Assembly (NCBI GenBank): GCA_014860745.1
Contig: JACZJC010000003.1
Span: 1 to 64,000, forward strand
Reading direction: 5' to 3'
DNA: 64,000 nt
Source of the DNA: Anaerolineales bacterium
Lineage (GTDB): Bacteria; Chloroflexota; Anaerolineae; Anaerolineales; Villigracilaceae
Within the stretch, counting starts at the first letter, position 1. Each line of letters begins with the position of its first letter. Of the stretch, positions 1-64,000 are shown piece by piece. The position numbers were made by a program, and so were the translations under genes. The notes beneath the pieces were generated by a model, which saw nothing but the letters and a program-made list of their open reading frames with translations, had not been told where the DNA came from and did not search any database.

Positions 1-698
1 GGCGCAACTACAATACTCAAACTGATAACAACAAAAGCACCATCAGAGATTGAAGCAACATTGGTAGTATTACCGGGAGTACCATCCGGTATAGTGCCTA
101 TCTCACTAGGGGGAGGATCTATTTGAGTATAAGTCGCAGGGACGGTGGAGATGATCCCAGTGGGAGCAGCAGTTGGAGGATCGGTTGGTGAGGCAGTTGC
201 GATCGGAGTATCGGTTGGTGAGGCAGTTGCAGTTGGAGGATCGGTCGGCGGCGGATCCGTGCCTTCGTCGGGAGGAGGTGTGGAGGCAGTCCCTGTCGCT
301 ACCGGGGTGGTAGATGTGGGCGGGGGCGTTTCTGTCGGTGTGGGCGTCTCTTCAGGCGGCGCTGCTGTCTCGGTTGCTGGAACAGCTGTCGGGGAGGGTG
401 TGGCGCTCGGTTCGAGTACGATGAAGGCAGGGAAGACAAATCCATTTTCAGAATTGGGGGTCAGATAGGTGTCCTGCCAGGCGAAGGGTGTAAGAATTCC
501 AATATTGAAAAGCGGGATGACCGATTGCCGGCCGCCTGCCGTTTCAACATTAAGGTTCGAGCGCATCTCCGTATTCAAAGTCCAGAAGGGGATGATGCGC
601 ATACCGAACTGCCCCGCAATCAGCATCAAAAGGATGCCGATCGGCACAATAAAAATCAGCAGACTCCAATCCCTTCGGTCTCGTTCGGTCATTCTCAT
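1..698 (-). CDS. Thr/Pro-rich membrane-anchored protein (3' end outside window)
   Basis: This frame stays open from the ATG at 698 to the window edge, so the protein is truncated at its C-terminus after about 232 residues. Residues about 10-28 form a hydrophobic segment (LLIFIVPIGILLMLIAGQF) after a charged MRMTERDRRDW start, which suggests a signal anchor. An ordinary stretch of about 65 residues follows. Then comes a long low-complexity linker of TPTATP/TDPPTATASPTD repeats, and finally a second hydrophobic stretch (GAFVVISLSIVVA) at the window edge. The start overlaps the stop of the upstream histidine kinase as ATGA, so the two are probably translationally coupled. This may be an envelope partner or output of that kinase. 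No enzymatic domain is visible in the part present. Confidence 0.75.
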   Translation of the reverse strand, partial: MRMTERDRRDWSLLIFIVPIGILLMLIAGQFGMRIIPFWTLNTEMRSNLNVETAGGRQSVIPLFNIGILTPFAWQDTYLTPNSENGFVFPAFIVLEPSATPSPTAVPATETAAPPEETPTPTETPPPTSTTPVATGTASTPPPDEGTDPPPTDPPTATASPTDTPIATASPTDPPTAAPTGIISTVPATYTQIDPPPSEIGTIPDGTPGNTTNVASISDGAFVVISLSIVVA

Positions 699-2578
699 GG
701 CTTTTCCTCCGTCGCCTCATCAACAGGCAGGTTGATCGTGAATTTGCTGCCTGGGAACGTTTTTTCATTATAACCGGGGCTCTCCGCCCAGATCCGTCCG
801 CCATGCGCCTCGATGATGCCGCGGGCAATGGCCAGCCCAAGCCCGGGTCCGCCCCCTTTGAATTTTGTCTTTCCGGAAGAATGCAAAAGCACTTCGCCCG
901 TTTGCCCGAATTTTTCGAATATCAAATGGGTCGAGGCTGGGTCTATCCCCACACCGGTATCGGCCACGGTCACTTCCACCTGCGGCGGCATATTCCCGTT
1001 CAGGTATTTTCCTAAAACTTTGATCGAACCGCCATCCGGCGTAAACTTGATGGCATTCATGATCAGGTGATAAAAAACCTTCTGAATTAATTCAGGATCA
1101 GCCAGCAATGGAGGCAATTCACCCAGACCGGAAGTATCGAGCTTGATCTTCCTTTCCTCCAGCGCCTCGAGGAAACTCTTTTTTACTTTTTTGATCAGCA
1201 AATCCATCTGGATGGAGGTCTTTCTTAAGACAAGCGACTTGCTGTCGATGCGGGAAACATCGAGCATGCTTTCCACAATATCGGTCATGCGTTCCGAGCC
1301 TTCGAGGATGCCCTTGGCCAGTTTTAACAACTCGGGGTCGGCCTGGGTGTCCTGCTCCAGCATTTGCGAATATCCCATGATTAGGGTCAGCGGCGTGCGC
1401 AATTCATGGGCGGAGATCTGAATAAAGTTGGTCTTCGTCCTGTCGATCTTTCGCAGCCGCTCGTTGATCTGTTCCAGTTCGCGGGTCCGATCCTGCAGCT
1501 TTCCGGTCATGTCATCAAAGGTGACCGCAAGTTCTCCGATCTCATCCTTCGACCTAATTCCGGTGCGCTGGTCGAGGTCGCCGCCGGCGATGGCCTGCGA
1601 GGTATTCACCAGGGAATAAAGCGGGCGGGTGATCAACCGCGAGATGACGAACCCAACTGCAATCACGATCAACATCACCACTGCAAATAATTGGATATAT
1701 GCGGTTCTGCTTTCCTCACCGGATTGCAGTACAAAATCCAGCGGCAGCACCACCGCGAACACCCCAATGCGGTCGTTGCCCACCTCCAGGGGTCCGCGTA
1801 ACAGCCTGTATTTCCGGCCATCCAACTCGAAGTTACTGCCAAACACAAAATCGCCCGCACTTAATAACTGCTTGTATTCATACTCCGAAATAGATAACTG
1901 ACCAAGCGTGGCCGCATCCCCCGCCCCCATCGTGGTGGCAATCGCCTGTCCGTTTCCACTATAAATGATGAGGTCTGCAAGGGTAATGCTTTTCAGGTAT
2001 GGCAAAATATTGCGGATGGACGTGCCCACCATCACCACCCCGGAAAAATTCCCATTATTCGAAATCGGGAGGCCTGTGTAATAATAGACCTCGTTATTCG
2101 CCAAATTTGCCCCCAGCGCGCGGCGCGGCGCTTCATCGGCTCTTCGATTGGCAAGGAACGGGGCAACGATCGGGGATCTGCTCGCACCCGTAACCTCATC
2201 CACCCTCTGTAATTCGCCGTTCGAATTAACGATCAAATGAAGGAGCTCCGTCCCGTCCGGGGAGATCAAAATCAAATTTTCCGCCCCGCCCAACCCTACA
2301 AAAGCCGGCCCCACCAGTTTAAATGCAGCCTCTTTGTCTTTCTCCGAGACTGCCTGTGCAACCCCTTCATAAAACGCAATCGAGCGCGCTGTTTCAACCT
2401 GATCGGATTCCTGCCGCACAAAACTATCGGAAACCACATGCCCCGCCTCCAACAGCTGGTTCGTCAGGCGGTCACTTAAATTATTCGCCACCAGGCGCGT
2501 AACAACATAAACCCCAATCATGGCTACGACCACGGTCAATATCAGGTAAGGAAGGATGACTTTGAGACGAATGCTCAT
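695..2578 (-). CDS. membrane sensor histidine kinase (cache-like sensor, HAMP, HisKA, HATPase)
   Basis: A 627-residue two-component sensor kinase. A first TM segment (IRLKVILPYLILTVVVAMIGVYVV) leads to an extracytoplasmic domain of about 250 residues resembling double-cache sensors, then a second TM (LFAVVMLIVIAVGFVI). After that come a HAMP linker (RPLYSLVNTSQAIAGGDL...DEIGELAVTFDDM), a HisKA phosphoacceptor box (SAHELRTPLTLIMGYSQML) and a HATPase domain with N, G1 (ADTGVGID) and G2 (GGGPGLGLAIARGI) boxes. The ATG at 2578 is chosen because upstream in-frame extension only reaches a TTG. A TATAAT box lies upstream. No receiver or cognate regulator is adjacent; the gene overlaps the downstream membrane protein by ATGA. 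The signal sensed is unknown. Confidence 0.9.
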   Translation of the reverse strand: MSIRLKVILPYLILTVVVAMIGVYVVTRLVANNLSDRLTNQLLEAGHVVSDSFVRQESDQVETARSIAFYEGVAQAVSEKDKEAAFKLVGPAFVGLGGAENLILISPDGTELLHLIVNSNGELQRVDEVTGASRSPIVAPFLANRRADEAPRRALGANLANNEVYYYTGLPISNNGNFSGVVMVGTSIRNILPYLKSITLADLIIYSGNGQAIATTMGAGDAATLGQLSISEYEYKQLLSAGDFVFGSNFELDGRKYRLLRGPLEVGNDRIGVFAVVLPLDFVLQSGEESRTAYIQLFAVVMLIVIAVGFVISRLITRPLYSLVNTSQAIAGGDLDQRTGIRSKDEIGELAVTFDDMTGKLQDRTRELEQINERLRKIDRTKTNFIQISAHELRTPLTLIMGYSQMLEQDTQADPELLKLAKGILEGSERMTDIVESMLDVSRIDSKSLVLRKTSIQMDLLIKKVKKSFLEALEERKIKLDTSGLGELPPLLADPELIQKVFYHLIMNAIKFTPDGGSIKVLGKYLNGNMPPQVEVTVADTGVGIDPASTHLIFEKFGQTGEVLLHSSGKTKFKGGGPGLGLAIARGIIEAHGGRIWAESPGYNEKTFPGSKFTINLPVDEATEEKP

Positions 2579-2616
2579 AAAACCCTGTGCAATAATACAC
2601 AAAACTGGATTAAACC

Positions 2617-2646
2617 ATTATACAAACTTTATTGCCGATTATCCAA
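2617..2646 (-). promoter_or_regulatory. probable sigma-70 promoter of the histidine kinase
   Basis: Read on the minus strand there is TTGGAT (2646-2641), an 18-bp spacer, and a perfect TATAAT (2622-2617) preceded by TTTG. It lies about 40 bp upstream of the ATG at 2578. The -10 is convincing and the -35 matches 4 of 6 positions. Confidence 0.5.
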
Positions 2647-2767
2647 CCCTGGGGGGAAATGTAAGGCAATTATAATGGGAGAAATAAACGAATTTGTAAT
2701 CACTTTTGACGATTTTCGCCTCAGACCGCCCCGCCGCCTGCCCCAAATCCCAGGCAGATTCTCCCTT

Positions 2768-3208
2768 TTACAGCTGCTTCACAAAGTGGACGAGCCTCTC
2801 CACTTCGAAATACCCAAGCTTCACATGTGCGCGGATACTGGCCTCATTATCCAGCCAGGTATCCGAGGCCATCTCGGAACAACCCTTTCCGCGCGCCCAA
2901 TCCTCCGCCGCCTGGGTTAACCATTTAGAGATTCCCTGTCCGCGCATATCTGGATACACGAACCAGCCCTCGATATAACCAACCGGGCTGGTTTCACATC
3001 CCTCCCCATATTCGCGAATGCGCGCTTCGATCATGCCCACCGGCCTGCCCTCCGCCAGGGCAAAAAAGACCGCGTCATTTTCGCTCGCCAGGATTTCATC
3101 CAAATCAAAATTCAGGTAATCATCCGGTGCATCGGGCCAGATGCCTTTTCGCATGTTGAACCATTCAACCCTGTCTTCAAAGGTGGCGCGGTGAATCACA
3201 ACTTCCAT
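2768..3208 (-). CDS. GNAT acetyltransferase, aminoglycoside 6'-N-acetyltransferase-like
   Basis: A 146-residue single-domain GNAT enzyme. The overall pattern follows AAC(6')-type proteins: an N-terminal WPDAPDD segment, IREYGEGCETSPVGYIEGWFVYPDMRGQGIS carrying the acetyl-CoA loop (RGQGIS, a Q/RxxGxG/A variant), then EMASDTWLDNEASIRAHVKLGYFEVER. Length matches that family (about 145-150). The ATG at 3208 follows AGGAGA at good spacing. It lies alone between the ferritin terminator and the histidine kinase promoter. Function is inferred from family resemblance: it may acetylate aminoglycosides or only a similar small amine. Resistance cannot be claimed from sequence. Confidence 0.8.
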   Translation of the reverse strand: MEVVIHRATFEDRVEWFNMRKGIWPDAPDDYLNFDLDEILASENDAVFFALAEGRPVGMIEARIREYGEGCETSPVGYIEGWFVYPDMRGQGISKWLTQAAEDWARGKGCSEMASDTWLDNEASIRAHVKLGYFEVERLVHFVKQL

Positions 3209-3220
3209 AAATCTCCTGAT

Positions 3221-3260
3221 AAAAAAAGACCCTAAAGGCCTGAGAGCCTTCAGGGTCTTA
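3221..3260 (-). terminator. rho-independent terminator of ferritin
   Basis: On the minus strand GACCCTGAAGGC and GCCTTTAGGGTC pair around a 6-nt loop and are followed directly by seven T residues (3227-3221). It sits just after the ferritin stop. Confidence 0.85.
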
Positions 3261-3269
3261 ACTACAAAA

Positions 3270-3764
3270 CTAATCCCCGCCGCGTTTCGAAAGACGGTGA
3301 TCGAGCATCAATACGGCGGTACCGCGCTGTTCGATCAACTTCAAATTCGCCACGATCTCGGCGGCATTTTTCTCTTCCTCCACCTGCTCCGAAATAAACC
3401 ATTGCAGCATGACCTGCGCAGCATAGTCCTTCTCCTTGAGCGCGGTTTCATACAATGCATGAATCGAAGCTGTGACCTTGGCCTCGTGTGCAGCCACCTC
3501 TTCGGCAACCTCCAAGGCAGATTTCCACTCAGTCTTTGGCGCATCGATCGCTTTGAGCATCACCTTTCCGCCGCGCTCCAAAAGGAAATCATAGAGCTTC
3601 ATGGCGTGTTCGCGTTCTTCCGCCTCCTGCACGCGCATCCAATGCCCGAAACCGGGCAGGTTCGCGTCCTCGAAATATGCCGCCATTGAGAGATACAGGT
3701 AGGAGGAATACAACTCCTTGTTGATCTGGTCATTCAACGCGTCTTGCATCGCTTTGCTAATCAT
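3270..3764 (-). CDS. ftnA: ferritin (bacterial non-haem, FtnA type)
   Basis: A 164-residue four-helix-bundle iron-storage protein. It oxidises Fe(II) and stores Fe(III) in a 24-mer shell. The ferroxidase ligands are at the expected places: E17 in NKELYSSYLYL, E50 and H53 in QEAEEREHAMKLYDFL, a central EVAAHEAKVT helix, and EEQVEEE-like acidic residues (ISEQVEEEKNAAEIV) on the fourth helix. Length is normal for FtnA. There is no haem-binding Met as in bacterioferritin. The ATG at 3764 is preceded by AAGGAGG. It is monocistronic with a strong terminator. No Fur-box was sought quantitatively. Confidence 0.93.
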   Translation of the reverse strand: MISKAMQDALNDQINKELYSSYLYLSMAAYFEDANLPGFGHWMRVQEAEEREHAMKLYDFLLERGGKVMLKAIDAPKTEWKSALEVAEEVAAHEAKVTASIHALYETALKEKDYAAQVMLQWFISEQVEEEKNAAEIVANLKLIEQRGTAVLMLDHRLSKRGGD

Positions 3765-3809
3765 ACGTGCCTCCTTCTCATTAAATTATACTTTCGTTTT
3801 CGACAGTAC

Positions 3810-4784
3810 CTATTCACCAAAAACGAATAAATCACTGATGGACTCGTGGTTAAAATTATGGCGGATCGCATCGGCGAAGACTTTCGCCACGGAAAGCACC
3901 CGCAGCTTCGGAAGCTTCTTCTCCTCCGGTAGATGGACCGTATCCGTCGTGACGATCTCGCTGATCTGCGGAACCACGGCAAGCCGGTCCAGACCGCCGC
4001 GGCTGAACACGCCGTGCGTACAAAAGACCATGATGTCTTGAATCCCTTCATTGATCAGCACGCGGCTCAATTCCAAAATGGAACCGCCTGTGGCAATTTC
4101 ATCGTCGTAGATCAAAGCGCGCTTGTGACCCTTCACCTGATTCCCCACCAGCCCGCCAATCATCACCTCCGTATCCGAGACACGTTCCTTGTTCCCCGCC
4201 GCCACCGGCAGACCAAGCGTCCGCGCAAAACGAGCCGCCGACTTTGCCTGCCCCATATCCGGGGCAACGATGATCGTCCCGCTCAGGTCGCAGGTATCGA
4301 GATATTCCTTGAACACCCCGCGGCTGCTTAGCGGATCGGTGGGAACGCCAAAGAATCCATGCACCTGCGGGGAGTGGAACATCATGCTCATCACATGGGT
4401 TGCCCCGGCGGTCTTCAAAAGGTCCGCCACCAACCGGGCAGTGATCGAAATTCGCGGCGCATCCTTTTTATCCGAACGGCCAAAGGAATAATAGGGAATG
4501 ATGGCATGGACTTCCGAGGCCGCCGCCCCGCGCGCGATATCGATCATCATCAACAATTCCATCAGATGATCGTTGACCGGCTGCGAGAGTGACTGCACGA
4601 TGTATACGCGGCGGTAACGGACGCTCGCCCCCAACTGGATATACAAATTGTCGTTGCTGAAACGCGAAATGAGAGTCTCATCCAATGGCACGCCCAATTT
4701 CGACGCGATGCTTTCCGCCAGCCTGGGGTTGGAACTGCCGCTAAAAATACGCACTTCATCAGCGGGGATCGATTTATTTTCCAT
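3810..4784 (-). CDS. prs: ribose-phosphate pyrophosphokinase-like protein
   Basis: A 324-residue member of the PRPP synthetase family, which makes PRPP from ribose-5-phosphate and ATP. The PRPP-binding loop reads LIYDDEIATGGSIL (usual DDxxDTGGT), the pyrophosphate-side motif is SDTEVMIGGLVG, and the fold is complete to a C-terminal SISDLF motif. Several normally invariant sites differ from the classical enzyme. The ATP-binding RQD segment is GRSDKKDAPR, FSDGE is FSNDN, and DLHAxQIQGFF is MFHSPQVHGFF. It may be a divergent paralogue rather than the housekeeping enzyme. It is the last gene of the polX / small membrane protein operon, with GGAG upstream of the ATG. Confidence 0.82.
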   Translation of the reverse strand: MENKSIPADEVRIFSGSSNPRLAESIASKLGVPLDETLISRFSNDNLYIQLGASVRYRRVYIVQSLSQPVNDHLMELLMMIDIARGAAASEVHAIIPYYSFGRSDKKDAPRISITARLVADLLKTAGATHVMSMMFHSPQVHGFFGVPTDPLSSRGVFKEYLDTCDLSGTIIVAPDMGQAKSAARFARTLGLPVAAGNKERVSDTEVMIGGLVGNQVKGHKRALIYDDEIATGGSILELSRVLINEGIQDIMVFCTHGVFSRGGLDRLAVVPQISEIVTTDTVHLPEEKKLPKLRVLSVAKVFADAIRHNFNHESISDLFVFGE

Positions 4785-4796
4785 GTATTCTCCGTA

Positions 4797-5096
4797 CTAT
4801 TTTTTACCGCCCACCTTCGAGCGGGATAATTTCTGAAACCAACTCGCGAGCAGCGCGCTTACAAGATACCAGAAAATCAGGTCTGCAACCAGCCAAAGGC
4901 CGTTGAATTCCGAGCAGCTCTCCCCCGGCGGGCAAGGTCCCCAGGACAGAAAAAACTGCAATGGGAAGCCGATCGGAAATGTATCCGAGATGGTCGATAT
5001 CACGATTATTCGCCATAACCAGCTGGCTGCGGCGAATAAGCCAAAGGTAAGGATAATTTTTATCAGGGTGGGTCTCAACATACCCTTAATTCTCAT
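4797..5096 (-). CDS. small two-TM membrane protein, unknown
   Basis: The ATG at 5096 overlaps the polX stop as ATGA and follows GAAGAGG, so it is preferred over the longer frame from 5114. The product has 99 residues with two clear hydrophobic helices: LIKIILTFGLFAAASWLWRIIVI near the N-terminus and GLWLVADLIFWYLVSALLASWF near the C-terminus. Between them is a short loop with two cysteines (WGPCPPGESCSEF), probably extracytoplasmic. It ends in basic residues (RSKVGGKK). It lies between polX and the PRPP-synthetase-like gene with tight spacing. No family is recognised. Confidence 0.7.
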   Translation of the reverse strand: MRIKGMLRPTLIKIILTFGLFAAASWLWRIIVISTISDTFPIGFPLQFFLSWGPCPPGESCSEFNGLWLVADLIFWYLVSALLASWFQKLSRSKVGGKK

Positions 5097-6820
5097 CCTC
5101 TCTTCTTCAACCAATCCGTCAATTTCTTCGGCGTCCAGGTATTGATCACATCCTTCGGCTCCAGCCAGGCGCGGCGGGCAATGGCAACGCCGTAATGAAG
5201 GAAATCAAGGTCGCTTTCGGAATGCGCATCGGTATTGATGCTGAGGAGGACACCCAACTCTTTCGCGCGGCGGGCAGGCGCATCGTCCAGATCGAGGCGG
5301 GAGGGTTGGGCACTGATCTCCATTACCACACCCGATTCGGCCGCAGCCTTCAGAATCACCTCCATATCCAAATCCGCCGCTTCGCGGTCTGGAAGTTCAC
5401 GCCCCGTCGGATGACCGATGATATCCACGTGCGGATTTCTAACAGCCTTCAACAATCGCTCGGTGATCTTCTCGCGCGGCTGACGCAAACTGGAATGCAG
5501 CGAGGCAATCACCAGATCAAGCGAAGCAAGGAACTTGTCGGGATAATCCAACGAGCCATCGGCTTTAATTTCCACTTCGCTGGCGTGCAACACAAGGATT
5601 TCATCGCCAAGCTGTTTTTGAATCTTTTTGATTTCAGCAGCCTGTGCTTTATGCCGTTCCATCGACAAACCATTCGCAACCCCCAACCCAACGGAATGGT
5701 CTGTGAATGCAATCGCTTTAAGTCCGCGCTTTGCGGCGGCGCGCGCCATATCCAGCATACTTAATTTTCCATCGCTGTGGGTGGAGTGCATGTGCAAATC
5801 GGTTTTGATATCTTTACTTTGAATCAACCTCGGAAGCTTATTTGCTTTTGCCGCAATCACTTCGCCGTGATCTTCGCGCAATTCAGGCGGGATCCACGGC
5901 AGGCCCAGGGTTTTATAAACTTCCTCTTCCGTAGCACACAGAATTTCACCCCTGCCTTTTGTCTTTGTCAACGAATGTTCGGATAAAGACAACCCTTTAT
6001 CCAATGCAATTTGACGCAGGGCAACGTTATGATCTTTCGAGCCCGTTGCATATTGCAGCGCCGTGCCAAACTTTTCAGGCGGATGCACCCACAACTGCGC
6101 GCGCACACCGTCCATGAATTCGATGCTGGCTTTCGTCTCGCCTTTCCCTAAAACACGGCTCACGCCTTTAAGGTTGACAAAGGCATCCATCACTGAAGAT
6201 GAATCTTTTGCCGCCACCAAAATATCCAAGTCGCCGACGGTGGAACGCATCCTTCTTAAACTGCCGGCTGGTTCTGCCGCGACGACTCCCTTCACCTTTT
6301 TGAGTTGAGCAATGATCTCCTGCGCCAGCGGATACGCGCGCCCGAGCGGCAGCCTCCCCGACCTGCGGGCAAGGGATGCAATGCCTTCGAGAATCGCATT
6401 CTCAGACTTGGCGCCCATGCCGGGCAGGTCGCGCAGTTTTCCGTTTTTCGCGGCAGCTTCCAGGTCTGAAAGAGCCGTGATGTTCAACGCCTTCCAGATC
6501 AGCGCAATTTTTTTCGGTCCAAGCCCGGGCACTTGCAGCCATCCTGCCAGTTCCTCGGGAACTTCCTTTTTCAGGTTTTCCAAAAATTCAAGCTTACCTG
6601 TTTGAAGCAGCTCGTCGATCTTTTCGGCAATCGCCTTGCCCACACCGGGAATTTCACGAAGTTTTCCCTCCTTCCAATATTCGCTGGCTTCACGGCTGAG
6701 GGTCATTAAATTTTCGGAAGCCTTGCGATAGGCAAGCACAACATAAATGACCTCGCCCTTGATCTCACACAAATTGGCAATGAGGGTAAACGTATCGGCA
6801 AGTTGACGGTTGTTCATCAT
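5093..6820 (-). CDS. polX: DNA polymerase X family protein with PHP domain
   Basis: A 575-residue bacterial PolX used in base-excision and gap repair. Order of domains: N-terminal HhH/8-kDa region (EIPGVGKAIAEKIDELL, QVPGLGPKKIALIWKAL, LPGMGAKSENAIL), a pol-beta nucleotidyltransferase core with GSLRRMRSTVGDLDILV (GS plus DxD metal site), and a C-terminal PHP domain with 3'-exonuclease motifs (KTDLHMHSTHSDGK, AFTDHS, INTDAHSESDLDFL). Length matches B. subtilis PolX. Start: the ATG pair at 6820/6817 follows AAGGATTATTGTT; the longer frame from 6895 would run into the divergent glycosyltransferase promoter. It is first in an operon with the small membrane protein and prs. Confidence 0.93.
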   Translation of the reverse strand: MMNNRQLADTFTLIANLCEIKGEVIYVVLAYRKASENLMTLSREASEYWKEGKLREIPGVGKAIAEKIDELLQTGKLEFLENLKKEVPEELAGWLQVPGLGPKKIALIWKALNITALSDLEAAAKNGKLRDLPGMGAKSENAILEGIASLARRSGRLPLGRAYPLAQEIIAQLKKVKGVVAAEPAGSLRRMRSTVGDLDILVAAKDSSSVMDAFVNLKGVSRVLGKGETKASIEFMDGVRAQLWVHPPEKFGTALQYATGSKDHNVALRQIALDKGLSLSEHSLTKTKGRGEILCATEEEVYKTLGLPWIPPELREDHGEVIAAKANKLPRLIQSKDIKTDLHMHSTHSDGKLSMLDMARAAAKRGLKAIAFTDHSVGLGVANGLSMERHKAQAAEIKKIQKQLGDEILVLHASEVEIKADGSLDYPDKFLASLDLVIASLHSSLRQPREKITERLLKAVRNPHVDIIGHPTGRELPDREAADLDMEVILKAAAESGVVMEISAQPSRLDLDDAPARRAKELGVLLSINTDAHSESDLDFLHYGVAIARRAWLEPKDVINTWTPKKLTDWLKKRG

Positions 6821-6884
6821 AACAATAATCCTTTCGCGAATAGGCGGATTATACGCGCAAAATTTAGGTGATAAGATTAAGTTC

Positions 6885-8435
6885 ATGTACTCCATCCATC
6901 GTTACACAAAAACCATTCTGGCAATCTTCGTCATCATCAGCGCATTTTTGGGGGTTCTGCGATTTAACTCGCTCCAACTTGGCACGTCCTACGACGACGC
7001 GCATTACATCATCCTCGCCGAAAGCCTTTCGAGCGGACAGGGGTATCAGCTCATCAATTTTCCGCGTCCGCAGATCGAGCGCGCCTTCCCGCCCGGCTGG
7101 CCTGTTTTGCTCATGCCATGGGTTCGGCTCTTCCCCGGAAATTATGATCTCTTGAAGCTGTTTTCGCTCTTGCTGTGGCTGGCGTCCATTTTATTGATCT
7201 ACAAACTTTTCTCCAAACGGATCGAATCTCCGCAGCTTGAGATCGTCACCGGCCTGGCTGCAATTAACCCCCTGCTGGTTGGGACGTCCGTGACCGTGAT
7301 GTCTGAATCCGCATATTTATTCTTCTCCCTGCTTGCATTGATCGTATTCGACAAGTGGAATGAAACGGCCAACGGCAAGAAGGATTGGCTGGTCGTTCTG
7401 ATCGCAGTCCTTGCCATGTACACGCAGTTGATTCGAACCATCGGGGTTTCGCTGGTCATGGCCCTGCTGGTATATTTTCTACTCACGCGCCGCTTTCGCG
7501 AAGCGGGGATTACAACTGGCGTTTTTGTATCCGGCATACTCCTGCAAACATGGCTGAACCTCCGCAACGGCGGTTCGGTGGTTTCCGCGAGTTATGAAAC
7601 ACAGGTGTTCAACAGTTCCCTGCTCGATAAGATCGGGCAGATGGGTTCGAATGCCCTGGGATATTTCAACGAAATTCTGGTAGGCTCGTTGATTCCGATC
7701 TTCGGGTCGAAGGTCACGGCATATTTGGGGAGTCACGGTTTGGAAGCCCTGCCGGCGTTCGTCAATATCCTCATTTTATTTCTGGTGGTTGGGGGACTGG
7801 CGCTTTCCGGCAAAAAATTCCATGCTATGGATATTTATGTTGCGATTTATTTCCTTGGAATTTTGGCGTTTTGGAATCCAAAGGTTGGCAGCGTGAAGGC
7901 GCGCTTTTTGATTCCGATCCTCCCCTTCCTTTATTTTTATTTGACGCGGGGAATGGCCTGGGCGGCGGCAAAGCTCGCTCGAAACAGAATCAACTTCGGC
8001 AGGCGAACCGAGGCGGTGCTGGTCGGCTTGATCGCTTTGGCTTTGCTGTCGCGTAATTTTCAGGATTGGCAAAACCCGGTCATGAATCAAATGACGGATC
8101 TCTCCATCGGCGCGAGCTGGGTGGCGGAGAATGCGCCGCCCGATGCCATCGTGATGGTGAACGAACCCATCCCCGCCTATGTGCAGGTAAAAAGAAAAAC
8201 CGTCAGCTTCCCCACTGCGGGACAGAATTTGGAAAGCTATTTGACCAACCGGGGGGTCGAATACATCATCGTTTCGCCAAGGCTTCAATCGCCGCGCAGC
8301 TACGAGCTGGACCCATTCATTGCTCAGCAAATTCTGCCCGCCCTTCAATCCGCCCCGGAAAAGTTTGTGGTCGTATTCGCGAACCCCGAAAATAATGTGG
8401 AGGTATATCGATACATCGGCGGGCAGCAGGAATGA
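6885..8435 (+). CDS. GT39/ArnT-type membrane glycosyltransferase
   Basis: A 516-residue polytopic protein of the Dol-P-Man:protein mannosyltransferase (GT39/GT83, GT-C fold) type, which uses polyprenyl-phosphate sugars outside the membrane. After TM1 comes the first luminal loop with the acidic pair LGTSYDDAHYIILAESL and RAFPPGWPVLL, as in ArnT-like enzymes. About ten more hydrophobic helices follow, then a soluble C-terminal tail of about 110 residues (SWVAENAPPDAIVMVNEP...). No Shine-Dalgarno is visible before ATG 6885, but TAAGAT lies 7 nt upstream, compatible with a leaderless transcript. It is divergent from polX. The acceptor is unknown. Confidence 0.82.
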   Translation: MYSIHRYTKTILAIFVIISAFLGVLRFNSLQLGTSYDDAHYIILAESLSSGQGYQLINFPRPQIERAFPPGWPVLLMPWVRLFPGNYDLLKLFSLLLWLASILLIYKLFSKRIESPQLEIVTGLAAINPLLVGTSVTVMSESAYLFFSLLALIVFDKWNETANGKKDWLVVLIAVLAMYTQLIRTIGVSLVMALLVYFLLTRRFREAGITTGVFVSGILLQTWLNLRNGGSVVSASYETQVFNSSLLDKIGQMGSNALGYFNEILVGSLIPIFGSKVTAYLGSHGLEALPAFVNILILFLVVGGLALSGKKFHAMDIYVAIYFLGILAFWNPKVGSVKARFLIPILPFLYFYLTRGMAWAAAKLARNRINFGRRTEAVLVGLIALALLSRNFQDWQNPVMNQMTDLSIGASWVAENAPPDAIVMVNEPIPAYVQVKRKTVSFPTAGQNLESYLTNRGVEYIIVSPRLQSPRSYELDPFIAQQILPALQSAPEKFVVVFANPENNVEVYRYIGGQQE

Positions 8436-8484
8436 CCTTGTTATAATAGCGCTACCACAATTCAAAACGAAGGCAAATTGACTC

Positions 8485-9699
8485 ATGGCACCTGGCGAAT
8501 CATCTGAAAAAAATCCCATCGGCAAATCCCTCCCCAACATCGGACAAGAAACGTACGCCTCCATCCCGACCGAGGAACTGGTCGTGTTCGCCGTCCAGTT
8601 TTTACACGCGGATGGAGTTCCCGCCACAACGGAGGAGGTGGTTTCCGCCTGCTTCAAGTTGTTCCCGCACCGCTTTTCGTTGAAGAATTATTTCTACTGG
8701 CCCGACTCGGCCCAGGTGACGAGTCATTTGAACCGCGCAAAAGAAAAGGGATATATCAAAGAGACTCCCGCGGACGGATTCAAAGTGAAGGTGGTGGGAA
8801 GACCGGTTGCAAAACAGGTTGCAAAGACCCTGGGGCTTCCCATGCCGATGCCGCCGAAAGTAGAGAAACCAAAGCCAGTTGAACCTGCAATTCCGCAAGT
8901 GAAAGTGCCGTCCCTTTCAACGGAAGAGAAATCCATTGCGGTTGTGGAAAAAAAGAAGCCAGCCAAAAAGAAAAGAGTGACTGTTAAAAAGAAGGTTGCA
9001 AAACCTGCAAAGAAGTCCATCCGCAGAATGGCAAAACCTGTAAAAAAGACTGTCACACCTAAAAAGGTCCTTGCCAAAAAAGCGAAACCGAAAAAGACAG
9101 TGGTTACCCGCCCTGCTCCTGCGAAGCCGAAGACTGCCCCCAAGCTAAAACCAAAAGTTAAGGCGAAGAAAGCAGTTCCGACAGCTGCCCCTAAAAAGAT
9201 AAAGCCGGTTCAGAAGCAGAAAAAACAGGTAAAACAAAAAGCGAAAAAAGCGCAGACCGCGCATCAATTGCCTCTCCTGATGCCGGCCAGGCCGAAGCCA
9301 GCCAAAAAGACCGCTGCGGCGAAACCCGCCAAACCGAAAATTGCGAAAGCGGAAAAAACCAGAGCAGCCGAAAAGATTCACACTCCCGTTGTGCCCTCTA
9401 TATCGAAGGAAGAGAAGATCAAAGCGGGGAAGGCCGTTCACACCCTGGAACGCTCGGATGCCTATCGTCAATATCAGAAATTCGGCGGGAAGGCGAGAAT
9501 CAGCGAGTTCGATTTCAGGAACATGCTTTTCGCCACGATGGAATCTTCGGCAGAGACCTTGAAGAGGAACGTGGACCTGTTCCGGCGGTATGCGGGCATC
9601 CACAACCGCGCGGACCTGATCACCTTCCTTGATTTTGCCGAGGGAAGTTTTGCGCCTTTATTGAAAACCCAGGCAAGGCATCCGCTAAAAAAGAGATAA
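8485..9699 (+). CDS. histone H1-like Lys/Ala/Pro-rich protein with N-terminal winged-helix-like region
   Basis: A 404-residue three-part protein. Residues about 22-110 look like a winged helix (IPTEELVVFAVQFLHADGVPATTEEVVSACFKLFPHRF...VTSHLNRAKEKGYIKET). Residues about 150-310 are a disordered, strongly basic KKPAKKKR/KPAKK/AKKAKPKK tail like histone H1 or AlgP. The last 95 residues form a second folded domain (RSDAYRQYQKFGGKARISEFDFRNMLFATMESSAETLKRNVDLFRRYA). It probably coats or bridges DNA. It ends 12 nt before a GHKL ATPase gene and the two are almost certainly co-transcribed. A TATAAT lies at 8442-8447. No named family is recognised for the whole. Confidence 0.8.
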   Translation: MAPGESSEKNPIGKSLPNIGQETYASIPTEELVVFAVQFLHADGVPATTEEVVSACFKLFPHRFSLKNYFYWPDSAQVTSHLNRAKEKGYIKETPADGFKVKVVGRPVAKQVAKTLGLPMPMPPKVEKPKPVEPAIPQVKVPSLSTEEKSIAVVEKKKPAKKKRVTVKKKVAKPAKKSIRRMAKPVKKTVTPKKVLAKKAKPKKTVVTRPAPAKPKTAPKLKPKVKAKKAVPTAAPKKIKPVQKQKKQVKQKAKKAQTAHQLPLLMPARPKPAKKTAAAKPAKPKIAKAEKTRAAEKIHTPVVPSISKEEKIKAGKAVHTLERSDAYRQYQKFGGKARISEFDFRNMLFATMESSAETLKRNVDLFRRYAGIHNRADLITFLDFAEGSFAPLLKTQARHPLKKR

Positions 9700-9711
9700 C
9701 GAAGGATTTAT

Positions 9712-11592
9712 ATGGTAAGCAGCAGGAAGTTACAGTACGCCGACCGCGTGGCGATCCAGCAGGCGGACCAGGCGATCCGCAAGGATGTGATGCGCGCACT
9801 GGTGGAGATCATCACCAACGCGAACGACAGCTATTCGCGCCTCGAGCAGGCGGGCGGCAAGTCGAGCGGCGAGATCTCCATCGAGGTTCATCGCAAACAC
9901 AAGAATTCCACCATCCGCGTGCGGGATTTTGCCGAAGGCATGACCGACAAACGCATGGACAAGGTCGTCGGCACGTACGGCGAGGCAACCAGCGGCTTGA
10001 AGGAAGACCAGCGCGTGCGCGGCATGTGGGGGCGCGGGTTGAAGGATTCCATCTTTGGGCTGGGCTATGGGCATGTGCGTTCGTTCAAGGGAAATAACTT
10101 TTATTCATGCTCCCTGCTCCTTAAAAACGGAATCCCAACCTTCGAACTGGATGACCCCGTGTATGCGACGGCGGCTTTGAGGGAAAAGCACGGCTTCCCT
10201 GCGGGGAACGGGTCGTTGATCGAGATCATCGTCTCTCGTGACGATGTGAAAATGCCGCAGTATAGCAACCTGCGTAATTATTTGCAAAGGCATTTCGAAC
10301 TGCGCCCGATCATGAGCAACCCAAACCGCAAAATCATTTTGCTGGACAGCGCGTCGAAGGGGAAAATTCGTCAGGAAACCGAACTCAGCTACAAGTCACC
10401 GCGAGGCGAAAAAGTGCTGGAGGAGAAACTCTCCATCGAGGGCTATCCCGCCGAGGCGAGTCTCGAAGTCTACCGGTCGAACATCCAATTATCGACAAGA
10501 AGCGAAGAGGGCGATTATGCCGACGGCGGCCTGCTGGTCATCAGCAGGGATATTGTCATCTCGCTGACCATGCTCAAGTGCGAGAACGACCCGTATGCGG
10601 GTTATTTCTACGGCTCGATCCAATGCGATTATTTGCACGACCTGTTGAAGAATGACGAACCTGTGCTGACCGCCACCCGCGACGGCATCAACTGGTCGCA
10701 TCCATTTGCGAAGGCGCTGAAGCTGGCCGTGGAATCCAAACTCGAGCCGCTCATTCAAGCCGAGCGCGAACATGCCATCCACGACGAACAGACGAAGCTG
10801 GATAAAAAACTTCGCCGAAAACTCGACAAGGCGCTGCACGAATTGAACACGATCGCGCTCACCGAATTGCGCGAGCAACGCGATGGCGAGCCCCGCAGGA
10901 AGATCGAGCTGCCTGAATCGGGCATGGGATTTTTCCCCGAACGCATGTATGTGCAAACAGGCCAGTCCGCCACGCTGGTTTTGCGCGCCGCATTAGGCGA
11001 CAATGCGAGGGCGGGCGCAACGGCAAGCGTGATTTCGAGCAGCCCGGAAGTAAACATCATCACCCCGCAGGTGGTCCTCAAGCCGCATAAAAACGACCCA
11101 TCCATTTTGGAAGCGCGTGTAAAAGTGGAAGGCCGGCAGGTGGGCGGTGAAGGCACCGTAACGGCATACCTCGGCAGGAACCGCGCGCAGGCCATGGTGC
11201 AGGTTCATTCCAAAAAGGAGTCGATCCCCGCACCTCCGATGCGCGGAAGCAATGCCTTGTTCACCGACATCCGCTTCGACGACCGCACCGATCCGCGCCA
11301 GCGCGTCTATTACGACCGCGTCAATTCGAGCATCGTCATTGCAACCGCCGCGCCTTCGGTACGAATCTATCTGGATATAAACAACCGTCTCGACACCACC
11401 ATGCAGGGTCAGGTGTTACTGGCGGAACTTATCACCGAAGCTGTCTGCCGCGAGATTGCGCGTGAAGGCGTGGAAAAAGGACGCTTCCTTGTGCTGGAAG
11501 GCGCGGAAGCGGACGCCATCCAAAACCATTTCATCCGCCTGCAAAACCGATATGCGCATTTGATCCATCAATACATTGTGACGAAGCAATAA
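9712..11592 (+). CDS. GHKL ATPase (MORC/Hsp90/MutL-like) with C-terminal Ig-like region
   Basis: A 626-residue protein. The Bergerat ATP-binding fold is at residues about 20-130: N-box EIITNANDSY, G1-box VRDFAEGMTDKRM, and G2/lid GTYGEATSGL...RGMWGRGLKDSIFGLG. A transducer-like region follows (residues about 190-330), then a coiled-coil-like charged helix (EREHAIHDEQTKLDKKLRRKLDKALHEL). A beta-rich Ig-like segment (residues about 425-500) and a conserved-looking C-terminus complete it. It lacks a HisKA box, so it is not a sensor kinase. The nearest architectures are the MORC-type GHKL ATPases linked with DNA manipulation or defence. The ATG follows AAGGATTTAT. It pairs with the H1-like gene upstream and ends at a strong terminator. 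Confidence 0.8.
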   Translation: MVSSRKLQYADRVAIQQADQAIRKDVMRALVEIITNANDSYSRLEQAGGKSSGEISIEVHRKHKNSTIRVRDFAEGMTDKRMDKVVGTYGEATSGLKEDQRVRGMWGRGLKDSIFGLGYGHVRSFKGNNFYSCSLLLKNGIPTFELDDPVYATAALREKHGFPAGNGSLIEIIVSRDDVKMPQYSNLRNYLQRHFELRPIMSNPNRKIILLDSASKGKIRQETELSYKSPRGEKVLEEKLSIEGYPAEASLEVYRSNIQLSTRSEEGDYADGGLLVISRDIVISLTMLKCENDPYAGYFYGSIQCDYLHDLLKNDEPVLTATRDGINWSHPFAKALKLAVESKLEPLIQAEREHAIHDEQTKLDKKLRRKLDKALHELNTIALTELREQRDGEPRRKIELPESGMGFFPERMYVQTGQSATLVLRAALGDNARAGATASVISSSPEVNIITPQVVLKPHKNDPSILEARVKVEGRQVGGEGTVTAYLGRNRAQAMVQVHSKKESIPAPPMRGSNALFTDIRFDDRTDPRQRVYYDRVNSSIVIATAAPSVRIYLDINNRLDTTMQGQVLLAELITEAVCREIAREGVEKGRFLVLEGAEADAIQNHFIRLQNRYAHLIHQYIVTKQ

Positions 11593-11620
11593 AAAAAGGA
11601 CACGCCGTGTCCTTTTTTTA
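11591..11620. terminator. bidirectional rho-independent terminator
   Basis: A perfect GGACAC/GTGTCC stem (11598-11612, loop GCC) is flanked by seven A on the left and seven T on the right. It separates the plus-strand GHKL gene from the convergent minus-strand transporter. Confidence 0.88.
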
Positions 11621-11626
11621 TTGCTA

Positions 11627-12061
11627 TTATTTTACAGCCAGCCATACGCCCAGCATGACCACACAAAGGCCGATGATTCGCGGCGGGTCGATGGCGCGCT
11701 GGGCGACTCCCATCCAGCCGAAGTGATCCAGAATCGAGCCGACGAAAAGCTGACCCGCCAGCAGGGTGATCAATGCGCCTGCGACGCCGATGCGGGGAAT
11801 CATATAACTCATTGAAGAGATGACGACCAGGCCGAATGTTCCCGCTCCCAGCGCATACCAGGGGACGCTTCGCCAATCGCCGAGCCTGCTGCCAAAAACG
11901 AGGAGCGGAATCATGGCTGCCGCCGCTCCGCCCGCATGGACGATGAAAATGCTTTCCCAGACTCCCATGCGCTGGCTGAGCATGCTCGCCATCGGGCTTT
12001 GCAAACCGATCGCCATCCCGCCGACAAGGCCGATCAGGACAATAAAGAAAATAGGCTGCAT
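11627..12061 (-). CDS. DMT-superfamily small transporter (DUF606/YdcZ type)
   Basis: A 144-residue, almost wholly hydrophobic protein with about five predicted TM helices. It begins with FFIVLIGLVGGMAIGLQSPMASMLSQRMGVWESIFIVHAGGAAA, the glycine-rich first repeat typical of DUF606/YdcZ proteins, and ends RIIGLCVVMLGVWLAVK. Length fits that family (about 140-150). The substrate is unknown. The ATG at 12061 follows AAAGGAAAACGA. It converges on the GHKL gene and shares the bidirectional terminator. Confidence 0.8.
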   Translation of the reverse strand: MQPIFFIVLIGLVGGMAIGLQSPMASMLSQRMGVWESIFIVHAGGAAAAMIPLLVFGSRLGDWRSVPWYALGAGTFGLVVISSMSYMIPRIGVAGALITLLAGQLFVGSILDHFGWMGVAQRAIDPPRIIGLCVVMLGVWLAVK

Positions 12062-12174
12062 TCGTTTTCCTTTGTTCCAAGATTTTGTGATGATACTTGA
12101 TTCGCTTTAGGTTAAGATTGCAGGTTGTTTACAAGCATGTCGTTCTTCCCTTGCGCTCAAAGCGACAGAGCGGC

Positions 12175-12843
12175 CTATGCAGAAAACTGAACCAGCACTC
12201 CCGAGATCAAGGCGATCTGTCCGAGGTGGTAGGCGGCGATATTGTAGATGCGCCCATGCTGAATGGGAGCGACGAATTTATTCCAGGCGAGGATGATATC
12301 CGAGATGTAGAACAGAAACGCGCCCACACTGACCAAAGCCGCCGCGCCTGCATCCCAGGAAATATCGGTCAGTTTTATCATTGCAGAGAGCAGCATGATG
12401 GAGATCACGAAGCTGTAGATAATGATCGGGGCGCGCATCCGTCCCTGCCCAGCGGCAGGCAGACGGTCCAGAATGCGGCGAATGATCCGCGCCCCGCCCA
12501 GGCCGATGATGACGGCGAAAACGATCCCGAAGAAATTCATCCCCGGCAAGGGGGTGTTGAATCCGATTATGTAAGCGATATGCGCCAGTAAAAATGACGC
12601 CAGCCCGGCAAGGAAGAGGCGGTCGAGTGAGATCATCAAGAGCACATCACCGACTAGGGATAGCAGAATTCCCAGCCCGAACCATAATAAGGCCCCGCCC
12701 AGCCCGGCGGAAGTCCATAGCCAGAGGAAGAGGGCGATCATTACCCCGGGCTTGGCAAAGACTTCGAGTTTGAACCAGTTTTTCTGCAAGGCCAGCGCTT
12801 CCAGCGCGGCAAAGACGAACGCGGCGATCAAAAAGATTATCAT
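12175..12843 (-). CDS. YhhN/TMEM86 family membrane protein (lysoplasmalogenase-like)
   Basis: A 222-residue protein with about eight TM helices. It shows the YhhN family pattern: LLSLVGDVLLMISLDRLFLAGLASFLLAHIAYIIGF, with the family's conserved GD and AHxxY, then FYISDIILAWNKFV. The start at 12843 is chosen because GGGAGG lies 6 nt upstream and the resulting length matches YhhN (about 208-225). In-frame ATGs at 12870 and 12876 have poor ribosome sites, and the frame further upstream runs into a repeat element. Eukaryotic TMEM86 hydrolyses lysoplasmalogen; the bacterial activity is inferred only. Confidence 0.83.
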   Translation of the reverse strand: MIIFLIAAFVFAALEALALQKNWFKLEVFAKPGVMIALFLWLWTSAGLGGALLWFGLGILLSLVGDVLLMISLDRLFLAGLASFLLAHIAYIIGFNTPLPGMNFFGIVFAVIIGLGGARIIRRILDRLPAAGQGRMRAPIIIYSFVISIMLLSAMIKLTDISWDAGAAALVSVGAFLFYISDIILAWNKFVAPIQHGRIYNIAAYHLGQIALISGVLVQFSA

Positions 12844-12883
12844 GAGAGCCTCCCATCCATATCGTATCATAATCATTTCTTTA

Positions 12884-13097
12884 ATATGCCGCTGCAAGTC
12901 ATCCGCCGAAGCAGCCTCATCAATGGGGGAGATTGCTTCGGATGTGCACGCAAACCATGTCAGGTAGTTTGCTCTCCGCGCCGTCCCCGGCGCAGGATTC
13001 CCTCGCAAAACGCCGCCGGTGACGGCGGCTTGAGCGTTAGCCGCTGACAACCTTTGCGTGCACATTGCTTCGGGAAGAGCACCTTCGCAATGACATA
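12884..13097. repeat. palindromic dispersed repeat interrupted by a second element
   Basis: The outer parts (12884-12941 and 13074-13097) match the roughly 100-bp palindromic repeat found at 20630-20727, 21043-21136 and 33000-33100. That repeat has a TGTCGxTGCGAG-like end, GAAGCA...CTCATTAAC...GGGGATTGCTTCG, and CGCAAYGACAT at the far end. The middle is displaced by the element at 12943-13064. Confidence 0.7.
12943..13064. mobile_element. 122-bp MITE-like element with 21-bp terminal inverted repeats
   Basis: The ends are inverted repeats matching at 18 of 21 positions (both begin TGTGCACGCAAA and share TGTCAG further in). The 9-mer TTGCTTCGG lies directly on both sides (12933-12941 and 13065-13073), like a target-site duplication. 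The interior holds further GC-rich hairpins and no ORF. Removing one 9-mer plus the element restores the surrounding palindromic repeat. Confidence 0.65.
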
Positions 13098-13115
13098 GAA
13101 TGCTATACTTCGGTC

Positions 13116-13520
13116 ATGGCAGCGAAAAACGTATACCTCAATTGGAATCCTGAAACAGAATTCACCCTGAGCGACTCGGACGGTCACCAAATCGCAATGA
13201 AGAAGCCAAGGGGTGTCAGCCCTTCGGACCTGCTGCCGATGGCGCTGATCGGATGCACGTCGCATGATGTGGTGGAGATTTTGAAGAAACAGCGTCAGGA
13301 ACTGATACAGCTCAAAGTGACGGCAGAAGCGGAGCAGGATGAGACTCCGCCGTGGCGGTTTCGTAAAATCCACATCCGTTATCAGGCGATCGGCAGGGGA
13401 ATTGAAATTGAAAAACTACGCAAGGCGATCGAGATCAGCGAGGAAAAATATTGCTCGGTCTATGCCACGTTGAAGGACGTGATCGAGATCACGCACGAAG
13501 CGGAAGTAATCGAAGCGTAA
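13116..13520 (+). CDS. OsmC/Ohr family protein
   Basis: A 134-residue protein of the OsmC fold. It has the family's central motif SPSDLLPMALIGCTSHDVVEIL, carrying the first redox cysteine, and a later KYCSVYATL segment carrying the second. Together these suggest a thiol-dependent hydroperoxide-reducing enzyme. The frame could extend back to 13065, but the ATG at 13116 gives the normal family length and starts before the MAAKNVYLNW strand. There is no Shine-Dalgarno; TATACT ends 6 nt before the ATG, which suggests a leaderless mRNA. The gene lies just downstream of the nested repeat elements. Confidence 0.85.
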   Translation: MAAKNVYLNWNPETEFTLSDSDGHQIAMKKPRGVSPSDLLPMALIGCTSHDVVEILKKQRQELIQLKVTAEAEQDETPPWRFRKIHIRYQAIGRGIEIEKLRKAIEISEEKYCSVYATLKDVIEITHEAEVIEA

Positions 13521-13560
13521 CCAAAAACACTGGGACATGCATCCCAGTGTTCTCTCGTTA
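13521..13560. repeat. TA-cassette hairpin repeat, copy 1
   Basis: An AACACTGGGA/TCCCAGTGTT perfect 10-bp stem with loop CATGCA, flanked by CAAA and CTCTCGTTA. On the minus strand the stem is followed by TTTTTGG, so it can terminate the HEPN/MNT transcript, whose stop is 4 nt away. Confidence 0.85.
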
Positions 13561-13563
13561 TTC

Positions 13564-13947
13564 CTACTTGTCTTTCAAATAGTTCTGCGCAGCCAGCATA
13601 AACTCACGCGCCTGATTGATCATGGTTGCCACAATTTCATCTTCGATTCCCGTGTCAACTCCATAATCACCCGTAATTCTCTTATCAAATCCGTCACGCA
13701 TCCAGCGGTGGAATTTGGGGTCAAGGACCTTTGTCTTCGCAAAGTTCTTTCCATATGCCGCAATGACCTGACCATGCTGGCTGAATTTCAAATCGAATTC
13801 ATTGTACAGCAACGCCTCAGCGACATAGAACATCGCATAATAGGCTCTACCCGCCGCAATCTCTGCTTTATTGATATTCAACAAGGCGTCAGCCGCTTCT
13901 ATAGCATCCAATGCCTTGCTAAACAATTTACTGGAATAGTCCTTCAT
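13564..13947 (-). CDS. HEPN domain protein, partner of MNT nucleotidyltransferase
   Basis: A 127-residue all-helical HEPN protein. The recognisable core is AGRAYYAMFYVAEALLYNEFDLKFSQHGQVI, followed by FHRWMRDGFDKRITGDYG and a long C-terminal helix. HEPN proteins beside MNT nucleotidyltransferases are usually the toxin (often an RNase) of an abundant toxin-antitoxin class. The classical RxxxxxH RNase motif is not obvious here, so activity is uncertain. The start overlaps the stop of the MNT gene by 4 nt. It is bounded by hairpin copies 1 and 2. Confidence 0.82.
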   Translation of the reverse strand: MKDYSSKLFSKALDAIEAADALLNINKAEIAAGRAYYAMFYVAEALLYNEFDLKFSQHGQVIAAYGKNFAKTKVLDPKFHRWMRDGFDKRITGDYGVDTGIEDEIVATMINQAREFMLAAQNYLKDK

Positions 13948-14282
13948 GCAGGCAGCCCCTCTTTGCGGATGTTGTAAATGAGCGGTCTTTCATTGCTGGC
14001 GGTTTCCCATTGGATTTCTTTGACGAAGATACAGCTCACTGTGACGTCATACTCTAAAGAGACATCGCTTGCCAACTGGCTGATCTTGCTTTGCTCTTTC
14101 CAGTAATTTTTGTAGTTCTTCAGCAGAATCATCACGTCCACATCCGAGCCTGGACGGGAATCTCCGCGCGCATAGGAACCGTACAAATAGACGGCTTTGA
14201 GCTTATCCCCATATATGCGGACAAGCCCTTCCTTAAACTCTTTCATGAGTCTGCGTATCTTTGCAGGGACTTTCGCTTTCAT
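13944..14282 (-). CDS. MNT-type nucleotidyltransferase (antitoxin partner)
   Basis: A 112-residue minimal nucleotidyltransferase. The catalytic motif is complete: VYLYGSYARGDSRPGSDVDVMILL (GSxxR...SDxDV). In MNT-HEPN modules this protein neutralises the HEPN toxin, in studied cases by AMPylating it. It is upstream of and overlaps the HEPN gene (ATGA). TAAAAT lies 6 nt before the ATG at 14282, and an AAGG is also present. The N-terminus is basic (MKAKVPAKIRRLMKEFKEGL). Confidence 0.85.
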   Translation of the reverse strand: MKAKVPAKIRRLMKEFKEGLVRIYGDKLKAVYLYGSYARGDSRPGSDVDVMILLKNYKNYWKEQSKISQLASDVSLEYDVTVSCIFVKEIQWETASNERPLIYNIRKEGLPA

Positions 14283-14314
14283 GCCTTTATTTTACCTGTT
14301 TTCCCACCCCACTA

Positions 14315-14354
14315 ATCAAAAACACTGGGACAGGCATCCCAGTGTTCTCTCGTT
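14315..14354. repeat. TA-cassette hairpin repeat, copy 2
   Basis: The same hairpin (AACACTGGGA, loop CAGGCA, TCCCAGTGTT) followed by CTCTCGTTT. It lies 17 nt past the stop of the PIN toxin and has a T-tract on the minus strand, so it probably also terminates that operon. It separates the MNT/HEPN and PIN modules. Confidence 0.85.
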
Positions 14355-14370
14355 TCGCCCTACATTACGA

Positions 14371-14805
14371 TCACACCTCAAAATCGCCAATCCATACTGC
14401 CCAATCAACCGCGTTCGCCAGCGGAGCATCCGCAGTCACTAATGGGAGTGCCAATCGGCGGGCAAGGGCGGCATAACAAGCGTCATAAGCGGTCAGATTT
14501 TTCTCACTGGCAAATTCAAGTGCATCTTCGATCAATTCAGATGTGGAAGTGGATTTCAATGCCAGGTCATTCAAATCTTTGATGTCTTTCAACGAATCTT
14601 CCAGAGGACGGTTAAAACGACGGGTGTATTTGAGCAGGATATTGGCACATTCAATATAAAACAGGTCAGGGACGTGGATTTCTGCCTGTGGGTCTTCAGC
14701 AAGTTTGGAAAAAAGCCGCTGAACCTTGTCGGAGAATTCCTCCTCAACAAAAAGTTTTATGCCAACGCTGGCATCCAAAACACAGCGCAGCAGGACTTCG
14801 CTCAT
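14371..14805 (-). CDS. PIN-domain toxin, VapC/FitB-like
   Basis: A 144-residue PIN ribonuclease. The acidic active-site residues are all visible: D in CVLDASVGIKLF, E in DLFYIECANILL, D in LTAYDACYAALARRL and D in LVTADAPLANAV. VapC-type toxins cleave specific RNAs such as tRNA or rRNA. It overlaps the stop of its ribbon-helix-helix-like antitoxin gene by 4 nt (antitoxin first), the standard VapBC/FitAB order. It is flanked by hairpin copies 2 and 3. Confidence 0.88.
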   Translation of the reverse strand: MSEVLLRCVLDASVGIKLFVEEEFSDKVQRLFSKLAEDPQAEIHVPDLFYIECANILLKYTRRFNRPLEDSLKDIKDLNDLALKSTSTSELIEDALEFASEKNLTAYDACYAALARRLALPLVTADAPLANAVDWAVWIGDFEV

Positions 14806-15044
14806 CGCGACCTGTCTTCCTTCAATAATTCAAGAGAGGTGGGCGCATTCTTGGGAGGCGTGAAGCGGCGACGGCGAATCGAATTCAATGTCTTCGCTTG
14901 TTTTTTGCGCCGCTCCTCATCCTCGATCGCCTGCGTCAGCATGATAATGACCTGGGCGCTCAAAGAGCGATTTTTTGATTGGGCCAATTTTTGCAGCCGT
15001 GCGTACAAATCATCAGACACACTGCGAACGTGAAGAATATTCAT
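14802..15044 (-). CDS. FitA-like ribbon-helix-helix antitoxin
   Basis: An 80-residue antitoxin. The N-terminus (MNILHVRSVSDDLYARLQKLAQSKNRSLSAQVIIMLTQAIEDEER) is a FitA/Arc-type ribbon-helix-helix. The basic, proline-containing C-terminus (RRRRFTPPKNAPTSLELLKEDRSR) is the likely toxin-wrapping tail. Such antitoxins bind their own promoter with the toxin. A matching dyad overlaps the -35 upstream. AAGGAAG lies before the ATG at 15044. Confidence 0.85.
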   Translation of the reverse strand: MNILHVRSVSDDLYARLQKLAQSKNRSLSAQVIIMLTQAIEDEERRKKQAKTLNSIRRRRFTPPKNAPTSLELLKEDRSR

Positions 15045-15065
15045 GGCGTCTTCCTTTCCACCCGC

Positions 15066-15095
15066 ATTGTATCAAATTTGGTTGCACAATGCAAC
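15066..15095 (-). promoter_or_regulatory. promoter and operator of the FitA/VapC-like module
   Basis: On the minus strand: TTGCAT (15094-15089), a 17-bp spacer, TACAAT (15071-15066). A perfect dyad GTTGCA-CAA-TGCAAC (15081-15095) overlaps the -35, where autorepression by the RHH antitoxin would be expected. Confidence 0.6.
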
Positions 15096-15128
15096 ACACT
15101 TGCACTTGCTTATCTTATTCCACCACAA

Positions 15129-15169
15129 ATCAAAAACACTGGGACATGCATCCTAGTGTTCTCTCGTTA
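15129..15169. repeat. TA-cassette hairpin repeat, copy 3
   Basis: The same hairpin with one changed base (TCCTAGTGTT). It lies between the divergent PIN and HicAB modules, so it is not positioned as a terminator of either. The next bases, TTATTTCTGAAACG, resemble those beside copy 4 (TTACTCTGAAACG), where they encode the end of a small gene. A cassette gene may have been lost here. Confidence 0.8.
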
Positions 15170-15203
15170 TTTCTGAAACGCTCGCTTTGGATGCAATTTT
15201 CCC

Positions 15204-15232
15204 TTGCAGTGCAGTATCAATAGTGGTATCAT
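15204..15232 (+). promoter_or_regulatory. hicAB promoter, leaderless layout
   Basis: TTGCAG (15204-15209), a 17-bp spacer, and TATCAT (15227-15232), with the hicA ATG only 6 nt after the -10. Transcription should begin at or next to the ATG. There is no Shine-Dalgarno. Confidence 0.6.
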
Positions 15233-15238
15233 CAGCGC

Positions 15239-15493
15239 ATGCCCAAAATCGCAGACATCATTACGGAAATGAAGCGCAACCCGAGGGGAATCCGCTTTCA
15301 GGATCTCTGCAAAGTTTGTGAGCATTATTTTGGAGATGCGCGTCAGTCAGGGAGCAGTCACAGAGTGTACAAAACTCCCTGGCAAGGCGACCCGCGTGTG
15401 AACATTCAAAATGACAAGGGCATGGCGAAAGCCTATCAAGTTAAGCAGGTGTTAAAAGCGATTGAACGGCTGGAGGAAGAAAAAAATGCTTAA
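15239..15493 (+). CDS. hicA: HicA-type toxin
   Basis: An 84-residue mRNA interferase-type toxin of the HicA (YcfA) double-stranded RNA-binding-like fold. The active-site histidine is in GSSHRVYKTPW, followed by VNIQNDKGMAKAYQVKQVLKAIERL, the usual HicA second half. It is slightly longer than the shortest HicA proteins but normal for this subgroup. It is followed by HicB with an 8-nt overlap, giving the toxin-first order typical of hicAB. Its start appears leaderless. Confidence 0.88.
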   Translation: MPKIADIITEMKRNPRGIRFQDLCKVCEHYFGDARQSGSSHRVYKTPWQGDPRVNIQNDKGMAKAYQVKQVLKAIERLEEEKNA

Positions 15494-15821
15494 AAATGAC
15501 CGCTACACATATCGTATCACTTGGTCTGAAGACGATCAGGAATATGCGGGGTTATGTATTGAGTTTCCCAGCCTAAGTTGGTTGGACGAAAACCCCGAAG
15601 CCGCGCTATCTGGCATTCGTCAGGTCGTTGCGGATGTGGTGAAGGATATGAAATCAAACGGTGAGACTCCGCCTGAACCGCTTGCCAGCAAGCACTTTAG
15701 CGGAAAGTTCATGGTGCGCATCCCACCTGAATTACACCGCAAACTCGCCATTGAAGCGCAGGAGGAAGGCATTAGCCTCAACCGCCTTGCAGCCGATAAA
15801 CTTAGAAAGCAAGACGCATAG
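15486..15821 (+). CDS. hicB: HicB-type antitoxin
   Basis: A 111-residue antitoxin. The N-terminal partial RNase H-like HicB domain reads YTYRITWSEDDQEYAGLCIEFPSLSWLDENPEAALSGIRQVVADVV. The C-terminal DNA-binding segment FMVRIPPELHRKLAIEAQEEGISLNRLAADKL is a ribbon-helix-helix. The start at 15486, inside the hicA end, gives the family's normal length. It is followed by a strong terminator and then hairpin copy 4. Confidence 0.9.
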   Translation: MLKNDRYTYRITWSEDDQEYAGLCIEFPSLSWLDENPEAALSGIRQVVADVVKDMKSNGETPPEPLASKHFSGKFMVRIPPELHRKLAIEAQEEGISLNRLAADKLRKQDA

Positions 15822-15828
15822 AGGAAAA

Positions 15829-15860
15829 CGGGCTCATCCTTTGAGCCTGTTTTTTATTTT
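15829..15860 (+). terminator. rho-independent terminator of hicAB
   Basis: An 8-bp stem CGGGCTCA/TGAGCCTG (one G-T pair, 5-nt loop) followed by TTTTTTATTTT, eight bases past the hicB stop. Confidence 0.88.
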
Positions 15861-15896
15861 TCTACTCTCCCCCATCACGCGGACATTCCACTTCAA

Positions 15897-15937
15897 ATCA
15901 TAAACACTGGGACATCCATCCCAGTGTTCTCTCGTTA
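15897..15937. repeat. TA-cassette hairpin repeat, copy 4
   Basis: AACACTGGGA, loop CATCCA, TCCCAGTGTT, then CTCTCGTTA. The terminal TTA is the stop codon (minus strand) of the 54-residue gene. Copies start at 13521, 14315, 15129 and 15897, about 0.77-0.81 kb apart, each enclosing one module. Confidence 0.85.
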
Positions 15938-16099
15938 CTCTGAAACGTTTACGTTGAGCAAAGCCGCAATCTTCTCGGCTCGTTCTCTTGCGTCTTCTTT
16001 TTCGTCATATTCCGTACAAACACAGATTTCACGTTGTTCCGTTTGGTCAATCACCACGAATGTACTTCCATCAACCTGACTGACAATATATCTCTGCAT
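15935..16099 (-). CDS. 54-residue protein after the DpnI-like gene
   Basis: A short gene starting with ATG at 16099 and GGAGATAAGTC just upstream. The product is a small acidic alpha/beta protein: strands MQRYIVSQVDGSTFVVIDQ and REICVCTEY, then a helix DEKEDARERAEKIAALLN, ending NVNVSE. It follows the DpnI-like gene closely: its ATG is 3 nt after the TAA that would end DpnI in the unshifted frame. It is last in the operon and its stop lies in hairpin copy 4. It does not look like DpnD. Function unknown; an accessory or inhibitor of the upstream enzymes is possible. Confidence 0.65.
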   Translation of the reverse strand: MQRYIVSQVDGSTFVVIDQTEQREICVCTEYDEKEDARERAEKIAALLNVNVSE

Positions 16100-16119
16100 G
16101 ACTTATCTCCATTTGAGTC

Positions 16120-16893
16120 TCATCCGATATTGACCCCGACCAACAAAATCAAGAACGCCTTTATCCCGCAAAAACTGTGCTGACGTATCTTCGCCTTTAC
16201 ATTGTTATTCGATGGATGTTTGGCTTTCAAATAACCTTCAAAAGCATAAACGTCATCCAGCGAAAATTCTTCCGTTTTGATTTTCTCCACGCACATCAGA
16301 ACATCCAACAGCCAGCCCTTTGACTCGACGCTCTGCGTGGCTTTGACAAAATCGGTTTTGCTCCACTTTTCGAGCACCTCATCTTTGCTTTTAGGGACGC
16401 CGTTTTGGACAAAGAAGATTTTCCCAATCTCAGGAATATTGCTCACGTCAATATTGCAGCCGACCCAGCCCGCCCGTCTCGCGGTGGGACTCAGCGCCTT
16501 GCGCTTCTCAATGATCGTAGGGACAAAGAAGTACTTCGGGATGGTCAGGAAGTTCCGTATCTCCAGCGTGGACTTGTCGTATGTCAGAAAAAAGAAATTC
16601 GGGTTGTTATCTGCTTGCAGACGTTGAATCATGGTGGAATATGCCCCGTCCACGATTTTCTTGCCCATTGCCCCGCTTTTTGATTTCAATTCATATTCTT
16701 CCGAGCAGTGACCACAATAAAAATCAGCGACGGGCGCATTATTCTCGAAGCGACTTAACCCATTCCCGCAATTCGGACAAAAACCAGACCGATTCACCCA
16801 TCCTTCCGTCATCACTCGGATTTTTTGAGTTGAACTAGTGTAAGTGGCAAAAGACTCAAAACCAAGATTTAAATCAGTCAATGATTTACTCAT
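16120..16893 (-). CDS. dpnI: DpnI-like methyl-directed restriction endonuclease, C-terminal frameshift
   Basis: A 257-residue protein closely following DpnI, which cuts Gm6ATC. The Zn-binding Cys pairs (FCPNCGN, FYCGHCSEE) surround the PD-ExK core (VADFYC...EYELKSKSG), followed by DGAYSTMIQRLQADNNPNFFFLTY and PTARRAGWVGCNIDVS. Homology holds to KIRQ near residue 238, then the frame reads HSFCGIKAFLILLVGVNIG. A neighbouring frame in the same DNA reads QFLRDKGVLDFVGRGQYR, which is DpnI-like, and ends at TAA 16105-16103. So a small indel near 16171-16184 has replaced the end of the C-terminal winged helix that reads methylated DNA. It is either a real mutation or a sequencing/assembly error. Its start overlaps the PIN-like gene by 8 nt. 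Confidence 0.88.
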   Translation of the reverse strand: MSKSLTDLNLGFESFATYTSSTQKIRVMTEGWVNRSGFCPNCGNGLSRFENNAPVADFYCGHCSEEYELKSKSGAMGKKIVDGAYSTMIQRLQADNNPNFFFLTYDKSTLEIRNFLTIPKYFFVPTIIEKRKALSPTARRAGWVGCNIDVSNIPEIGKIFFVQNGVPKSKDEVLEKWSKTDFVKATQSVESKGWLLDVLMCVEKIKTEEFSLDDVYAFEGYLKAKHPSNNNVKAKIRQHSFCGIKAFLILLVGVNIG

Positions 16894-17353
16894 ACTTCAA
16901 GTCTTCGGGTCTTTTAACTGCTATTGCCTTGAAACCCGGGAATAGATTTACATCTTGCACGAACTTATCATCAATACTTATTGCGTACTTTCTTTTTGAT
17001 AACATTACAACAGGAATATGATCATGATCTTGCCAGTTTGATTTAAGTTTTCGGCAATTCTTCTTTGTTAAGTAGGTGGTTCTAAAATCTTTTATTTGGT
17101 CATTTGTTATTCTGTTTAATCTACCCTGCCTAGTACACATATCAATAATCGCAACAATTGAGTTATCCGACATGCTTGAACCGCATGTTCGGTGATACTC
17201 TACAATGATTTTCTTCGAAATCACTAGGTGCGCATTATCGGACTTTCTTACTTCGTCACAATGCATTAACCATGAGACCAACTTTTTGTACTCGAGGTCT
17301 AACGGGTTTATAAAATTCTTCGCAACATTGTTGTCAATAAAAATATCTTTCAT
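16886..17353 (-). CDS. PIN-like domain protein beside DUF3696 ATPase
   Basis: A 155-residue protein with a PIN-like layout. The N-terminal strand carries an Asp (MKDIFIDNNVAKNFI), a middle Glu lies in IISKKIIVEYHR-like sequence, and the C-terminal DHDHIPVVMLSKRKYAISIDDKFVQDVN resembles the D...TxD end of PIN nucleases. It is not a typical VapC, being longer and lacking an RHH partner. It lies 18 nt downstream of a DUF3696-type ATPase and overlaps the DpnI-like gene by 8 nt. AT-rich, unlike the flanking housekeeping genes. The likely role is the nuclease effector of the ATPase; the assignment rests on weak motifs. Confidence 0.6.
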   Translation of the reverse strand: MKDIFIDNNVAKNFINPLDLEYKKLVSWLMHCDEVRKSDNAHLVISKKIIVEYHRTCGSSMSDNSIVAIIDMCTRQGRLNRITNDQIKDFRTTYLTKKNCRKLKSNWQDHDHIPVVMLSKRKYAISIDDKFVQDVNLFPGFKAIAVKRPEDLKYE

Positions 17354-17371
17354 AGCATACCCCTTAAGAAT

Positions 17372-18757
17372 CTATTCTGCATGAAGAGCGATATCCATAA
17401 CATCCATCATATATGTCTCAAAAAAGCCTTTGGGGGCATTTTTGATTTGACCATCTTTACTGAATTCAATAGAGTATTTGGTTGTACCTGTACTGGTGTT
17501 TTCAAAATAGTAAACAGCAACATCTTCAGCAGCAATCTCACCTTTAGTAATCAAAAGGCGAAGTCTATTGAGAAAATACTCGCTATGTGTCTCAATAATG
17601 TATCTTTTTTCTTTGCTCTTGACTTGTCTTGAAAAATAATCAGCCAATTTTGCTTGAACGTTTGGATGTAGGTGTATTTCTGGTTGAGCCACGAGCAACG
17701 TTGAACCTTTAGGTAACTGCCTGTCTGCTACAAGTATGGGAAGAAACTGACTAATACCAAACCCTACATCAGCAATCGACACTATAGGTCCTTCAGGCTT
17801 TGCTTGCACTCTAAGTTCAAACCTTCCCCCATCTAATTTTTTAATATCAACCCCGTTTAGCAAATCCAAGCTGCGCAAATCGGCTATCAAACCCTTATAA
17901 GTCACTGATTTGTTTTCGTACCATCTTAAGATTTGATCAATGTAATTCTCGCCGTAACCGCCAACTTTGTAATCAGACTTTGTCATCTGATAGTAAGTTC
18001 TTTCTGGGAACAAACGAAAAGAATTGATAAAGCCTAAATGCCTTTCAATTTCGCTAAAGCGTCGTTGTACGTCATTTATTGATCTTGAAGCGCTAGACAA
18101 GTTCTTTTTTCTCAAAGTCAAGAATAAATCTTCGATTCTTTTTATTTTCAGGTTTTTAACATCGTCAATGTTTAGAAACGCATCTATTGCTGATATCTCG
18201 GTCTTTTTCTTTCTATTAGAACCTTTTTTTTCTTTTTCTTCTTTATCGATAATTTTCCCGATATCTTCCAGGAAACCAGCTAAGGCTTTGTTCATCTCAA
18301 AGTCTTTACTTCCAAGATATTCTTCTTTATTTAAATGTTGAAGGTTAAAGACGTATTCACCTGCTTTGATATGAATTTTCAGATTATATTTTTGCGTTAC
18401 ACACTCTAAAGAATAGAGCTTTGGTTGCTGGTTTTTAGGATTGATAATCCACGTTGTAAGTACCTCTATCTGTTCGTGTTTGTCATCCTCATCTGTTTCT
18501 ATGACATAATCCAGACTGACCTTGTTGGACTTTAAATTATTATGTGAAATCTCTTTAAAATCGCCCATATTTACATACTTCCCATTTGGTGAGTATGTGA
18601 TTGGAAACCCTTCTGATTGCAAAGGCGACAAGATACTGTAAAGCAGAGAACTTTTTCCACTACTATTTCCACCAGTTAGCACGGTAATTTTCTTAAAGTC
18701 AATATCAACTTCTTTAAAACACTTAAAGTTCTTCAGAGAAATTTTCTTGATTTTCAT
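17372..18757 (-). CDS. AAA/ABC-type ATPase with DUF3696-like C-terminus
   Basis: A 461-residue SMC/RecF/OLD-like ATPase. Walker A is TVLTGGNSSGKSSLLYSIL at residue about 30. A long coiled, lysine-rich insertion follows (DKEEKEKKGSNRKKKTE, DVQRRFSEIERHL), then FGISQFLPILVA, the Walker B/D-loop segment LLVAQPEIHLHPNVQAKLADYF, the H-switch RYIIETHSEYFLNRLR, and a DUF3696-like end (NAPKGFFETYMMDVMDIA). There is no TOPRIM nuclease domain, so it is not a full OLD protein. The ATG at 18757 follows CAGGAG. It is first gene of the ATPase/PIN/DpnI operon, with its own promoter. AT-rich, probably acquired. Confidence 0.85.
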   Translation of the reverse strand: MKIKKISLKNFKCFKEVDIDFKKITVLTGGNSSGKSSLLYSILSPLQSEGFPITYSPNGKYVNMGDFKEISHNNLKSNKVSLDYVIETDEDDKHEQIEVLTTWIINPKNQQPKLYSLECVTQKYNLKIHIKAGEYVFNLQHLNKEEYLGSKDFEMNKALAGFLEDIGKIIDKEEKEKKGSNRKKKTEISAIDAFLNIDDVKNLKIKRIEDLFLTLRKKNLSSASRSINDVQRRFSEIERHLGFINSFRLFPERTYYQMTKSDYKVGGYGENYIDQILRWYENKSVTYKGLIADLRSLDLLNGVDIKKLDGGRFELRVQAKPEGPIVSIADVGFGISQFLPILVADRQLPKGSTLLVAQPEIHLHPNVQAKLADYFSRQVKSKEKRYIIETHSEYFLNRLRLLITKGEIAAEDVAVYYFENTSTGTTKYSIEFSKDGQIKNAPKGFFETYMMDVMDIALHAE

Positions 18758-18777
18758 ACCGCACTCCTGCAACGCAA

Positions 18778-18806
18778 TTTATACAAAGATAGAGGCATTG
18801 TAACAA
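18778..18806 (-). promoter_or_regulatory. promoter of the DUF3696/PIN/DpnI operon
   Basis: On the minus strand TTGTTA (18806-18801), a 17-bp spacer and TATAAA (18783-18778) preceded by TTTG. It lies just after the herA stop and 20 nt upstream of the ATPase ATG, giving this operon its own start. Confidence 0.5.
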
Positions 18807-18816
18807 ACAACGACTA

Positions 18817-20514
18817 TTAATGTCCAAACCCCAACTCCTTCAAATTCTCCTCGCGAGACTTCTTCCCCCCACCCATCTCCTTCCAAAACGCCTCATCATA
18901 TCTTCGTGACCGCACAGGTAACGGCATCGGCACACCCCAACCGAGTAGCAGCACCTCCTCCTTCGGCTGCAAACGCGCCAGCATTCCGCGCAGCGAGTCG
19001 CGCCCTGAAAGACCCGAAAGCACCGCCTGAATATCCAGGTCATCGCCCAGCCAGCCGCTGATGCGCGTGCCCAACTGACTCATCACCTCATCATAGATCT
19101 GTGACGGACGCTGGTCCACGATCAACAGAGTCACATAATATTTGCGCAACTCGCGTGCGATGGTCGCAAAGGTCGTCTGCGCCGCCATCTCGCGGTTGAG
19201 CAGTTTATGCGCCTCCTCCACCACAATGATCAACGGCTTCGGCTCCGCCTTGCCGTGCGTGCGGAACTCATTCGTCTTCTTCTCCCACGCCGCGCGAATT
19301 TTGCGCGTCAGCAAATTCGACACCAGCAGATAATCCAAATCACTTTCATGCTCGCCGAACGACAGCACCACATGCTTGCCCGCCTCCAACGACTGGATGA
19401 TCTGCGCCACCGAGTCCGCTGCAGGGTTGTCCACGATATAGGGTTGGCTGAACAGCCGTCGCAGTTTGTCATGAAGCGCTTCCGCCGCCATCACATTCAC
19501 ACCGTTCTCCATCGCCCACTTCGCCACGCTCCCATCAGCAGGCTTTTCCTTCATCTTTCCTTTTTCATCTTCATACATCACCGTATCGCGATTCATCCCC
19601 CGAAACTCGGCAAACCACTGATCACGAAACGACCCATACAACGCATTCAGGATCGTCGGCGTGGTCTCGCGCAGATTCAACTCACGTGAAAGCGTTTCAA
19701 TATCAGATGTGGAAATATCACCCGTCGAGATTTCCAAATTAAAGTCAACTTGATTGCCTCTGATGGTGCTTCCTGCTCCCAAGCCAACGCATCGGACTCC
19801 GCTCTTGAACAGGGTCTTCAAACCCTTCACGGCTTTTTTCGTGTCTGACGCCACATCGTCAAAACCATACTCGTTGTGCATGTCCAGCACCAACACCGCC
19901 GCCTGATTGTGCTTCATCAACCCCGCCAGCACCAAACGCGTCAGGAACGACTTGCCCGTCCCCGTCGCCCCGAACACTCCCGACGAGCGCTGCACGAACT
20001 TATCAAGATTCACGCAGACGGGATGTCCCTGCTCGCGGGTGTAGCCGATGATGAAATTGCCGTCCTTATCGGGGTCGCCGAAAATGCCCGCAATATGCTC
20101 AGGCTTCGCCATGCTGACAGGCGTATGGTGCGGCGGCACCGTCTTCACCGGAATCGGATTCGGGTCTTCAGGATGTTCCATCCGCCAGAGTTTGTAATCA
20201 GGTGAAGAAATATCAGGGCCAATATCCTGCATCAACGCAGGCAGAATCTCGAGGTTGGTGTAGAGCGTTTGTCCATGCAGGGCTTTTGCCAAATGTGCAG
20301 GGAATCGTTCCTCGGTTTGCTCATCCGCAAAGCGCGGGTCCGTTGCACCGAGTTGGATATCCGTCACCAGCCCGTAATAGCGCCAGTTGGAATTCTCCAT
20401 CACAACGAACGCGCCCTCTTGCACATCCTGCGCCTTCACCGTCAACCGCGCATGAAAGGACTCTTTCAGTCCGCCACTGACGATGTATCCGATCTTGTCT
20501 TTGTTTTCAGCCAT
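18817..20514 (-). CDS. herA: HerA-type DNA translocase ATPase (DUF87)
   Basis: A 565-residue HerA/FtsK-superfamily ATPase. An N-terminal HAS-barrel-like beta region (AQDVQEGAFVVMENSNWRYYGLVTDIQLGATDPRF) precedes the RecA core. Motifs: Walker A VFGATGTGKSFLTRLVLAGL, AAVLVLDMHNEYGFDD, Walker B PLIIVVEEAHKLLNREM, and sensor/arginine region TLLIVDQRPSQIYDEVMSQLGTRISGWL. HerA hexamers pump DNA into NurA for end resection and repair, and HerA also partners with effectors in phage defence. SD GAGAGG precedes the ATG. The other HerA-locus genes (HAS-barrel-like, NurA) are upstream on the same strand, separated by repeats and a GIY-YIG gene. Confidence 0.9.
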   Translation of the reverse strand: MAENKDKIGYIVSGGLKESFHARLTVKAQDVQEGAFVVMENSNWRYYGLVTDIQLGATDPRFADEQTEERFPAHLAKALHGQTLYTNLEILPALMQDIGPDISSPDYKLWRMEHPEDPNPIPVKTVPPHHTPVSMAKPEHIAGIFGDPDKDGNFIIGYTREQGHPVCVNLDKFVQRSSGVFGATGTGKSFLTRLVLAGLMKHNQAAVLVLDMHNEYGFDDVASDTKKAVKGLKTLFKSGVRCVGLGAGSTIRGNQVDFNLEISTGDISTSDIETLSRELNLRETTPTILNALYGSFRDQWFAEFRGMNRDTVMYEDEKGKMKEKPADGSVAKWAMENGVNVMAAEALHDKLRRLFSQPYIVDNPAADSVAQIIQSLEAGKHVVLSFGEHESDLDYLLVSNLLTRKIRAAWEKKTNEFRTHGKAEPKPLIIVVEEAHKLLNREMAAQTTFATIARELRKYYVTLLIVDQRPSQIYDEVMSQLGTRISGWLGDDLDIQAVLSGLSGRDSLRGMLARLQPKEEVLLLGWGVPMPLPVRSRRYDEAFWKEMGGGKKSREENLKELGFGH

Positions 20515-20529
20515 AAGAAACCTCTCTCT

Positions 20530-20728
20530 TTTACATGTCGCTGCGAGGCGCTCTTGCTCTTTGCCCGAAGCAATCTCCTCATTTCACATGTCGCTTCGAG
20601 CGCTCGTTGCGAAGCAGTCTCCCGTTTCACATGTCGCTGCGAGGCGCTCTTGTTCTTTGCCGAAGCAGTCTCCTCATTAACAGGGGATTGCTTCGTCGTC
20701 GCTCCGCTCCTTCTCGCAACGACATACC
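20530..20728. repeat. cluster of palindromic dispersed repeats
   Basis: Three tandem copies begin ACATGTCGCTKCGAG (near 20533, 20587 and 20630). The third is complete: it runs through GAAGCAGTCTCCTCATTAAC, then GGGGATTGCTTCG and CTCGCAACGACAT as its inverted half. It sits between herA and the GIY-YIG gene. Any frame through it is repeat-derived. Confidence 0.85.
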
Positions 20729-20730
20729 AT

Positions 20731-21027
20731 CTATATTATTTCATCGTACAAATCTTTCCATTCAGGATTCATACTGTTTACCAAATCCATCTTTTTCTTT
20801 CGAGAGCCGCCTTTTATCTGCTTCTCTCTCGCGAGTGCGGCATGAACGTTCTCGGTGATTTCATAGTAAACAAGTTTCACAACGTTATATTTCTTCGTAA
20901 AAATACCGCCCAAACCATTCCTGTGTTCATACACTCTCCGCGCAAGGTTATTTGTCACACCCGTATAGATGACAGTATTATGAGCGTTGGTCATAATGTA
21001 AATACAGTATTGTTTTCCAACTGCCAT
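20731..21027 (-). CDS. GIY-YIG domain endonuclease-like protein
   Basis: A 98-residue single-domain GIY-YIG protein of the small UhgA/YhbQ-like type. It has CIYIMTNAHNTVIYTGVTNNLARRVYEHRNGLGGIFTKKYNVVKLVYYE, carrying the GIY (CIY here) and YIG (YTG) strands and the catalytic Arg in ARRVYEHR. The conserved Glu is probably in ALAREKQIKGGSRKKK. The ATG at 21027 with GGAG 5 nt upstream is preferred; ATG 21045 lies inside a repeat. It is enclosed by palindromic repeats on both sides inside the HerA/NurA locus, which suggests later insertion. Confidence 0.85.
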   Translation of the reverse strand: MAVGKQYCIYIMTNAHNTVIYTGVTNNLARRVYEHRNGLGGIFTKKYNVVKLVYYEITENVHAALAREKQIKGGSRKKKMDLVNSMNPEWKDLYDEII

Positions 21028-21040
21028 AAAAACTCCGTCT

Positions 21041-21136
21041 ATCATGTCGCTGCGAGAGCTCGTTGCGAAGCAGTCTCCTCATTAACAGGGGATTGCTTCG
21101 TCGGGAAAAGCAAGAGCCCTCCTCGCAACGACATCA
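21041..21136. repeat. palindromic dispersed repeat, complete copy
   Basis: It runs from ATGTCGCTGCGAGAGC through GAAGCAGTCTCCTCATTAAC and GGGGATTGCTTCG to CTCGCAACGACAT, forming a long imperfect hairpin. Its end overlaps the last codons of the downstream minus-strand gene region. Confidence 0.85.
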
Positions 21137-21736
21137 CGAAATATCCGCCAGCGCACCCAGCACACTCATCAGGGTCGGATAATCATCTCTCAATAGAGTA
21201 ATCAATTCCTGCACAGCCTTCTCGCGCCAGGCATCACCATTCGCCCCATGTGCCTTGCCCGCCTGCAACAAATGCGCGGCTAACACTTCGCCGATGGGCA
21301 GGTCTTTTCCATTCAAGATATGCCTGAAATACCCGAATCGACCCGTATCCGTAAAACGCGCCAAATCTTTATCTTCGCACAAATAGATCACATCCAAACT
21401 CAGCGGCGGACGCGGCGGTAGCAGATGATGGATTTTTCCATCCTGCTCATACCCCACCGCCAGTACAGACATTTCCACGGGCACAATGCGCCGCTCGCGG
21501 TTGTCCTTCATCACTTCCGCGCTGACGTTATCCGCCGTCACCAACTGGCGCACCAGCCCGTCATCGTCAATGTGAATATCGTGGATGAGCCCATATACCT
21601 GATAGCCATCCCCCAGCGGAGCACGGACAAGCGCCCCGAACGAAGGCACGCTCAACTGATTCACACGGCAACCCGCTGTGAATCCTGAAATCCCTGCGCT
21701 AAGTAAACGTCCGATCTCGATTTGTTGATTCATCAT
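21134..21736 (-). CDS. HAS-barrel-like protein of the HerA-NurA locus
   Basis: A protein of about 200 residues. The N-terminal part is beta-rich (QIEIGRLLSAGISGFTAGCRVNQLSVPSFGALVRAPLGDGYQVYGLIHDIHIDDDGLVRQL), resembling the HAS barrel at the front of HerA proteins. The C-terminal part is helical with a conserved-looking GRFGYFRHILNGKDLPIGEVLAAHLLQAG. Starts at 21736 or 21733 both follow GGAGG, with 21733 better spaced. It lies between nurA and herA on the same strand and is probably an adaptor of that complex. The assignment is by context and fold impression only. Confidence 0.65.
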   Translation of the reverse strand: MMNQQIEIGRLLSAGISGFTAGCRVNQLSVPSFGALVRAPLGDGYQVYGLIHDIHIDDDGLVRQLVTADNVSAEVMKDNRERRIVPVEMSVLAVGYEQDGKIHHLLPPRPPLSLDVIYLCEDKDLARFTDTGRFGYFRHILNGKDLPIGEVLAAHLLQAGKAHGANGDAWREKAVQELITLLRDDYPTLMSVLGALADIS

Positions 21737-21742
21737 GCCTCC

Positions 21743-21768
21743 GTAGGGACAGGGCTCGCCCCTGTCCT
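21743..21768. repeat. short hairpin repeat, second copy at 35614
   Basis: GTAGGGACAGGG, CTCG, CCCCTGTCC forms a hairpin. A near-identical copy with CTTG in the loop lies at about 35614-35639. Both are followed by related GGGC...GCCC hairpins ending CCCTAC. Confidence 0.75.
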
Positions 21769-21819
21769 TGTTTGCAACCCAAGATTTCATTTCGTCAAGG
21801 ATGCCCGCAAAGGGCATCC

Positions 21820-23013
21820 CTACCGTTTGGTTCTGCCCTTCAAATCCTTCGCGGACTGTTTGTTCGAGCCCTCGTCCACGTCTTCGTTATTTCTTCTTAA
21901 CTCTTGCTGCAGCATCTGCTCGATCTGATATTTCTCTTCGTTCTTTACCACCGCCGTCTCATGGGCGCGGTGGAGCAGATAGGGATACGGCTTGCTGCCC
22001 ATCATACGACATTGCTCGACCAAAACGGCATGGAGCAAATCTAGTTGCTTTTTATCATCCACCACCCAGCGCGGAATTTCCACACGAACAGGCCAGGGAT
22101 GTCCCTCTGTGCCGACATTGAGATAGAAGAAATGAAGTTCAAGCACACCTTTGTAACTCTTCTCGGAACTGGATTGAATCTTGAAGACCGCCGAACGATG
22201 ACCAGGCGGAAGCAATTGGAATAACTTATTGCCATAACCAAATAGCCAGCGGTCTGTGACGTATTTCAGCGGCGGGGCATTGCGCAGTTTTTCCATCTCT
22301 TCGGGGATGGTGATCTGCGTCAGTTCGAGAAGTTTGACCACGAGGCTGGATGAAGGCTTATCAATATACCCCGCTGAGATGATGCCGCGTCCCTGCAAGC
22401 GCGAGAGCACGGAAATATACTTCTCGACCGTGTTGCGATACATGCTGGCATTGTCGATATCTTTGGCGCGGAAGATTTCGAGCGTGCCGTCTGTAAATGA
22501 AACGACCGAACCCTTCAACCCTTTGCTGAGCTTTTCAATGACACTGCGCTCGGCAAGGTCGCGCCGCAGGGCAACGCCGCCGTCGGTGGTCAGTCCATTT
22601 TCTTCGATGGCGTCGCCGAAGAATAATTCGCTTTCCACTTCCACGGTTGGGGTTTCGCCCGAATTCGGCTTCATGGTGATCGCCCCCACATTGATGACGC
22701 AGAATTGTACCGGGCTGTGCCGGTCCGCGATGGCTTGGGAACCGTCGGCGGCGATCAGAGTTGCTTGCGAAACAGAATCAGGCGTCGGGTAGGAGGAGGC
22801 GAGTTCTTCATCCAATGGAACCGCACAACGGATATTGGCATCCGCCGCTTTGGCAGAATCCACTTTGGAGCGCAGGAAGTCCAGTCGAGAAGAGTAGGTA
22901 TCGAGCAGGCCCTTCGCCAGTTCCTGCGCTTCCTCTTTCTTCTTTCGCCTTTCCTTCGCGCCCTGCCCAACCTGTTTGATCTGTGTGTAGATTTCCTGAT
23001 AGTTGATTGGCAT
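21820..23013 (-). CDS. nurA: NurA domain nuclease
   Basis: A 397-residue NurA-family 5'-3' nuclease. The N-terminus is a charged helix (GQGAKERRKKKEEAQELAKGLLDTYSSRLDFL). The NurA core starts with LIAADGSQAIADRHSPVQFCVINVGAI, carrying the first catalytic Asp and the ADGSQ signature. It continues with SVVSFTDGTLEIF (second Asp), IISAGYIDKPSSSLVVKLLEL and a C-terminal RVEIPRWVVDDKKQLDLLHAVLVEQCRMMGSKPYPYLLHRAHETAVV. NurA resects double-strand ends when driven by HerA. It is first gene of the HerA locus on this strand; its stop is 83 nt before the next start. Confidence 0.88.
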   Translation of the reverse strand: MPINYQEIYTQIKQVGQGAKERRKKKEEAQELAKGLLDTYSSRLDFLRSKVDSAKAADANIRCAVPLDEELASSYPTPDSVSQATLIAADGSQAIADRHSPVQFCVINVGAITMKPNSGETPTVEVESELFFGDAIEENGLTTDGGVALRRDLAERSVIEKLSKGLKGSVVSFTDGTLEIFRAKDIDNASMYRNTVEKYISVLSRLQGRGIISAGYIDKPSSSLVVKLLELTQITIPEEMEKLRNAPPLKYVTDRWLFGYGNKLFQLLPPGHRSAVFKIQSSSEKSYKGVLELHFFYLNVGTEGHPWPVRVEIPRWVVDDKKQLDLLHAVLVEQCRMMGSKPYPYLLHRAHETAVVKNEEKYQIEQMLQQELRRNNEDVDEGSNKQSAKDLKGRTKR

Positions 23014-23182
23014 GGTTTCCAGTTAGAACATTTGTGCAAAATTTTAGCCGTAATTGGACTAAAATACAAGTACCGCAGCCTTAATAAGGTTTCAAAAGAA
23101 GGCTGCCGTGCCGGAAATTTCGGGAACTTTTTTAGGGAGGGGACGTCTAGTTCCTGAATTACTAATGAAAAAGGAGACAACC

Positions 23183-23902
23183 ATGCGTACTAAAGTTTTT
23201 GTTTTTGCAATCCTGGCCTTTGCCCTTGTGCTGAGCGCCTGTGGACCGACGACCATCAATCAGGCCGCGCCTGAAAACCTTCGCACCCTGAATGTGAATG
23301 GAATGGGACGGGTGTACCTGACCCCGGATATCGCCTACATCAATATCGGTGTGAACACCCAGGGCCCGAGCGCTTCGGATTCCGTGGCCACCAACAAGGA
23401 AAAGTCCAATGCGGTGATCGAAGCCATCAAGAAAGCCGGCGTAGACCCCAAAGACATCCACACCACCAACTTCAGCATCTGGTCGAACCCGACCTATGAT
23501 GATGCGGGCCAGATCACCGGCACGAATTATGTGGTGGACAACACCGTTGCCATTACGGTACGCGATCTTGACGGACTTGGCGACCTGCTCGACTCCGCGA
23601 TCAATGCCGGCGCGAACAGCATCTACAGCATCCAGTTCGATGTTGCCGATAAGACCGCAGCCGTAAAGGAAGCCCGCGCCAGCGCCGTGGAAGATGCAAA
23701 ACTGCAGGCTCAGGAATTGGCGGAAGCCGCCGGCCTTTCGCTGGTGGAAATCCAGACCATCAACTTCTACGACAACAGCCCCTACCCGTACTATGAAGGC
23801 AAGGGCGGCGGCGGCGGGGGAGCCGACTCTGCTGCGGTGCCGATCCAACCCGGCCAACTGGCGATCTCTGTAACCGTCAGCGTGACCTATACGATCAAGT
23901 AA
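23183..23902 (+). CDS. SIMPL-domain (DUF541) lipoprotein
   Basis: A 239-residue secreted lipoprotein. The signal peptide MRTKVFVFAILAFALVLSAC ends in a lipobox with Cys20, so it is lipid-anchored outside the membrane. The rest is a SIMPL/DUF541 domain (MGRVYLTPDIAYINIGVNTQGPSASDSVATNKEKSNAVIEAIKKAGVDPKDIHTTNF, then ARASAVEDAKLQAQELAEAAGLSLVEI). It also has a GGGGGG loop and ends PGQLAISVTVSVTYTI, as usual for the family. AAGGAG sits 6 nt before ATG 23183, so the upstream in-frame codons are leader. Stress-related roles are reported for relatives; none is proved here. Confidence 0.88.
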   Translation: MRTKVFVFAILAFALVLSACGPTTINQAAPENLRTLNVNGMGRVYLTPDIAYINIGVNTQGPSASDSVATNKEKSNAVIEAIKKAGVDPKDIHTTNFSIWSNPTYDDAGQITGTNYVVDNTVAITVRDLDGLGDLLDSAINAGANSIYSIQFDVADKTAAVKEARASAVEDAKLQAQELAEAAGLSLVEIQTINFYDNSPYPYYEGKGGGGGGADSAAVPIQPGQLAISVTVSVTYTIK

Positions 23903-23921
23903 TCCGCTTCATCATTAACTG

Positions 23922-23954
23922 AAGCCTGCTCCTGACCAAGGGGCAGGCTTTTTG
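23922..23954 (+). terminator. rho-independent terminator of the SIMPL gene
   Basis: AAGCCTGCTCC pairs with GGGGCAGGCTT (one G-T pair) followed by TTTTG, 20 nt past the stop. Confidence 0.8.
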
Positions 23955-23970
23955 ATTTGAATAAAGCTTT

Positions 23971-24089
23971 TTTGTACACGGTCGCTTCGCGCACGGATCA
24001 CACGGACGAACACGGACGAACACGGACGAACACGGATTTTAAAAGATTTTCCGCGTTAATCTGTGTAGTCCGTGACTTCCGCGTACAAA
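23971..24089. repeat. intergenic inverted-repeat element with 10-bp tandem repeats
   Basis: Imperfect terminal inverted repeats (TTTGTACACGG at 23971 and CCGCGTACAAA at 24079) enclose three tandem copies of CACGGACGAA (24001-24030) and a partly complementary right half (GTGTAGTCCGTGAC). No ORF. It looks like a non-autonomous palindromic element. The 264-base gap between the neighbouring genes otherwise holds only the terminator and a promoter-like TATAAT at 24131. Confidence 0.6.
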
Positions 24090-24166
24090 TGTCTCTTAGC
24101 GAAGATTCGCGGTTTCTTTTTTTGTAAGGTTATAATCCCCATCATTCTCACTCAAGGAGTCTCTTC

Positions 24167-25054
24167 ATGTTAAGAGTTGGATACATCGGTTTGGGATTAA
24201 TGGGCAAATCGATTGCACGAAATATATTGAAGGCAGGGTTCCCCGTCGTTGTACACAACCGCTCGCGCGGCGCTGTGGACGAATTGACTGCCGAAGGCGC
24301 AACCGCCGCGAATTCGCCAAAGGAAGTTGCTGAACAAGTGGATGTGGTCTTCACCAACCTGCCCGATTCACCCGATGTGGAAAAAGTGGCTCTCGGCGAA
24401 AATGGAATCATCGCGGGCGGCAAAAAGGGACTCATCATGGTGGACAACTCAACCATCAAGCCAGCCTCCGCGCGCATGATCGCGGAAAGATTTAAGGAAA
24501 AAGAGATGTTCGCGCTCGATGCACCCGTCTCCGGCGGTGACATTGGTGCGAAGAATGGCACGCTCACCATCATGGTCGGCGGCGGGGCGGAGGCGTTGGA
24601 AAAGGTCATGCCTGTTTTTCAAGCCATGGGCAAGACCATTACTCATGTCGGCGATGCGGGTGCGGGGCAGGTGGCGAAAGCGGCGAATCAGATCATGGTC
24701 GCGGCGCAGATGGTGGCGATGGGCGAACTGCTTGTCTTTTCTAAGAAAGCAGGCGTAGACCCGCGCAAAGTGGTGGACGCCATCAAAGCGGGCGCAGCGC
24801 AATGCTGGGCGCTCGATATCAAACCTCCGCGTTTATTTGACGGCAACCGCAACCCTGGCTTCAAATCCCATATGCAGTTGAAAGATATGAAGATCGTGCT
24901 GGATACGGCGAAGCAATATGGTGTGCCTGTTTCCTCCACTGAGGAGAATACGAAGTTCTATCAAATGATGATCGATCAGGGCATGGGCGAGTTGGATAAT
25001 TCCGCCGTGGTGGGTGTGATCGAAAAACTGGCAGGCATTGGGATTTTGGATTGA
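24167..25054 (+). CDS. NAD(P)-dependent beta-hydroxyacid dehydrogenase (3-hydroxyisobutyrate dehydrogenase family)
   Basis: A 295-residue oxidoreductase. The N-terminal Rossmann motif is VGYIGLGLMGKSIARNILKAG with VVVHNRS, giving an NADP-favouring N/R pair. The substrate motif APVSGGDIGAKNGTLTIMVGG follows, then the catalytic-Lys helix GDAGAGQVAKAANQIMVAAQM. The C-terminal helical domain ends with NPGFKSHMQLKDMKIVLDTAKQYGVPVS. Relatives include GarR, MmsB and glyoxylate/succinic semialdehyde reductases. Substrate cannot be set from sequence. AAGGAG lies 7 nt before the ATG and TATAAT at 24131-24136. Confidence 0.9.
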   Translation: MLRVGYIGLGLMGKSIARNILKAGFPVVVHNRSRGAVDELTAEGATAANSPKEVAEQVDVVFTNLPDSPDVEKVALGENGIIAGGKKGLIMVDNSTIKPASARMIAERFKEKEMFALDAPVSGGDIGAKNGTLTIMVGGGAEALEKVMPVFQAMGKTITHVGDAGAGQVAKAANQIMVAAQMVAMGELLVFSKKAGVDPRKVVDAIKAGAAQCWALDIKPPRLFDGNRNPGFKSHMQLKDMKIVLDTAKQYGVPVSSTEENTKFYQMMIDQGMGELDNSAVVGVIEKLAGIGILD

Positions 25055-25060
25055 CATAAA

Positions 25061-25087
25061 GTTGGGGCGGAGTTACCCCGCCCCAAC
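25061..25087. other. GC-rich hairpin before the redoxin gene
   Basis: GTTGGGGCGG pairs with CCGCCCCAAC around a 7-nt loop, 8 nt upstream of the next ATG. There is no T-tract. It could mark the end of the dehydrogenase mRNA or limit read-through. Confidence 0.5.
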
Positions 25088-25095
25088 AAAAGAAC

Positions 25096-25599
25096 ATGCA
25101 ACTCAACCAACCTGTCCCCGATTTTGAACTGCCCGACCTCGATGGCAATCTTCATCGCCTGAGTCAATATCGCGGGCGCATCGTCATCGTCAATTTTTGG
25201 TCTTGTGAATGTCCGCATTCCGAACGTACCGATAGAGCCATAATGTCCATGCTCGTGCAATGGCAAGATGATGTGACCATGCTGTCCATCGCGTCGAATC
25301 GAAACGAGAATGCCGGGGCGTTGAAACATGCCGCTGAAATGCGGCGCCTGCCCACGGTCCTGCTGGATGCGAATTGTCACATCGCAGATTTGTTCGAGGC
25401 ACAGACCACTCCGCATGTCTTTGTAATGGATCGAAACGGAATCCTGCGTTATAGCGGATCGGTGGACGATGTCACCTTTCGGCAAAGAATCCCCACCCGC
25501 TTCTTTCTGGACCTGGCGGTTGAGTCGCTGCTCGAAGGGCATTTGCCAGAGCTGACGGAAACCCCCGCGTACGGTTGCGCGATTGTGCGCGAAATTTGA
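25096..25599 (+). CDS. redoxin/AhpC-TSA-like thioredoxin-fold protein
   Basis: A 167-residue thioredoxin-fold protein: PDFELPDLDGNLHRLSQYRGRIVIVNFWSCECPHSERTD, then a TPHVFVMDRNGILRYSGSVDD segment with the cis-Pro. The active-site region reads SCECPHS rather than WCxxC, so only the ECPHS cysteine is likely peroxidatic or disulfide-reactive. No signal peptide, so cytoplasmic. Family members are annotated as redoxins or TlpA-like proteins. It sits 12 nt upstream of the cNMP-binding membrane protein. Confidence 0.8.
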   Translation: MQLNQPVPDFELPDLDGNLHRLSQYRGRIVIVNFWSCECPHSERTDRAIMSMLVQWQDDVTMLSIASNRNENAGALKHAAEMRRLPTVLLDANCHIADLFEAQTTPHVFVMDRNGILRYSGSVDDVTFRQRIPTRFFLDLAVESLLEGHLPELTETPAYGCAIVREI

Positions 25600-25611
25600 T
25601 AGAATAAAACC

Positions 25612-27414
25612 GTGATCGAACTCAAGGAACGCAATGTATTCTTAAATAGGATTCATCTCTTCAACGGCTTGAAGGATGATGAACTGACGGGCATATCCAC
25701 GAAACTGGAAGAGAGGATCTACCCCGCAGACTCGGTGATCTTTGACCGCGGCGCAAAGCCGGATGGTTTTTATTTGATCTACAGAGGCCGGGTGAAAGTG
25801 GTTCGTCCGCGGGAGCGGGGCGAGGATTTTCTGGCATGGCTCAGTGCGGGAGATTACTTCGGCGAAGAGGCTTTGTTCGAGCACCGCAACCGCTCGGCCA
25901 CCATCCGTGCCGCTGAAGATACCACCATTCTTTTTCTCTCGCTCAAGGAATTCGATAAACTGCTTATTAAATATGAGAAGCTAAAACCGAATTTTCTGGT
26001 TACCATCAAAAGCCGCAGGCTGGCGCGCGCCACCCTGTTCAAATGGCTGGGTCCCAATGAAGTGATCTTCTTCATTGCGCGGCGGCACAAGATTCGCCTG
26101 GTTCAGGTTTTGGTTGCTCCATTTTTTTCACTGGCGCTGCCCATCGCGCTTATTGCCTGGTCGCTCCTCTCTGGAGCCACCACGCCCGTGGCCGTCGGAG
26201 TTATTTTATTGATCGCCATTCTGTTATGGACTCTCTGGCTGGTGATCGACTGGAGCAACGACTACTACATCGTCACCAACCAGCGCGTGGTTTGGGTGGA
26301 GCGTGTGATCGGCATCTACGACAGCAGGCAGGAAGTGCCGCTCAGCACGATCCTCTCGGTGAATGTGGAAACGGATATGATTGGCCGCGCATTAGACTAT
26401 GGCAACGTGGCCGTGCGCACCTTCGTCGGAAATATCAAATTCGATTATGTCGACCATCCCAACCAGGCCGCCGATATGATCCGCGAACACTGGGAACGGA
26501 CAAAGTCCAAAGGCACGCAGGCGCAAAAGGATGCGATGAAGAACGCCATCCGCGCAAAATTGGGGCTGACGGTAATCAAGAAACCTCAGGAGGAACTGCC
26601 CCCGATTGTTGCGGCGGAAGACAAGGAAGTGCAAAAAAAGGGACTGATCCGCATTGTGCTCTCCAACCTGTTCAAACTGCGCGTCGAGGACGGCGGGACA
26701 GTCACCTACCACAAGCACTGGTTTGTGTTGTTACAGCAAATGGGGCGTCCCCTCCTTTTCTTTTTAGGCCTGGTTGCGCTGATGATAATCCGCATTGTGA
26801 GTCTGTATAACAACCCGAATGAATCGGTTTTGGAGAAATTGGAAAGCGGCGGCTACCGGCCTGACACGATCCTAGTCACCATTCCGCTGTTGATGCTGCC
26901 CTTCATTGGCTGGATGATTTGGGAATACGTCGACTGGAAGAATGATATCTTTCTTGTCACACCCGATGAGATCGTGGACCTCGATAAAACCCCGCTCGGC
27001 ACGGAAGAACGCCGCTCGGCACAGATGGAAAGCATCCTCAGCACAGAATACAAACGAGAGGGGCTGATAGGATATTTGTTGAATTTTGGCAATGTCTACA
27101 TCGTTGTAGGCGGCTCAAAACTTGAGTTTCAGGATGTGCTCGACCCTGCCGGTGTGCAGGCGGATATCAATCGCCGCCGGATGGTGCGCCTCGCCAAGAA
27201 AAGCGAAGACAGCGCCATTGTGGAGCGGGAACGCATGGCAACCTGGCTGGCGGCCTATCACCAGAACTTGAACGAGTTTGATGCGCCGGTCATCGTCAAC
27301 GATGAAGACGAGTTGAACAAAGCCGGCATGGCCGGGATGGTGACAGATGATAAGATAGAAGGCCAGATCAATGACTTTGTGGATAACTCACCCATGGACG
27401 ACATGGATTTTTAA
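25612..27414 (+). CDS. cyclic-nucleotide-binding membrane protein with two bacterial PH-like domains
   Basis: A 600-residue protein. Residues about 12-125 are a cNMP-binding domain (IYPADSVIFDRGAKPDGFYLIYRGRVKVV...GDYFGEEALFEHRNRSATIRA), including the phosphate-binding FGEEAL...RSA cassette. Two homologous units follow. Each has paired TM helices and a bPH-like beta domain: DWSNDYYIVTNQRVVWVERVIGIYDSRQEVPLSTI, and later DWKNDIFLVTPDEIVDLDKTPLGTEERRSAQMESI. The tail is acidic. The start is GTG at 25612 with no Shine-Dalgarno and TAGAAT 6 nt upstream. It probably relays a nucleotide signal at the membrane; the output is unknown. Confidence 0.82.
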   Translation: MIELKERNVFLNRIHLFNGLKDDELTGISTKLEERIYPADSVIFDRGAKPDGFYLIYRGRVKVVRPRERGEDFLAWLSAGDYFGEEALFEHRNRSATIRAAEDTTILFLSLKEFDKLLIKYEKLKPNFLVTIKSRRLARATLFKWLGPNEVIFFIARRHKIRLVQVLVAPFFSLALPIALIAWSLLSGATTPVAVGVILLIAILLWTLWLVIDWSNDYYIVTNQRVVWVERVIGIYDSRQEVPLSTILSVNVETDMIGRALDYGNVAVRTFVGNIKFDYVDHPNQAADMIREHWERTKSKGTQAQKDAMKNAIRAKLGLTVIKKPQEELPPIVAAEDKEVQKKGLIRIVLSNLFKLRVEDGGTVTYHKHWFVLLQQMGRPLLFFLGLVALMIIRIVSLYNNPNESVLEKLESGGYRPDTILVTIPLLMLPFIGWMIWEYVDWKNDIFLVTPDEIVDLDKTPLGTEERRSAQMESILSTEYKREGLIGYLLNFGNVYIVVGGSKLEFQDVLDPAGVQADINRRRMVRLAKKSEDSAIVERERMATWLAAYHQNLNEFDAPVIVNDEDELNKAGMAGMVTDDKIEGQINDFVDNSPMDDMDF

Positions 27415-27462
27415 TCTTTTACGAAAGACGGATCACAAACCTAAAAGAGGAAAAGAACGAGA

Positions 27463-27990
27463 ATGGCATTAAGAGAAATCGTATTTCTGCCGGAGCCTAT
27501 TCTGCGGCGCAAGGCAAAACCAGTCACAAAATTTGACAAGGATTTACAGACCCTGATCGACGACATGATCGAGACCATGCGCGAAGCGCCCGGCGTTGGG
27601 CTGGCCGCGCCGCAGGTCAATATTCCGCAGCAGCTGGCGGTGATCGAATACGCCGAGGGAGATGACGAGGAAGAGAATGAAGACGCTCCCCCAAAGCCAA
27701 AAAAACTTTTCGTCATCATCAACCCTGAAATCACCCGGGCCTCGGAAGAAAAAGTGATGGGGGTGGAGGGCTGCCTTTCCATTCCCGGATTGATCGGTGA
27801 AGTGGAACGGCACGAGGCAATTCAAGTGAAAGCGTTGAATCGTCACGGCAACCCCGTCAAATTCAAGCTGGACGGTTGGATGGCGCGCATCTTCCAGCAC
27901 GAGATCGACCACCTGAACGGCGTCCTATTTACCGACCGCGCCACCCAAGTATGGAAACCGAGTGAAGATGACCAGACAGAACTGGATTAA
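27463..27990 (+). CDS. def: peptide deformylase
   Basis: A 175-residue Fe/Zn enzyme that removes the N-formyl group from new proteins. All three motifs are present: GVGLAAPQ (residues about 44-51), VEGCLSIPG with the metal-binding Cys, and FQHEIDHLNGVLF (HExxH). A charged insertion after the first motif (EGDDEEENEDAPPKPKK) lengthens one loop compared with E. coli Def. GAGGAAAAG precedes the ATG. No fmt is adjacent in the window; recF follows. Confidence 0.96.
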   Translation: MALREIVFLPEPILRRKAKPVTKFDKDLQTLIDDMIETMREAPGVGLAAPQVNIPQQLAVIEYAEGDDEEENEDAPPKPKKLFVIINPEITRASEEKVMGVEGCLSIPGLIGEVERHEAIQVKALNRHGNPVKFKLDGWMARIFQHEIDHLNGVLFTDRATQVWKPSEDDQTELD

Positions 27991-27994
27991 ATAA

Positions 27995-28044
27995 GTCGAA
28001 GGTCAAAAGTTAAAGGTCAGACCTGCGACCTTCGACCTTTGACT
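27995..28044. repeat. imperfect palindrome between def and recF
   Basis: GTCGAAGGTCAAAAGTTAAAGG is complementary to the following CCTTCGACCTTTGAC with a few mismatches, giving a long hairpin of GACCTTCGAC-type units. It may be a dispersed repeat; it has no clear T-tract. Confidence 0.5.
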
Positions 28045-28058
28045 CGTAACATTTGACC

Positions 28059-29273
28059 ATGTATTTAAAACATCTCTCCCTCACCAACTTTCGCAGTCTC
28101 ACCCGCCTGGATGCTGAACTTCCACGGCGGGCAATTGTGTTAGTGGGCAGCAATGCGCAAGGGAAGACCAGCGTCCTGGAAGCGATTTATTTCCTTGCGG
28201 CATTCACCTCCTTTCAAACCCATGCGGACAGGCAGATCGTCAATTTTCACGAAGCCAAAAATCCGCTGGCAGTGACTCGTCTCGTGGCGGATTATCAGCG
28301 TGGAAAAACGAAACATCATCTCGAAGTACGGATCATCCTCGAACCGACGGGCGTGAACGGCCAGCGGCTGCGAAAAGAGATATTGCTCGACGGCGTGAAG
28401 CGCCATGCCAACGATGTCATCGGTCATTTCAACGCAGTCATCTTTGTGCCGCAGATGTCGCAGATCATCGAGGGCGGTCCCGACGAACGCCGCCGCTATC
28501 TCAACCTCGCGCTGGCGCAGGCGGTCCCGGCGTATGCGCGCGTGCTAAGCGAATACAACCAGGCGCTCGCCCAGCGCAATGCGCTGCTCAAAGCGTTAAA
28601 CGAACGAGGAGGAAACAGCGACCAGCTTCAGGTGTGGGATGAAGCGTTGGGCAAGTTCGGGGCGCAGATCATTTTGTGGCGCATCCAGGCCGTGCAGGAG
28701 ATCGAGCGCTTCGCTTCGCGCATTCATCACGAACTGACTCGCGGAACCGAAATCCTGCGCCTCGCCTATGAACCCGCATTTGATCCGCTGGTAAAACCGC
28801 AGAAACAACTTGGCTTGAAATTGGACACAGCCATCGACCGGTCTTCGATTGAACTCGACGAAATTCAAAGCGGATTTCTGGCGCGATTAAAGCAGATTCG
28901 CAGCGAAGAGATCGCGCGCGGCGTGACCACGATTGGCCCGCACCGCGACGACTTGCGCTTCGTCATCAACAAAGCGGACGTGAGCGATTACGGCTCGCGT
29001 GGTCAACTGCGGACGACACTGCTGGCGTTGAAACTCGCCGAAGTGGAATGGATGAAGGATCGCACAGGCGAATGGCCTGTGATTTTGCTCGATGAAGTGA
29101 TGGCGGAGTTGGACCTCAGCCGCCGCGCCGATCTGCTGAAATATGTAAACAAAGACCAGCAGGTGCTGTTCACCACGACCGACTTGAGTTTCTTCGCTCC
29201 CGATTTTGTGGAAGGCTCTGATATTTGGGATGTAAAAGGCGGGGTGGTTCAGCAGAAAAGTAAATCGAGGTGA
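28059..29273 (+). CDS. recF: DNA replication and repair protein RecF
   Basis: A 404-residue ABC-type ATPase that loads RecA at gaps. It has the N-terminal LKHLSLTNFRSLTRLDAELP, Walker A GSNAQGKTSVLEAIYFL, the RecF segment VIFVPQMSQIIEGGPDERRRYLNLAL, signature region GPHRDDLRFVI...YGSRGQLRTTLLALKLAE, and Walker B VILLDEVMAELDLSRR. Length matches E. coli RecF (357) plus a modest extension. The ATG at 28059 lacks a Shine-Dalgarno but has TAACAT 6 nt upstream, suggesting a leaderless start. It is not next to dnaN or gyrB. Confidence 0.95.
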   Translation: MYLKHLSLTNFRSLTRLDAELPRRAIVLVGSNAQGKTSVLEAIYFLAAFTSFQTHADRQIVNFHEAKNPLAVTRLVADYQRGKTKHHLEVRIILEPTGVNGQRLRKEILLDGVKRHANDVIGHFNAVIFVPQMSQIIEGGPDERRRYLNLALAQAVPAYARVLSEYNQALAQRNALLKALNERGGNSDQLQVWDEALGKFGAQIILWRIQAVQEIERFASRIHHELTRGTEILRLAYEPAFDPLVKPQKQLGLKLDTAIDRSSIELDEIQSGFLARLKQIRSEEIARGVTTIGPHRDDLRFVINKADVSDYGSRGQLRTTLLALKLAEVEWMKDRTGEWPVILLDEVMAELDLSRRADLLKYVNKDQQVLFTTTDLSFFAPDFVEGSDIWDVKGGVVQQKSKSR

Positions 29274-29337
29274 CGGCCGCTTTCGAAGTGACCGTCACCT
29301 TTTATTGTCCGCTTATCAATAGTGTAAAATAACCTGC

Positions 29338-30249
29338 ATGTCAGATACACCACAGTGCGATGTCCTCGTCATCGGCTCACTCAATGCGGATCTCGTCGTC
29401 CGCGCGCCGCGATTTCCACAGCCGGGCGAAACCATCAGCGGCGATGATTTGCAGATCATCCCCGGCGGCAAAGGCGCAAATCAGGCTGTGGCGGCGGCTC
29501 GTCAGGGAGCCAGCGTCGCCATGACCGGCAGGGTGGGCAGGGACGGCTTCGGCGATTTCTTGCTCGACAATCTCAAAAATAATCGGGTGGATATTTCCAA
29601 CATCGAACGCGACGATGCCTCCAGCGGCACCGCCATCATCATTGTGGATGAGAGCGGACAGAACAGTATTGTCCTTTCGCCGGGCGCAAACGGCAAAGTA
29701 GGCTCACAAGATGTAGACTCGGCGCCTGATGCAAAGATTCTTCTCCTGCAATTCGAGATTCCAATGAAAACCGTTTTGCATGCCGCAATGCGATACAAAG
29801 CCAAAGGGACGACGGTCATCCTTAATCCCGCGCCTGCCCGCCAGATCCCAGACGAATTGCTCGCCGCTGTGGATATTCTCGTCCCCAACGAAAGCGAACT
29901 TGCCTTGCTCACGAACTTGCAGGTCACGGACATAAAATCCGCGGAATTTGCAGCGCATAAAATTTTAAAGCAGGGTGTAAAAACAGTAATTGTTACAATG
30001 GGAAGCAATGGCGCTTTGATTGTGACAGATACCCAGGTAACTCATGTGGACGCGTTCAAAGTGGATGTGGTGGATACCACCGCCGCAGGCGATGCCTTCA
30101 TCGGCGGATTTGCATCGGCGGTATTGCGCGGCCTCAACCTTGAAAACGCCGTCCGTTATGCCAATGCCTGCGGAGCGCTCGCCGCAACCAAATTCGGCGC
30201 GCAGCCATCATTGCCCACCAAAGAAGAAGTAGAAAGGTTTATCAAATAA
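29338..30249 (+). CDS. rbsK: ribokinase (PfkB family)
   Basis: A 303-residue sugar kinase making ribose-5-phosphate. The substrate end is VIGSLNADLVVRAPRFPQPGETISGDDLQIIPGGKGANQAVAAARQGA, with the PfkB signature-1 GGKGANQA. The catalytic anion-hole segment DVVDTTAAGDAFIGGFASAVLRG carries the GAGD-type base (AAGD). Both match RbsK well. It begins a probable run with two nucleoside hydrolases and an ECF transporter, giving it ribose freed from nucleosides. TAAAAT lies 7 nt before the ATG. Confidence 0.93.
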   Translation: MSDTPQCDVLVIGSLNADLVVRAPRFPQPGETISGDDLQIIPGGKGANQAVAAARQGASVAMTGRVGRDGFGDFLLDNLKNNRVDISNIERDDASSGTAIIIVDESGQNSIVLSPGANGKVGSQDVDSAPDAKILLLQFEIPMKTVLHAAMRYKAKGTTVILNPAPARQIPDELLAAVDILVPNESELALLTNLQVTDIKSAEFAAHKILKQGVKTVIVTMGSNGALIVTDTQVTHVDAFKVDVVDTTAAGDAFIGGFASAVLRGLNLENAVRYANACGALAATKFGAQPSLPTKEEVERFIK

Positions 30250-30255
30250 TGGCTC

Positions 30256-30292
30256 CCGCCGCCGTCCTCGGCGGCGTGGACGCCGTCGAGAG
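30256..30292. repeat. GC-rich repeat, left copy (inverted partner at 31247)
   Basis: CCGCCGTCCTCGGCGGCG followed by GGACGCC and GAGAGC. The reverse complement of nearly the same block ends the nucleoside hydrolase gene at about 31240-31273. Confidence 0.75.
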
Positions 30293-30297
30293 CAAAC

Positions 30298-31275
30298 TTG
30301 AATCCAACCCGAATCATCATAGACACCGACCCCGGCGTGGACGACGCGCTGACTTTCCTGCTGGCCCTCGCTTCGCCTGAAATCCAACTCGAAGCATTGA
30401 CCACCGTGCAAGGCAATGTGACCGTTGAAAAGGCCACGCGCAATGCCTTATCTGTGCTGGAGCTTGCCCACGCGAGTCATATCCCCGTCGTCCGGGGAAC
30501 TTCTCATCCACTGGTCAAGTCACCTCACGCCTCCGGCGAAGAGGTGCATGGCGCAAGCGGAATTGGGAAATCAAATCTGCCGGAACCAAAATCAAAACCG
30601 CTTCCGCAGCATGCCGTCGATTATTTGATCGAGCGCGTTCTGGCAGAACCAAACGCGCTCAGCATCTTCCCCATTGGCCCATTGACCAACATCGCGCTGG
30701 CCATTCGCAAAGAACCGAACTTTGCGAAAGCCGTCAGAGAGCTCGTCATCATGGGCGGGGCGATTCGCTCCGGCGGAAACATCACGCCTCTGGCTGAGTT
30801 CAACATCCACGAAGACCCGCACGCGGCGCACATCGTTTTCCATTCGGGCATTCCCATCACATTGATACCTCTGGACGCCACATATAAATGCCTGCTCACT
30901 TCCGACGATATCGAACGATTGAACAAAATCAACTCGCCGATTGCGAGATTCGTTCGTGATGCCACGGCCACCTATATGGATTTTTACAAAAAATATGAAG
31001 GCTTCAACGGCTGTGCCATGCACGATCCGCTTACGCTGGCGGCGGTCTTCGCGCCTGAATTATTTACCTTCGAGAACCTTTACGTAGATGTGGATATTTC
31101 AGGCGGCATTTCCACAGGCAAGACCTTTGCCGATTTTATGAAAGTCTTGAAGAAACCCGCAAACATAAAAGTTGCGCTGGATGTTCGTGGACGCGATTTT
31201 GTGGAAATGTTCATTGAGAGGATGGAGGCTTTGTCTGCTCTCAGTGGCGTCCCCGCCGCCGAGGACGGCGGCTGA
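30298..31275 (+). CDS. nucleoside hydrolase 1 (IUNH family)
   Basis: A 325-residue N-ribohydrolase cleaving nucleosides to base and ribose. The Ca/ribose site IIIDTDPGVDDALTFLLALASPEI is at the N-terminus, NVTVEKATRNAL follows, then AEFNIHEDPHAAHIVFHSGIPITLIPLDATYK and NGCAMHDPLTLAAVF, all family motifs. The only usable start is TTG at 30298, as the frame is closed at 30247 and no ATG or GTG precedes. The C-terminal SALSGVPAAEDGG is encoded by a GC-rich repeat. It is about 50% alike in pattern to the following paralogue. Confidence 0.9.
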   Translation: MNPTRIIIDTDPGVDDALTFLLALASPEIQLEALTTVQGNVTVEKATRNALSVLELAHASHIPVVRGTSHPLVKSPHASGEEVHGASGIGKSNLPEPKSKPLPQHAVDYLIERVLAEPNALSIFPIGPLTNIALAIRKEPNFAKAVRELVIMGGAIRSGGNITPLAEFNIHEDPHAAHIVFHSGIPITLIPLDATYKCLLTSDDIERLNKINSPIARFVRDATATYMDFYKKYEGFNGCAMHDPLTLAAVFAPELFTFENLYVDVDISGGISTGKTFADFMKVLKKPANIKVALDVRGRDFVEMFIERMEALSALSGVPAAEDGG

Positions 31276-31285
31276 GCAGAGGAAA
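31240..31285. repeat. GC-rich repeat, right copy
   Basis: GCTCTCAGTGGCGTCC, CCGCCGCCGAGGACGGCGG, CTGAGCAGAG. It is the inverted counterpart of the block at 30256-30292. It supplies the last residues and stop of nucleoside hydrolase 1 and ends just before the Shine-Dalgarno of nucleoside hydrolase 2. Confidence 0.75.
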
Positions 31286-31290
31286 AAAGG

Positions 31291-32238
31291 ATGCCCAAAC
31301 ATATCATTTTAGACTCCGACCCTGGCATCGACGACTCGCTGGCAATCTTGCTCGCTCTCGCCTCGCCGGAAATTGCCCTCGACGGAATCAGCACGATCCA
31401 CGGGAATGCGTCCACGGCGCAGGTGACGAGGAATGCGCTGGCGATTTTGGAACTTGCAAAAGCTGGGGATATTCCCGTTTACAAAGGCTGTGACCTGCCG
31501 CTGGTGAAAGAGTCTCTGCTCAGCCCGGAAACGCATGGAAACTCAGGCTTGGGCTATGCAAAACTGTCAGAACCACAAAGCAGGCCGCAGATTAAGCACG
31601 GATGCGATTTTCTCATCGAGAGCATCCTGTCTTCGCCGAATGAAATCACATTGGTGGCAATTGGTCCGTTGACGAATGTCGCCATGGCAATTCGCAAAGA
31701 ACCGCGCATCGTGGAAAAGGTGAAGGAAGTTTTCATCATGGGCGGGGCGATCCAGCATGCGGGTAACACCACCGCGCTGGCGGAGTTCAACACGTTTGTA
31801 GACCCGCACTCCGCGCACATCGTTTTTCATTCGGGCATGCCCATCACGCTTACGCCGCTGGACGTGACCTATCAATGTATTTTTTTGAAAGCGGATCTGG
31901 ACAGGCTGTTGAGAATCGATTCTCCGATCACCAAATTCATCGCGGACGCGACTCGCTTTTACATGGAGTTCCACGACGAATATCAAAAGATCGACGGCTG
32001 TGTGATCAACGACCCGATGACCCTGGCGTTGACCTTCATGCCGGAGATTTGCGATTATCAGGAGCTTGTGGTGGATGTGGATATTTCCACCGGCGTGGGG
32101 TTGGGCAATACCTTCGCGGATTTTTATAACTATGAAAAGAAAGCGCCGAACATGAAAGTGGCAATGGGCGTGCGCCCGCGCATGTTCATGGAGTTGTTTT
32201 TGGAGCGGATCGAAAAACTGGCAGAATCCCTTTCGTGA
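31291..32238 (+). CDS. nucleoside hydrolase 2 (IUNH family)
   Basis: A 315-residue paralogue of the preceding gene, with HIILDSDPGIDDSLAILLALASPEI, then EFNTFVDPHSAHIVFHSGMPITLTPLDVTYQ and DGCVINDPMTLALTF. Length is the family's norm (about 310). It starts with ATG 31291 after AGAGGAAAAAAGG. Two differing copies suggest split specificity, for example purine against pyrimidine nucleosides, which sequence alone does not settle. It is followed 65 nt later by the ECF S component. Confidence 0.92.
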   Translation: MPKHIILDSDPGIDDSLAILLALASPEIALDGISTIHGNASTAQVTRNALAILELAKAGDIPVYKGCDLPLVKESLLSPETHGNSGLGYAKLSEPQSRPQIKHGCDFLIESILSSPNEITLVAIGPLTNVAMAIRKEPRIVEKVKEVFIMGGAIQHAGNTTALAEFNTFVDPHSAHIVFHSGMPITLTPLDVTYQCIFLKADLDRLLRIDSPITKFIADATRFYMEFHDEYQKIDGCVINDPMTLALTFMPEICDYQELVVDVDISTGVGLGNTFADFYNYEKKAPNMKVAMGVRPRMFMELFLERIEKLAESLS

Positions 32239-32303
32239 CCAATGGAACTGAAAAGTGTTATTATAAACAGGTCGATCCAGTTCACATTTTTTCGGAGGAA
32301 ATC

Positions 32304-32993
32304 ATGTTAGAAAAGATCAAGAACAATTTCAATACCCAGACGTGGGTGCTCATCCCCATCGCCATCGCCATCAATATCGCCATCGGGCAGATTGTTGTGT
32401 TGTTGAAACTGCCTGTGTATCTTGATTCGATCGGCACCGTGTTGGTCGCTGCCCTGTGCGGGCCGTGGGCCGGCGCGTTGACCGGCTCCCTCTCCAATAT
32501 TATTTGGGGCCTGGCCGTGGACCCAAATGCCCTTCCCTGGTGGCCCGTGGCTGCGATGATCGGTTACATGGCCGGCCGGATGGCTCAATGGGGCTTCTTT
32601 AAGGAATGGTGGAAAGTGGTTGTCACCGGGTTCGTCGTTGCCATCACCGCCGCCATCGTTTCGACCCCGATCGCCGTGTATCTGTACGGCGGAATCACAG
32701 CCAGCGGTTCCTCTTTCATCACCGCCTATCTGATGCAGACCGGCACAGGCATGGTGCAGGCTGTCTTGAGCACCGGTTTCCTCGTTGAGCCTGTCGACAA
32801 GATCACTACCGCCATGCTCGCCTTCGCCATCGTCCTCGGCCTGCCCAAGCGTATGGTGGGTGGATATCCCAAGGCCAGCCAGGTGGAAGTCAGCAGCGGC
32901 GCGAACCAGACCCAATTGTATATCGCCATCGGCGTGGTTGTCCTGCTGGTGCTGTTCGCTGCGTTCATGCTCCGCAATATCCTTGGCGGATAG
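32304..32993 (+). CDS. ECF transporter S component (substrate-binding membrane subunit)
   Basis: A 229-residue membrane protein with about six TM helices. The pattern is that of an S component: IAINIAIGQIVVLLKLPVYLDSIGTVLVAALCGPWAGALTGSLSNIIWGL, then PVAAMIGYMAGRMAQWG and a C-terminal TM helix (TQLYIAIGVVVLLVLFAAFML) after a soluble linker. The extra last helix is unusual for S components. The start at 32304 follows CGGAGGAAATC. It lies between nucleoside hydrolases and EcfT/A/A, so a nucleoside or ribose-containing substrate is inferred. Confidence 0.82.
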   Translation: MLEKIKNNFNTQTWVLIPIAIAINIAIGQIVVLLKLPVYLDSIGTVLVAALCGPWAGALTGSLSNIIWGLAVDPNALPWWPVAAMIGYMAGRMAQWGFFKEWWKVVVTGFVVAITAAIVSTPIAVYLYGGITASGSSFITAYLMQTGTGMVQAVLSTGFLVEPVDKITTAMLAFAIVLGLPKRMVGGYPKASQVEVSSGANQTQLYIAIGVVVLLVLFAAFMLRNILGG

Positions 32994-32999
32994 AAAAGT

Positions 33000-33100
33000 G
33001 TGTCGTTGCGAGGAGCCCGTAGGGCGACGAAGCAATCCCCAACTATTAGAAGATTGCTTCGGGCCGCGAAAATCGCGCGGAACGCAATCGCAATGACATG
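33000..33100. repeat. palindromic dispersed repeat between ecfS and ecfT
   Basis: It runs from GTGTCGTTGCGAGGAGC through GACGAAGCAATCCCC and GATTGCTTCGGG to CGCAATGACATG. Same family as the copies at 20630 and 21043, but with its own arm sequence. Confidence 0.85.
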
Positions 33101-33161
33101 AAATAATGGAGGCCGGGCCGAAGGGCTCGGCCTCTTTTTTTGTCGTTTATAATCCATGCCT

Positions 33162-33941
33162 ATGCACGAGAGACTTTCCTTCCACATCAAAAGAGACAGC
33201 GTAATTCACCGCCTCAATCCACTGACAAAACTGGTTCTGATTCTCGCGTTGATTCTGATCGCGTTCACTTTTCCCTGGTATTGGGCTCCGCACTTCCTGC
33301 TTTTGCTGGCGATCATTCCACTTGGCATTCTGGGCAGGGTCTTTCCCGAATTCTTCAAAACCGCTACGCGTCTGATTCTGCCCGCCGCAAGTTTTCTTTT
33401 TCTCATGCAGGCATTCTTCCAACCGATTGGCGAGGATGTGATCTTTAAATTCTATTTTTTGGATATCACACAAGAAAGCCTGATGTTCGCGTTCCGCAAC
33501 GCCATGCGCGTCTTTGTGATGGTCTCGGCGTTCACGCTCTTTTTGCTGACCACACATCCCAGCGAATTGATGTCTGATCTCACGCGGCGCGGATTGCCTC
33601 CGCAATTTGCCTATGTCATTATCTCCACACTGCAAATTCTTCCGCAAATGCAAGCCAAGGCGCAGACCATCATCGCCGCGCAGCGTTCACGCGGGTTGGA
33701 TACTGAAAGTACATTCCTGAAACGCGCTGGCTCCGTCCTGCCGCTCGTCGGGCCGCTGGTGTTCGGGTCGCTGGTTGAAGTGGAGGAACGTGCCATCGCC
33801 ATCGAAGCGCGCGGCTTCACTTCCAAAAACGTCAAAACCTCCCTGTACGAAATCCCCGATCCATCTTTTGATAAATTTATTCGCTGGTCGCTTCTTGGGC
33901 TGGTCATTCTTTCCATTGCGGCAAACCTATGGCCTTCGTAA
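33162..33941 (+). CDS. ecfT: ECF transporter T component (EcfT)
   Basis: A 259-residue transmembrane scaffold joining the S component to the ATPases. It has LSFHIKRDSVIHRLNPLTKLVLILALILIAF (EcfT start), about five TM helices, and the two coupling-helix motifs AQRSRGLDT and AIEARGF that dock on the ATPases. ATG 33156 is also possible; 33162 is preferred because TATAAT (33148-33153) ends 8 nt before it and no Shine-Dalgarno exists. It overlaps the next gene by 13 nt. Confidence 0.9.
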   Translation: MHERLSFHIKRDSVIHRLNPLTKLVLILALILIAFTFPWYWAPHFLLLLAIIPLGILGRVFPEFFKTATRLILPAASFLFLMQAFFQPIGEDVIFKFYFLDITQESLMFAFRNAMRVFVMVSAFTLFLLTTHPSELMSDLTRRGLPPQFAYVIISTLQILPQMQAKAQTIIAAQRSRGLDTESTFLKRAGSVLPLVGPLVFGSLVEVEERAIAIEARGFTSKNVKTSLYEIPDPSFDKFIRWSLLGLVILSIAANLWPS

Positions 33942-34825
33942 ACCTTCAAAACGTCACCTACCAATATCCGCTCACGAAAACACCTGCGTTGCAAAATATT
34001 AACTTGCAGGTGGATGAAGGTGAGTTCGTTGCAGTCGTCGGGCCGAACGGCGCGGGCAAATCCACATTGTGCTATGCGCTTGCGGGATTTGTTCCGCACT
34101 TTTTCAAAGGCGAAATTTCAGGCACAATCGAAGTGGCGGGCAAAGAATCGAGCAAGTCCACGCTCGATGAATGGGTCTTGAATGTTGGCCTCGCGTTTCA
34201 AAATCCCTTCAACCAGATTTCTGGCGCGAAATACACCGTCTTCGAAGAGATCGCTTTCGGATTGGAAAACATAGGCGTCCCTCGCGAGGAAATGAAAAGC
34301 CGCGTGGAGGATGCCATGGCCCTGACAGGCATCCGCGATTTGGCGGACCGCTCGCCTTATTCCCTCTCCGGTGGACAACAACAACGCGTCGCTCTGACCT
34401 CGATCCTGGTCATGCGACCCAGGCTGCTCGTTCTCGACGAACCGACCTCGCAAATGGACCCCATCGGCACGCGCGAAGTCTTCGGCACCATCCGCAAAAT
34501 GGCCGAAGACGGAATGACCGTCGTGCTCGTGGAACACAAAATGGAATGGATTGCGCAATTTGCAGACCGAGTAGTTGCGCTGAAAGATGGAAGCATTCTG
34601 CTCGAAGGCAAACCGGGCGAAGTGCTCACATCCGATTTGCTGGCCGAAAATGGATTTGGCAGTTCGCGTTACACGTCCACGGCAAGGGAGGCGAAGAAAC
34701 GCGGATTGTGGAGGAAGGAAAATTTACCCGTCACGTTGGATGAGGCGGTGGAAGGATTTGCCCTCACCCTCCCCTTTTCATCCCCGAAGGGGGCTCCAAG
34801 AGGGAGAGGGGAAAGCGGAAAATGA
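33929..34825 (+). CDS. ecfA1: ECF transporter ATPase 1 (EcfA)
   Basis: A 298-residue ABC ATPase with intact motifs: Walker A VVGPNGAGKSTLCYAL, Q-loop LAFQNPFNQISG, signature SLSGGQQQRVAL, Walker B LLVLDEPTSQMD and H-loop VLVEHKMEWI. About 22 C-terminal residues (ALTLPFSSPKGAPRGRGESGK) come from a CCCTCACCCT...GGGAGAGGGG palindrome (34761-34811) rather than family sequence. The stop overlaps the ATG of the second ATPase as ATGA, so the repeat also lies on the coupling junction. Confidence 0.93.
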   Translation: MAFVNLQNVTYQYPLTKTPALQNINLQVDEGEFVAVVGPNGAGKSTLCYALAGFVPHFFKGEISGTIEVAGKESSKSTLDEWVLNVGLAFQNPFNQISGAKYTVFEEIAFGLENIGVPREEMKSRVEDAMALTGIRDLADRSPYSLSGGQQQRVALTSILVMRPRLLVLDEPTSQMDPIGTREVFGTIRKMAEDGMTVVLVEHKMEWIAQFADRVVALKDGSILLEGKPGEVLTSDLLAENGFGSSRYTSTAREAKKRGLWRKENLPVTLDEAVEGFALTLPFSSPKGAPRGRGESGK

Positions 34826-35616
34826 AAATCGAAATCAAAGACCTTCGTTTTACTTTTCCCACAGGCCTCGAAGCCCTGAAAGGAATCTCCCTTACCATCG
34901 AAGCGGGCGAGCAGGTTGCCATTGTCGGGCAGAATGGCGCGGGGAAGACTACCCTCGTGAGACACTTCAACGGGTTGTTGCAGCCAGCTTCCGGGTCCGT
35001 TATGATCGGGGATTGGGATGTAAAGAAATATTCGGTGGCAAAGCTCGCGACGCGAGTCGGGTACGTTTTTCAAAACCCCGATGAGCAATTGTTCTCGCGG
35101 GATGTCCTCACCGAGGTCACATTTGGGCCAAAGAATTTAGGCTATGCAAAAGAGAAAATCGATGAACTGGTCCAGCGGGCTTTGTCGCTGACGGAACTGA
35201 ATGACAAGACCGAGACCAATCCCTACGACCTATCGCCGACGTGGCGCAAGATGGTGGCGCTGGCGTCCATCATTGCGATGGATACGCCGATTGTGATTTT
35301 CGATGAACCTACTACGGGGCAGGACGCCCTCAACGTGGCGCGAATCGCGAATGCGATCTCCGAGCTGCGTATGGAAGGTAAAACCGTCATCACCATCACG
35401 CATGATATCGATTTCTGCGCCGAAAATTTCGACCGCGTGATCGCTCTCTCGAATGGACAGGTCTTGCTCGACGGCCCGGCGCGGGAAATATTGGGTCAGG
35501 ACGAAGTCCTCGCTCAAACGTATGTTGACCCACCGCAGTTGACAAGGCTGGGGAAGAGATTAGGGCTGAAAGAGACGGTGCGGAATCAGGAGGAATTTTT
35601 GAAGGCAATCACGTAG
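34822..35616 (+). CDS. ecfA2: ECF transporter ATPase 2 with degenerate ABC signature
   Basis: A 264-residue ABC ATPase, partner of EcfA1. Walker A is VGQNGAGKTTLVRHF, Q-loop YVFQNPDEQLFS, Walker B IVIFDEPTTGQD, H-loop ITITHDIDF. The signature that should read LSGGQ is LSPTWRKMVAL, so one of the two composite ATP sites of the heterodimer lacks a normal C-loop. This implies one active and one weakened site. It ends the S-T-A1-A2 run. The stop is followed at once by a GTAGGGACAGGG hairpin. Confidence 0.92.
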   Translation: MKIEIKDLRFTFPTGLEALKGISLTIEAGEQVAIVGQNGAGKTTLVRHFNGLLQPASGSVMIGDWDVKKYSVAKLATRVGYVFQNPDEQLFSRDVLTEVTFGPKNLGYAKEKIDELVQRALSLTELNDKTETNPYDLSPTWRKMVALASIIAMDTPIVIFDEPTTGQDALNVARIANAISELRMEGKTVITITHDIDFCAENFDRVIALSNGQVLLDGPAREILGQDEVLAQTYVDPPQLTRLGKRLGLKETVRNQEEFLKAIT

Positions 35617-35672
35617 GGACAGGGCTTGCCCCTGTCCAATTGGTTTTCAAAACAAGGGCGACCTCGAGGGTC
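35612..35672. repeat. hairpin repeats after ecfA2
   Basis: GTAGGGACAGGGCTTG/CCCCTGTCC (35614-35639), followed by AGGGCGACC/GGTCGCCCCTACG (about 35654-35684). The first matches the copy at 21743. They may act as a terminator zone between convergent genes. Confidence 0.65.
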
Positions 35673-35676
35673 GCCC

Positions 35677-36075
35677 CTACGTTTTGTGGACCACCAATTC
35701 CTCATACCCCGAATCGTTTTCCAATAATTCCCGCTTGTAAATCACATCTTCAAATTCTGCGATGACGATCTCTGCCGTGGTGTAGACCTTGCAGCCGCTG
35801 ACGAGATGTCCGCCGCTGGTGGCGCCGTCTCCATCAGAAATCGCCATGTGGATGTGCAAGCCGTTAACCGAAACCGTACCCGTCATGGAGACAATCTCGT
35901 AGTGGCCTTCGTATTCATTGTAATCACTGCGATTTGCGAGCCGCAGGGTGGCGTGGGTCAGGCTGCCCACTGAGCTAAGCACGCAGCCAGCCTGAATATG
36001 ATTTTGTTTTACGAACTCTTCAATCGAGTCGAATAAATCATCCATGGGCTTTAGGCGAAAGGTATGGGTTTTCAT
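35677..36075 (-). CDS. PPC/DUF296 domain protein
   Basis: A 132-residue single PPC (DUF296) domain. It has VLSSVGSLTHATLRLAN, LHIHMAISDGDGATSGGHLVSGCKVYTTAEIVIAEF with the signature GGHLxxG and conserved histidines, and a C-terminal YKRELLENDSGYEELVV. In plants the domain is fused to AT-hooks; bacterial stand-alone versions form trimers of unknown role. No AT-hook is present. It converges on ecfA2, downstream of the PAP2 operon terminator. Confidence 0.88.
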   Translation of the reverse strand: MKTHTFRLKPMDDLFDSIEEFVKQNHIQAGCVLSSVGSLTHATLRLANRSDYNEYEGHYEIVSMTGTVSVNGLHIHMAISDGDGATSGGHLVSGCKVYTTAEIVIAEFEDVIYKRELLENDSGYEELVVHKT

Positions 36076-36094
36076 TTCAGCCTCTCTTTATTGA

Positions 36095-36131
36095 AAATAA
36101 AAAAGACATGGAATTCACATCCATGTCTTTT
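36095..36131 (-). terminator. rho-independent terminator after the PAP2 operon
   Basis: On the minus strand AAAAGACATGG pairs with CCATGTCTTTT around a 9-nt loop, followed by TTATTTTC. It lies 13 nt beyond the PAP2 stop. Confidence 0.82.
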
Positions 36132-36143
36132 CAAGGTTCGATT

Positions 36144-36704
36144 TTACCAAAGGGGGAAATTTGTCAAGGAAGTGAACCAATCCACCATGGGCTGGTAGAT
36201 CTGCAAACCAATCACACCGACGATGACCCCTAAAAGCGCGCCTGCGACCACATCTGAAAGATAGTGCACGCCCATGGATACGCGCGCCAAAGCCACCAGC
36301 GGCGCCCACACCCAAAGAGCAGCAGCAAGCCAGGGCGGGGCAAGAGCCGTGCCAACTACAGCGATCAGAAAGGAGCGGGCGGCGTGCCCGGATGGAAAGG
36401 AATGCGGATCGGTGTTGCGATATATCCCGCCCCACTCGCCTTCGGGCCGTTTCCTGCGGACGAGAAATTTGATCGCAAGTACCACGCCGGCCAATCCGAG
36501 AATGCCGAAGAATTCAACCACTTCCCATTGCTTCCAGAGTGCGTTGCTGAAGAACCAAAAGATGATGAGCGCCGCAAACCAGAACCAGGAGTCGCCGGAG
36601 TGGGCGAGGAAGGCGGAGAGGTTCCGCAAAAAACCCGGCTTTTCAGCCACACGCAATTGACTGGAGAGTCGGGCATCGAGCTCGAGGATGGAACGAAGGC
36701 TCAT
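36144..36704 (-). CDS. PAP2-family lipid phosphatase
   Basis: A 186-residue membrane phosphatase with the three PAP2 motifs in order: KFLVRRKRPEG (KxxxxxxRP), SFPSGHAARSF (PSGH) and ARVSMGVHYLSDVVAG (SRxxxxxHxxxD, with A-R for S-R). About five TM helices surround them. It is likely to dephosphorylate undecaprenyl-pyrophosphate or phosphatidate. The ATG at 36704 overlaps the stop of the nucleotidyltransferase gene (ATGA); the longer upstream frame is a shadow. Last gene of its operon. Confidence 0.88.
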   Translation of the reverse strand: MSLRSILELDARLSSQLRVAEKPGFLRNLSAFLAHSGDSWFWFAALIIFWFFSNALWKQWEVVEFFGILGLAGVVLAIKFLVRRKRPEGEWGGIYRNTDPHSFPSGHAARSFLIAVVGTALAPPWLAAALWVWAPLVALARVSMGVHYLSDVVAGALLGVIVGVIGLQIYQPMVDWFTSLTNFPLW

Positions 36705-37531
36705 TTTTTCTTGGCCTTCGCTTTGGCTTTTGTTTTTGGCGCGGATTTTTTTGCGGGTTTCTGCTGCCGGCGCGTCATATCCTCGCGCATGATTTCCAAT
36801 TGATGCGGCTTGTCCACATCCATGCACGGTTCGGCGCGATCCCAGACCAGGACGCGGCCCTTGATGCCGATTCGCTGGGAGGCACGTTCCACCAATCCTT
36901 GAAGGGTAAACTGGCGCGTGAATAATTGGAAGAGCGTATCCAGCCCAATGACCGCCGCTTGACGCAGGGGACTCTTGCGGTTGCCAATCAATTGCTCCCA
37001 GGTGTCGAGGTGGTCGGTAGCCATACTGACGTGGATGACATTGATATCCGCGCCGCACAGTTCCATATCTTTGAGTTTGGTGTAGGTACGATTGGAGGTC
37101 GGGTAACGAGCGTCCATCACTTCGCGCGGACAGATACCGTAGTACAGATCGTCTTTTGTTTCCATGCAGGTTTTCAGCAGCCAATCCACCATGTCCGCTT
37201 TGAGGGCGGGGATGTCGGCGGAGACTACCAGCACGTATTCGTTCTTTTTGTTCAATTCAAGGGCTTTGTTCACGCCGGCCACGATATTTGCCAGCATGCG
37301 TCCCTGGTTGGAGATATAGTACAGGGGTTTTTTGCAGGTCAAGCCGCTTTTTGGCGAAAGCCCAATGACGATGACGTTATCCACTTTTTTGGAATCGCCC
37401 AGCGCATCCAAAACCCATTGCACCATCGGTTTGCCCGCAACGTCAATCAAGGCTTTTGAATCGCCATTGGAGTAGGTGTATAAGGGGTCGCCGGGCTGTG
37501 GAATTCCGCCGGCAGTTACAATGGCATCCAT
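36701..37531 (-). CDS. MobA-like NTP transferase domain protein
   Basis: A 276-residue GT-A fold nucleotidyltransferase: DAIVTAGGIPQPGDPLYTYSNGDSKALIDVAGKPMVQWVLDAL (nucleotide loop and the activating Lys), then YVLVVSADIPALKADMVDWLL with the metal-binding D in SADIP. The end is a lysine/alanine-rich tail (KPAKKSAPKTKAKAKAKKK) that is probably disordered and nucleic-acid- or membrane-binding. The sugar, cofactor or lipid substrate is unknown. It stands 3 nt after the quinate-dehydrogenase-like gene and overlaps PAP2, suggesting a shared polyprenyl or sugar pathway. Confidence 0.82.
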   Translation of the reverse strand: MDAIVTAGGIPQPGDPLYTYSNGDSKALIDVAGKPMVQWVLDALGDSKKVDNVIVIGLSPKSGLTCKKPLYYISNQGRMLANIVAGVNKALELNKKNEYVLVVSADIPALKADMVDWLLKTCMETKDDLYYGICPREVMDARYPTSNRTYTKLKDMELCGADINVIHVSMATDHLDTWEQLIGNRKSPLRQAAVIGLDTLFQLFTRQFTLQGLVERASQRIGIKGRVLVWDRAEPCMDVDKPHQLEIMREDMTRRQQKPAKKSAPKTKAKAKAKKK

Positions 37532-37534
37532 AAT

Positions 37535-38440
37535 TTAATTCAACTCCTGCAATTGTGGCTCGAAGCCAAGTTTGTCGAGCAGTTCGGTTAATTCAGGCCA
37601 GGTGAGAGGGCGTCCCTTGCCGGAGACGGCCACGAGAGCGGCTTCCATCATGTTCGTTCCAAAGGAACGGCCTTCCATCACCGGCGTTGTAGTGACGAGG
37701 TATTTCACGCCCGCTTTTTTAAATTGAGCCACATCTTCGGGGGTGGTGGTGTTGGTGACGATCACCTTGCCTGTCAGGTCATCGGGCATGAAGCGTTTGA
37801 TGTAGTGGCAGTCGCCTGCGATGACGGTTGCCCACGCATAATATTTTCCAAACTTGGGTGTGCGCTTCTCCTGCTTTTCGCCGGTGGGATAAATCCATTC
37901 AAAGGGCAGGCGGAATGCGATCGGCAGCATCAATGCGGCCACTGTCTTAAGCTGGCTGAGCTTATGAAGGGCAATCGGAATATCCAGCCCAAACATCAAG
38001 TCGCCGAAGATGGTTTCATAGCCGGCATCGGCAAAGGCCTGAGAGAGACCCCAGCGGTCAACGCCTACGGCAACAAGCACCTTGCGTCCGCGCGAGTTTA
38101 TATAATCGCCAATTTTCTTATCTAAAAATGCCGCAGCTTTATTTTCAAGGGTGTTCTTTAATCCGCCGCCATCCACCAGGGGAGTCTTTTTTACATAGCG
38201 CACCATGGGTGTTACAGAATGCAGGGTATACCATTTCCCATCGACGATGGCGCCTAAATCTGCGCCGCCGACTCCAAATGCATCCACTGTTCCATCGAGT
38301 TCCTTGAATTTCAAGGCTGCGGCTTCCATATCGCCGTCCGTGCCGATACGTTCGATGCTGACTTTTTCGCCGAGCAAGGTCACTTCCACAGCCTTGTTAC
38401 GTTTCGACGAACCGATACTGATGCTAACCGCACGTTTCAT
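37535..38440 (-). CDS. conserved protein annotated elsewhere as quinate 5-dehydrogenase-like
   Basis: A 301-residue protein. It starts RAVSISIGSSKRNKAVEVTLLGEKVSIERIGTDGDMEAAALKFKEL, a pattern seen in a Chloroflexota/Firmicutes family usually called quinate 5-dehydrogenase. A GGADL segment, GRKVLVAVGVDRWGLSQAF and KVIVTNTTTPEDVAQFKKAGVKYLVTTTP follow. The fold looks alpha/beta, but no clear dinucleotide-binding GxGxxG is visible, so the enzyme name is doubtful. GAGGAGG precedes the ATG. It lies in an operon with a sensor kinase and the NTP transferase. Confidence 0.7.
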   Translation of the reverse strand: MKRAVSISIGSSKRNKAVEVTLLGEKVSIERIGTDGDMEAAALKFKELDGTVDAFGVGGADLGAIVDGKWYTLHSVTPMVRYVKKTPLVDGGGLKNTLENKAAAFLDKKIGDYINSRGRKVLVAVGVDRWGLSQAFADAGYETIFGDLMFGLDIPIALHKLSQLKTVAALMLPIAFRLPFEWIYPTGEKQEKRTPKFGKYYAWATVIAGDCHYIKRFMPDDLTGKVIVTNTTTPEDVAQFKKAGVKYLVTTTPVMEGRSFGTNMMEAALVAVSGKGRPLTWPELTELLDKLGFEPQLQELN

Positions 38441-38483
38441 AAAGAATCCTCCTCGGGTGAGATGATGCCAGTTATATCACGAA

Positions 38484-41456
38484 TCAGGTATCGGATTTAG
38501 TCGGAAGCGTGAAGAAGAATGCGGCTCCTTTTCCCGCTTCGCTCTGGACCCAAATCCTGCCTCCGTGTACTTCGATAATTCTCTTAACGAGGGTGAGTCC
38601 AATTCCCGTGCCCTCGGAATTTGGGTCCAACTTATTGAACAATCCGAAAATACGATCTTGGTGAATGGGGTCGATGCCGATTCCATTATCCCGCACAAAG
38701 AAAATGGGTTTCTCTTCTTCCGTACCGCTGGAACCGATTTCGATGCGGGGGGCGGGAACGGTTTCCGTGAATTTTGCGGCGTTGTCGATCAGGTTTTGCA
38801 TCACTTCGATCAGCCGCTGACGGTCTCCGTACACCACCGGTAAATTCATGTCAACATGAACCTGGATTTCCCTCATTTGCAGACGACCATGCACAATTTC
38901 CAGCGCTTCTCTCACGATCTCATTGAACGAGATGGACTGATAGGGATTTGTCAGCCGCCCCACGCGGGTGAGTTCAAGCAGTTCATTGAGCAGGCTCTGC
39001 ATTTTGTCGGTGGCATCGGCAATACGCTGGGTGTCCGATTTCAATCTTGCAATATTTCCACTGGCGGCATCCTGTTCCAAAAAACCCAGAAAACCCTTGA
39101 TCGTAATGAGCGGGGACTTCAGGTCATGCGAGACCGTATACGTGAAGCGCTCCAGTTCGCTGTTCTTCTCTTCCAATTCCCGGATCAACTTCTCACGTTC
39201 GGTCTCGACCCATTTGCGCTGGCTGATGTCCCGCACCATGATGATGACGGATTCCGATGTAACCGCGGAGATGCGGGCTTCAAAGAATTGGACCTCATCT
39301 TCGGGCGGCAGGCCGTACTCGAAAGCGTGCAATTGCCCTGTGGCAACAGCGCGTTCGATGGCAAACATGGTCTGCTCAGTGATGTTCGATGGGAAGAATT
39401 CGCGGATATTCCTGCCGATAAATTCCGAAGGCGACAGCAGGGGGGATAATTCTGTGGATGCCATGAAATCCAGGAACGTCCCTTCTTTGGATACTTCGAA
39501 GATCATATCGGGAATGGAGGCGATGATGGCGCGTTTGCGGGCCTCGGCGCGCTGCAGGTCATCCTGCGCCTGTTTTTGCTCGGTAATATCATAGTACATG
39601 GACAATATGCAGGGCCGGGAGTCGATCTCGATCAATTCGTAGAATGCAATGGCGAAACGGCGTTTATGCGTATCATGTTCAAAAAACTCGTAATTTGGAT
39701 TCAGGATGGAACGTTTTTGTTTAAGTTCCTCCAGAAAATTTTGGCGGGCTTCCATTGAATCCCACCTCTCCAATTCTTCCGCCACCCTGCCAATCGAGAG
39801 ATCGGGGTGATAGCCGGTCATTTTCCAATAGGCGCTGTTGGCATCCAGCAGGCGGCCTTCCTCCATGGTGGTGATGCAAATAGCGACGGGGCTGGCCTGG
39901 AAGACGGTACGGAAGCGTTCTTCGCTTTCTCTGAGTGCCCGTTGGGATTGTCTCTGCTCGGAAATATCGTAAAACATGCAGAGGATGCATTGCTGATCCT
40001 GGATATTGATCAATTCATAATATGCGATGGATGTTTTATTCGGTTGACCTTTATGGGCAAAATCAACCGGGACATCCTGCAAATATCGTTTTTCCAGCAG
40101 TTCCTTGACGAATTCTTTCCGCTGCTCAGGATCATCCCACAAGTTCAGTTCGATGGAGGTATGCCCCAGAATTTGATCCGGCTGCAACCCGCTCAGTGCC
40201 CAAAAAGCAGCGTTGGCTTCCAGGAATTTCCCCTCATCAAGGGTAACGATCGAAATTGCGACATAACTATTATTGAATACCTTGCGGAACAATTCCTCGC
40301 TCGAGCGCAGGGCTGCTTCGATCGACCTGCGTTCAGCAATTTCCTTCTGCGCTTGTTCGTAGAGGCGGGCGTTGTCGATGGCAAGGGAAGCCAGCGCGGC
40401 GAGCCTCTCCAGGAGGACCACCTGCTCCAGACGGAATTTTTTATCGGAGTCTACGTGAGCCACCACAAGGGTTCCAACAGTTTTTTGCCCAGATGTAAGG
40501 GGCGTTCCCATCACAGCCTCATACCCATAATTTAATGCGGCTGGGTTGACTCCCTCCCACTCTTCATAGTTTTGAGTGAGGACGGTTTTTTCCTGCTCCC
40601 AAACTTTGCCGGTTAAGCCCAGGCCTTTTGGAGTAAGAGTGCCGTCGTCTTTTGCGAAAATTCCGTAGCCCAGTTCCTGCCGCAGAGCGGATTCATCCGG
40701 CAGCAACAGGTCCACGCCGACATGCGGGGTCTCGAGCAATTCACTGGTATTTTTGAGGACCGATTCAAGGAGAGGCTTAAGTTCGAGACGGTTGACCAGC
40801 CCAAGGGTCGTTTCATGAAGCGCGGTAAGGTAACGGGCCTGGGTCTGCAATTTTTCATCCGCCCGCAGGCGTTCCTTCAGTTCAAGCCGGGCTTCATACA
40901 GGGAACGATTCAGGGTTTCGATCAACAGGAAGATGAGCACCCCGGCCAGGATGAAAACCGCGGTGAGGTCACGGGCATAATTGTAGGGGTCATCCACTTC
41001 GAATTGCCGCAGTCCCTCATGCTCCTGATAAGCGAAAAACCAAAGCATGGATATGCTGAGCAGGCCGAGGACAAACCCCTCGCGCCAGCCAAGCAAAAGC
41101 GCGGCCAGCAGGATGATGACCAGGTAGGAAATGACCGTCACATCGTGCAAGCCATCTGAGTTTGCGGCTTGATAGGTCATCGCCAGCCAGGTGGATATGA
41201 CTAAAAATAAGCCGCTGCTGCGTACCTGGCCCGCGCGGATCATCGCCAGCACAATGATCATTATTAAGATGATGAGCGGCAGGATAACCATGGACGATCG
41301 GCTTTGCCACCCCGCACCGCCGATGCGGATCAAGGTAATGATGGAAACAATGGCGATGACGCTCCACCCAAAGGAATTAAGGATCTGTGCAACACGGGTT
41401 TTTTCTTCGCTTTCGAAGATGGGGCTGCTAAAAAAACGTAAAAACCGGTTGAGCAT
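38484..41456 (-). CDS. multi-PAS/GAF membrane histidine kinase
   Basis: About 990 residues. An N-terminal region of six to seven TM helices (residues 20-200) is followed by a GAF domain (about 230-390), three PAS domains (RKVFNNSYVAISIVTLDEGKFLEANAAFWALSG; FRTVFQASPVAICITTMEEGRLLDANSAYW; a third before HisKA), HisKA (VSHDLKSPLITIKGFLGFL) and HATPase (DNAAKF, DNGIGI, GTGIGLTLVKRII). No receiver domain. ATG 41474 would add six residues. 41456 is preferred because TATAAT ends 6 nt before it, a leaderless layout, and neither start has a Shine-Dalgarno. It is first in the operon with the quinate-dehydrogenase-like, NTP transferase and PAP2 genes. Confidence 0.9.
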   Translation of the reverse strand: MLNRFLRFFSSPIFESEEKTRVAQILNSFGWSVIAIVSIITLIRIGGAGWQSRSSMVILPLIILIMIIVLAMIRAGQVRSSGLFLVISTWLAMTYQAANSDGLHDVTVISYLVIILLAALLLGWREGFVLGLLSISMLWFFAYQEHEGLRQFEVDDPYNYARDLTAVFILAGVLIFLLIETLNRSLYEARLELKERLRADEKLQTQARYLTALHETTLGLVNRLELKPLLESVLKNTSELLETPHVGVDLLLPDESALRQELGYGIFAKDDGTLTPKGLGLTGKVWEQEKTVLTQNYEEWEGVNPAALNYGYEAVMGTPLTSGQKTVGTLVVAHVDSDKKFRLEQVVLLERLAALASLAIDNARLYEQAQKEIAERRSIEAALRSSEELFRKVFNNSYVAISIVTLDEGKFLEANAAFWALSGLQPDQILGHTSIELNLWDDPEQRKEFVKELLEKRYLQDVPVDFAHKGQPNKTSIAYYELINIQDQQCILCMFYDISEQRQSQRALRESEERFRTVFQASPVAICITTMEEGRLLDANSAYWKMTGYHPDLSIGRVAEELERWDSMEARQNFLEELKQKRSILNPNYEFFEHDTHKRRFAIAFYELIEIDSRPCILSMYYDITEQKQAQDDLQRAEARKRAIIASIPDMIFEVSKEGTFLDFMASTELSPLLSPSEFIGRNIREFFPSNITEQTMFAIERAVATGQLHAFEYGLPPEDEVQFFEARISAVTSESVIIMVRDISQRKWVETEREKLIRELEEKNSELERFTYTVSHDLKSPLITIKGFLGFLEQDAASGNIARLKSDTQRIADATDKMQSLLNELLELTRVGRLTNPYQSISFNEIVREALEIVHGRLQMREIQVHVDMNLPVVYGDRQRLIEVMQNLIDNAAKFTETVPAPRIEIGSSGTEEEKPIFFVRDNGIGIDPIHQDRIFGLFNKLDPNSEGTGIGLTLVKRIIEVHGGRIWVQSEAGKGAAFFFTLPTKSDT

Positions 41457-41600
41457 GAAACGATTATATATCATGTCCTATCGAGCGGAAGCTCATTTCG
41501 CGGGCTGTTTGTGGATGGAAAGGTCTGATCGGAATCCGATGATAATTTTCCAAACAAGGACGGTGTAAAATAAGAATAAACACCTTCTTTTGGAGAAATC

Positions 41601-43136
41601 ATGACCACACAGACCTTTCGCAAGGAAAAAGATTCGCTTGGTGAAATCCAGGTTCCGGCTGCCGCCCTCTTCGGCGTGCAGACCCAGCGCGCGGTGGAAA
41701 ATTTCCCGATCACGGGGCTGCGCCCGTGGCGCGCCTTCATCTGGTCGATTGCAGCGGTGAAGCGCGCGGCGGCGCTTGTCAATTTTGAGTTGGGCCTGTT
41801 CAATGACCGCGAAGTGGATAGCAACCCCGCTCGTAACATTGGAGAAATTCAAGGAAACGAGCGGGGCAAACACTTCACCGCCAAACAACTTTCGCAGGCC
41901 ATTGCGCAGGCGGCAGAAGAAGTAATGAATGGAACATGGGACAATGAATTCGTGGTGGAGCCTTTTCAGGCGGGGGCGGGGACGAGTCACAATATGAATG
42001 CCAACGAGGTGATCGCCAACCGCGCCACACAAATTCTCGGCGGAGAGCCTGGCAAATATTACGCCCATCCCAATGACCATGTCAACATGGCGCAATCCAC
42101 GAACGATGTGATCCCCACTTCCCTGCGCCTCGGCGCGTTGTGGCGGCTGGATGAATTGCTCGCCGCGCTCAAAGGATTACAAACCGCGCTGGAGGTCAAA
42201 GCAAAGGAATTCGATAAGATCGTCAAATCAGGGCGCACGCATTTGCAGGATGCCGTGCCAGTGCGCTTGGGCCAGGAGTTCGGAGCATACGCAAAAGCCG
42301 TCGAGCGGGATGTGGAGCGAATCCGCAGGGCAGCTGAGGGACTGCGCAGGCTTGGGATCGGCGGAACAGCGGTCGGGTCGGGGTTGAACGCGCATCCCGA
42401 CTATCATGCGCGCATGGTAAAGAAATTATCCGAATTGACCGGCCTGCAATTGACAACATCGGACAATCTATTTGAATCGATGAATTCGATGGCGGATGCT
42501 GCGGATTTTTCCGCTTCGCTGCGGACATTGGCGTTGACCTTGATCCGCATAGCGAACGATTTTCGCCTCCTTTCATCTGGACCTTCAACCGGGTTCGACG
42601 AAATCAGATTGCCCGCCGTTCAGCCTGGTTCTTCCATCATGCCTGGCAAGGTGAACCCCGTCATGGCCGAGATGCTGGACCAGGCCATGTTCCATGTGAT
42701 CGGCTGTGACACGACCGTGGCGCTTGCGGCGCAGGCGGGACAGTTGCAATTGAATGTGATGATGCCCATCCTCGCGCACAATCTCTTCGAGATGATGCAG
42801 GTAATCATTGGCTCGGTGAATGCATTTACCGAACGAGCCGTAAAAGGCCTGACCGCCAACCGTGAAAAAGCGGAGGGCTGGCTGGCAAAGAATGCCATCA
42901 TTGTGACCGCCCTCAACCCCGTGATTGGGTATGCACAGGGAGCCGCGCTGGTAAAGGAAGCGGTGGCGAATAACGCATCGATTAAAGAATTGGCGATGGA
43001 AAGAGCGAAGTCTGGCGCGCTAAAGCACCGCGACGAAGACCGGCCGGTAACACCTGAGGAGATTGAATCTGCTTTAGGTGATTTATACAAGCTGACCGAA
43101 GGCGGGATTGTGGGCGGCGTAAGCGGCGGCGGGTAA
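41601..43136 (+). CDS. aspartase/class II fumarase superfamily lyase
   Basis: A 511-residue lyase. The three conserved regions are present: AGAGTSHNMNANEVIANRA...NMAQSTNDVIPTSLR, then SGRTHLQDAVPVRLGQEFGAYA, and the flexible catalytic SS loop PGSSIMPGKVNPVMAEMLDQ. LQDAVPxxLGQEF and the residues after the SS loop lean towards aspartate ammonia-lyase, while other positions are fumarase-like, so either reaction is possible. It is longer than FumC (about 467) by C-terminal material ending GGVSGGG. GGAG precedes the ATG. It ends at a bidirectional terminator. Confidence 0.88.
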   Translation: MTTQTFRKEKDSLGEIQVPAAALFGVQTQRAVENFPITGLRPWRAFIWSIAAVKRAAALVNFELGLFNDREVDSNPARNIGEIQGNERGKHFTAKQLSQAIAQAAEEVMNGTWDNEFVVEPFQAGAGTSHNMNANEVIANRATQILGGEPGKYYAHPNDHVNMAQSTNDVIPTSLRLGALWRLDELLAALKGLQTALEVKAKEFDKIVKSGRTHLQDAVPVRLGQEFGAYAKAVERDVERIRRAAEGLRRLGIGGTAVGSGLNAHPDYHARMVKKLSELTGLQLTTSDNLFESMNSMADAADFSASLRTLALTLIRIANDFRLLSSGPSTGFDEIRLPAVQPGSSIMPGKVNPVMAEMLDQAMFHVIGCDTTVALAAQAGQLQLNVMMPILAHNLFEMMQVIIGSVNAFTERAVKGLTANREKAEGWLAKNAIIVTALNPVIGYAQGAALVKEAVANNASIKELAMERAKSGALKHRDEDRPVTPEEIESALGDLYKLTEGGIVGGVSGGG

Positions 43137-43153
43137 TCAAGCTAAACTTAAAA

Positions 43154-43190
43154 GCAGCAGGGACACAGCGGCGCTGTGTCCCTGCTTTAT
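43154..43190. terminator. bidirectional rho-independent terminator
   Basis: A perfect 13-bp stem GCAGGGACACAGC/GCTGTGTCCCTGC with a 3-nt loop (43157-43185), then TTTATTTTC on the plus strand. It serves the convergent lyase and acetyltransferase genes. Confidence 0.88.
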
Positions 43191-44197
43191 TTTCTTATCA
43201 ACCTGGCCCGCATCACATATTTATTCACGGCGCCAAAGCGATATTTATATTCCTCGTCGCCGCGCATGAAATCAAATTCGATGCGGCCATTTTCGCAGCA
43301 CCATTGCAGGATGAAGGTCAGCAGGACCCAACCGGGGGAAAGGTCCATGAAAGCGCGGTTGACCCCGGCGTTATACCCCCAAAGTTTATTGCCATAATCG
43401 AAATTCAAACTTGCCGCAATGCGTTGACCATCCGCCTCGAGAAAGGCCAGCCACAACCAGCCGTTCTCGTGCGCCGCACGGATAACTGCGCGCATTTGAG
43501 CCCGCATTGGTTCATGAAGAAAACCGGCTTTCCCCTGGTCGTGCTCCATGAGACCAAGGAACGAGTCTATTTCCGCTTCGGGGTCGGCCATGTCGGAGAT
43601 GAACCAGCGCACACCTCGTCCGCTTTCTTCAGCGCGGCGCAATTTGCGGCGAATCTCGTGACGCTGCTTCTTTTCCACCCGCGAGAGATATTCCTCGAAA
43701 TCACCGTTCAAAGCGATGCGCGGGGTGGGACGATAGATCTCTTCGTGATGAGTCCACCCGCGGGATTCAGCTTCCATTTTGAGGGCGGCCAGGGTGGGGG
43801 ATGAATCGGGGAGGTTATACCAATCGAGACTGGACCAATTATCCGCGAAAGAAGAAGCGAGGAAGTCTAATAATCCAGCGATGAATCGCGCATGGTCATC
43901 CAGCCGCACGATCAAATCCAGGTAATCAGAGATTTCGATACTTCCGATTAAAAGAAGCGCGGGCTTGCCTTCGTATTCTGCGATGAAAAGCGGGGCAATG
44001 CCGATGAGTTTGTCACCTTCGCGGGCGGAGACAAGAACAAGCTGGGCATCCTGCCATTCGCTGCCACCGTGTTGCTCCCACCAGCCGTGTTGATATTCAT
44101 GGCGTAAAAAGGGAGTGTCACTGACCGAGTCTTTCAAAAGGCCGTTCCACTCCTGTGTGTTTATTTCCGAAAAATCCTTGTGAAGTTTATATTCCAT
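43187..44197 (-). CDS. FemAB/CelD-like GNAT acyltransferase
   Basis: A 336-residue double-GNAT protein of the BioF2/CelD (Acetyltransf_6) type. It has TPFLRHEYQHGWWEQHGG at the front, YLSRVEKKQRHEIRRKLRRAEESGRGVRWF in the middle (the usual 'kkrr.lrr' helix), and a second acyl-CoA-type half AASLNFDYGNKLWGYNAGVNRAFMDLSPGWVLLTFILQWCCENGRIEFDFMRGDEEYKYRFG. Members modify exopolysaccharide, lipid or peptide acceptors; none is known here. The ATG at 44197 is chosen over a TTG three codons upstream. It is divergent from the PP2C-like gene. Confidence 0.82.
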   Translation of the reverse strand: MEYKLHKDFSEINTQEWNGLLKDSVSDTPFLRHEYQHGWWEQHGGSEWQDAQLVLVSAREGDKLIGIAPLFIAEYEGKPALLLIGSIEISDYLDLIVRLDDHARFIAGLLDFLASSFADNWSSLDWYNLPDSSPTLAALKMEAESRGWTHHEEIYRPTPRIALNGDFEEYLSRVEKKQRHEIRRKLRRAEESGRGVRWFISDMADPEAEIDSFLGLMEHDQGKAGFLHEPMRAQMRAVIRAAHENGWLWLAFLEADGQRIAASLNFDYGNKLWGYNAGVNRAFMDLSPGWVLLTFILQWCCENGRIEFDFMRGDEEYKYRFGAVNKYVMRARLIRK

Positions 44198-44269
44198 GGC
44201 CGCCAAATTTTACCAGTTATAATCAATATCAAACGCATTCTTTGACAGGCACTCAAGGCGTATTCTTAC

Positions 44270-46717
44270 ATGGCACTCGATCTCACCCTCGCCCCGCTCT
44301 ACCGGATCAATGGACAGGAAATTGCCAGCCTGCCCGGCTTGCTTGCTTTAACCCCGCCGTCCAATGCGGCGCGCATCCGCACAAACGACCGATTGATCGT
44401 GTACCTGCTGCTGACCGGCAATGCCGTTTTTTCATCGTCTGAATATATGCAGGAGGCGCAGCATGCAGTGAATATTTTTTACCAGGCCTCCGGTTCCACC
44501 ACCAGCGCATTGCGCGCGGCAACCGAAGCGGTCAATAAAAACCTGCTCGACCGCAACATGTCCACCAGCGGGCGCGGCCAATATACGAACGGCTGGCTCA
44601 CGCTTGCCGTCCTGCGCGATTCGCAATGCACGGTTTCGATCAGCGGGCCAATGCACATTTATTGGTTCGGGCAGAATGAGTCCCGTCACATCCATGAGCC
44701 GGGCACATCGGGCAAGGGGCTGGGGATCGGTCAGAATACAAATATTTATTACGCCCAAACCGCGTTGAATGCGGGAGATCGGATGCTTCTGATCGGCAGA
44801 GCGCCCGCCGCCTGGGAAAGCACCCTCAACGATCCGCGCCCCTCATCACTGGATGCGATGCGCCGCCGTCTTTCCACGCTCACACGAGACGATCTAAATT
44901 CGGTTTTGATTCAAGCCACTGACGGAACCGGCGCATTGAATCTATTAAAAGGGACTACAGAAATTAAAGAGGAAAGCCTGGAGGAAACACCTGCGCCTCC
45001 TTCCATAATCTCGAAGTTGCCACACCGACGAGAGGCAGAATCCACACCCGAGCCGGTTGGCTCTGTGGTGGAAGAATCTGCATCTGCCCCGGAAATGGCC
45101 GCTCATTATGTTCAACCCTCTGCCTACGCGATTCCCCCACAACACGAAGAATCCTTTCCGCAGGAACAATCGCAAACCAATCCATTAGCCAGCCTGCCGC
45201 GCAATACCATGCCGCGCGATTTTCCATCTTCCATTCCAAGGGCACAATCCAGGCCGCAGACTTCTATCGCGGCCGATGATGCCATTGAAATGAAAATGGA
45301 GGAAGAGGTGGAACAGCAGGATGAGCAGGACGTTCCTTCCCAAAAACAGAATGAACCTGAATCTTCGCGCGAACCTTCTGCAAGAACCCGTCAGACGGCA
45401 AAAATGCTTGCAAACAGTATTCAGGCCGCCCGAAGAATGAGCGGAAGTCTTGGCGAAAAATTCCGCAATTTTCTTCCACGTCTTCTGCCAAATCCCGAGG
45501 CGGCGGAAACATCCATGCCCTCCACCACCCTAATGGGTTTTTTGGCGGTGCTCATTCCGCTGATCGTGGTCGTGGTGATGTTCGTTGTGTATTGGCGGTA
45601 CGGACGCAGTGAGCAATACGATGCCTATCTGCGGCAGGCGCAGGAAAACCGCGCACAGGCGGTGGCGCTTACCAATCCCGTGGAACAGCGCATTGCATGG
45701 GAAAATGTTTTGTTCAACGTGGATATTGCCGAGTCGCACCGCGAGACTTCGGAGACGGTCACTCTCCGCAAGGAAGCGGAGGAAAACCTCGATAAACTGC
45801 TGGGCATTACGCGCCTGCAATTCAATGCAGCATTCAGCAGCAAACCAAATATCGATATCAGCCGCATGGCGGCAAATGAAACGGAGCTCTTCCTGCTCAA
45901 TGCGGCTAATGGAGAAGCGCTCCGTGCCTTCTCCGCCGCGGGCGGACGCGGCCTGCAATTGGATACGACTTTCAACTGCCGCCCCGGCGTTTATGGAAAT
46001 TATACGGTCGGTCCTTTAGTGGATATTCTGGCAATGCCGGGTGTGAACGCCATCAACGCAACCATGCTTGGGATCGATGCAAGCGGCAATCTCCTTTATT
46101 GCGCGCCGGGCATGGTGGCGCAGGCCATTCCCCTGCCCACGCCGGATACGAACTGGGGACGCGTAACGGCCATTACTTTGGAAAATGGAAACCTGTATGT
46201 GTTGGATGCGCCGGCGCGTGCCGTGTGGGTTTATAACGGAAAGGACGGCACCTTCGTGGACCGGCCGTACTTCTTCTTCGGCAAGCAAACCCCAACCCAG
46301 GATGTGATCGACTTCATCATCACCGGCGACGATCTATATATGCTGCACGGAGACGGACGCCTGTCCATTTGTTCGTACAGCACGGTCGAGTCAAGCACGT
46401 CGCAATGCCAGGACCCGCTGCCGCTGGTGAATCCATTCGGGGCGTATCAGGATATCGATCTGTTTGGTACGGCACATTTCACCCAGCTGCTTTTTGCCGC
46501 TCCCCCAGATCAAGCCATCCTGCTGCTGGATGCCGACACTCAGGGTGTGATGAGTTTTTCGCCGCGTTCGCTTGAACTAAAAGGCCAGTTCCGCCCAACG
46601 ACGGGAACCGCCAACCCGATGCCCTCCGGGCCTGCGAGCGCGGTAACGGTCAGTCCCAATCATGTGTTATATCTGGTAGTGGACAAACAGGTCTATTTCG
46701 CCGCAAACATGCCGTAA
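44270..46717 (+). CDS. PP2C-like (degenerate) N-domain, TM helix and beta-propeller-like C-domain
   Basis: An 815-residue protein. Residues 1-235 follow a PP2C-like layout (GSTTSALRAATEAVNKNLLDRN...NGWLTLAVLRDSQCTVSISGPMHIYWFG...LNAGDRMLLIGRAP). The metal-binding GD of GDSR is replaced by SGP, so catalysis is doubtful. A long Pro/Glu/Gln-rich linker (235-400) precedes one TM helix (MGFLAVLIPLIVVVVMFVVYW, about residue 425). Outside, a helical hairpin (YLRQAQENRAQAVAL) and a repeated beta region (residues about 540-815) resemble a propeller. It is followed 17 nt later by a conserved unknown gene. Confidence 0.72.
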   Translation: MALDLTLAPLYRINGQEIASLPGLLALTPPSNAARIRTNDRLIVYLLLTGNAVFSSSEYMQEAQHAVNIFYQASGSTTSALRAATEAVNKNLLDRNMSTSGRGQYTNGWLTLAVLRDSQCTVSISGPMHIYWFGQNESRHIHEPGTSGKGLGIGQNTNIYYAQTALNAGDRMLLIGRAPAAWESTLNDPRPSSLDAMRRRLSTLTRDDLNSVLIQATDGTGALNLLKGTTEIKEESLEETPAPPSIISKLPHRREAESTPEPVGSVVEESASAPEMAAHYVQPSAYAIPPQHEESFPQEQSQTNPLASLPRNTMPRDFPSSIPRAQSRPQTSIAADDAIEMKMEEEVEQQDEQDVPSQKQNEPESSREPSARTRQTAKMLANSIQAARRMSGSLGEKFRNFLPRLLPNPEAAETSMPSTTLMGFLAVLIPLIVVVVMFVVYWRYGRSEQYDAYLRQAQENRAQAVALTNPVEQRIAWENVLFNVDIAESHRETSETVTLRKEAEENLDKLLGITRLQFNAAFSSKPNIDISRMAANETELFLLNAANGEALRAFSAAGGRGLQLDTTFNCRPGVYGNYTVGPLVDILAMPGVNAINATMLGIDASGNLLYCAPGMVAQAIPLPTPDTNWGRVTAITLENGNLYVLDAPARAVWVYNGKDGTFVDRPYFFFGKQTPTQDVIDFIITGDDLYMLHGDGRLSICSYSTVESSTSQCQDPLPLVNPFGAYQDIDLFGTAHFTQLLFAAPPDQAILLLDADTQGVMSFSPRSLELKGQFRPTTGTANPMPSGPASAVTVSPNHVLYLVVDKQVYFAANMP

Positions 46718-46734
46718 CCCGCCAAGGAGGAGTT

Positions 46735-47730
46735 ATGTCCAGGTTCCTGAATTCCTTTTTCGATCTTTTCAAGTCGCCATCGGCCAAACCGAAATTCCCA
46801 GCGGACAGCCCAACCGAACCCGCCCAAATCACACAAAGCAAGGTGCTTTTAATCGTATACGATCCGGTGATGGATAAATCCAACGGAGTTACCCTTTCGC
46901 AGCAGCAAAAATGGTTCCGCGTCTCCGATCTGATCACAGGGTTCATGGCAGATTTGATCGAGGTCAGCAAAGGCCTGGCCCGCTACCAGATCGTGGAGCG
47001 GGTGGATGCAGACGAATTCCCAGCCAAGACGGACGGCTTTCGTTACACCCCGCAAACCTACATGGATGTCCTGCAAGGCAGGTCTTCGCCGCATATGCCG
47101 CAGGAGGTGGATTACAACGCCATCCTCACCAAATACAACATTCTTCAGCGTGTGGCCAGGAACGAAATCGATGAGGTATGGATATTTGGATTCCCCCATG
47201 CCGGCTTTTACGAATCCACGATGGGCGGCCCGGGCGCGTTCTGGTGCAATGCGCCGCCCTTGAAGAACACATCCGCCAGCAAACGCCGTTTTGTGGTGAT
47301 GGGGTTTTCCTACGAAAGATACATCGGTGAAATGGAAGAGTCGTACGGTCATCGCGCCGAATCGATCATGGAAAAGGCATTCAGCAAATTATCCGGCGAC
47401 TCAAATTTGTGGAAACGATTCATCCAATACGATAAAGTCGCGCCGGGCAAGGCAGCCTGCGGTAATATCCATTTTGCGCCCAACAGCCGGCAGGATTACG
47501 ATTGGAATAATGCAACCCCGGTAAAAAGCGAATGTTATGACTGGCTGCTGAATTTCCCAAATTTTAAGGGGGATGTAAGGATCGTCACCGCGGACGAATG
47601 GGGTAAGGGTGAGATCCGCGCACACCACAAGTGGTGGTTCAGCCATTTCCCCCGCGTGGCCGGGCGCAGGAACGGAATCCACAACAACTGGTGGCAGTAT
47701 GTGGCCAATCCGCAAAATGTGATCGTTTAA
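46735..47730 (+). CDS. conserved protein of unknown function
   Basis: A 331-residue soluble protein without signal peptide. It opens with a short basic helix (MSRFLNSFFDLFKSPSAKPK), then SKVLLIVYDPVMDKSNGVTLSQQQKWFRVSDLITGFMADLIEVS, YNAILTKYNILQRVARNEIDEVWIFGFPHAGFYESTMGGPGAFWCNAPP, RRFVVMGFSYERYIGEMEESYGHRAESIMEKAF, and a Trp/His-rich end (HHKWWFSHFPRVAGRRNGIHNNWWQYV). Acidic, histidine and asparagine residues in VWIFGFPHAGFYE and ESYGHRAE could form a metal-dependent active site. No named family is recognised. AAGGAGGAG precedes the ATG; co-transcribed with the PP2C-like gene. Confidence 0.7.
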   Translation: MSRFLNSFFDLFKSPSAKPKFPADSPTEPAQITQSKVLLIVYDPVMDKSNGVTLSQQQKWFRVSDLITGFMADLIEVSKGLARYQIVERVDADEFPAKTDGFRYTPQTYMDVLQGRSSPHMPQEVDYNAILTKYNILQRVARNEIDEVWIFGFPHAGFYESTMGGPGAFWCNAPPLKNTSASKRRFVVMGFSYERYIGEMEESYGHRAESIMEKAFSKLSGDSNLWKRFIQYDKVAPGKAACGNIHFAPNSRQDYDWNNATPVKSECYDWLLNFPNFKGDVRIVTADEWGKGEIRAHHKWWFSHFPRVAGRRNGIHNNWWQYVANPQNVIV

Positions 47731-47744
47731 CCGGTTATATGTAA

Positions 47745-47771
47745 TTGCGCCAGACATCTGGCGCAATTTTT
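47745..47771 (+). terminator. rho-independent terminator
   Basis: TTGCGCCAGA/TCTGGCGCAA with a 2-base centre, followed by TTTTT, 14 nt after the stop of the unknown gene. In the 229-base gap that follows, only the dyad at 47891 and a TAAAAT near 47940 stand out. Confidence 0.88.
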
Positions 47772-47890
47772 AACACGTGCCAGACCGCCCAGGCATCAAA
47801 TTGCTGGACGGCACGATTGGGAAGAAAGCGCGCCCTGCCAATCGAAGAACAAATATGCAGTAGAACTCCAAAATAACAAAAATGAAAATA

Positions 47891-47908
47891 TGGGTCAATT
47901 ATGACCCA
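47891..47908. promoter_or_regulatory. perfect dyad upstream of the diguanylate cyclase
   Basis: TGGGTCA-ATTA-TGACCCA, 7-bp arms, about 50 bp upstream of the ATG and 25 bp upstream of an AT-rich -10-like stretch. It could be an operator; no regulator is encoded nearby. Confidence 0.4.
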
Positions 47909-47959
47909 GTTGCAACGAAAAACGAACCAAACAAAGCATAAAATACTTTTAGAAATATC

Positions 47960-50900
47960 ATGCTTAATTTGTACGTTTCTCTAATTTATCTGATTGCAGC
48001 AATCCCATATTCCTGGCTGGGGTTATATGCCTGGCGCAAGAGGCCTGCCGTGGCTGTGACCCCTTTCGCATGGTCCATGCTTGCTGTATCCGTTTGGACG
48101 TTCTCCTACAGTCTTGAATTATTCTTCCCCACTGTTCCCATAAAACTTTTTTTTGTAAAGCTCGAGTATCTCGGCATCGTTTCCATTCCCATCTACTTGA
48201 TGCTGTTCGCGCTTGAATTAACCGGTAAAAGCCAGCTGCTCACACCGCGAATGAAGCTCTTGCTTTGGGGGATTCCCATCCTCGCGCTGATCCTCGTCTG
48301 GACAAACGAATTCCATCATTTAATGTGGGATATGGAAACCATTATCGAAACGCGCGGGCTGCGGCTGCTTGGTTTGCGCTATGGCGTCTTCTTCTGGATC
48401 CACAGCATCTTTTCATATGTCATTATGGCATTCACAATTGGCCTGCTGGTCATCGAACTGCTGCAAAGGCCGCGAATCTATCGCTTGCAGATCAGTCTGG
48501 TAGCCTTGGGCATCCTCATCCCGTTGGTCGGAAACGCGATCTTCCTGATCGGAACCAATCCCATCAAGAACCTTGATATCACTCCGTTATTCTTTCTGCC
48601 GACAGCACTTATTCTTTCCTGGGGCATCGTCAAATATCGGCTGTTCGAAGTATTGCCGCCCGAGCACCTGAGCGTATTGGAAAGTATGAAGGATGGAGTG
48701 GTGGTTCTCAATCCCCAACAGAAAATAGTATATTTGAACCCCATTGCAGAAACCCTATTCAATTGCGCGGAGAACGATGCCCTCGGTCATACACTTTCAC
48801 AGGTCTCGGAGCAATATGCCGAAAGGATCTCGCCTCATCTGTCGGGTGGAGAGGAGCGGGCCGAGATCAAGGTTGGGCAGGGCGGGCAGGTGAAAGTTTA
48901 TGAATTGACCATCTCCCCGGTCTCCATCTTGAATCGTGCCCAATCCCAAACCAGTTTCGACAGCATCGTCATCCTGCACGAAATTACAGAACGCAAGAGA
49001 ATGGAACTTGCCCTGGCCCGCCGTCAGTCGATCATGTCGGCCATCAGCCTTGCGGCAGATCAATTCCTGAAAGAATCCGACTGGGAACACAACGTTTCAG
49101 GTGTGTTGGAAAAGATCGGACGGGCAGCGAATGTCAGCCGTATTTTTGTCGTGACAAATTCCCTGGATGAAGAAGATGTTGTTTTTTCAAGTTTATCCTA
49201 CGAATGGGCCGAGGCTGGAATTCCGCCCCAAATTTCGAACCCCGCGCTTCAACACATGCCGCTTCAAAGATCCGGGTTTGAAAGATGGGAGGAGCTTCTT
49301 TCGCGGGGTTTGCCGGTCTTCGGAAATGTGGTCGATTTTCCGAAGGAGGAACAGCTTTTTCTTCAATCGTTGGGAAGCAGTTCCGTCGCTGTGATGCCCA
49401 TCTTCGTTGATTCGCAGTGGTGGGGATTCATCATGTTCGACGAGTGCTCGAGAGAACGCGATTGGACCAGCATCGAGCTGGAGGCTTTTCATATTGCAGC
49501 AAATATATTCGGTTCTGCAGAAGCGCGCGGGCGTTCGGAACAAAAATTGATCCAGCGCCAGAACACCTTGAATCTGCTGCACGAGATCGTTACCATCTCC
49601 CTGCAGGCCGACAATATCAATGACATGGCGCAGACCGTCGTCAACCGGCTGGGCGAGTTGATCAATGCGGATGGATGTTTCCTGACCCTGTGGGATGAAG
49701 CCGCCAAACGGGCCATTCCCCTCGCCGCGTACGGTCCCTACAGGGATGCCTACACCTCGCTGGAGCCGCAGCCCGGTGAACGCACATTTACCGAATCCGC
49801 GCTGGCGCTTGGGCGCACCCTGATCATTGAAGATTCAAGAACAACGCCCTACGCCGACCCGCGAATCATCCAGAGATTTACATCCATTTCCTTACTTGTG
49901 CTTCCCCTGAAAGTGATGGACAAGAATTTAGGAAGCGTCCTTCTCTCCTTTGATAGTCCTCACCGCTTCCCGCCGGAAGAGGTATCGATCAGTGAACAAG
50001 CCTCTGCCCTGATTGCGCTTGCTCTCGAAAAATTCCAGGCGGTGGAAGAGGCGCAAAAAAGGGCGGTCACCTCCGAAACGCTGCGAAAAGCAGGGGCAGC
50101 CGTGGCCGAAAAACTTGAAATGGATCAAACCGTTACCCATATTCTGGATCAACTAAATAAAGTCGTCCCCTATGACAGCGCCTCCGTCCAATTACTGATC
50201 GATAATGAACTGGAAATCATTGGCGGCAGAGGTTTCGCGGATCCAAAATCCATCCTTGGAATACGATTCTCCATACCCGGAGATAACCCCAACACGGTTG
50301 TAATGGAAAGCGGAGAACCCTATTCCATCCCTGAAATAGACGAAAAATATTTCATGTTCAACGACATTACCAGCATTCACATCCGTTCGTGGTTGGGCGT
50401 ACCCCTCAAAGCCCAGGGAATACTAATCGGCCTGCTCGCCATCGACAGCACCGAATCCAACCATTTTACAGAGGAGGATATCAACATCGCCTCCAAATTT
50501 GCAAACCAGGTGGCAGTCGCGCTGGAGAACGCGCGCCTATTCGAGGAAACCCAGGCGCAAGCCATCACCGACCCTTTGACTGGAGTGTATAACCGGCGCG
50601 GGTTGTTCGGGCTGGGCAAGGTTGAGTTTGCAAGGTCGGTGCGTTCGAACCAGCCATTTTCCGCAATCATGGTCGACCTCGATCATTTCAAAAAAATCAA
50701 CGATGCATACGGCCATGCCATTGGCGACCTGGTCCTCTGTGAGACTGCAAACCGCAGTAAAAATTGTATTCGTGAAATCGATTATCTCGGCCGTTATGGG
50801 GGAGAGGAGCTCGTCATCCTTCTGCCCGACACAACCTTGAGCGCAAGCATGATGGTGGCGGAACGCCTGCGAATGGCGATCGCAAACACACCAGTTAAAA

Positions 50901-51055
50901 TTAATGAAGAAACAAAGATAAATATAACCGCCAGCCTCGGGGTGGCGGGCAAGGATGAAAACACAACCAGCCTTGAAATGCTGATCTCGCATGCCGACCA
51001 GGCCATGTATGCGGCAAAACGCAAGGGCCGCAACCGCGTAGTTGCCAGCCCCTGA
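47960..51055 (+). CDS. membrane diguanylate cyclase with 7TM, PAS and GAF sensors
   Basis: A 1031-residue signalling protein. A 7TM histidine-kinase-type N-domain (LIYLIAAIPYSWLGLYAWRKRP...FFVKLEYLGIVSIPIYLMLFALELTG) occupies residues 1-235. Then come a PAS domain (MKDGVVVLNPQQKIVYLNPIAETLFNC) and at least three GAF-type domains (about 360-520, 540-690, 720-860). The C-terminal GGDEF domain (TDPLTGVYNRRGLF, MVDLDHFKKINDAYGHAIGD) has an active GGEEL. An RxxD inhibitory site (REID) lies exactly five residues before GGEEL, so product feedback is expected. It makes c-di-GMP. No Shine-Dalgarno is obvious. Confidence 0.92.
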   Translation: MLNLYVSLIYLIAAIPYSWLGLYAWRKRPAVAVTPFAWSMLAVSVWTFSYSLELFFPTVPIKLFFVKLEYLGIVSIPIYLMLFALELTGKSQLLTPRMKLLLWGIPILALILVWTNEFHHLMWDMETIIETRGLRLLGLRYGVFFWIHSIFSYVIMAFTIGLLVIELLQRPRIYRLQISLVALGILIPLVGNAIFLIGTNPIKNLDITPLFFLPTALILSWGIVKYRLFEVLPPEHLSVLESMKDGVVVLNPQQKIVYLNPIAETLFNCAENDALGHTLSQVSEQYAERISPHLSGGEERAEIKVGQGGQVKVYELTISPVSILNRAQSQTSFDSIVILHEITERKRMELALARRQSIMSAISLAADQFLKESDWEHNVSGVLEKIGRAANVSRIFVVTNSLDEEDVVFSSLSYEWAEAGIPPQISNPALQHMPLQRSGFERWEELLSRGLPVFGNVVDFPKEEQLFLQSLGSSSVAVMPIFVDSQWWGFIMFDECSRERDWTSIELEAFHIAANIFGSAEARGRSEQKLIQRQNTLNLLHEIVTISLQADNINDMAQTVVNRLGELINADGCFLTLWDEAAKRAIPLAAYGPYRDAYTSLEPQPGERTFTESALALGRTLIIEDSRTTPYADPRIIQRFTSISLLVLPLKVMDKNLGSVLLSFDSPHRFPPEEVSISEQASALIALALEKFQAVEEAQKRAVTSETLRKAGAAVAEKLEMDQTVTHILDQLNKVVPYDSASVQLLIDNELEIIGGRGFADPKSILGIRFSIPGDNPNTVVMESGEPYSIPEIDEKYFMFNDITSIHIRSWLGVPLKAQGILIGLLAIDSTESNHFTEEDINIASKFANQVAVALENARLFEETQAQAITDPLTGVYNRRGLFGLGKVEFARSVRSNQPFSAIMVDLDHFKKINDAYGHAIGDLVLCETANRSKNCIREIDYLGRYGGEELVILLPDTTLSASMMVAERLRMAIANTPVKINEETKINITASLGVAGKDENTTSLEMLISHADQAMYAAKRKGRNRVVASP

Positions 51056-51056
51056 C

Positions 51057-51782
51057 CTACTCGAGATTTGAATTCCAAACTTGATACAAACCCAGCCTGC
51101 CGTTTTCCCCATCGGACAAAAAGCTTTCGCTCAGACTCATTCCGGCCTGCCTGGCCAGCTCAAGCAATTCCTCCGCTGAAAAATGATGCGCGTACCGCAA
51201 CCCCGCGCCTCCGCTGCGCCAATCCAGTAAATTATCGCCTTTGTCCACATCGCCATCCGAAAGCCCAACCCGGCTCCACGGCTGGATTCTGGCTTTCAAT
51301 TTTTCGCTGTTCAAAAACTGCCAGTTGGATACAATAAATTTTCCGTCCGCCTTCAATATTTTTTTCACGGTCTGAAAAATATCCAGGCGAACATCTTTGG
51401 ATGGAATGTGATGTAAAGTTGCAAACATGGTGACGATGGACCACGGTCCATGGATCGATAATAACTGTTCACTTTTCGCTGATAACTTCGTTAAATCCAT
51501 CTCCCAAAACCTCACCTCCGGTGTGGATTCTGCGTCTCGAAGCAGGGGCAGGCTAAAGTCCGCGCCGAGAAGCGGAGCCTTGTGGCCGCGCCGAACCAAC
51601 GCGCGCAGGAAATGCCCGTTGCCGCATCCCAAATCCAGGACCGAATCATCCTCCCGAATCGTTTCGAGAATTCTTTTTACGCCGGGCTGCAAGCGCTGGC
51701 GCGTGGCTGAAAACGAATCCCCAAATCGGTTGTAAAATTCGCGGTTGATTTCAAGCAGGCGTTCGGCTGTGATGGAATTCAT
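51057..51782 (-). CDS. class I SAM methyltransferase, Trm9/ALKBH8-like
   Basis: A 241-residue methyltransferase. The N-terminus EFYNRFGDSFSATRQRLQPGVKRIL resembles the Trm9 opening. Motif I is VLDLGCGNGHFLRALV, motif II LGADFS, and IVTMFATLHHIPS is the post-IV region. The late LRYAHHFSAEELLELARQAGM matches the RYYHxF...EL pattern of Trm9. Trm9 methylates the carboxymethyl group of cm5U34 in tRNA, the product of Elp3, whose homologue lies 0.85 kb away. The start is ATG 51782, with TATAAT 6 nt upstream and no Shine-Dalgarno. It is divergent from cysH. General methyltransferase assignment is firm, the tRNA role inferred. Confidence 0.75.
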   Translation of the reverse strand: MNSITAERLLEINREFYNRFGDSFSATRQRLQPGVKRILETIREDDSVLDLGCGNGHFLRALVRRGHKAPLLGADFSLPLLRDAESTPEVRFWEMDLTKLSAKSEQLLSIHGPWSIVTMFATLHHIPSKDVRLDIFQTVKKILKADGKFIVSNWQFLNSEKLKARIQPWSRVGLSDGDVDKGDNLLDWRSGGAGLRYAHHFSAEELLELARQAGMSLSESFLSDGENGRLGLYQVWNSNLE

Positions 51783-51788
51783 AACGGC

Positions 51789-51838
51789 ATTATACCCTTC
51801 AGGCACTTTACCCTTCGGGCACTGCGTAACGGTATAAT
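51789..51838. promoter_or_regulatory. divergent leaderless promoters of the methyltransferase and cysH
   Basis: Two TATAAT boxes face outward: minus-strand 51794-51789, ending 6 nt before ATG 51782, and plus-strand 51833-51838, ending 6 nt before ATG 51845. Neither gene has a Shine-Dalgarno. No good -35 is visible. Confidence 0.6.
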
Positions 51839-51844
51839 CTCGGC

Positions 51845-52588
51845 ATGTTATCGGTGCAAGAGATCGAGAGACTTTCAGAAGAGTTTGAGGCGAAGACCCC
51901 GCAAGAGATCATCCAATGGGCGGTGGATACGTTCTGGCCCGAGATCGCCATGAGTTCGTCCTTTCAAACCCAATCCATGCCGCTCATGAATATGGTCATG
52001 CGCATCAAACGCGGCATTCCCGTTTTCTTTCTCGATACAGGGTATCATTTTTGGGAAACCTTGATGTTCCGCGAAAAGATTGCATCTGAGTGGAAATTCA
52101 ATGTAATTGACTTGTACCGCGATTCGCGCTGGGATGTGTTTGCAAAGCAGAACGTCCGCAGCCTGCCGCTCGAAGATCCAAACCTGTGCTGCTATTTGCA
52201 CAAAGTCCAGCCGATGCAAAAGGCACTGAAGGATATAAAGGCATGGATCAGCGGTATCCGCCGCGACCAGACTACCGTCCGCGCACAGGCCCGCATCCTG
52301 GAATTGCAGGAGAACGGGCTGCTGAAGATAAACCCGTTATTAAATTGGACAAAAGGGGACATCAAGAAGTATGCGGAAGAAAACAGCCTGCCGTCGCATC
52401 CGCTTTATGAAAAAGGATATAAAAGTGTGGGCTGCGCCCCCTGCACCATTGCCATCGGCGTGAATGACGATGAACGCGCGGGCCGCTGGGCCGGGCGAGG
52501 AAAAGTGGAATGCGGCCTGCACACGGAGATGTTCCGTAAAAAGGAAATTGCGGACCTAAAGCAGGAATTTCGGATGGATATAAAATAG
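51845..52588 (+). CDS. cysH: phosphoadenylyl/adenylyl-sulfate reductase
   Basis: A 247-residue reductase converting (P)APS to sulfite. The PP-loop region AMSSSFQTQSMPLMNMV opens the core, and VFFLDTGYHFWETL follows. The cysteine pattern CCYLHKVQPMQKAL, then CAPCT, is that of the 4Fe-4S enzymes (CC...CxxC) that prefer APS. The catalytic cysteine is in KVECGLH near the C-terminus. No other sulfate-assimilation genes are in the window. It starts leaderless-style and is followed by elp3 42 nt later. Confidence 0.92.
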   Translation: MLSVQEIERLSEEFEAKTPQEIIQWAVDTFWPEIAMSSSFQTQSMPLMNMVMRIKRGIPVFFLDTGYHFWETLMFREKIASEWKFNVIDLYRDSRWDVFAKQNVRSLPLEDPNLCCYLHKVQPMQKALKDIKAWISGIRRDQTTVRAQARILELQENGLLKINPLLNWTKGDIKKYAEENSLPSHPLYEKGYKSVGCAPCTIAIGVNDDERAGRWAGRGKVECGLHTEMFRKKEIADLKQEFRMDIK

Positions 52589-52629
52589 TTCCGCTGCGCC
52601 TGGCGGCATCTTGAGCATTGAAAATAATT

Positions 52630-54267
52630 ATGGAATTTACCGAACGACGAAAACTCTGGAAAAAAATAAACGCCCTCACGCCGCAAAAACTGGCGCTGGC
52701 TCATCACGTGTTGGATGAGATCCGCGAAGGAAGCGACGTGATGCGCGCATTGCGCAGTCATCCGCTGGATGAAGGCGGGTATCTCACCAAGGCGGCGCTT
52801 GTCGCTGCTTACAATCAAATGGTGGAGGCCGGTACCATCGAACCAGACCGGGTCTTGCTCGAACGCATCCGCATGAAACCCATGCGGACTCTTTCCGGCG
52901 TTACCACCGTGACCGTATTGACCAAGCCGTATCCCTGCCCAGGCAAGTGCATCTTTTGCCCCACCGATGTGCGCATGCCGAAAAGTTACCTTCCCGATGA
53001 GCCCGGCGCGATGCGCGCGCTCGAACATCAATTCGATCCATTCGAGCAGGTGCATGCCCGCATCCGGGCATTGAAAAATCTCGGACATCCCACCGACAAG
53101 ATCGAATTGCTCATCCTCGGAGGAACGTGGTCATCCTACCGCCGCGATTATCAGGAATGGTTCGTCAAACGCTGTTTCGATGCGATGAATGCCCTCACCC
53201 CTACCCCTCTCCCAGTGGGAGAGGGGGAAGTGGGTGAGGGAAAATTGGCGGAATCACACTCGCTCAACGAAACCGCCCCCCATCGCAACGTGGGACTGGT
53301 GATCGAAACCCGCCCCGACGAGATCAACCCTGACGAGATCCAATGGTTGCGTCATCTCGGTGTGACCAAAGTGCAGATGGGCGCACAAAGTTTTAACGAC
53401 CACATTCTGGATATCAACAAACGCGGACACGATGTTGAATCCACGCGCAAAGCCACAGCCTTGCTCCGCGCCGCTGGCTTCAAGATCGTCCTCCATTGGA
53501 TGCCGAATCTTTTAGGCGCAACTCCGCAAAGTGACCGTGAAGATTTCGCGCTGATGTGGAATGATTTCTGTCCCGACGAAATAAAAATTTACCCCAATCA
53601 ATTGCTGGCAAATGCCGAGTTATACGAATACTGGCAGCGCGGCGAATTCCACCCCTACACCACCGAAGAACTTGTGGAACTCATTGCGGACATTAAACCC
53701 ACCATTCCGCGCTATTGCCGTGTCAATCGCGTCATTCGCGATATTCCGGGCAACAACGTCGTCGAAGGCAACACACGCACCAGTTTGCGGCAGGACATTC
53801 AAGATGAAATGAAAAAGCGCGGCACGCGTTGTCAATGTATCCGCTGCCGCGAGGTGCGCGGCAAAAGTGTGGACTCGACAACTCTGCGTCTCGACGATCA
53901 TGTCTATCAGGCGGGGTTGGCCGAAGAGCATTTCATCTCCTTCATCACTGAAGAGGATGGCCTGGCGGGATTCATCCGCCTCTCTCTCCCGAAGGCAGGC
54001 TCGCCAGCAACCGGCATCCCCGAGCTGGATGGCGCTGCGCTCATCCGCGAAGTGCATGTGTATGGGCAATCGCTCGAAGTCGGTGCAGAAAAAACAGGCG
54101 CCGCCCAACATGCCGGGCTTGGCACGCGTCTGCTTGAGGAAGCGGATAAAATTGCAAAAGAAAACGGCCATAAAAAAATTGCCGTCATTGCAGCCGTTGG
54201 CACTCGCGGATATTATCTCGACCGCGGTTTTGAACGCGGAGAATATTATCTGGTGAAAGCGATTTAA
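52630..54267 (+). CDS. elp3: Elp3-family radical SAM/GNAT tRNA uridine-34 modification enzyme
   Basis: A 545-residue bacterial Elp3. The radical SAM cluster is CPGKCIFCPTDVRMPKSYLPDEPGAMRA (CxxxCxxC), then HRNVGLVIETRPDEINPDEIQWLRHLGVTKVQMGAQSF, and a CQCIRCREVRG Zn-type motif. The C-terminal GNAT domain carries AAQHAGLGTRLLEEADKIAKENGHKKIAVIAAVGTRGYYLDRGFERGEYYLVK. It builds cm5U34 on tRNA. A 49-bp CCCTCACCC...GGGTGAGGG palindrome (53192-53240) is read in frame as ALTPTPLPVGEGEVGEG in the loop before the ETRPD segment. ATG 52630 starts MEFTERRKLW; upstream TTG 52618 is less likely. Confidence 0.92.
   Translation: MEFTERRKLWKKINALTPQKLALAHHVLDEIREGSDVMRALRSHPLDEGGYLTKAALVAAYNQMVEAGTIEPDRVLLERIRMKPMRTLSGVTTVTVLTKPYPCPGKCIFCPTDVRMPKSYLPDEPGAMRALEHQFDPFEQVHARIRALKNLGHPTDKIELLILGGTWSSYRRDYQEWFVKRCFDAMNALTPTPLPVGEGEVGEGKLAESHSLNETAPHRNVGLVIETRPDEINPDEIQWLRHLGVTKVQMGAQSFNDHILDINKRGHDVESTRKATALLRAAGFKIVLHWMPNLLGATPQSDREDFALMWNDFCPDEIKIYPNQLLANAELYEYWQRGEFHPYTTEELVELIADIKPTIPRYCRVNRVIRDIPGNNVVEGNTRTSLRQDIQDEMKKRGTRCQCIRCREVRGKSVDSTTLRLDDHVYQAGLAEEHFISFITEEDGLAGFIRLSLPKAGSPATGIPELDGAALIREVHVYGQSLEVGAEKTGAAQHAGLGTRLLEEADKIAKENGHKKIAVIAAVGTRGYYLDRGFERGEYYLVKAI
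53192..53240. repeat. palindromic repeat inside elp3
   Basis: CCCTCACCC...CTCTCCCA / TGGGAGAG...GGGTGAGGG, an almost complete inverted repeat. A related block (34761-34811) ends the ecfA1 gene. Both are in frame and encode ALTP/L-PLPxGE-type peptides. Confidence 0.85.
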
Positions 54268-54316
54268 GCATGAACCCGAAAAGCACTGCGGGTGTAAAAA
54301 CTTTATAGGAGCATAA

Positions 54317-55195
54317 TTGAAAACAAAACACTGGATCGTATTTATCACCCTCGGCCTGATCTGGAGCTCATCCTTCCTCTGGATCAAGATCGGCGTGCAG
54401 GATATCGGACCGATGGCACTCGTCGCCTTCCGCATGTTGTTCGGCGCATTGACGGCAATTGCAATTGCATATTATCAAGGTGTCCCATTCACCCGCGACT
54501 GGAAAGACTGGGGAATCTTCGCCATCTTTGGCCCCGCCAGCCTCGCCATCCCCATTTTTCTCATTTCATGGGGCGAACAGACGATTGACTCTGCCGTCGC
54601 CTCCATTCTCAATGCAACAGTTCCTTTATTCACGCTCATTATTGCGCACTTCTGGCTCCACGACGATAAAATCACCTTTCAAAAAACGCTCGGATTACTG
54701 GTCGGCTTTGCCGGTGTGCTGGTGCTGATGAGCAAAGACCTGCTCGCCAGCGAGCACGGCTCTGTGATTGGGCAATTCGCAGTGATCCTCGCCGCGCTTT
54801 TCTATGCGGGGAGCGCGGTCGGCATCCGGAAATATTCCCAGCACATCAATAACACCATGCGCGGCGTGGGTTTTCTCGTCACATCCACCGTTCTAATGTG
54901 GCTGATTGGCCCGCTGGCGGAAAGACCCTTTGAGTTTCCCACTCTGCCCATCACCTGGGTGGCTGCGCTTTGGCTGGGCGTGCTCGGTTCGGGGTTTGCC
55001 ATGATCATGCTGTATTATCTGATTCATGAGATCGGCCCCACGCGCGCAACCCTGGTCACATATTTGTTCCCTGTCGGCGGTGTGATTCTTGGCGTGCTCT
55101 TCCTCAAAGAACATCTTTCCTGGCAGTTGATAGCCGGCACCCTCTTGATCATCGCCAGCCTCTTCGTGGTCAATTACACAAAGAAACCTGCATGA
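54317..55195 (+). CDS. EamA/DMT-family transporter
   Basis: A 292-residue protein with ten TM helices in two EamA repeats (IVFITLGLIWSSSFLWIKIG and, in the second half, LPITWVAALWLGVLGSGFAMIMLYYLIHEIGPTRATLVTYLFPVGGVILG). It is probably a metabolite exporter; the substrate is unknown. The start is TTG at 54317, well placed 6 nt after TAGGAG, with no nearby ATG. The stop overlaps the era ATG by 4 nt, so the two are coupled. Confidence 0.88.
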   Translation: MKTKHWIVFITLGLIWSSSFLWIKIGVQDIGPMALVAFRMLFGALTAIAIAYYQGVPFTRDWKDWGIFAIFGPASLAIPIFLISWGEQTIDSAVASILNATVPLFTLIIAHFWLHDDKITFQKTLGLLVGFAGVLVLMSKDLLASEHGSVIGQFAVILAALFYAGSAVGIRKYSQHINNTMRGVGFLVTSTVLMWLIGPLAERPFEFPTLPITWVAALWLGVLGSGFAMIMLYYLIHEIGPTRATLVTYLFPVGGVILGVLFLKEHLSWQLIAGTLLIIASLFVVNYTKKPA

Positions 55196-56097
55196 CCCAT
55201 CGCTCCGGTTTTGTCGCCATCATCGGACGCCCCAATGTGGGCAAGTCCACCTTGCTCAATGCGCTGCTTGGGCAAAAGGTCGCCGCTGTTTCACCGCGCC
55301 CGCAAACCACGCGCAAGCGTCAGCTTGGCATCCTCACCACCGAACAAGCCCAGGTTATTTTTGTAGATACGCCCGGCCTGCACAACCCGCGTCATAAACT
55401 GGGCGAATTCTTAAACCAGGAAGCGCAGGAAGCCCTCGATGGTGTGGATTTGATTCTCTGGCTGGTGGATGTCTCCTCCCCGCCAACAGATGAGGACATC
55501 CAGATATCTGGCATGCTCAACAAAGTCGCGCGTCGGACTCCCCGACTGCTGGTCCTGAACAAAATGGACATGCTCCACACTGACGCAGAAGGCGAATCAG
55601 CTCGCAGCGAGGAATATGCCCAATTGCTGAATCAGGCACCGGTTAAAAAAGTATCCGCAGTGAAGCGGATTGGGCTGGGAGAAATGCTCGAGACTCTGAT
55701 TCAACTTCTTCCGGAGAGACCGTCTGAATATCCCGAAGAACAGATCACCGATATATACGAGCGCGAAATTGCGGGCGACTTGATCCGCGAAGCCTGCCTC
55801 ATGCAATTGCGCGACGAGGTGCCTCACAGCCTGGCCGTGCGCATCGATGAATTCAAGGAACGTGAGAACGGCATGGTGTATATCGCCGCGACGATCTTTG
55901 TGGAACGCGAATCGCAAAAGGGAATCGTCATCGGCGAGGGCGGCAGGATGATGAAATCCATCGGCAGCGCCGCGCGCAAACAGATCGAAGAGATGGGCGG
56001 AAGAAAAGCGTTTTTGGAATTGCGAGTCAAAGTGCACAAGGATTGGCGCGACGACCCGAATGCATTGAAACAACTGGGGTATGTGAAGAAGAAGTAG
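55192..56097 (+). CDS. era: GTPase Era
   Basis: A 301-residue GTPase needed for 16S rRNA maturation and 30S assembly. G1 GRPNVGKSTLLNAL, G2 region TTRKRQLGIL, G3 DTPGL, G4 NKMD and G5 VSAVK are present. The C-terminal KH domain (LAVRIDEFKERENGMVYIAATIFVERESQKGIVIGEGGRMMKSIGSAARKQIEEM...LELRVKVHKDWR) is complete. Length equals E. coli Era. It is coupled to the transporter upstream and followed by a long hairpin. Confidence 0.97.
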   Translation: MTHRSGFVAIIGRPNVGKSTLLNALLGQKVAAVSPRPQTTRKRQLGILTTEQAQVIFVDTPGLHNPRHKLGEFLNQEAQEALDGVDLILWLVDVSSPPTDEDIQISGMLNKVARRTPRLLVLNKMDMLHTDAEGESARSEEYAQLLNQAPVKKVSAVKRIGLGEMLETLIQLLPERPSEYPEEQITDIYEREIAGDLIREACLMQLRDEVPHSLAVRIDEFKERENGMVYIAATIFVERESQKGIVIGEGGRMMKSIGSAARKQIEEMGGRKAFLELRVKVHKDWRDDPNALKQLGYVKKK

Positions 56098-56104
56098 CCA
56101 CCAT

Positions 56105-56151
56105 CTTTCCTCTTTCCTCTTTCATCGTGAATGAAAGAGGAAAGAGGAAAG
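56105..56151. terminator. long perfect hairpin between era and yitT-like gene
   Basis: A 21-bp perfect inverted repeat built from CTTTCCTCTTTC and GAAAGAGGAAAG units around a CGTGA loop. It lies between convergent genes and probably ends both transcripts. It has no classic T-tract on the plus strand. Confidence 0.65.
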
Positions 56152-56156
56152 AAAAT

Positions 56157-57041
56157 TTACCGACCCTTCCAGGGCTTGAACCCTTCCCCAAACGCCTCGT
56201 GCGCGGTTCCAATAACCATAAAGGCTTCAGGGTCGCTTTCATGCACGATGGCTTTCAGCGAAGCCACTTCAGCGCGGGAGACCACACAATACAAAACGGG
56301 GCGGGAATTACCGGTGTATGCGCCCCTGCCCTCAAGATAGGTGACACCGCGCGCCAGTTCTTCGATGACCCGGTTGGAGACATCATCCGCGCGTGCCGTC
56401 ATGATCATCGCCGTGCGGACGGTGCCGCCGCCTTCCAGCACCGTCTCGGAAACAAGGCCGCTGACATATAACGTGATCATCGCATACAGAGCCAGCTTCC
56501 ACCCGAATACAAACCCAGCCGAAAGAATGACAGCCGTATCCACAATGAGGTAACTTTGAGTCATCGGAACACCGCGCCAGCGGTTGAGGATGCGCGCAAG
56601 GATATCCGAGCCGCCGCTTGTGCCGCGCGCGCGATAGACCAATCCATAACCAATGCCGCTGATGATCGCGCCGTACAATGCGCTGAGAAAAATATCGCCC
56701 TGCAGATCGTTGATCAGAATTTGGGAATAGGAAACGAAGGCGGGAATCTTCAAAAGCAGGTCAGTGAGCAGGGAGTAGGTAATGATGGCAACTGCCGTAC
56801 GCATTGCAAATTTGGATCCGCCGAGGAAACGCCATCCCAGCAGGAAGAGTGGGATGTTGCCGATCAACACCATCAAACCAATCGGCCAGCCGGTGAAATG
56901 ATTGATCAACTGGGAGATGCCGCTTACCCCCCCCGAAGCCAGGTTCGCAGGGATGAAGAACAAGCGCAAACTCACCGCCTGAATCAGGCTGGAGAGGATG
57001 ATCAATAAATAATCTCGAATCGTTGGCCAGTATTTTTTCAT
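56157..57041 (-). CDS. YitT family membrane protein (DUF2179)
   Basis: A 294-residue protein. Five to six TM helices open with DYLLIILSSLIQAVSLRLFFIPANLASGGVSGISQLINHFTGWPIGLMVLIGNIPLFLLGWRFLG. This is the YitT signature, followed by GYGLVYRARGTSGGSDILARIL. A C-terminal cytoplasmic DUF2179 domain (MIMTARADDVSNRVIEELARGVTYLEGRGAYTGNSRPVLYCVVSRAEVASLKAIVHESDPEAFMVIG) completes it. Function is unknown in the family. AAAAGGAAAACGA precedes the ATG. Confidence 0.92.
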   Translation of the reverse strand: MKKYWPTIRDYLLIILSSLIQAVSLRLFFIPANLASGGVSGISQLINHFTGWPIGLMVLIGNIPLFLLGWRFLGGSKFAMRTAVAIITYSLLTDLLLKIPAFVSYSQILINDLQGDIFLSALYGAIISGIGYGLVYRARGTSGGSDILARILNRWRGVPMTQSYLIVDTAVILSAGFVFGWKLALYAMITLYVSGLVSETVLEGGGTVRTAMIMTARADDVSNRVIEELARGVTYLEGRGAYTGNSRPVLYCVVSRAEVASLKAIVHESDPEAFMVIGTAHEAFGEGFKPWKGR

Positions 57042-57160
57042 TCGTTTTCCTTTTGTAAAATTCGATTCATTATAGCCGAAGCCTCTTTCTCCTTTCTCCT
57101 CCTTTTCACGATTCGTCCCTCATTTTCCATCCCCCCCTTCCTTTGGTACAATCACGCCCT

Positions 57161-58171
57161 ATGAAAATGAAAAACTGGCAAGTTTGGCTTGGGGTGCTGA
57201 TCAGCGTCTTTTTTATCTGGCTGGCCCTGCGCGGCCTTCATTTGGAAGATTTCTGGAACGCGGTACAAAAAGCGGATTACATCTGGCTCGTGCCCGGCAT
57301 CGGCGTCTACTTCATCGCCGTGTGGATTCGCGCCTGGCGCTGGCATTACCTGCTGGGTCCCATCAAGAAGATTCCCACCAAAACCATGTTCCCCGTCACC
57401 GCCATCGGATACATGGGTAACAATATCTATCCCGCCCGCGCGGGCGAGGTGCTGCGCGCCGTGATCTTGAAAAGGAAGGAAGGCGTGTCCGTCTCCGCTT
57501 CACTGGCCACCATCATCGTGGAGCGGATTTTCGACGGTGTGGTGATGCTTTCTTTTGTTTTCGTAAATTTACCCGAGTTGGCAAAACTCACAGGCGCGTC
57601 GGGGTTCGTCGGCAACATTCAACAAGCAGCGATCATTGGCACAGGCGTCTTTCTCGGCGCGCTGGTCATTTTTTTGCTGGCGGCCATGTTCCCGCAAGTC
57701 ACGGCGAAGACCGGGCTGTGGCTGGTCGAACGCATGACTCCCAAACGCCTGCACACGAAGATCGTCACCATCATGAACAAATTTCTGGATGGACTCGCTT
57801 CGCTGCGCTCCCCCTTTAACGTGTTGATGGTCTTCTTTACTTCGGTCATCATCTGGCTGTTGGAGACAGGCAAATACTGGTTCGTGATGCACGCCTTCGA
57901 TTTCAACGTCTCATTCTTTGCATTGATGCTGATGAACGGCATTGTCAACCTCGCCACCACCATCCCATCCGCGCCGGGCTATATCGGCACCTTCGACGCC
58001 CCGGGCATCGCCGTGCTCACAGCCTACGGCGTGGACCAGGCCACGGCGGCAGGATATACAATCACGCTGCATGTGGCGCTCTGGCTTCCGATCACATTGC
58101 TCGGTGCGTATTTTCTGACGCGCGAGGGCATCAAGTGGAGCGATTCATTAAGGGAAGAAACCGCAGAATAG
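57161..58171 (+). CDS. YbhN/UPF0104-like membrane protein (flippase-like, MprF N-domain type)
   Basis: A 336-residue protein with about eight TM helices. Family motifs: FFIWLALRGLHLEDFWNAVQKADYIWLVPGIGVYFIAVWIRAWRWHYLL, then AIGYMGNNIYPARAGEVLRAVILKRKEGVSVSASLATIIVERIFDGVVML (the GE-R-VERxxD core), and IPSAPGYIGTFDAPGIAVLTAYGV. It is probably involved in lipid or glycolipid translocation. ATG 57161 has TACAAT 8 nt upstream and no Shine-Dalgarno. The 150 bases after it hold nothing recognisable. Confidence 0.87.
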   Translation: MKMKNWQVWLGVLISVFFIWLALRGLHLEDFWNAVQKADYIWLVPGIGVYFIAVWIRAWRWHYLLGPIKKIPTKTMFPVTAIGYMGNNIYPARAGEVLRAVILKRKEGVSVSASLATIIVERIFDGVVMLSFVFVNLPELAKLTGASGFVGNIQQAAIIGTGVFLGALVIFLLAAMFPQVTAKTGLWLVERMTPKRLHTKIVTIMNKFLDGLASLRSPFNVLMVFFTSVIIWLLETGKYWFVMHAFDFNVSFFALMLMNGIVNLATTIPSAPGYIGTFDAPGIAVLTAYGVDQATAAGYTITLHVALWLPITLLGAYFLTREGIKWSDSLREETAE

Positions 58172-58321
58172 ACCCATCTCTCCTCACCCGCTTGGAGTTA
58201 TACTTACAAAATGCCGCACAAGTATGCAACCTTGAATTTTGATTGCAGCTGACAAAACAATTTAAGAAATTTACTTGTCAATGCGGCAAGCGGTAAGACA
58301 TCGTGAACGAGGCGTTTTATC

Positions 58322-58984
58322 ATGAACCCAACCAGCAACCCCAAAAAAGAAAAGCTGCGAATCCTCATTGCGGACGATGTTCAGGAAACGAGGCGCAATA
58401 CCCGCCTGATGATCGCCGAAATCGAGAATGTGGAAGTCGTGGCGATAGCATCGAACGGGAAGCAGGCGGTGGAGATGACGAAGGAACAACGCCCGGATAT
58501 CGTCATCCTGGATATCAACATGCCGGAGATGGATGGGCTGACCGCGTTCAAACACATTGTCCAGGCGTATCCCGGCACAGGATGTATTCTCATCTCCGGA
58601 GAAAAAAGCCCGGTAACAGAGAGTGAAGCCAATGCCATCGGCATTCATGAATATCTGGTCAAGCCCTTTATCATTGAAGAACTGGAAGAGGCGATCCGGC
58701 ATGTCAGTGAAAGCTTGGGTGAAACCCGCAGGGAAATGGCACAGTCGTATCAAGGGAATAGATCCATTTCGGTTTCGCTCGAACAGACAGCCAATGAATA
58801 TTTGAAGGAAGGCCGCACGGACGAGCAGGCCACCCTAATCTTTGAGCAGCTTGCGGAAAACCCGCAATGCGATGCGCGCTGGCTGGAAGCACTTGCCATG
58901 ATCTATGCCGTACAGCAGGAATGGGGAAAACTCAAGTCCATCTCGGTGAGGCTTGAGCAAAAGAAAAATAACGAAAACAAGTAA
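58322..58984 (+). CDS. response regulator with helical C-terminal extension
   Basis: A 220-residue protein. Residues about 12-130 are a receiver domain: LRILIADDVQETRRNTRLMI (acidic pair), DIVILDINMPEMDGLTAF with the phosphoacceptor Asp, the Ser switch in LISGEKS, and YLVKPF with the conserved Lys. The last 80 residues (NEYLKEGRTDEQATLIFEQLAENPQCDARWLEALAMIYAVQQEWGKLKSI) look like TPR-type helices and not a DNA-binding domain. So it probably works through protein contacts. No kinase is adjacent. Confidence 0.88.
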   Translation: MNPTSNPKKEKLRILIADDVQETRRNTRLMIAEIENVEVVAIASNGKQAVEMTKEQRPDIVILDINMPEMDGLTAFKHIVQAYPGTGCILISGEKSPVTESEANAIGIHEYLVKPFIIEELEEAIRHVSESLGETRREMAQSYQGNRSISVSLEQTANEYLKEGRTDEQATLIFEQLAENPQCDARWLEALAMIYAVQQEWGKLKSISVRLEQKKNNENK

Positions 58985-59014
58985 GCGGGTTTTCATTCGA
59001 AAATTTGGAGTGTT

Positions 59015-60295
59015 ATGAAGATAGCGATCATTGGAGCAGGGTTTGGCGGCATGGCCGCGGCATGGGATTTGAAAAAGGCGGGGCACGATGTAACCATTTT
59101 TGAGTCGGCAGATTATGTGGGCGGGCTGGCAAGCGGTTTCAAGGAACCCCATTGGGATTGGTCGGTGGAGAAGTTCTATCACCACTGGTTTCAATCGGAC
59201 GGCGAAATGCTGGGGCTGATCCGCGAGTTGGGATTGGAAGACAAGGTCATCTTTCCGCGCCCTTACACGGTGATGCTGCACAATGGGAAGTGGCATCCGT
59301 TCGATTCGATCCTGCACGCGCTTCTTTTTCCCGGACTTGGGTTTGGTCTGAACAAAATCCGCTTTGGCTTTGTCGGACTCTTTCTGCGCCTGACGAAGAA
59401 CTGGCGCGGGTTGGAAAAGGTCACCGCCCACGAGTGGATGATGAAATATGCGGGCAGGCAAGTCTACGAGCAGATGTGGCAGCCGCTCCTCATCGGCAAA
59501 TTCGCTTCGTATTACAAAGATGTCAACATGGCGTGGCTGTGGGCACGGATGCACGCGCGGACGACTCGTCTCGGCACGTTCGAAGGCGGCTTTCAAAAAT
59601 TTGCGGATGTATTTGCGGAAAAATTACGAGAAATGGGAGTCGGGATTCGGCTGGGGGCGGGTATCAAATCCATTAATCAGGATCAGGCATCCCGAAGCTT
59701 GAGCGTGGATGGTGAATCCTTCGACAAGGTTTTAGTCACCACATCGCCGAATCTGATGGCGAAGTTATGTCCCGAACTTCCTGAAAATTATTTGAAGGGA
59801 CTTTTGGAATTGAAATCGATGGGCGCGGTGGTGATGACGCTTTCGCTCAAGCATCAACTCTCGAAGGAAAAGTATTACTGGTTCAACGTGCCGAAGGAGG
59901 AAGGCTATCCCTTCCTCGCATTGGTGGAGCACACGAATTTTGTTTCGAGCGAACATTTCGGCGGCGACCATATCGTGTACGCGGGCGATTATTTGGAAGT
60001 GGGTCATGAATATTTTTCTTTGACCGATGAACATTTGCTCGAACGATTTATTCCCGCTTTTCAAAAGTTCAATCCCGAATTTTCGCGCGAGTGGATTAAG
60101 AAGATCTGGGTGCACAAAACCAATTACGCCCAGCCCGTGCCGCTGGTGGGACATTCGAAGAACATCCCCGCCATTCAAACGCCCATCGAAGGGTTGTATT
60201 TCGCTTCAATGAGCCAGGTCTACCCCTGGGACCGCGGCACGAATTTCGCGGTGGAAATTGGAAGACGTGCGGCGAGGATGATGGTAAAAGATTAA
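59015..60295 (+). CDS. FAD-dependent amine-oxidase-like oxidoreductase
   Basis: A 426-residue flavoprotein: FAD motif IAIIGAGFGGMAAAWDLKKAGHDVTIFESADYVGGLASGF (GxGxxG, then the GGLAxG motif of protoporphyrinogen oxidase and UDP-galactopyranose-mutase-like enzymes). A YHHWFQSDGEMLGLIRELGL segment follows, then a substrate domain, and the FAD-closing GLYFASMSQVYPWDRGTNFAVEIGRRAA. Similar proteins occur beside glycosyltransferases. The substrate is unknown. GGAG precedes the ATG. Confidence 0.85.
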   Translation: MKIAIIGAGFGGMAAAWDLKKAGHDVTIFESADYVGGLASGFKEPHWDWSVEKFYHHWFQSDGEMLGLIRELGLEDKVIFPRPYTVMLHNGKWHPFDSILHALLFPGLGFGLNKIRFGFVGLFLRLTKNWRGLEKVTAHEWMMKYAGRQVYEQMWQPLLIGKFASYYKDVNMAWLWARMHARTTRLGTFEGGFQKFADVFAEKLREMGVGIRLGAGIKSINQDQASRSLSVDGESFDKVLVTTSPNLMAKLCPELPENYLKGLLELKSMGAVVMTLSLKHQLSKEKYYWFNVPKEEGYPFLALVEHTNFVSSEHFGGDHIVYAGDYLEVGHEYFSLTDEHLLERFIPAFQKFNPEFSREWIKKIWVHKTNYAQPVPLVGHSKNIPAIQTPIEGLYFASMSQVYPWDRGTNFAVEIGRRAARMMVKD

Positions 60296-60362
60296 ATTTT
60301 TTTCGTACAAAGAGGTAAAATGAGGAAAGTCGTCAACACCTATTCCTCAACAGGAGGGAAAT

Positions 60363-61241
60363 ATGCCAAAAGTAGATGATGTTGGTCATAGCGATTCAAC
60401 AGTACCAAAAATAGAGGTTCTGTCGAATATCTTTGATATGCATTTTATGATTACTCAGGCGGTCATAAAGAAATATCCATCGTATAAGCGAAAATATCGA
60501 TATGTTGATATGACCTCTGGGAAGGGTCATGTTCCATATTCTGACATTGTTTCAAAAGTGAATAAAGTTCATACACTAGAATGGTCTGGAAAAAGCTTGA
60601 TACATGAAGGGAAATTATTGGGAAGCCCTTTAGTTTTTCTTACTGTTGCAGAATCGGAAAAGGTAAAAATTCCCTACCGAGCTGATTTCATTGAAACCAA
60701 CAATGATAATTTTCAGGAATTAAAGGATGCAGTAAAAACCCGTTTTATCTTAAACAGTTGGACAGAAATTAATACCAAAGCCTTCTTACATCAAAAGGAT
60801 TATGAACAAGCTATTCCTGAATTATTCACTTCTCGCGATGATAAGGAACTTGGGTTGTTTTTTATTGACCCATCTGGAAACAAGCCAAACTTGGAAACTC
60901 TCAAGTTTATAGCAAAAACAAGACCGAAAATGGAGTTGTTGCTATATATTTCAGCTACAAACATTAAACGCGAGTTTGGATACACAAAGAAATATCTTTC
61001 AGATTATATGAAGGAAATCGGGAAAGAATATTGGTTAATCAAGAAACCCATCAAGGGCGATAAGTTTCAATGGACGTTTTTACTTGGGAGCAATTCAGAT
61101 ATTTTCAAAGACTATAGAAAGATAGACTTCTTGCGACTTGATTCTGATGACGCACAAAAGTTTTTTCCGAAATTAGAGCTTAGCACAAGGCAAAGACAAG
61201 ATATGTTTCAGCTAAAATTTCCCGATATGGATGAAAAATAA
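60363..61241 (+). CDS. TcmP-like three-Cys-motif partner protein
   Basis: A 292-residue AT-rich gene product. It has the TcmP features: [41 protein letters not shown] (a methyltransferase-like glycine loop with an acidic start), [46 protein letters not shown], and [17 protein letters not shown]. The family always travels with a three-Cys-motif protein, and that partner follows here. CAGGAGGG precedes the ATG. Base composition differs from neighbours, pointing to acquisition. A role in nucleic-acid modification or defence is inferred only from the family's patchy distribution. Confidence 0.8.
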
Positions 61242-61298
61242 AACAAAAGTTCTATTTTAGTGATAAAATCGAATTGTCTCTATTTCTCGGAGGAGAAA

Positions 61299-62024
61299 AT
61301 GGCTCAGTCTCGAATCGAGTGGACCGAATCGACATGGAATCCGCTCACAGGCTGTAACAAGATCAGCCCTGGCTGTAAACACTGCTACGCAGAGCGCATG
61401 GCAAAACGTCTTCACGCCATGGGACAGCCGAACTATGCTAACGGCTTCAAATTAACCATGCATCCGCAGGCGCTCGAAAAGCCTTTGGAATGGAAAACCC
61501 CACAGGTTATCTTCGTCAATTCCATGAGCGACTTGTTCCACAAGGATGTGCCGCTGGAATTCGTCCAAAGCGTGTTCGATGTGATGAAGCGCGCTCATTG
61601 GCATCAATTTCAGGTCTTAACCAAACGCTCCGAGCGGTTGATGGAACTCAGTCCGCAATTGGAATGGACAGACAATATCTGGATGGGTGTCAGCGTCGAA
61701 AATGCTGATTACACGTTCCGAATTGACCACCTGCGAAAAACGGGCGCGAAAATAAAGTTTTTATCGGTCGAGCCGCTTTTGGGTCCCATTCCCAGGATGA
61801 ATTTGAAGGGAATCAACTGGGTTATTGTCGGCGGCGAATCGGGTCCTGGGGCGCGTCCGCTCGAAAGAGAATGGGTTGTCGATATAAAGAATCAATGTAT
61901 CAGAGCAAAAGTTCCCTTCTTCTTCAAGCAATGGGGCGGCGTACAAAAGAAGAAAGCGGGCAGGTTACTCGATGGTAGAACCTGGGACCAAATGCCAAAG
62001 AAAATAGATCTGGCAAGAGCATGA
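61299..62024 (+). CDS. three-Cys-motif protein, phage Gp37/Gp68 (DUF5131) family
   Basis: A 241-residue protein. Residues about 5-30 carry [30 protein letters not shown], a radical-SAM-like CxxxxxxCxxC. It continues with [61 protein letters not shown] and [19 protein letters not shown], all typical of DUF5131. Close relatives occur on phages. GGAGGAG precedes ATG 61299; a GTG at 61260 is less likely. It is paired with the TcmP-like gene upstream. Confidence 0.9.
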
Positions 62025-62059
62025 ATAAAAAGAAGGCGGATTACCGCCTTCTTTTTATT
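62024..62059. terminator. bidirectional rho-independent terminator
   Basis: A perfect 16-bp inverted repeat (AATAAAAAGAAGGCGG and its complement) around ATTA. It has A-rich and T-rich flanks serving the convergent genes on both sides. Confidence 0.9.
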
Positions 62060-62086
62060 CCACGGCGTTATATTATATTGGACATT

Positions 62087-62986
62087 CTACAAAAAAAACT
62101 CAGGCGTAAAGTTCAGGTAATTCTCGAATTTTCCGAACGGAACATTGCTCATCAAAATAGCCGAGAATGAATCGATCTGGTATTTGCGTTCGATGAAATA
62201 CTCGATCGCCTTCCTGTTGACAAGCGGCACAGAAGCCCCAAACTCTCCGTCCTGCTTCGCCATCAGGCTTTCGGCGTGGGCCAGCACGGCGGGAAAATCA
62301 TTTTCATCCAGCACGGCAAACGGCCCGTGGTTCGCGCCGACGTACCCATAACCGACGATCTCACTTCCACGTTTGTAAACGAATCCGTCGCGCATGCTGG
62401 CAATCCATTTATGGATGCTTTCGCGCGCATGGCCAACAAGTTCGCGGTCGATGCGGTGGATGGATTCAAGATGGATATTCAAATCCAGCGGTTCGATTCC
62501 AAGGTCGGTCGGCAGTGTCACTTTTTCGGCCTTGCGATAAAAATACTTGAACAGAAAACGTCCGCGCATGCCCATCTTCATGTAACGATGAAGAGCACGT
62601 TCATCCAGCGTGGCAATGATGGTGCGATAGCGCGCGCCGTTGTCTGCAAACGCGCGGGATAACAATCCGCTTCCGATCCCCGCCGACTGCTGGTCCGGGG
62701 ATACGAAGAACTCGGTCAACTCCTGAAGCCCGTCGTGTTCGATGGTCCGCGCATAACCGAGGATCTCCCCGTCATTTTCCGCCACCCAAAATTGAGAGGC
62801 ATCCTTTGCCAAAAAATCGAACATCGGCTTGCGTTTTTCCCAGATCGATGCGAGCATTTCAGGGTCGTTCCCGCCTGAGATCGCCTGCACATTCATCCGC
62901 TCGCTGTAATCCATGATGGATTTGAGGAAGACCTTGAACACCGGTAAAGAGTCTTCCGCTGTTCCAACGCGATAGGTGATTGTCAT
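62087..62986 (-). CDS. tandem GNAT acetyltransferase
   Basis: A 299-residue protein with two GNAT halves. The first, residues 1-155, has YRVGTAEDSLPVFKVFLKS, FWVAENDGEILGYARTIEHDGLQELTEFFVSPDQQSAGIGSGLL (acetyl-CoA loop QxxGIG) and RYMKMGMRGRF. The second, about 165-299, has IVGYGYVGANHGPFAVLDENDFPAVLAHAESLM but no clear QxxGxG loop, so it is probably structural. The substrate is unknown. AAAGGA precedes the ATG; TATAAT lies at 63023-63018 on the minus strand. Confidence 0.85.
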   Translation of the reverse strand: MTITYRVGTAEDSLPVFKVFLKSIMDYSERMNVQAISGGNDPEMLASIWEKRKPMFDFLAKDASQFWVAENDGEILGYARTIEHDGLQELTEFFVSPDQQSAGIGSGLLSRAFADNGARYRTIIATLDERALHRYMKMGMRGRFLFKYFYRKAEKVTLPTDLGIEPLDLNIHLESIHRIDRELVGHARESIHKWIASMRDGFVYKRGSEIVGYGYVGANHGPFAVLDENDFPAVLAHAESLMAKQDGEFGASVPLVNRKAIEYFIERKYQIDSFSAILMSNVPFGKFENYLNFTPEFFL

Positions 62987-63041
62987 TATTAAAATCCTTT
63001 CCGGTCATAGATAAGCCATTATAGCATTTGAAGTAATCCAT

Positions 63042-63083
63042 AAAAAAAGGCCTCCCAAGTTGACATAAGTCAACTTGGGAGGC
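63042..63083 (-). terminator. rho-independent terminator of the NBR1-Ig gene
   Basis: A perfect 15-bp stem GCCTCCCAAGTTGAC/GTCAACTTGGGAGGC with a 4-nt loop. It is followed on the minus strand by CTTTTTTTA. Confidence 0.92.
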
Positions 63084-63100
63084 TTCATCGTCTGCGGTGT

Positions 63101-64000
63101 TTATTGTCCCTTGCCGTGCGAATACGGGCTCCAATTGCAGAGGTTGATGAAGGGAGTGGTCAACCCGCCTTCTACAGTAAAGGACTTCATCAGGCCGCTA
63201 TCGTAAGTGTATGCGCCTTCCAGGTTGTAATTCGGCGCCCAGGCATAGGCGTAGTATCTGCCGGCCGGCAACAGGACAGTGTAAATATTTTCATTCTCCG
63301 CGATGGCGAATTGAATTCGCTCGCCTGTCACCGCGTTTTCAAAGTACAGCGTCATGGGCGGGTTGAACTCGCTGGGGTAACATAGATTACCGCCCACTGT
63401 ACCATGAGGCAACGGGTCCGCGAGTTTCGTCACGTTGATGTCCACATAAAAAGCCTTGTTGGCGGCATCTCCCGTCCCGAACAAAGTACCCGAGGGGTTG
63501 CGCAGCATCCAATAGCTGAAGTAATGACCGGACTTATCGGGTGCAGTGAGCGTGATGGCTATATCCACCGTCTGGCCGGGCAGGACTGCGCCGGGCAAAC
63601 GGACTGCCGTTGTGCCGCCCATTTGTGTGCCGCTGCTAAAGACAAGCATGTAATCGGTTGTCCACGTGCAGGTGCCGCGGTTTTTCAGCCTCCAGATTTT
63701 TGTGAAAGTTTCGCCGGCAACGAGGTTCGCGCCGTCGGGAATGGTCACATCTTTTACGAAGGCTACCCAGTCACAATAGGAAACAGCGGTGGCCGGAACC
63801 GATGTGGAGGTAGGCAAAGGCGTATTGGTCGCCGGAGCAACTGTCAGCGTGGGCGGAGGCGGAGTCTGCGTCGGCGCGTTAAGAGTCAATGCAAATGTCG
63901 TCTGCGTGACCATTGCCTGCACCGTGGCCTGCGGGTCCGCCTGCGGCCGGCTGGATTGAAAGATGGGCATGGCCAGGACGCTGATGGGAATCAATGCGAG
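63101..64000 (-). CDS. secreted NBR1-Ig-like domain protein (5' end outside window)
   Basis: At least 299 residues, open to the window edge. The visible N-terminus (LIPISVLAMPIF) looks like the end of a signal peptide. A Thr/Pro linker (TQTPPPPTLTVAPATNTPLPTSTSVPAT) follows. Next is a roughly 100-residue NBR1-type Ig domain: CDWVAFVKDVTIPDGANLVAGETFTKIWRLKNRGTCTWTTDYMLVFSSGTQMGG...VDIAITLTAPDKSGHYFSYWMLRNPSGTLFG. A C-terminal beta domain with a GRYYAYAWAPNYNLEGAY motif closes it. The Ig type is frequent on Anaerolineae surface proteins. Probably cell-surface; ligand unknown. Confidence 0.88.
   Translation of the reverse strand, partial: LALIPISVLAMPIFQSSRPQADPQATVQAMVTQTTFALTLNAPTQTPPPPTLTVAPATNTPLPTSTSVPATAVSYCDWVAFVKDVTIPDGANLVAGETFTKIWRLKNRGTCTWTTDYMLVFSSGTQMGGTTAVRLPGAVLPGQTVDIAITLTAPDKSGHYFSYWMLRNPSGTLFGTGDAANKAFYVDINVTKLADPLPHGTVGGNLCYPSEFNPPMTLYFENAVTGERIQFAIAENENIYTVLLPAGRYYAYAWAPNYNLEGAYTYDSGLMKSFTVEGGLTTPFINLCNWSPYSHGKGQ

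Follow-up and report, generated by a model that had tools for sequence, protein, structure and literature searches.

A GHKL-S5 ATPase and its predicted winged-helix partner as a putative replaceable gene pair in Anaerolineales

Introduction

In 2008, Iyer, Abhiman and Aravind (PMC2292703) put forward the idea that prokaryotic relatives of the MORC ATPases manipulate the superstructure of DNA as parts of restriction systems. In that paper the MORC family is marked by the S5 motif GhXhhpXXRhl, and paraMORC families 1-5 are prokaryotic GHKL and S5 proteins with a C-terminal extension and no MORC motif, which occur in restriction-modification operons. The HEF_HK-type paraMORC relatives of PMC8011034 have an N-terminal HATPase_c_3 domain, are linked to restriction-modification genes and mostly carry HEF_HK together with a second, C-terminal HATPase_c. 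The eukaryotic protein MORC2 acts as a DNA clamp, according to PMC12216690.

Here a pair of genes is described from an Anaerolineales bacterium (GCA_014860745.1), in the first 64,000 nucleotides of contig JACZJC010000003.1, hereafter the window. Its ATPase resembles these paraMORCs in combining GHKL and S5 regions without the MORC motif and in having a C-terminal extension, and two distant members of its family have a methylase neighbour. It differs from them in that no SFII helicase or nuclease was recognised at the pair, in that the extension is predicted to be Ig-like and helical with no recognised nuclease or TIR domain, and in having a constant upstream partner, a predicted winged-helix protein; within the window's lineage, moreover, the pair shares one chromosomal site. 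The HEF_HK-type relatives share the N-terminal HATPase_c_3, but HEF_HK was not among the Pfam matches listed for the present ATPases. No description of this gene pair was found in the portions of the literature surveyed.

Organisation of the locus

The preliminary description of two open reading frames 12 nt apart, the second encoding a 626-residue ATPase and ending at one terminator, was confirmed in its coordinates, and a stem-loop was found at the terminator (Table 1). Both genes are on the + strand. Terminator-like sites in the region numbered 9 by scan and 6.1 (sd 2.5) in shuffles, so the weight of the terminator at 11585-11625 rests on its long stem. No tRNA was found in the window as a target at the pair's site. 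Toxin-antitoxin-like genes, named by eye, lie 2-4 kb downstream of the pair in the window.

Table 1. Features of the gene pair and its flanks (window coordinates)
Feature	Coordinates	Strand	Basis
Left flank, PolX-like DNA polymerase/PHP gene	5093..6895	-	named by eye; reference for flank tree
Left flank, membrane mannosyltransferase-like gene	6810..8435	+	called GT39 by eye; synteny; tree like that of PolX, not of the ATPase; outside the exchanged cassette
Partner (adapter) gene, 404 aa	8485..9699	+	ORF; present in every ATPase-bearing genome (28/28)
Partner N-terminal winged-helix domain, ~residues 16-118	8530..8838	+	AlphaFold2 model of compact orthologue L076
Partner Lys/Pro/Ala-rich linker, ~residues 119-304	8839..9396	+	composition K 29%, P 16%, A 15%; variable length
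Partner C-terminal helical domain, EFDFRNxLxxTMESS motif	9397..9669	+	orthologue alignments (A2, A4); five helices in model
GHKL ATPase gene, 626 aa	9712..11592	+	ORF; Pfam HATPase_c_3
GHKL (Bergerat) domain, ~residues 1-203	9712..10320	+	invariant columns in alignment A7; model
S5-like transducer, ~residues 205-330	10324..10701	+	model; structural matches; invariant R323 and G325
Long helix, residues 331-386	10702..10869	+	DSSP on model
Beta sandwich read as Ig-like, residues 405-499	10924..11208	+	strands in model
ATPase C-terminal domain, residues 515-622, short strands and two long helices	11254..11577	+	model; many invariant columns in alignment A1
Intrinsic terminator closing the two-gene unit	11585..11625	+	stem-loop with 19-pair stem, T tail
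Right flank, small DMT-type transporter gene	11627..12061	-	named by eye; adjoins mannosyltransferase gene in pair-less G016 and G008

The ATPase and its relatives

Sequence and predicted structure present the ATPase as an active-looking GHKL enzyme with an S5 transducer and an invariant arginine; beyond the transducer, a long helix and then a spacer read as Ig-like lead to a helical C-terminal domain. It scored above the Pfam cut-off for HATPase_c_3 (26.4 against 25 bits, E 7.9e-6), which was found in 26 of 29 ATPase family members at E 0.1, and below their own cut-offs for HATPase_c (21.1 of 26.4 bits), NCBIfam HtpG (E 0.053) and the DcuS kinase (E 0.073). The N box (E32, N36, D39), G1 (D72, G76) and G2 (R103-G109, K111) are conserved: across alignment A7, whose 11 rows go down to 22% identity, there is no variation at E32, N36, D39, D72, G76, R103, G104, G109 or K111. 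The predicted transducer follows the GHKL domain and carries R323, also invariant in 11 alignment rows, which would correspond to the S5 finger residue. A second profile match indicates that the Ig-like stretch is doubled in distant loci (L110, L113, L116/L124, L144, L145 and L148). No sensor histidine kinase family combining a His-box (DHp) with HATPase_c was above cut-off. The earlier reading of a Bergerat-fold ATPase without kinase motifs holds. By profile search the protein is not an ordinary signalling protein, and profiles and structural matches together place it with the GHKL-S5 enzymes of the MORC, Hsp90 and topoisomerase type.

In structural comparison with VIA-align, the model gave Z of 18.4-20.4 across the 50 matches listed, and its residues 8 to ~360 matched the ATPase modules of Hsp90, MORC2/3/4, SMCHD1 and topo VI about equally. 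The highest Z scores were a tie between Hsp90 (20.4) and MORC3 (20.0), while by rmsd the 11 MORC matches stood at 3.6-4.3 A (290-311 residues aligned), and 10 of the 11 were lower than any other match listed. Foldseek ranked an HtpG model first (E 1.0e-11), and some Hsp90 matches span 373-395 residues through the C-terminus at an rmsd of ~10 A. The model has a pTM of 0.57 with uncertain domain orientation, and stretches 9-11, 17-19 and 104-107 are of low confidence.

The MORC S5 motif was present in 0 of 29 and 0 of 11 ATPases, and a search of the window's genome with Pfam Morc6_S5 (PF17942) at E 1 found nothing; in the same search, 3 of 14 control genomes gave weak matches below cut-off. What survives of the earlier label "MORC-type" is the GHKL-S5 module, and membership of the MORC family does not. 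Among the paraMORC subfamilies, the ExxxH of paraMORC2 at the end of S5 had no counterpart as a column common to at least 9 of 11 rows, ExxxH being scattered in 9/11 and 20/29 sequences, and no nuclease or TIR family was among the Pfam matches of the 29 members, paraMORC3/4/5 being marked by a C-terminal RecB-type nuclease, TIR or HxH domain. HxH occurs somewhere in only part of the sequences (4/11 and 17/29) and is thus not constant.

Eukaryotic MORC2, MORC3 and MORC4 share the fold of the ATPase module over ~300 residues and the proposed clamp mechanism, whereas the present ATPases have no MORC S5 motif, Morc6_S5 match or CW zinc finger among their Pfam matches, and in the present pair a separate protein is the predicted DNA binder. 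The middle region of SMCHD1 is Ig-like. Its ATPase module also matches (6mw7, Z 19.4, 4.6 A over 313 residues), and in both proteins a further region and a C-terminal domain follow the module, the latter being an SMC hinge in SMCHD1; the present ATPase is much shorter and has no SMC hinge family match. Hsp90/HtpG and the topo VI B subunit have the module fold in common with the ATPase but differ in genomic setting, and neither gave a sequence family match above cut-off.

The best Foldseek matches in the viral library (BFVD models) were uncharacterised proteins of Hokovirus HKV1 (E 7.6e-28) and Yasminevirus (E 9.3e-24), the next being at 1.5e-12. They aligned over 731 and 771 columns, but with 15-16% identity, a TM of ~0.5 and an overall rmsd of 25-30 A, so that the domains match and their arrangement does not. 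Phage RIIA likewise has a GHKL fold with extra domains (Foldseek E ~1e-10 and weaker; PHROG RIIA E 0.049), but is a far weaker match than the two giant-virus proteins.

The partner protein

The conserved core of the partner is a winged helix and a helical C-terminal domain. The winged-helix region of the L076 model has a pLDDT of ~90, and structure alignment matched winged-helix chains to model residues 11-122 at Z 8.2-10.3, the fold resembling F-93, MntR/DtxR and MukF; Foldseek alone gave no match below E 0.001. The intervening linker, measured as the distance between two fixed motifs, ranges from 0 to 372 aa above the shortest among 45 orthologues and is nearly absent in 9 of them (at most 27 aa longer than the shortest). 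Its median identity is 32% (18 loci), compared with 55% and 64% (23 loci) for the two ends. A stretch so variable, and nearly absent in some orthologues, is unlikely to be the essential part of the partner. When solved structures were searched by sequence, neither the ATPase nor its profile nor that of the partner brought up a convincing relative, the best match being ribosomal eS8 against the Lys-rich stretch (E 0.012), with pesticin at E 0.44.

The partner had been described as histone-H1-like, with a lysine tail and two folded ends. The folded ends stand, and the "tail" turns out to be an internal linker between them. Histone H1 membership was rejected: no Pfam family matched the window's partner at E 1, linker histone was not among the 9 weak families found in 17 orthologues, and the basic stretch is nearly absent in some orthologues. 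The winged helix is also the globular fold of histone H1, so the partner is H1-like in the class of its fold and in its composition. The linker has the Lys/Ala/Pro content of histone H1 and of bacterial H1-like proteins; in the partner the basic stretch is internal, very variable in length and followed by a conserved second, helical domain.

Distribution, absence and exchange

The ATPase was found in 28 of 61 genomes, comprising 28/37 of the window's genus and 0/24 of the others of the order, and its conservation excludes a chance finding. The partner was found in 29 of the 61, including all 28 with the ATPase; the other (G033, no ATPase found) has a cut-off partner at a contig end. In a second, overlapping collection the pair was present in 45 of 47 loci, and L084 has a complete ATPase and no partner. 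The order of partner then ATPase is kept in 13 of 17 distant loci, with a 4-nt overlap in L110, L112 and L144, and the earlier question of whether the pair is conserved is answered in the affirmative. In a survey of 400, the ATPase occurred in one (G122) of the 14 genomes listed from other genera of the family. Searches of 72,556 plasmid records with the ATPases of the window, L110, L113 and L116, and of 50,697 phage records with those of the window and L116, gave no match; scans of viral contigs found one contig.

The assembly that contains the window also has a second copy of the pair (C74, L031), for which a paralogue was considered. Its gene order is the same, and between its ATPase and that of L013, from another genome, identity is 98.4%, which makes a contaminating contig more likely (assembly contamination 3.58%).

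Of 48 loci, 39 have one or more of the flank genes on the side where the window has them, and 26 have them on both sides; a PolX-like gene was within the fetched stretch in 21 of the 48. Genomes G016 and G008, both 98% complete, have these flanks with neither gene of the pair between them, a clean absence. Median identity is 78% for the ATPase (23 loci) and 84% for PolX (16 loci), and across 16 loci the two are uncorrelated (rho 0.18, p 0.51), which led to tests of exchange.

In the PolX tree, built from the window and 14 of the 16 PolX-bearing loci (all but L070 and L072), the window groups with L031/L055/L059 (support 100/99), and grouping with L032/L033/L047 is rejected (AU p 1.7e-9). The ATPase tree of the same loci is the reverse, placing the window with L032/L033/L047 (100/99) and rejecting the flank grouping (p 5.8e-9). 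The partner tree also rejects the flank grouping (p 1.2e-3) and the mannosyltransferase tree sides with PolX (p 2.1e-4), each with the window and 13 others. The DMT tree (window and 12 others) rejects the ATPase grouping (p 2.6e-3) and does not itself group the window with the flank clade (p 0.12). All of these p values are post hoc, since the clades were named after the identities had been seen. Along the DNA, the group with the higher identity to the window changes twice, at the left edge in the 8.4-8.7 kb bin and at the right edge between 11.4 and 11.7 kb. The right-hand change is weaker: L032 and L047 carry DMT on the opposite side of the pair and one YhhN bin shows no difference. L081/L036 is a second case of exchange.

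On these post hoc clades, the sequences indicate that the two genes were exchanged without their flanks at the window's site. Ordinary homologous recombination can account for exchange at a single site. A chimeric assembly could mimic it but would have to be broken twice, once at either end of the pair. Within the window's lineage the two genes appear to form an accessory cassette that can be replaced, sits at a shared chromosomal site and is swapped or lost as a whole.

Genomic neighbours

Inspection by eye of the genes next to the pair, in the window and across its synteny group, revealed no recognisable nuclease, methylase or helicase, and the neighbours look like housekeeping genes. Among 13 distant pairs, a HARE-HTH-like gene lies upstream in 6 and an N6_N4 DNA methylase is convergent with the ATPase in 2 (L113 and L123; ten chosen proteins scanned), and L148 has an Mrr_N neighbour. 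In PADLOC-DB 2.0.0 (2023), no model matched either window gene at E 1 or five distant ATPases at E 0.01, and distant neighbours matched only generic entries (SEC-C motif, type II methyltransferases, LmuB at E 0.007). The earlier proposal of a chromatin-like or genome-defence machine retains its conserved two-gene unit and, in some distant relatives, DNA-related neighbours, and loses its histone component.

Predicted function

Kept in distant bacteria and swapped or lost as a unit, the pair has less the look of a histone than of a defence-type system that can be replaced. We tentatively favour, with a little less than even confidence, the prediction of a paraMORC-like DNA clamp gated by ATP, which comes with a DNA-binding adapter of its own, can be exchanged and probably belongs to a defence type of system. 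The ATPase would dimerise and close its heads on ATP around DNA, as MORC2 does, while the winged helix of the adapter would select or hold DNA and its C-terminal domain would dock on the ATPase. The Lys-rich linker in the window's clade may act as a flexible, non-specific DNA tether aiding the winged helix. In some distant relatives an additional protein of HARE-HTH or Mrr_N type may contribute DNA recognition, and two have the methylase beside the pair. With no obvious nuclease of its own, the pair would most likely serve to trap, compact or silence invading or unmodified DNA, comparable to the paraMORC proposal. Counting against a defence clamp, the good conservation of the ATPase is atypical for an arms race, no PADLOC model matched, the neighbours of the window's pair look like housekeeping genes, the plasmid and phage records searched gave no match, L084 has the ATPase and no partner, and Foldseek ranks an HtpG model first.

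Rather doubtful is the more far-reaching reading, by which the pair is a bacterial system of immunity or silencing that has not been described before. An ATP-gated clamp like MORC or SMCHD1, guided by a dedicated winged-helix adapter (and in relatives by the HARE-HTH protein), would recognise foreign DNA and compact it rather than cut it, the cassette being swapped like restriction specificity and the full-length protist giant-virus counterparts linking it to eukaryotic chromatin machinery.

It is unlikely that the pair is a nucleoid or chromosome-organising factor whose adapter coats DNA while the ATPase loops or compacts it as housekeeping. The H1-like linker composition, the common site beside housekeeping-type genes and the strongly conserved ATPase agree with such a role, but the ATPase was not found in 9 of 37 genomes of the genus, two of the genomes examined have a clean empty site, it was found in none of 24 genomes of other genera of the order and in one of 14 from other genera of the family, the pair is replaced as a cassette and the linker is nearly absent in some orthologues.

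Quite improbable is a selfish or regulatory cassette, maintaining or regulating itself in the manner of a toxin-antitoxin or autoregulator system with the ATPase acting on the adapter. Its exchange and clean absence would fit, as would the toxin-antitoxin-like genes seen by eye downstream in the window and beside L083 (AbrB/VapC-like), but a toxin domain was recognised in neither protein and no mobility gene was recognised by eye beside the pair within the genus.

A DNA repair or recombination accessory, with a MutL-like clamp working with the nearby PolX-family polymerase, is very unlikely. GHKL-S5 is the MutL architecture too, a PolX-like gene lies within the fetched stretch in 21 of 48 loci and an Mfd-like gene (by eye) precedes the pair of L147; PolX, however, is retained in 7 of 9 genomes without the ATPase, its tree differs, no PolX relative was found in distant loci at E 1e-3, and the MutL family is absent from the Pfam matches.

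It is highly improbable that the ATPase is a signalling protein, or a chaperone like Hsp90 whose substrate adapter is the partner. HtpG and Hsp90 head the structural lists, by Z in a tie with MORC3, some Hsp90 matches reach the C-terminus and there is a weak NCBIfam HtpG match, but no Hsp90 or kinase family is above cut-off, and the predicted winged-helix partner and the HARE-HTH-like, Mrr_N and methylase neighbours of relatives point to DNA.

Under the favoured reading of a DNA clamp with its own adapter, the pair would be a compact two-gene version of the prokaryotic MORC relatives, with a constant predicted DNA-binding partner and a site that carries one cassette, another or none. This constancy and natural variation could make the DNA-superstructure idea of 2008 (PMC2292703) directly testable. 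If the clamp reading is true, the pair would offer a minimal model for how the eukaryotic silencing ATPases MORC2 and SMCHD1 use ATP in holding DNA, and could point to where these proteins come from among prokaryotes or viruses.

Gene pair and its phylogenetic distribution

The window's assembly comprises 4.3 Mb in 82 contigs. A check of the window's open reading frames and terminators confirmed the two frames of the preliminary description, a basic protein (hereafter the partner) followed by a GHKL ATPase, together with their 12-nt spacing and the terminator. The ATPase matched HATPase_c_3 above the Pfam cut-off, the partner matched no Pfam family, and for the pair there was nothing above cut-off in NCBIfam and no match among the PADLOC anti-phage defence models.

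The ATPase was found in 28 of 61 genomes: 28 of the 37 in the window's genus and none of the 24 that represent the order's other genera; the partner was found in 29, the same 28 and G033, where only its first part is present, at a contig end. Among 400 genomes sampled evenly across the phylum, the ATPase was present in 9 of the 11 listed members of the genus, in one (G122) of the 14 other family members listed, and in five more distant genomes. A second genome collection, overlapping the first in some genomes, gave 47 loci, and the partner lies upstream on the same strand in 45 of them, including L092, which has only the ATPase start; locus L091 begins at a contig edge, and in L084 the ATPase is complete and no partner lies within 13 kb. 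Within the close group ATPase identity is 73-87%, and in G017 both genes are interrupted. The two genes travel together and are lost together.

Features of the window
Feature	Position	Strand	Basis or remark
PolX-like gene	5093-6895	-	named by eye
Mannosyltransferase-like gene	6810-8435	+	named by eye
Partner gene	8485-9699	+	404 aa
ATPase gene	9712-11592	+	626 aa
DMT-type transporter gene	11627-12061	-	named by eye
Toxin-antitoxin-like small-gene cluster	13564-15821		by eye
HEPN/MNT pair	13564-14282		by eye
VapBC-type pair	14371-15044		by eye
HicAB-type pair	15239-15821		by eye
AT-rich stretch	16120-18772		GC about 40% at 16-18 kb
155-aa frame, PIN-like start, adjoining GGNSSGKSS ATPase frame	16886-17353		named by eye
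ATPase frame with GGNSSGKSS	17372-18772		named by eye
Second low-GC patch	60363-62024		GC 42%; two frames, TcmP-type and phage Gp37/DUF5131-type look by eye

The AT-rich stretch is possibly a small defence module.

Chromosomal site and exchange of the pair

Of 48 distinct loci, 39 share one or more flank genes with the window on the matching side, and 26 do so on both sides. Neither side is shared by nine loci, including L083, L084 and several on short contigs. In G016 and G008 (98% complete), where neither ATPase nor partner was found, the mannosyltransferase and DMT frames lie side by side, without any intervening frame. G007, G019, G035 and G002 show either a rearranged region or a short contig, and no full PolX was found in G022 and G028. 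Loci L039, L060 and L063, which lack the window's flank genes, share a different context with response regulator-like and large sensor-like genes upstream (clusters 17 and 23 of the gene-neighbour grouping), indicating that the pair occupies more than one site.

The history of the pair differs from that of its flanks. All clades compared here were picked after identities had been seen. L031, L055 and L059 form the window's group in the PolX tree (100/99), which rejects its grouping with L032, L033 and L047 (p 1.7e-9), whereas the ATPase tree places it with L032, L033 and L047 (100/99) and rejects the alternative (p 5.8e-9). The mannosyltransferase tree agrees with PolX (99/99; ATPase-type grouping rejected, p 2.1e-4), and the DMT tree rejects the ATPase-type grouping (p 2.6e-3) and not the flank grouping (p 0.12). 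The partner tree rejects the flank grouping (p 1.2e-3) and joins the window to L032 and L033 (100/99), with L047 added only at 35/12. At the left end of the pair DNA identity flips for L032 and L033, and for L047 not until about 9.6 kb; it also flips at the right end, there against loci that align poorly. A second exchange case is L081/L036 (PolX p 3.6e-4, ATPase p 1.1e-10).

The second locus in the window's assembly (L031, G000:C74:4001-24000) has the same gene order. Its ATPase and that of L013, a locus of another genome, share 98.4% identity, so the contig is probably contamination derived from a sister species.

Structure of the two proteins

The ATPase model (29 sequences, pLDDT 81.4, pTM 0.57) contains, in order, a GHKL domain and an S5-like transducer, followed by a helix of 56 residues, a beta sandwich, which we read as probably Ig-like, and finally a helical C-domain. 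Matches over its first 360 residues have Z scores of 18.4-20.4 for Hsp90, MORC2/3/4, SMCHD1 and topo VI B; differences under 1 count as ties, and an HtpG model ranks top in Foldseek. The motif defining MORC proper, as given in PMC2292703, occurs in none of the 29 ATPases, and Morc6_S5 of Pfam does not match the ATPase; ATPases that combine GHKL and S5 without this motif are termed paraMORC by the authors of that paper. Two uncharacterised giant-virus proteins, from Hokovirus and Yasminevirus (BFVD A0A1V0SGC9 and A0A5K0UA26), are by far the best structural matches of the ATPase in the viral library (TM about 0.5), well above RIIA and Hsp90 entries.

In 45 orthologues of the partner, the distance between two fixed motifs shows a middle of 0 to 372 aa beyond that of the shortest (L078), the excess being 184 aa in the window and at most 27 aa in nine; in orthologues of 210-253 aa the two folded domains are almost joined. 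Longer linkers (64 aa or more, 37 of 46 orthologues) contain 22-38% K+R and 2-10% D+E. The histone H1-like look thus comes from a stretch that has expanded between two conserved domains. The model of the L076 orthologue (17 sequences, pLDDT 83.6, pTM 0.48) contains a winged helix with VIA-align Z of 8.2-10.3 across the 50 matches listed, including F-93, AF1382, MntR, DtxR and the MukF N-domain; Foldseek alone gave none below E 0.001 (best 0.017, MntR). A five-helix C-domain follows, which the listed matches barely probe.

Distant relatives and their neighbours

In three classes of the phylum, profile searches gave hits in 5 of 177, 2 of 110 and 6 of 197 genomes, some of which also belong to the 400-genome sample. 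In the phylum to which L083 belongs, 2 of 288 genomes were hit, including the genome of L083 itself. One virus-like contig also matched; this contig (L116/L124, IMG/VR record, 129 kb) carries a diverged pair with a 211-aa partner and a 740-aa ATPase. The partner is upstream in 13 of 17 distant loci (L083, L110-L113, L116, L123, L144-L148 and L150); no pair was seen in L084, which has no partner, in L114 and L149, which hold only ATPase fragments, or in L151, whose contig begins inside the gene. The ATPase is stop-interrupted in L146 and truncated in L150. A 76-aa frame in L114 (4807-5037), whose match covers the C-terminal helical domain of the ATPase and no other part (E 2e-14), is possibly a remnant.

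The gene upstream of the partner in L110, L144 and L150 matches HARE-HTH at a score just below the Pfam cut-off (E 9.2e-5 to 4.2e-4). A profile built from these three genes also detects the gene in L112, L145 and L113 (E 2e-30 to 6e-17), and no hit in the near loci is better than E 0.049; the L145 copy has no Pfam match. The corresponding position holds an Mrr_N protein above the Pfam cut-off in L148 and, in L123, a protein assigned no family by the Pfam scan, which covered ten chosen proteins and may miss further neighbours. An N6_N4 DNA methylase is convergent with the ATPase in L113 and L123. By eye, some neighbours look tyrosine recombinase-like (L110, L150) or IS21-like (L144). Downstream, a SEC-C gene by Pfam overlaps the ATPase gene in L144 (5319-7364), and a frame similar by eye takes the same place in L112 (11164-13638), possibly a fourth component in this class.

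Possible role of the pair

The partner is a predicted DNA-binding adapter and the ATPase a predicted DNA-clamp enzyme; dimerisation, DNA binding and function are proposed by analogy with MORC2, as described in PMC12216690. A defence-type role calls for caution: within the genus the pair has a common site, is well conserved and lies among housekeeping-type genes. The replaceable behaviour of the pair, and its company of HARE-HTH-like, Mrr_N and methylase genes in some distant relatives, favour such a role over a histone-like one.
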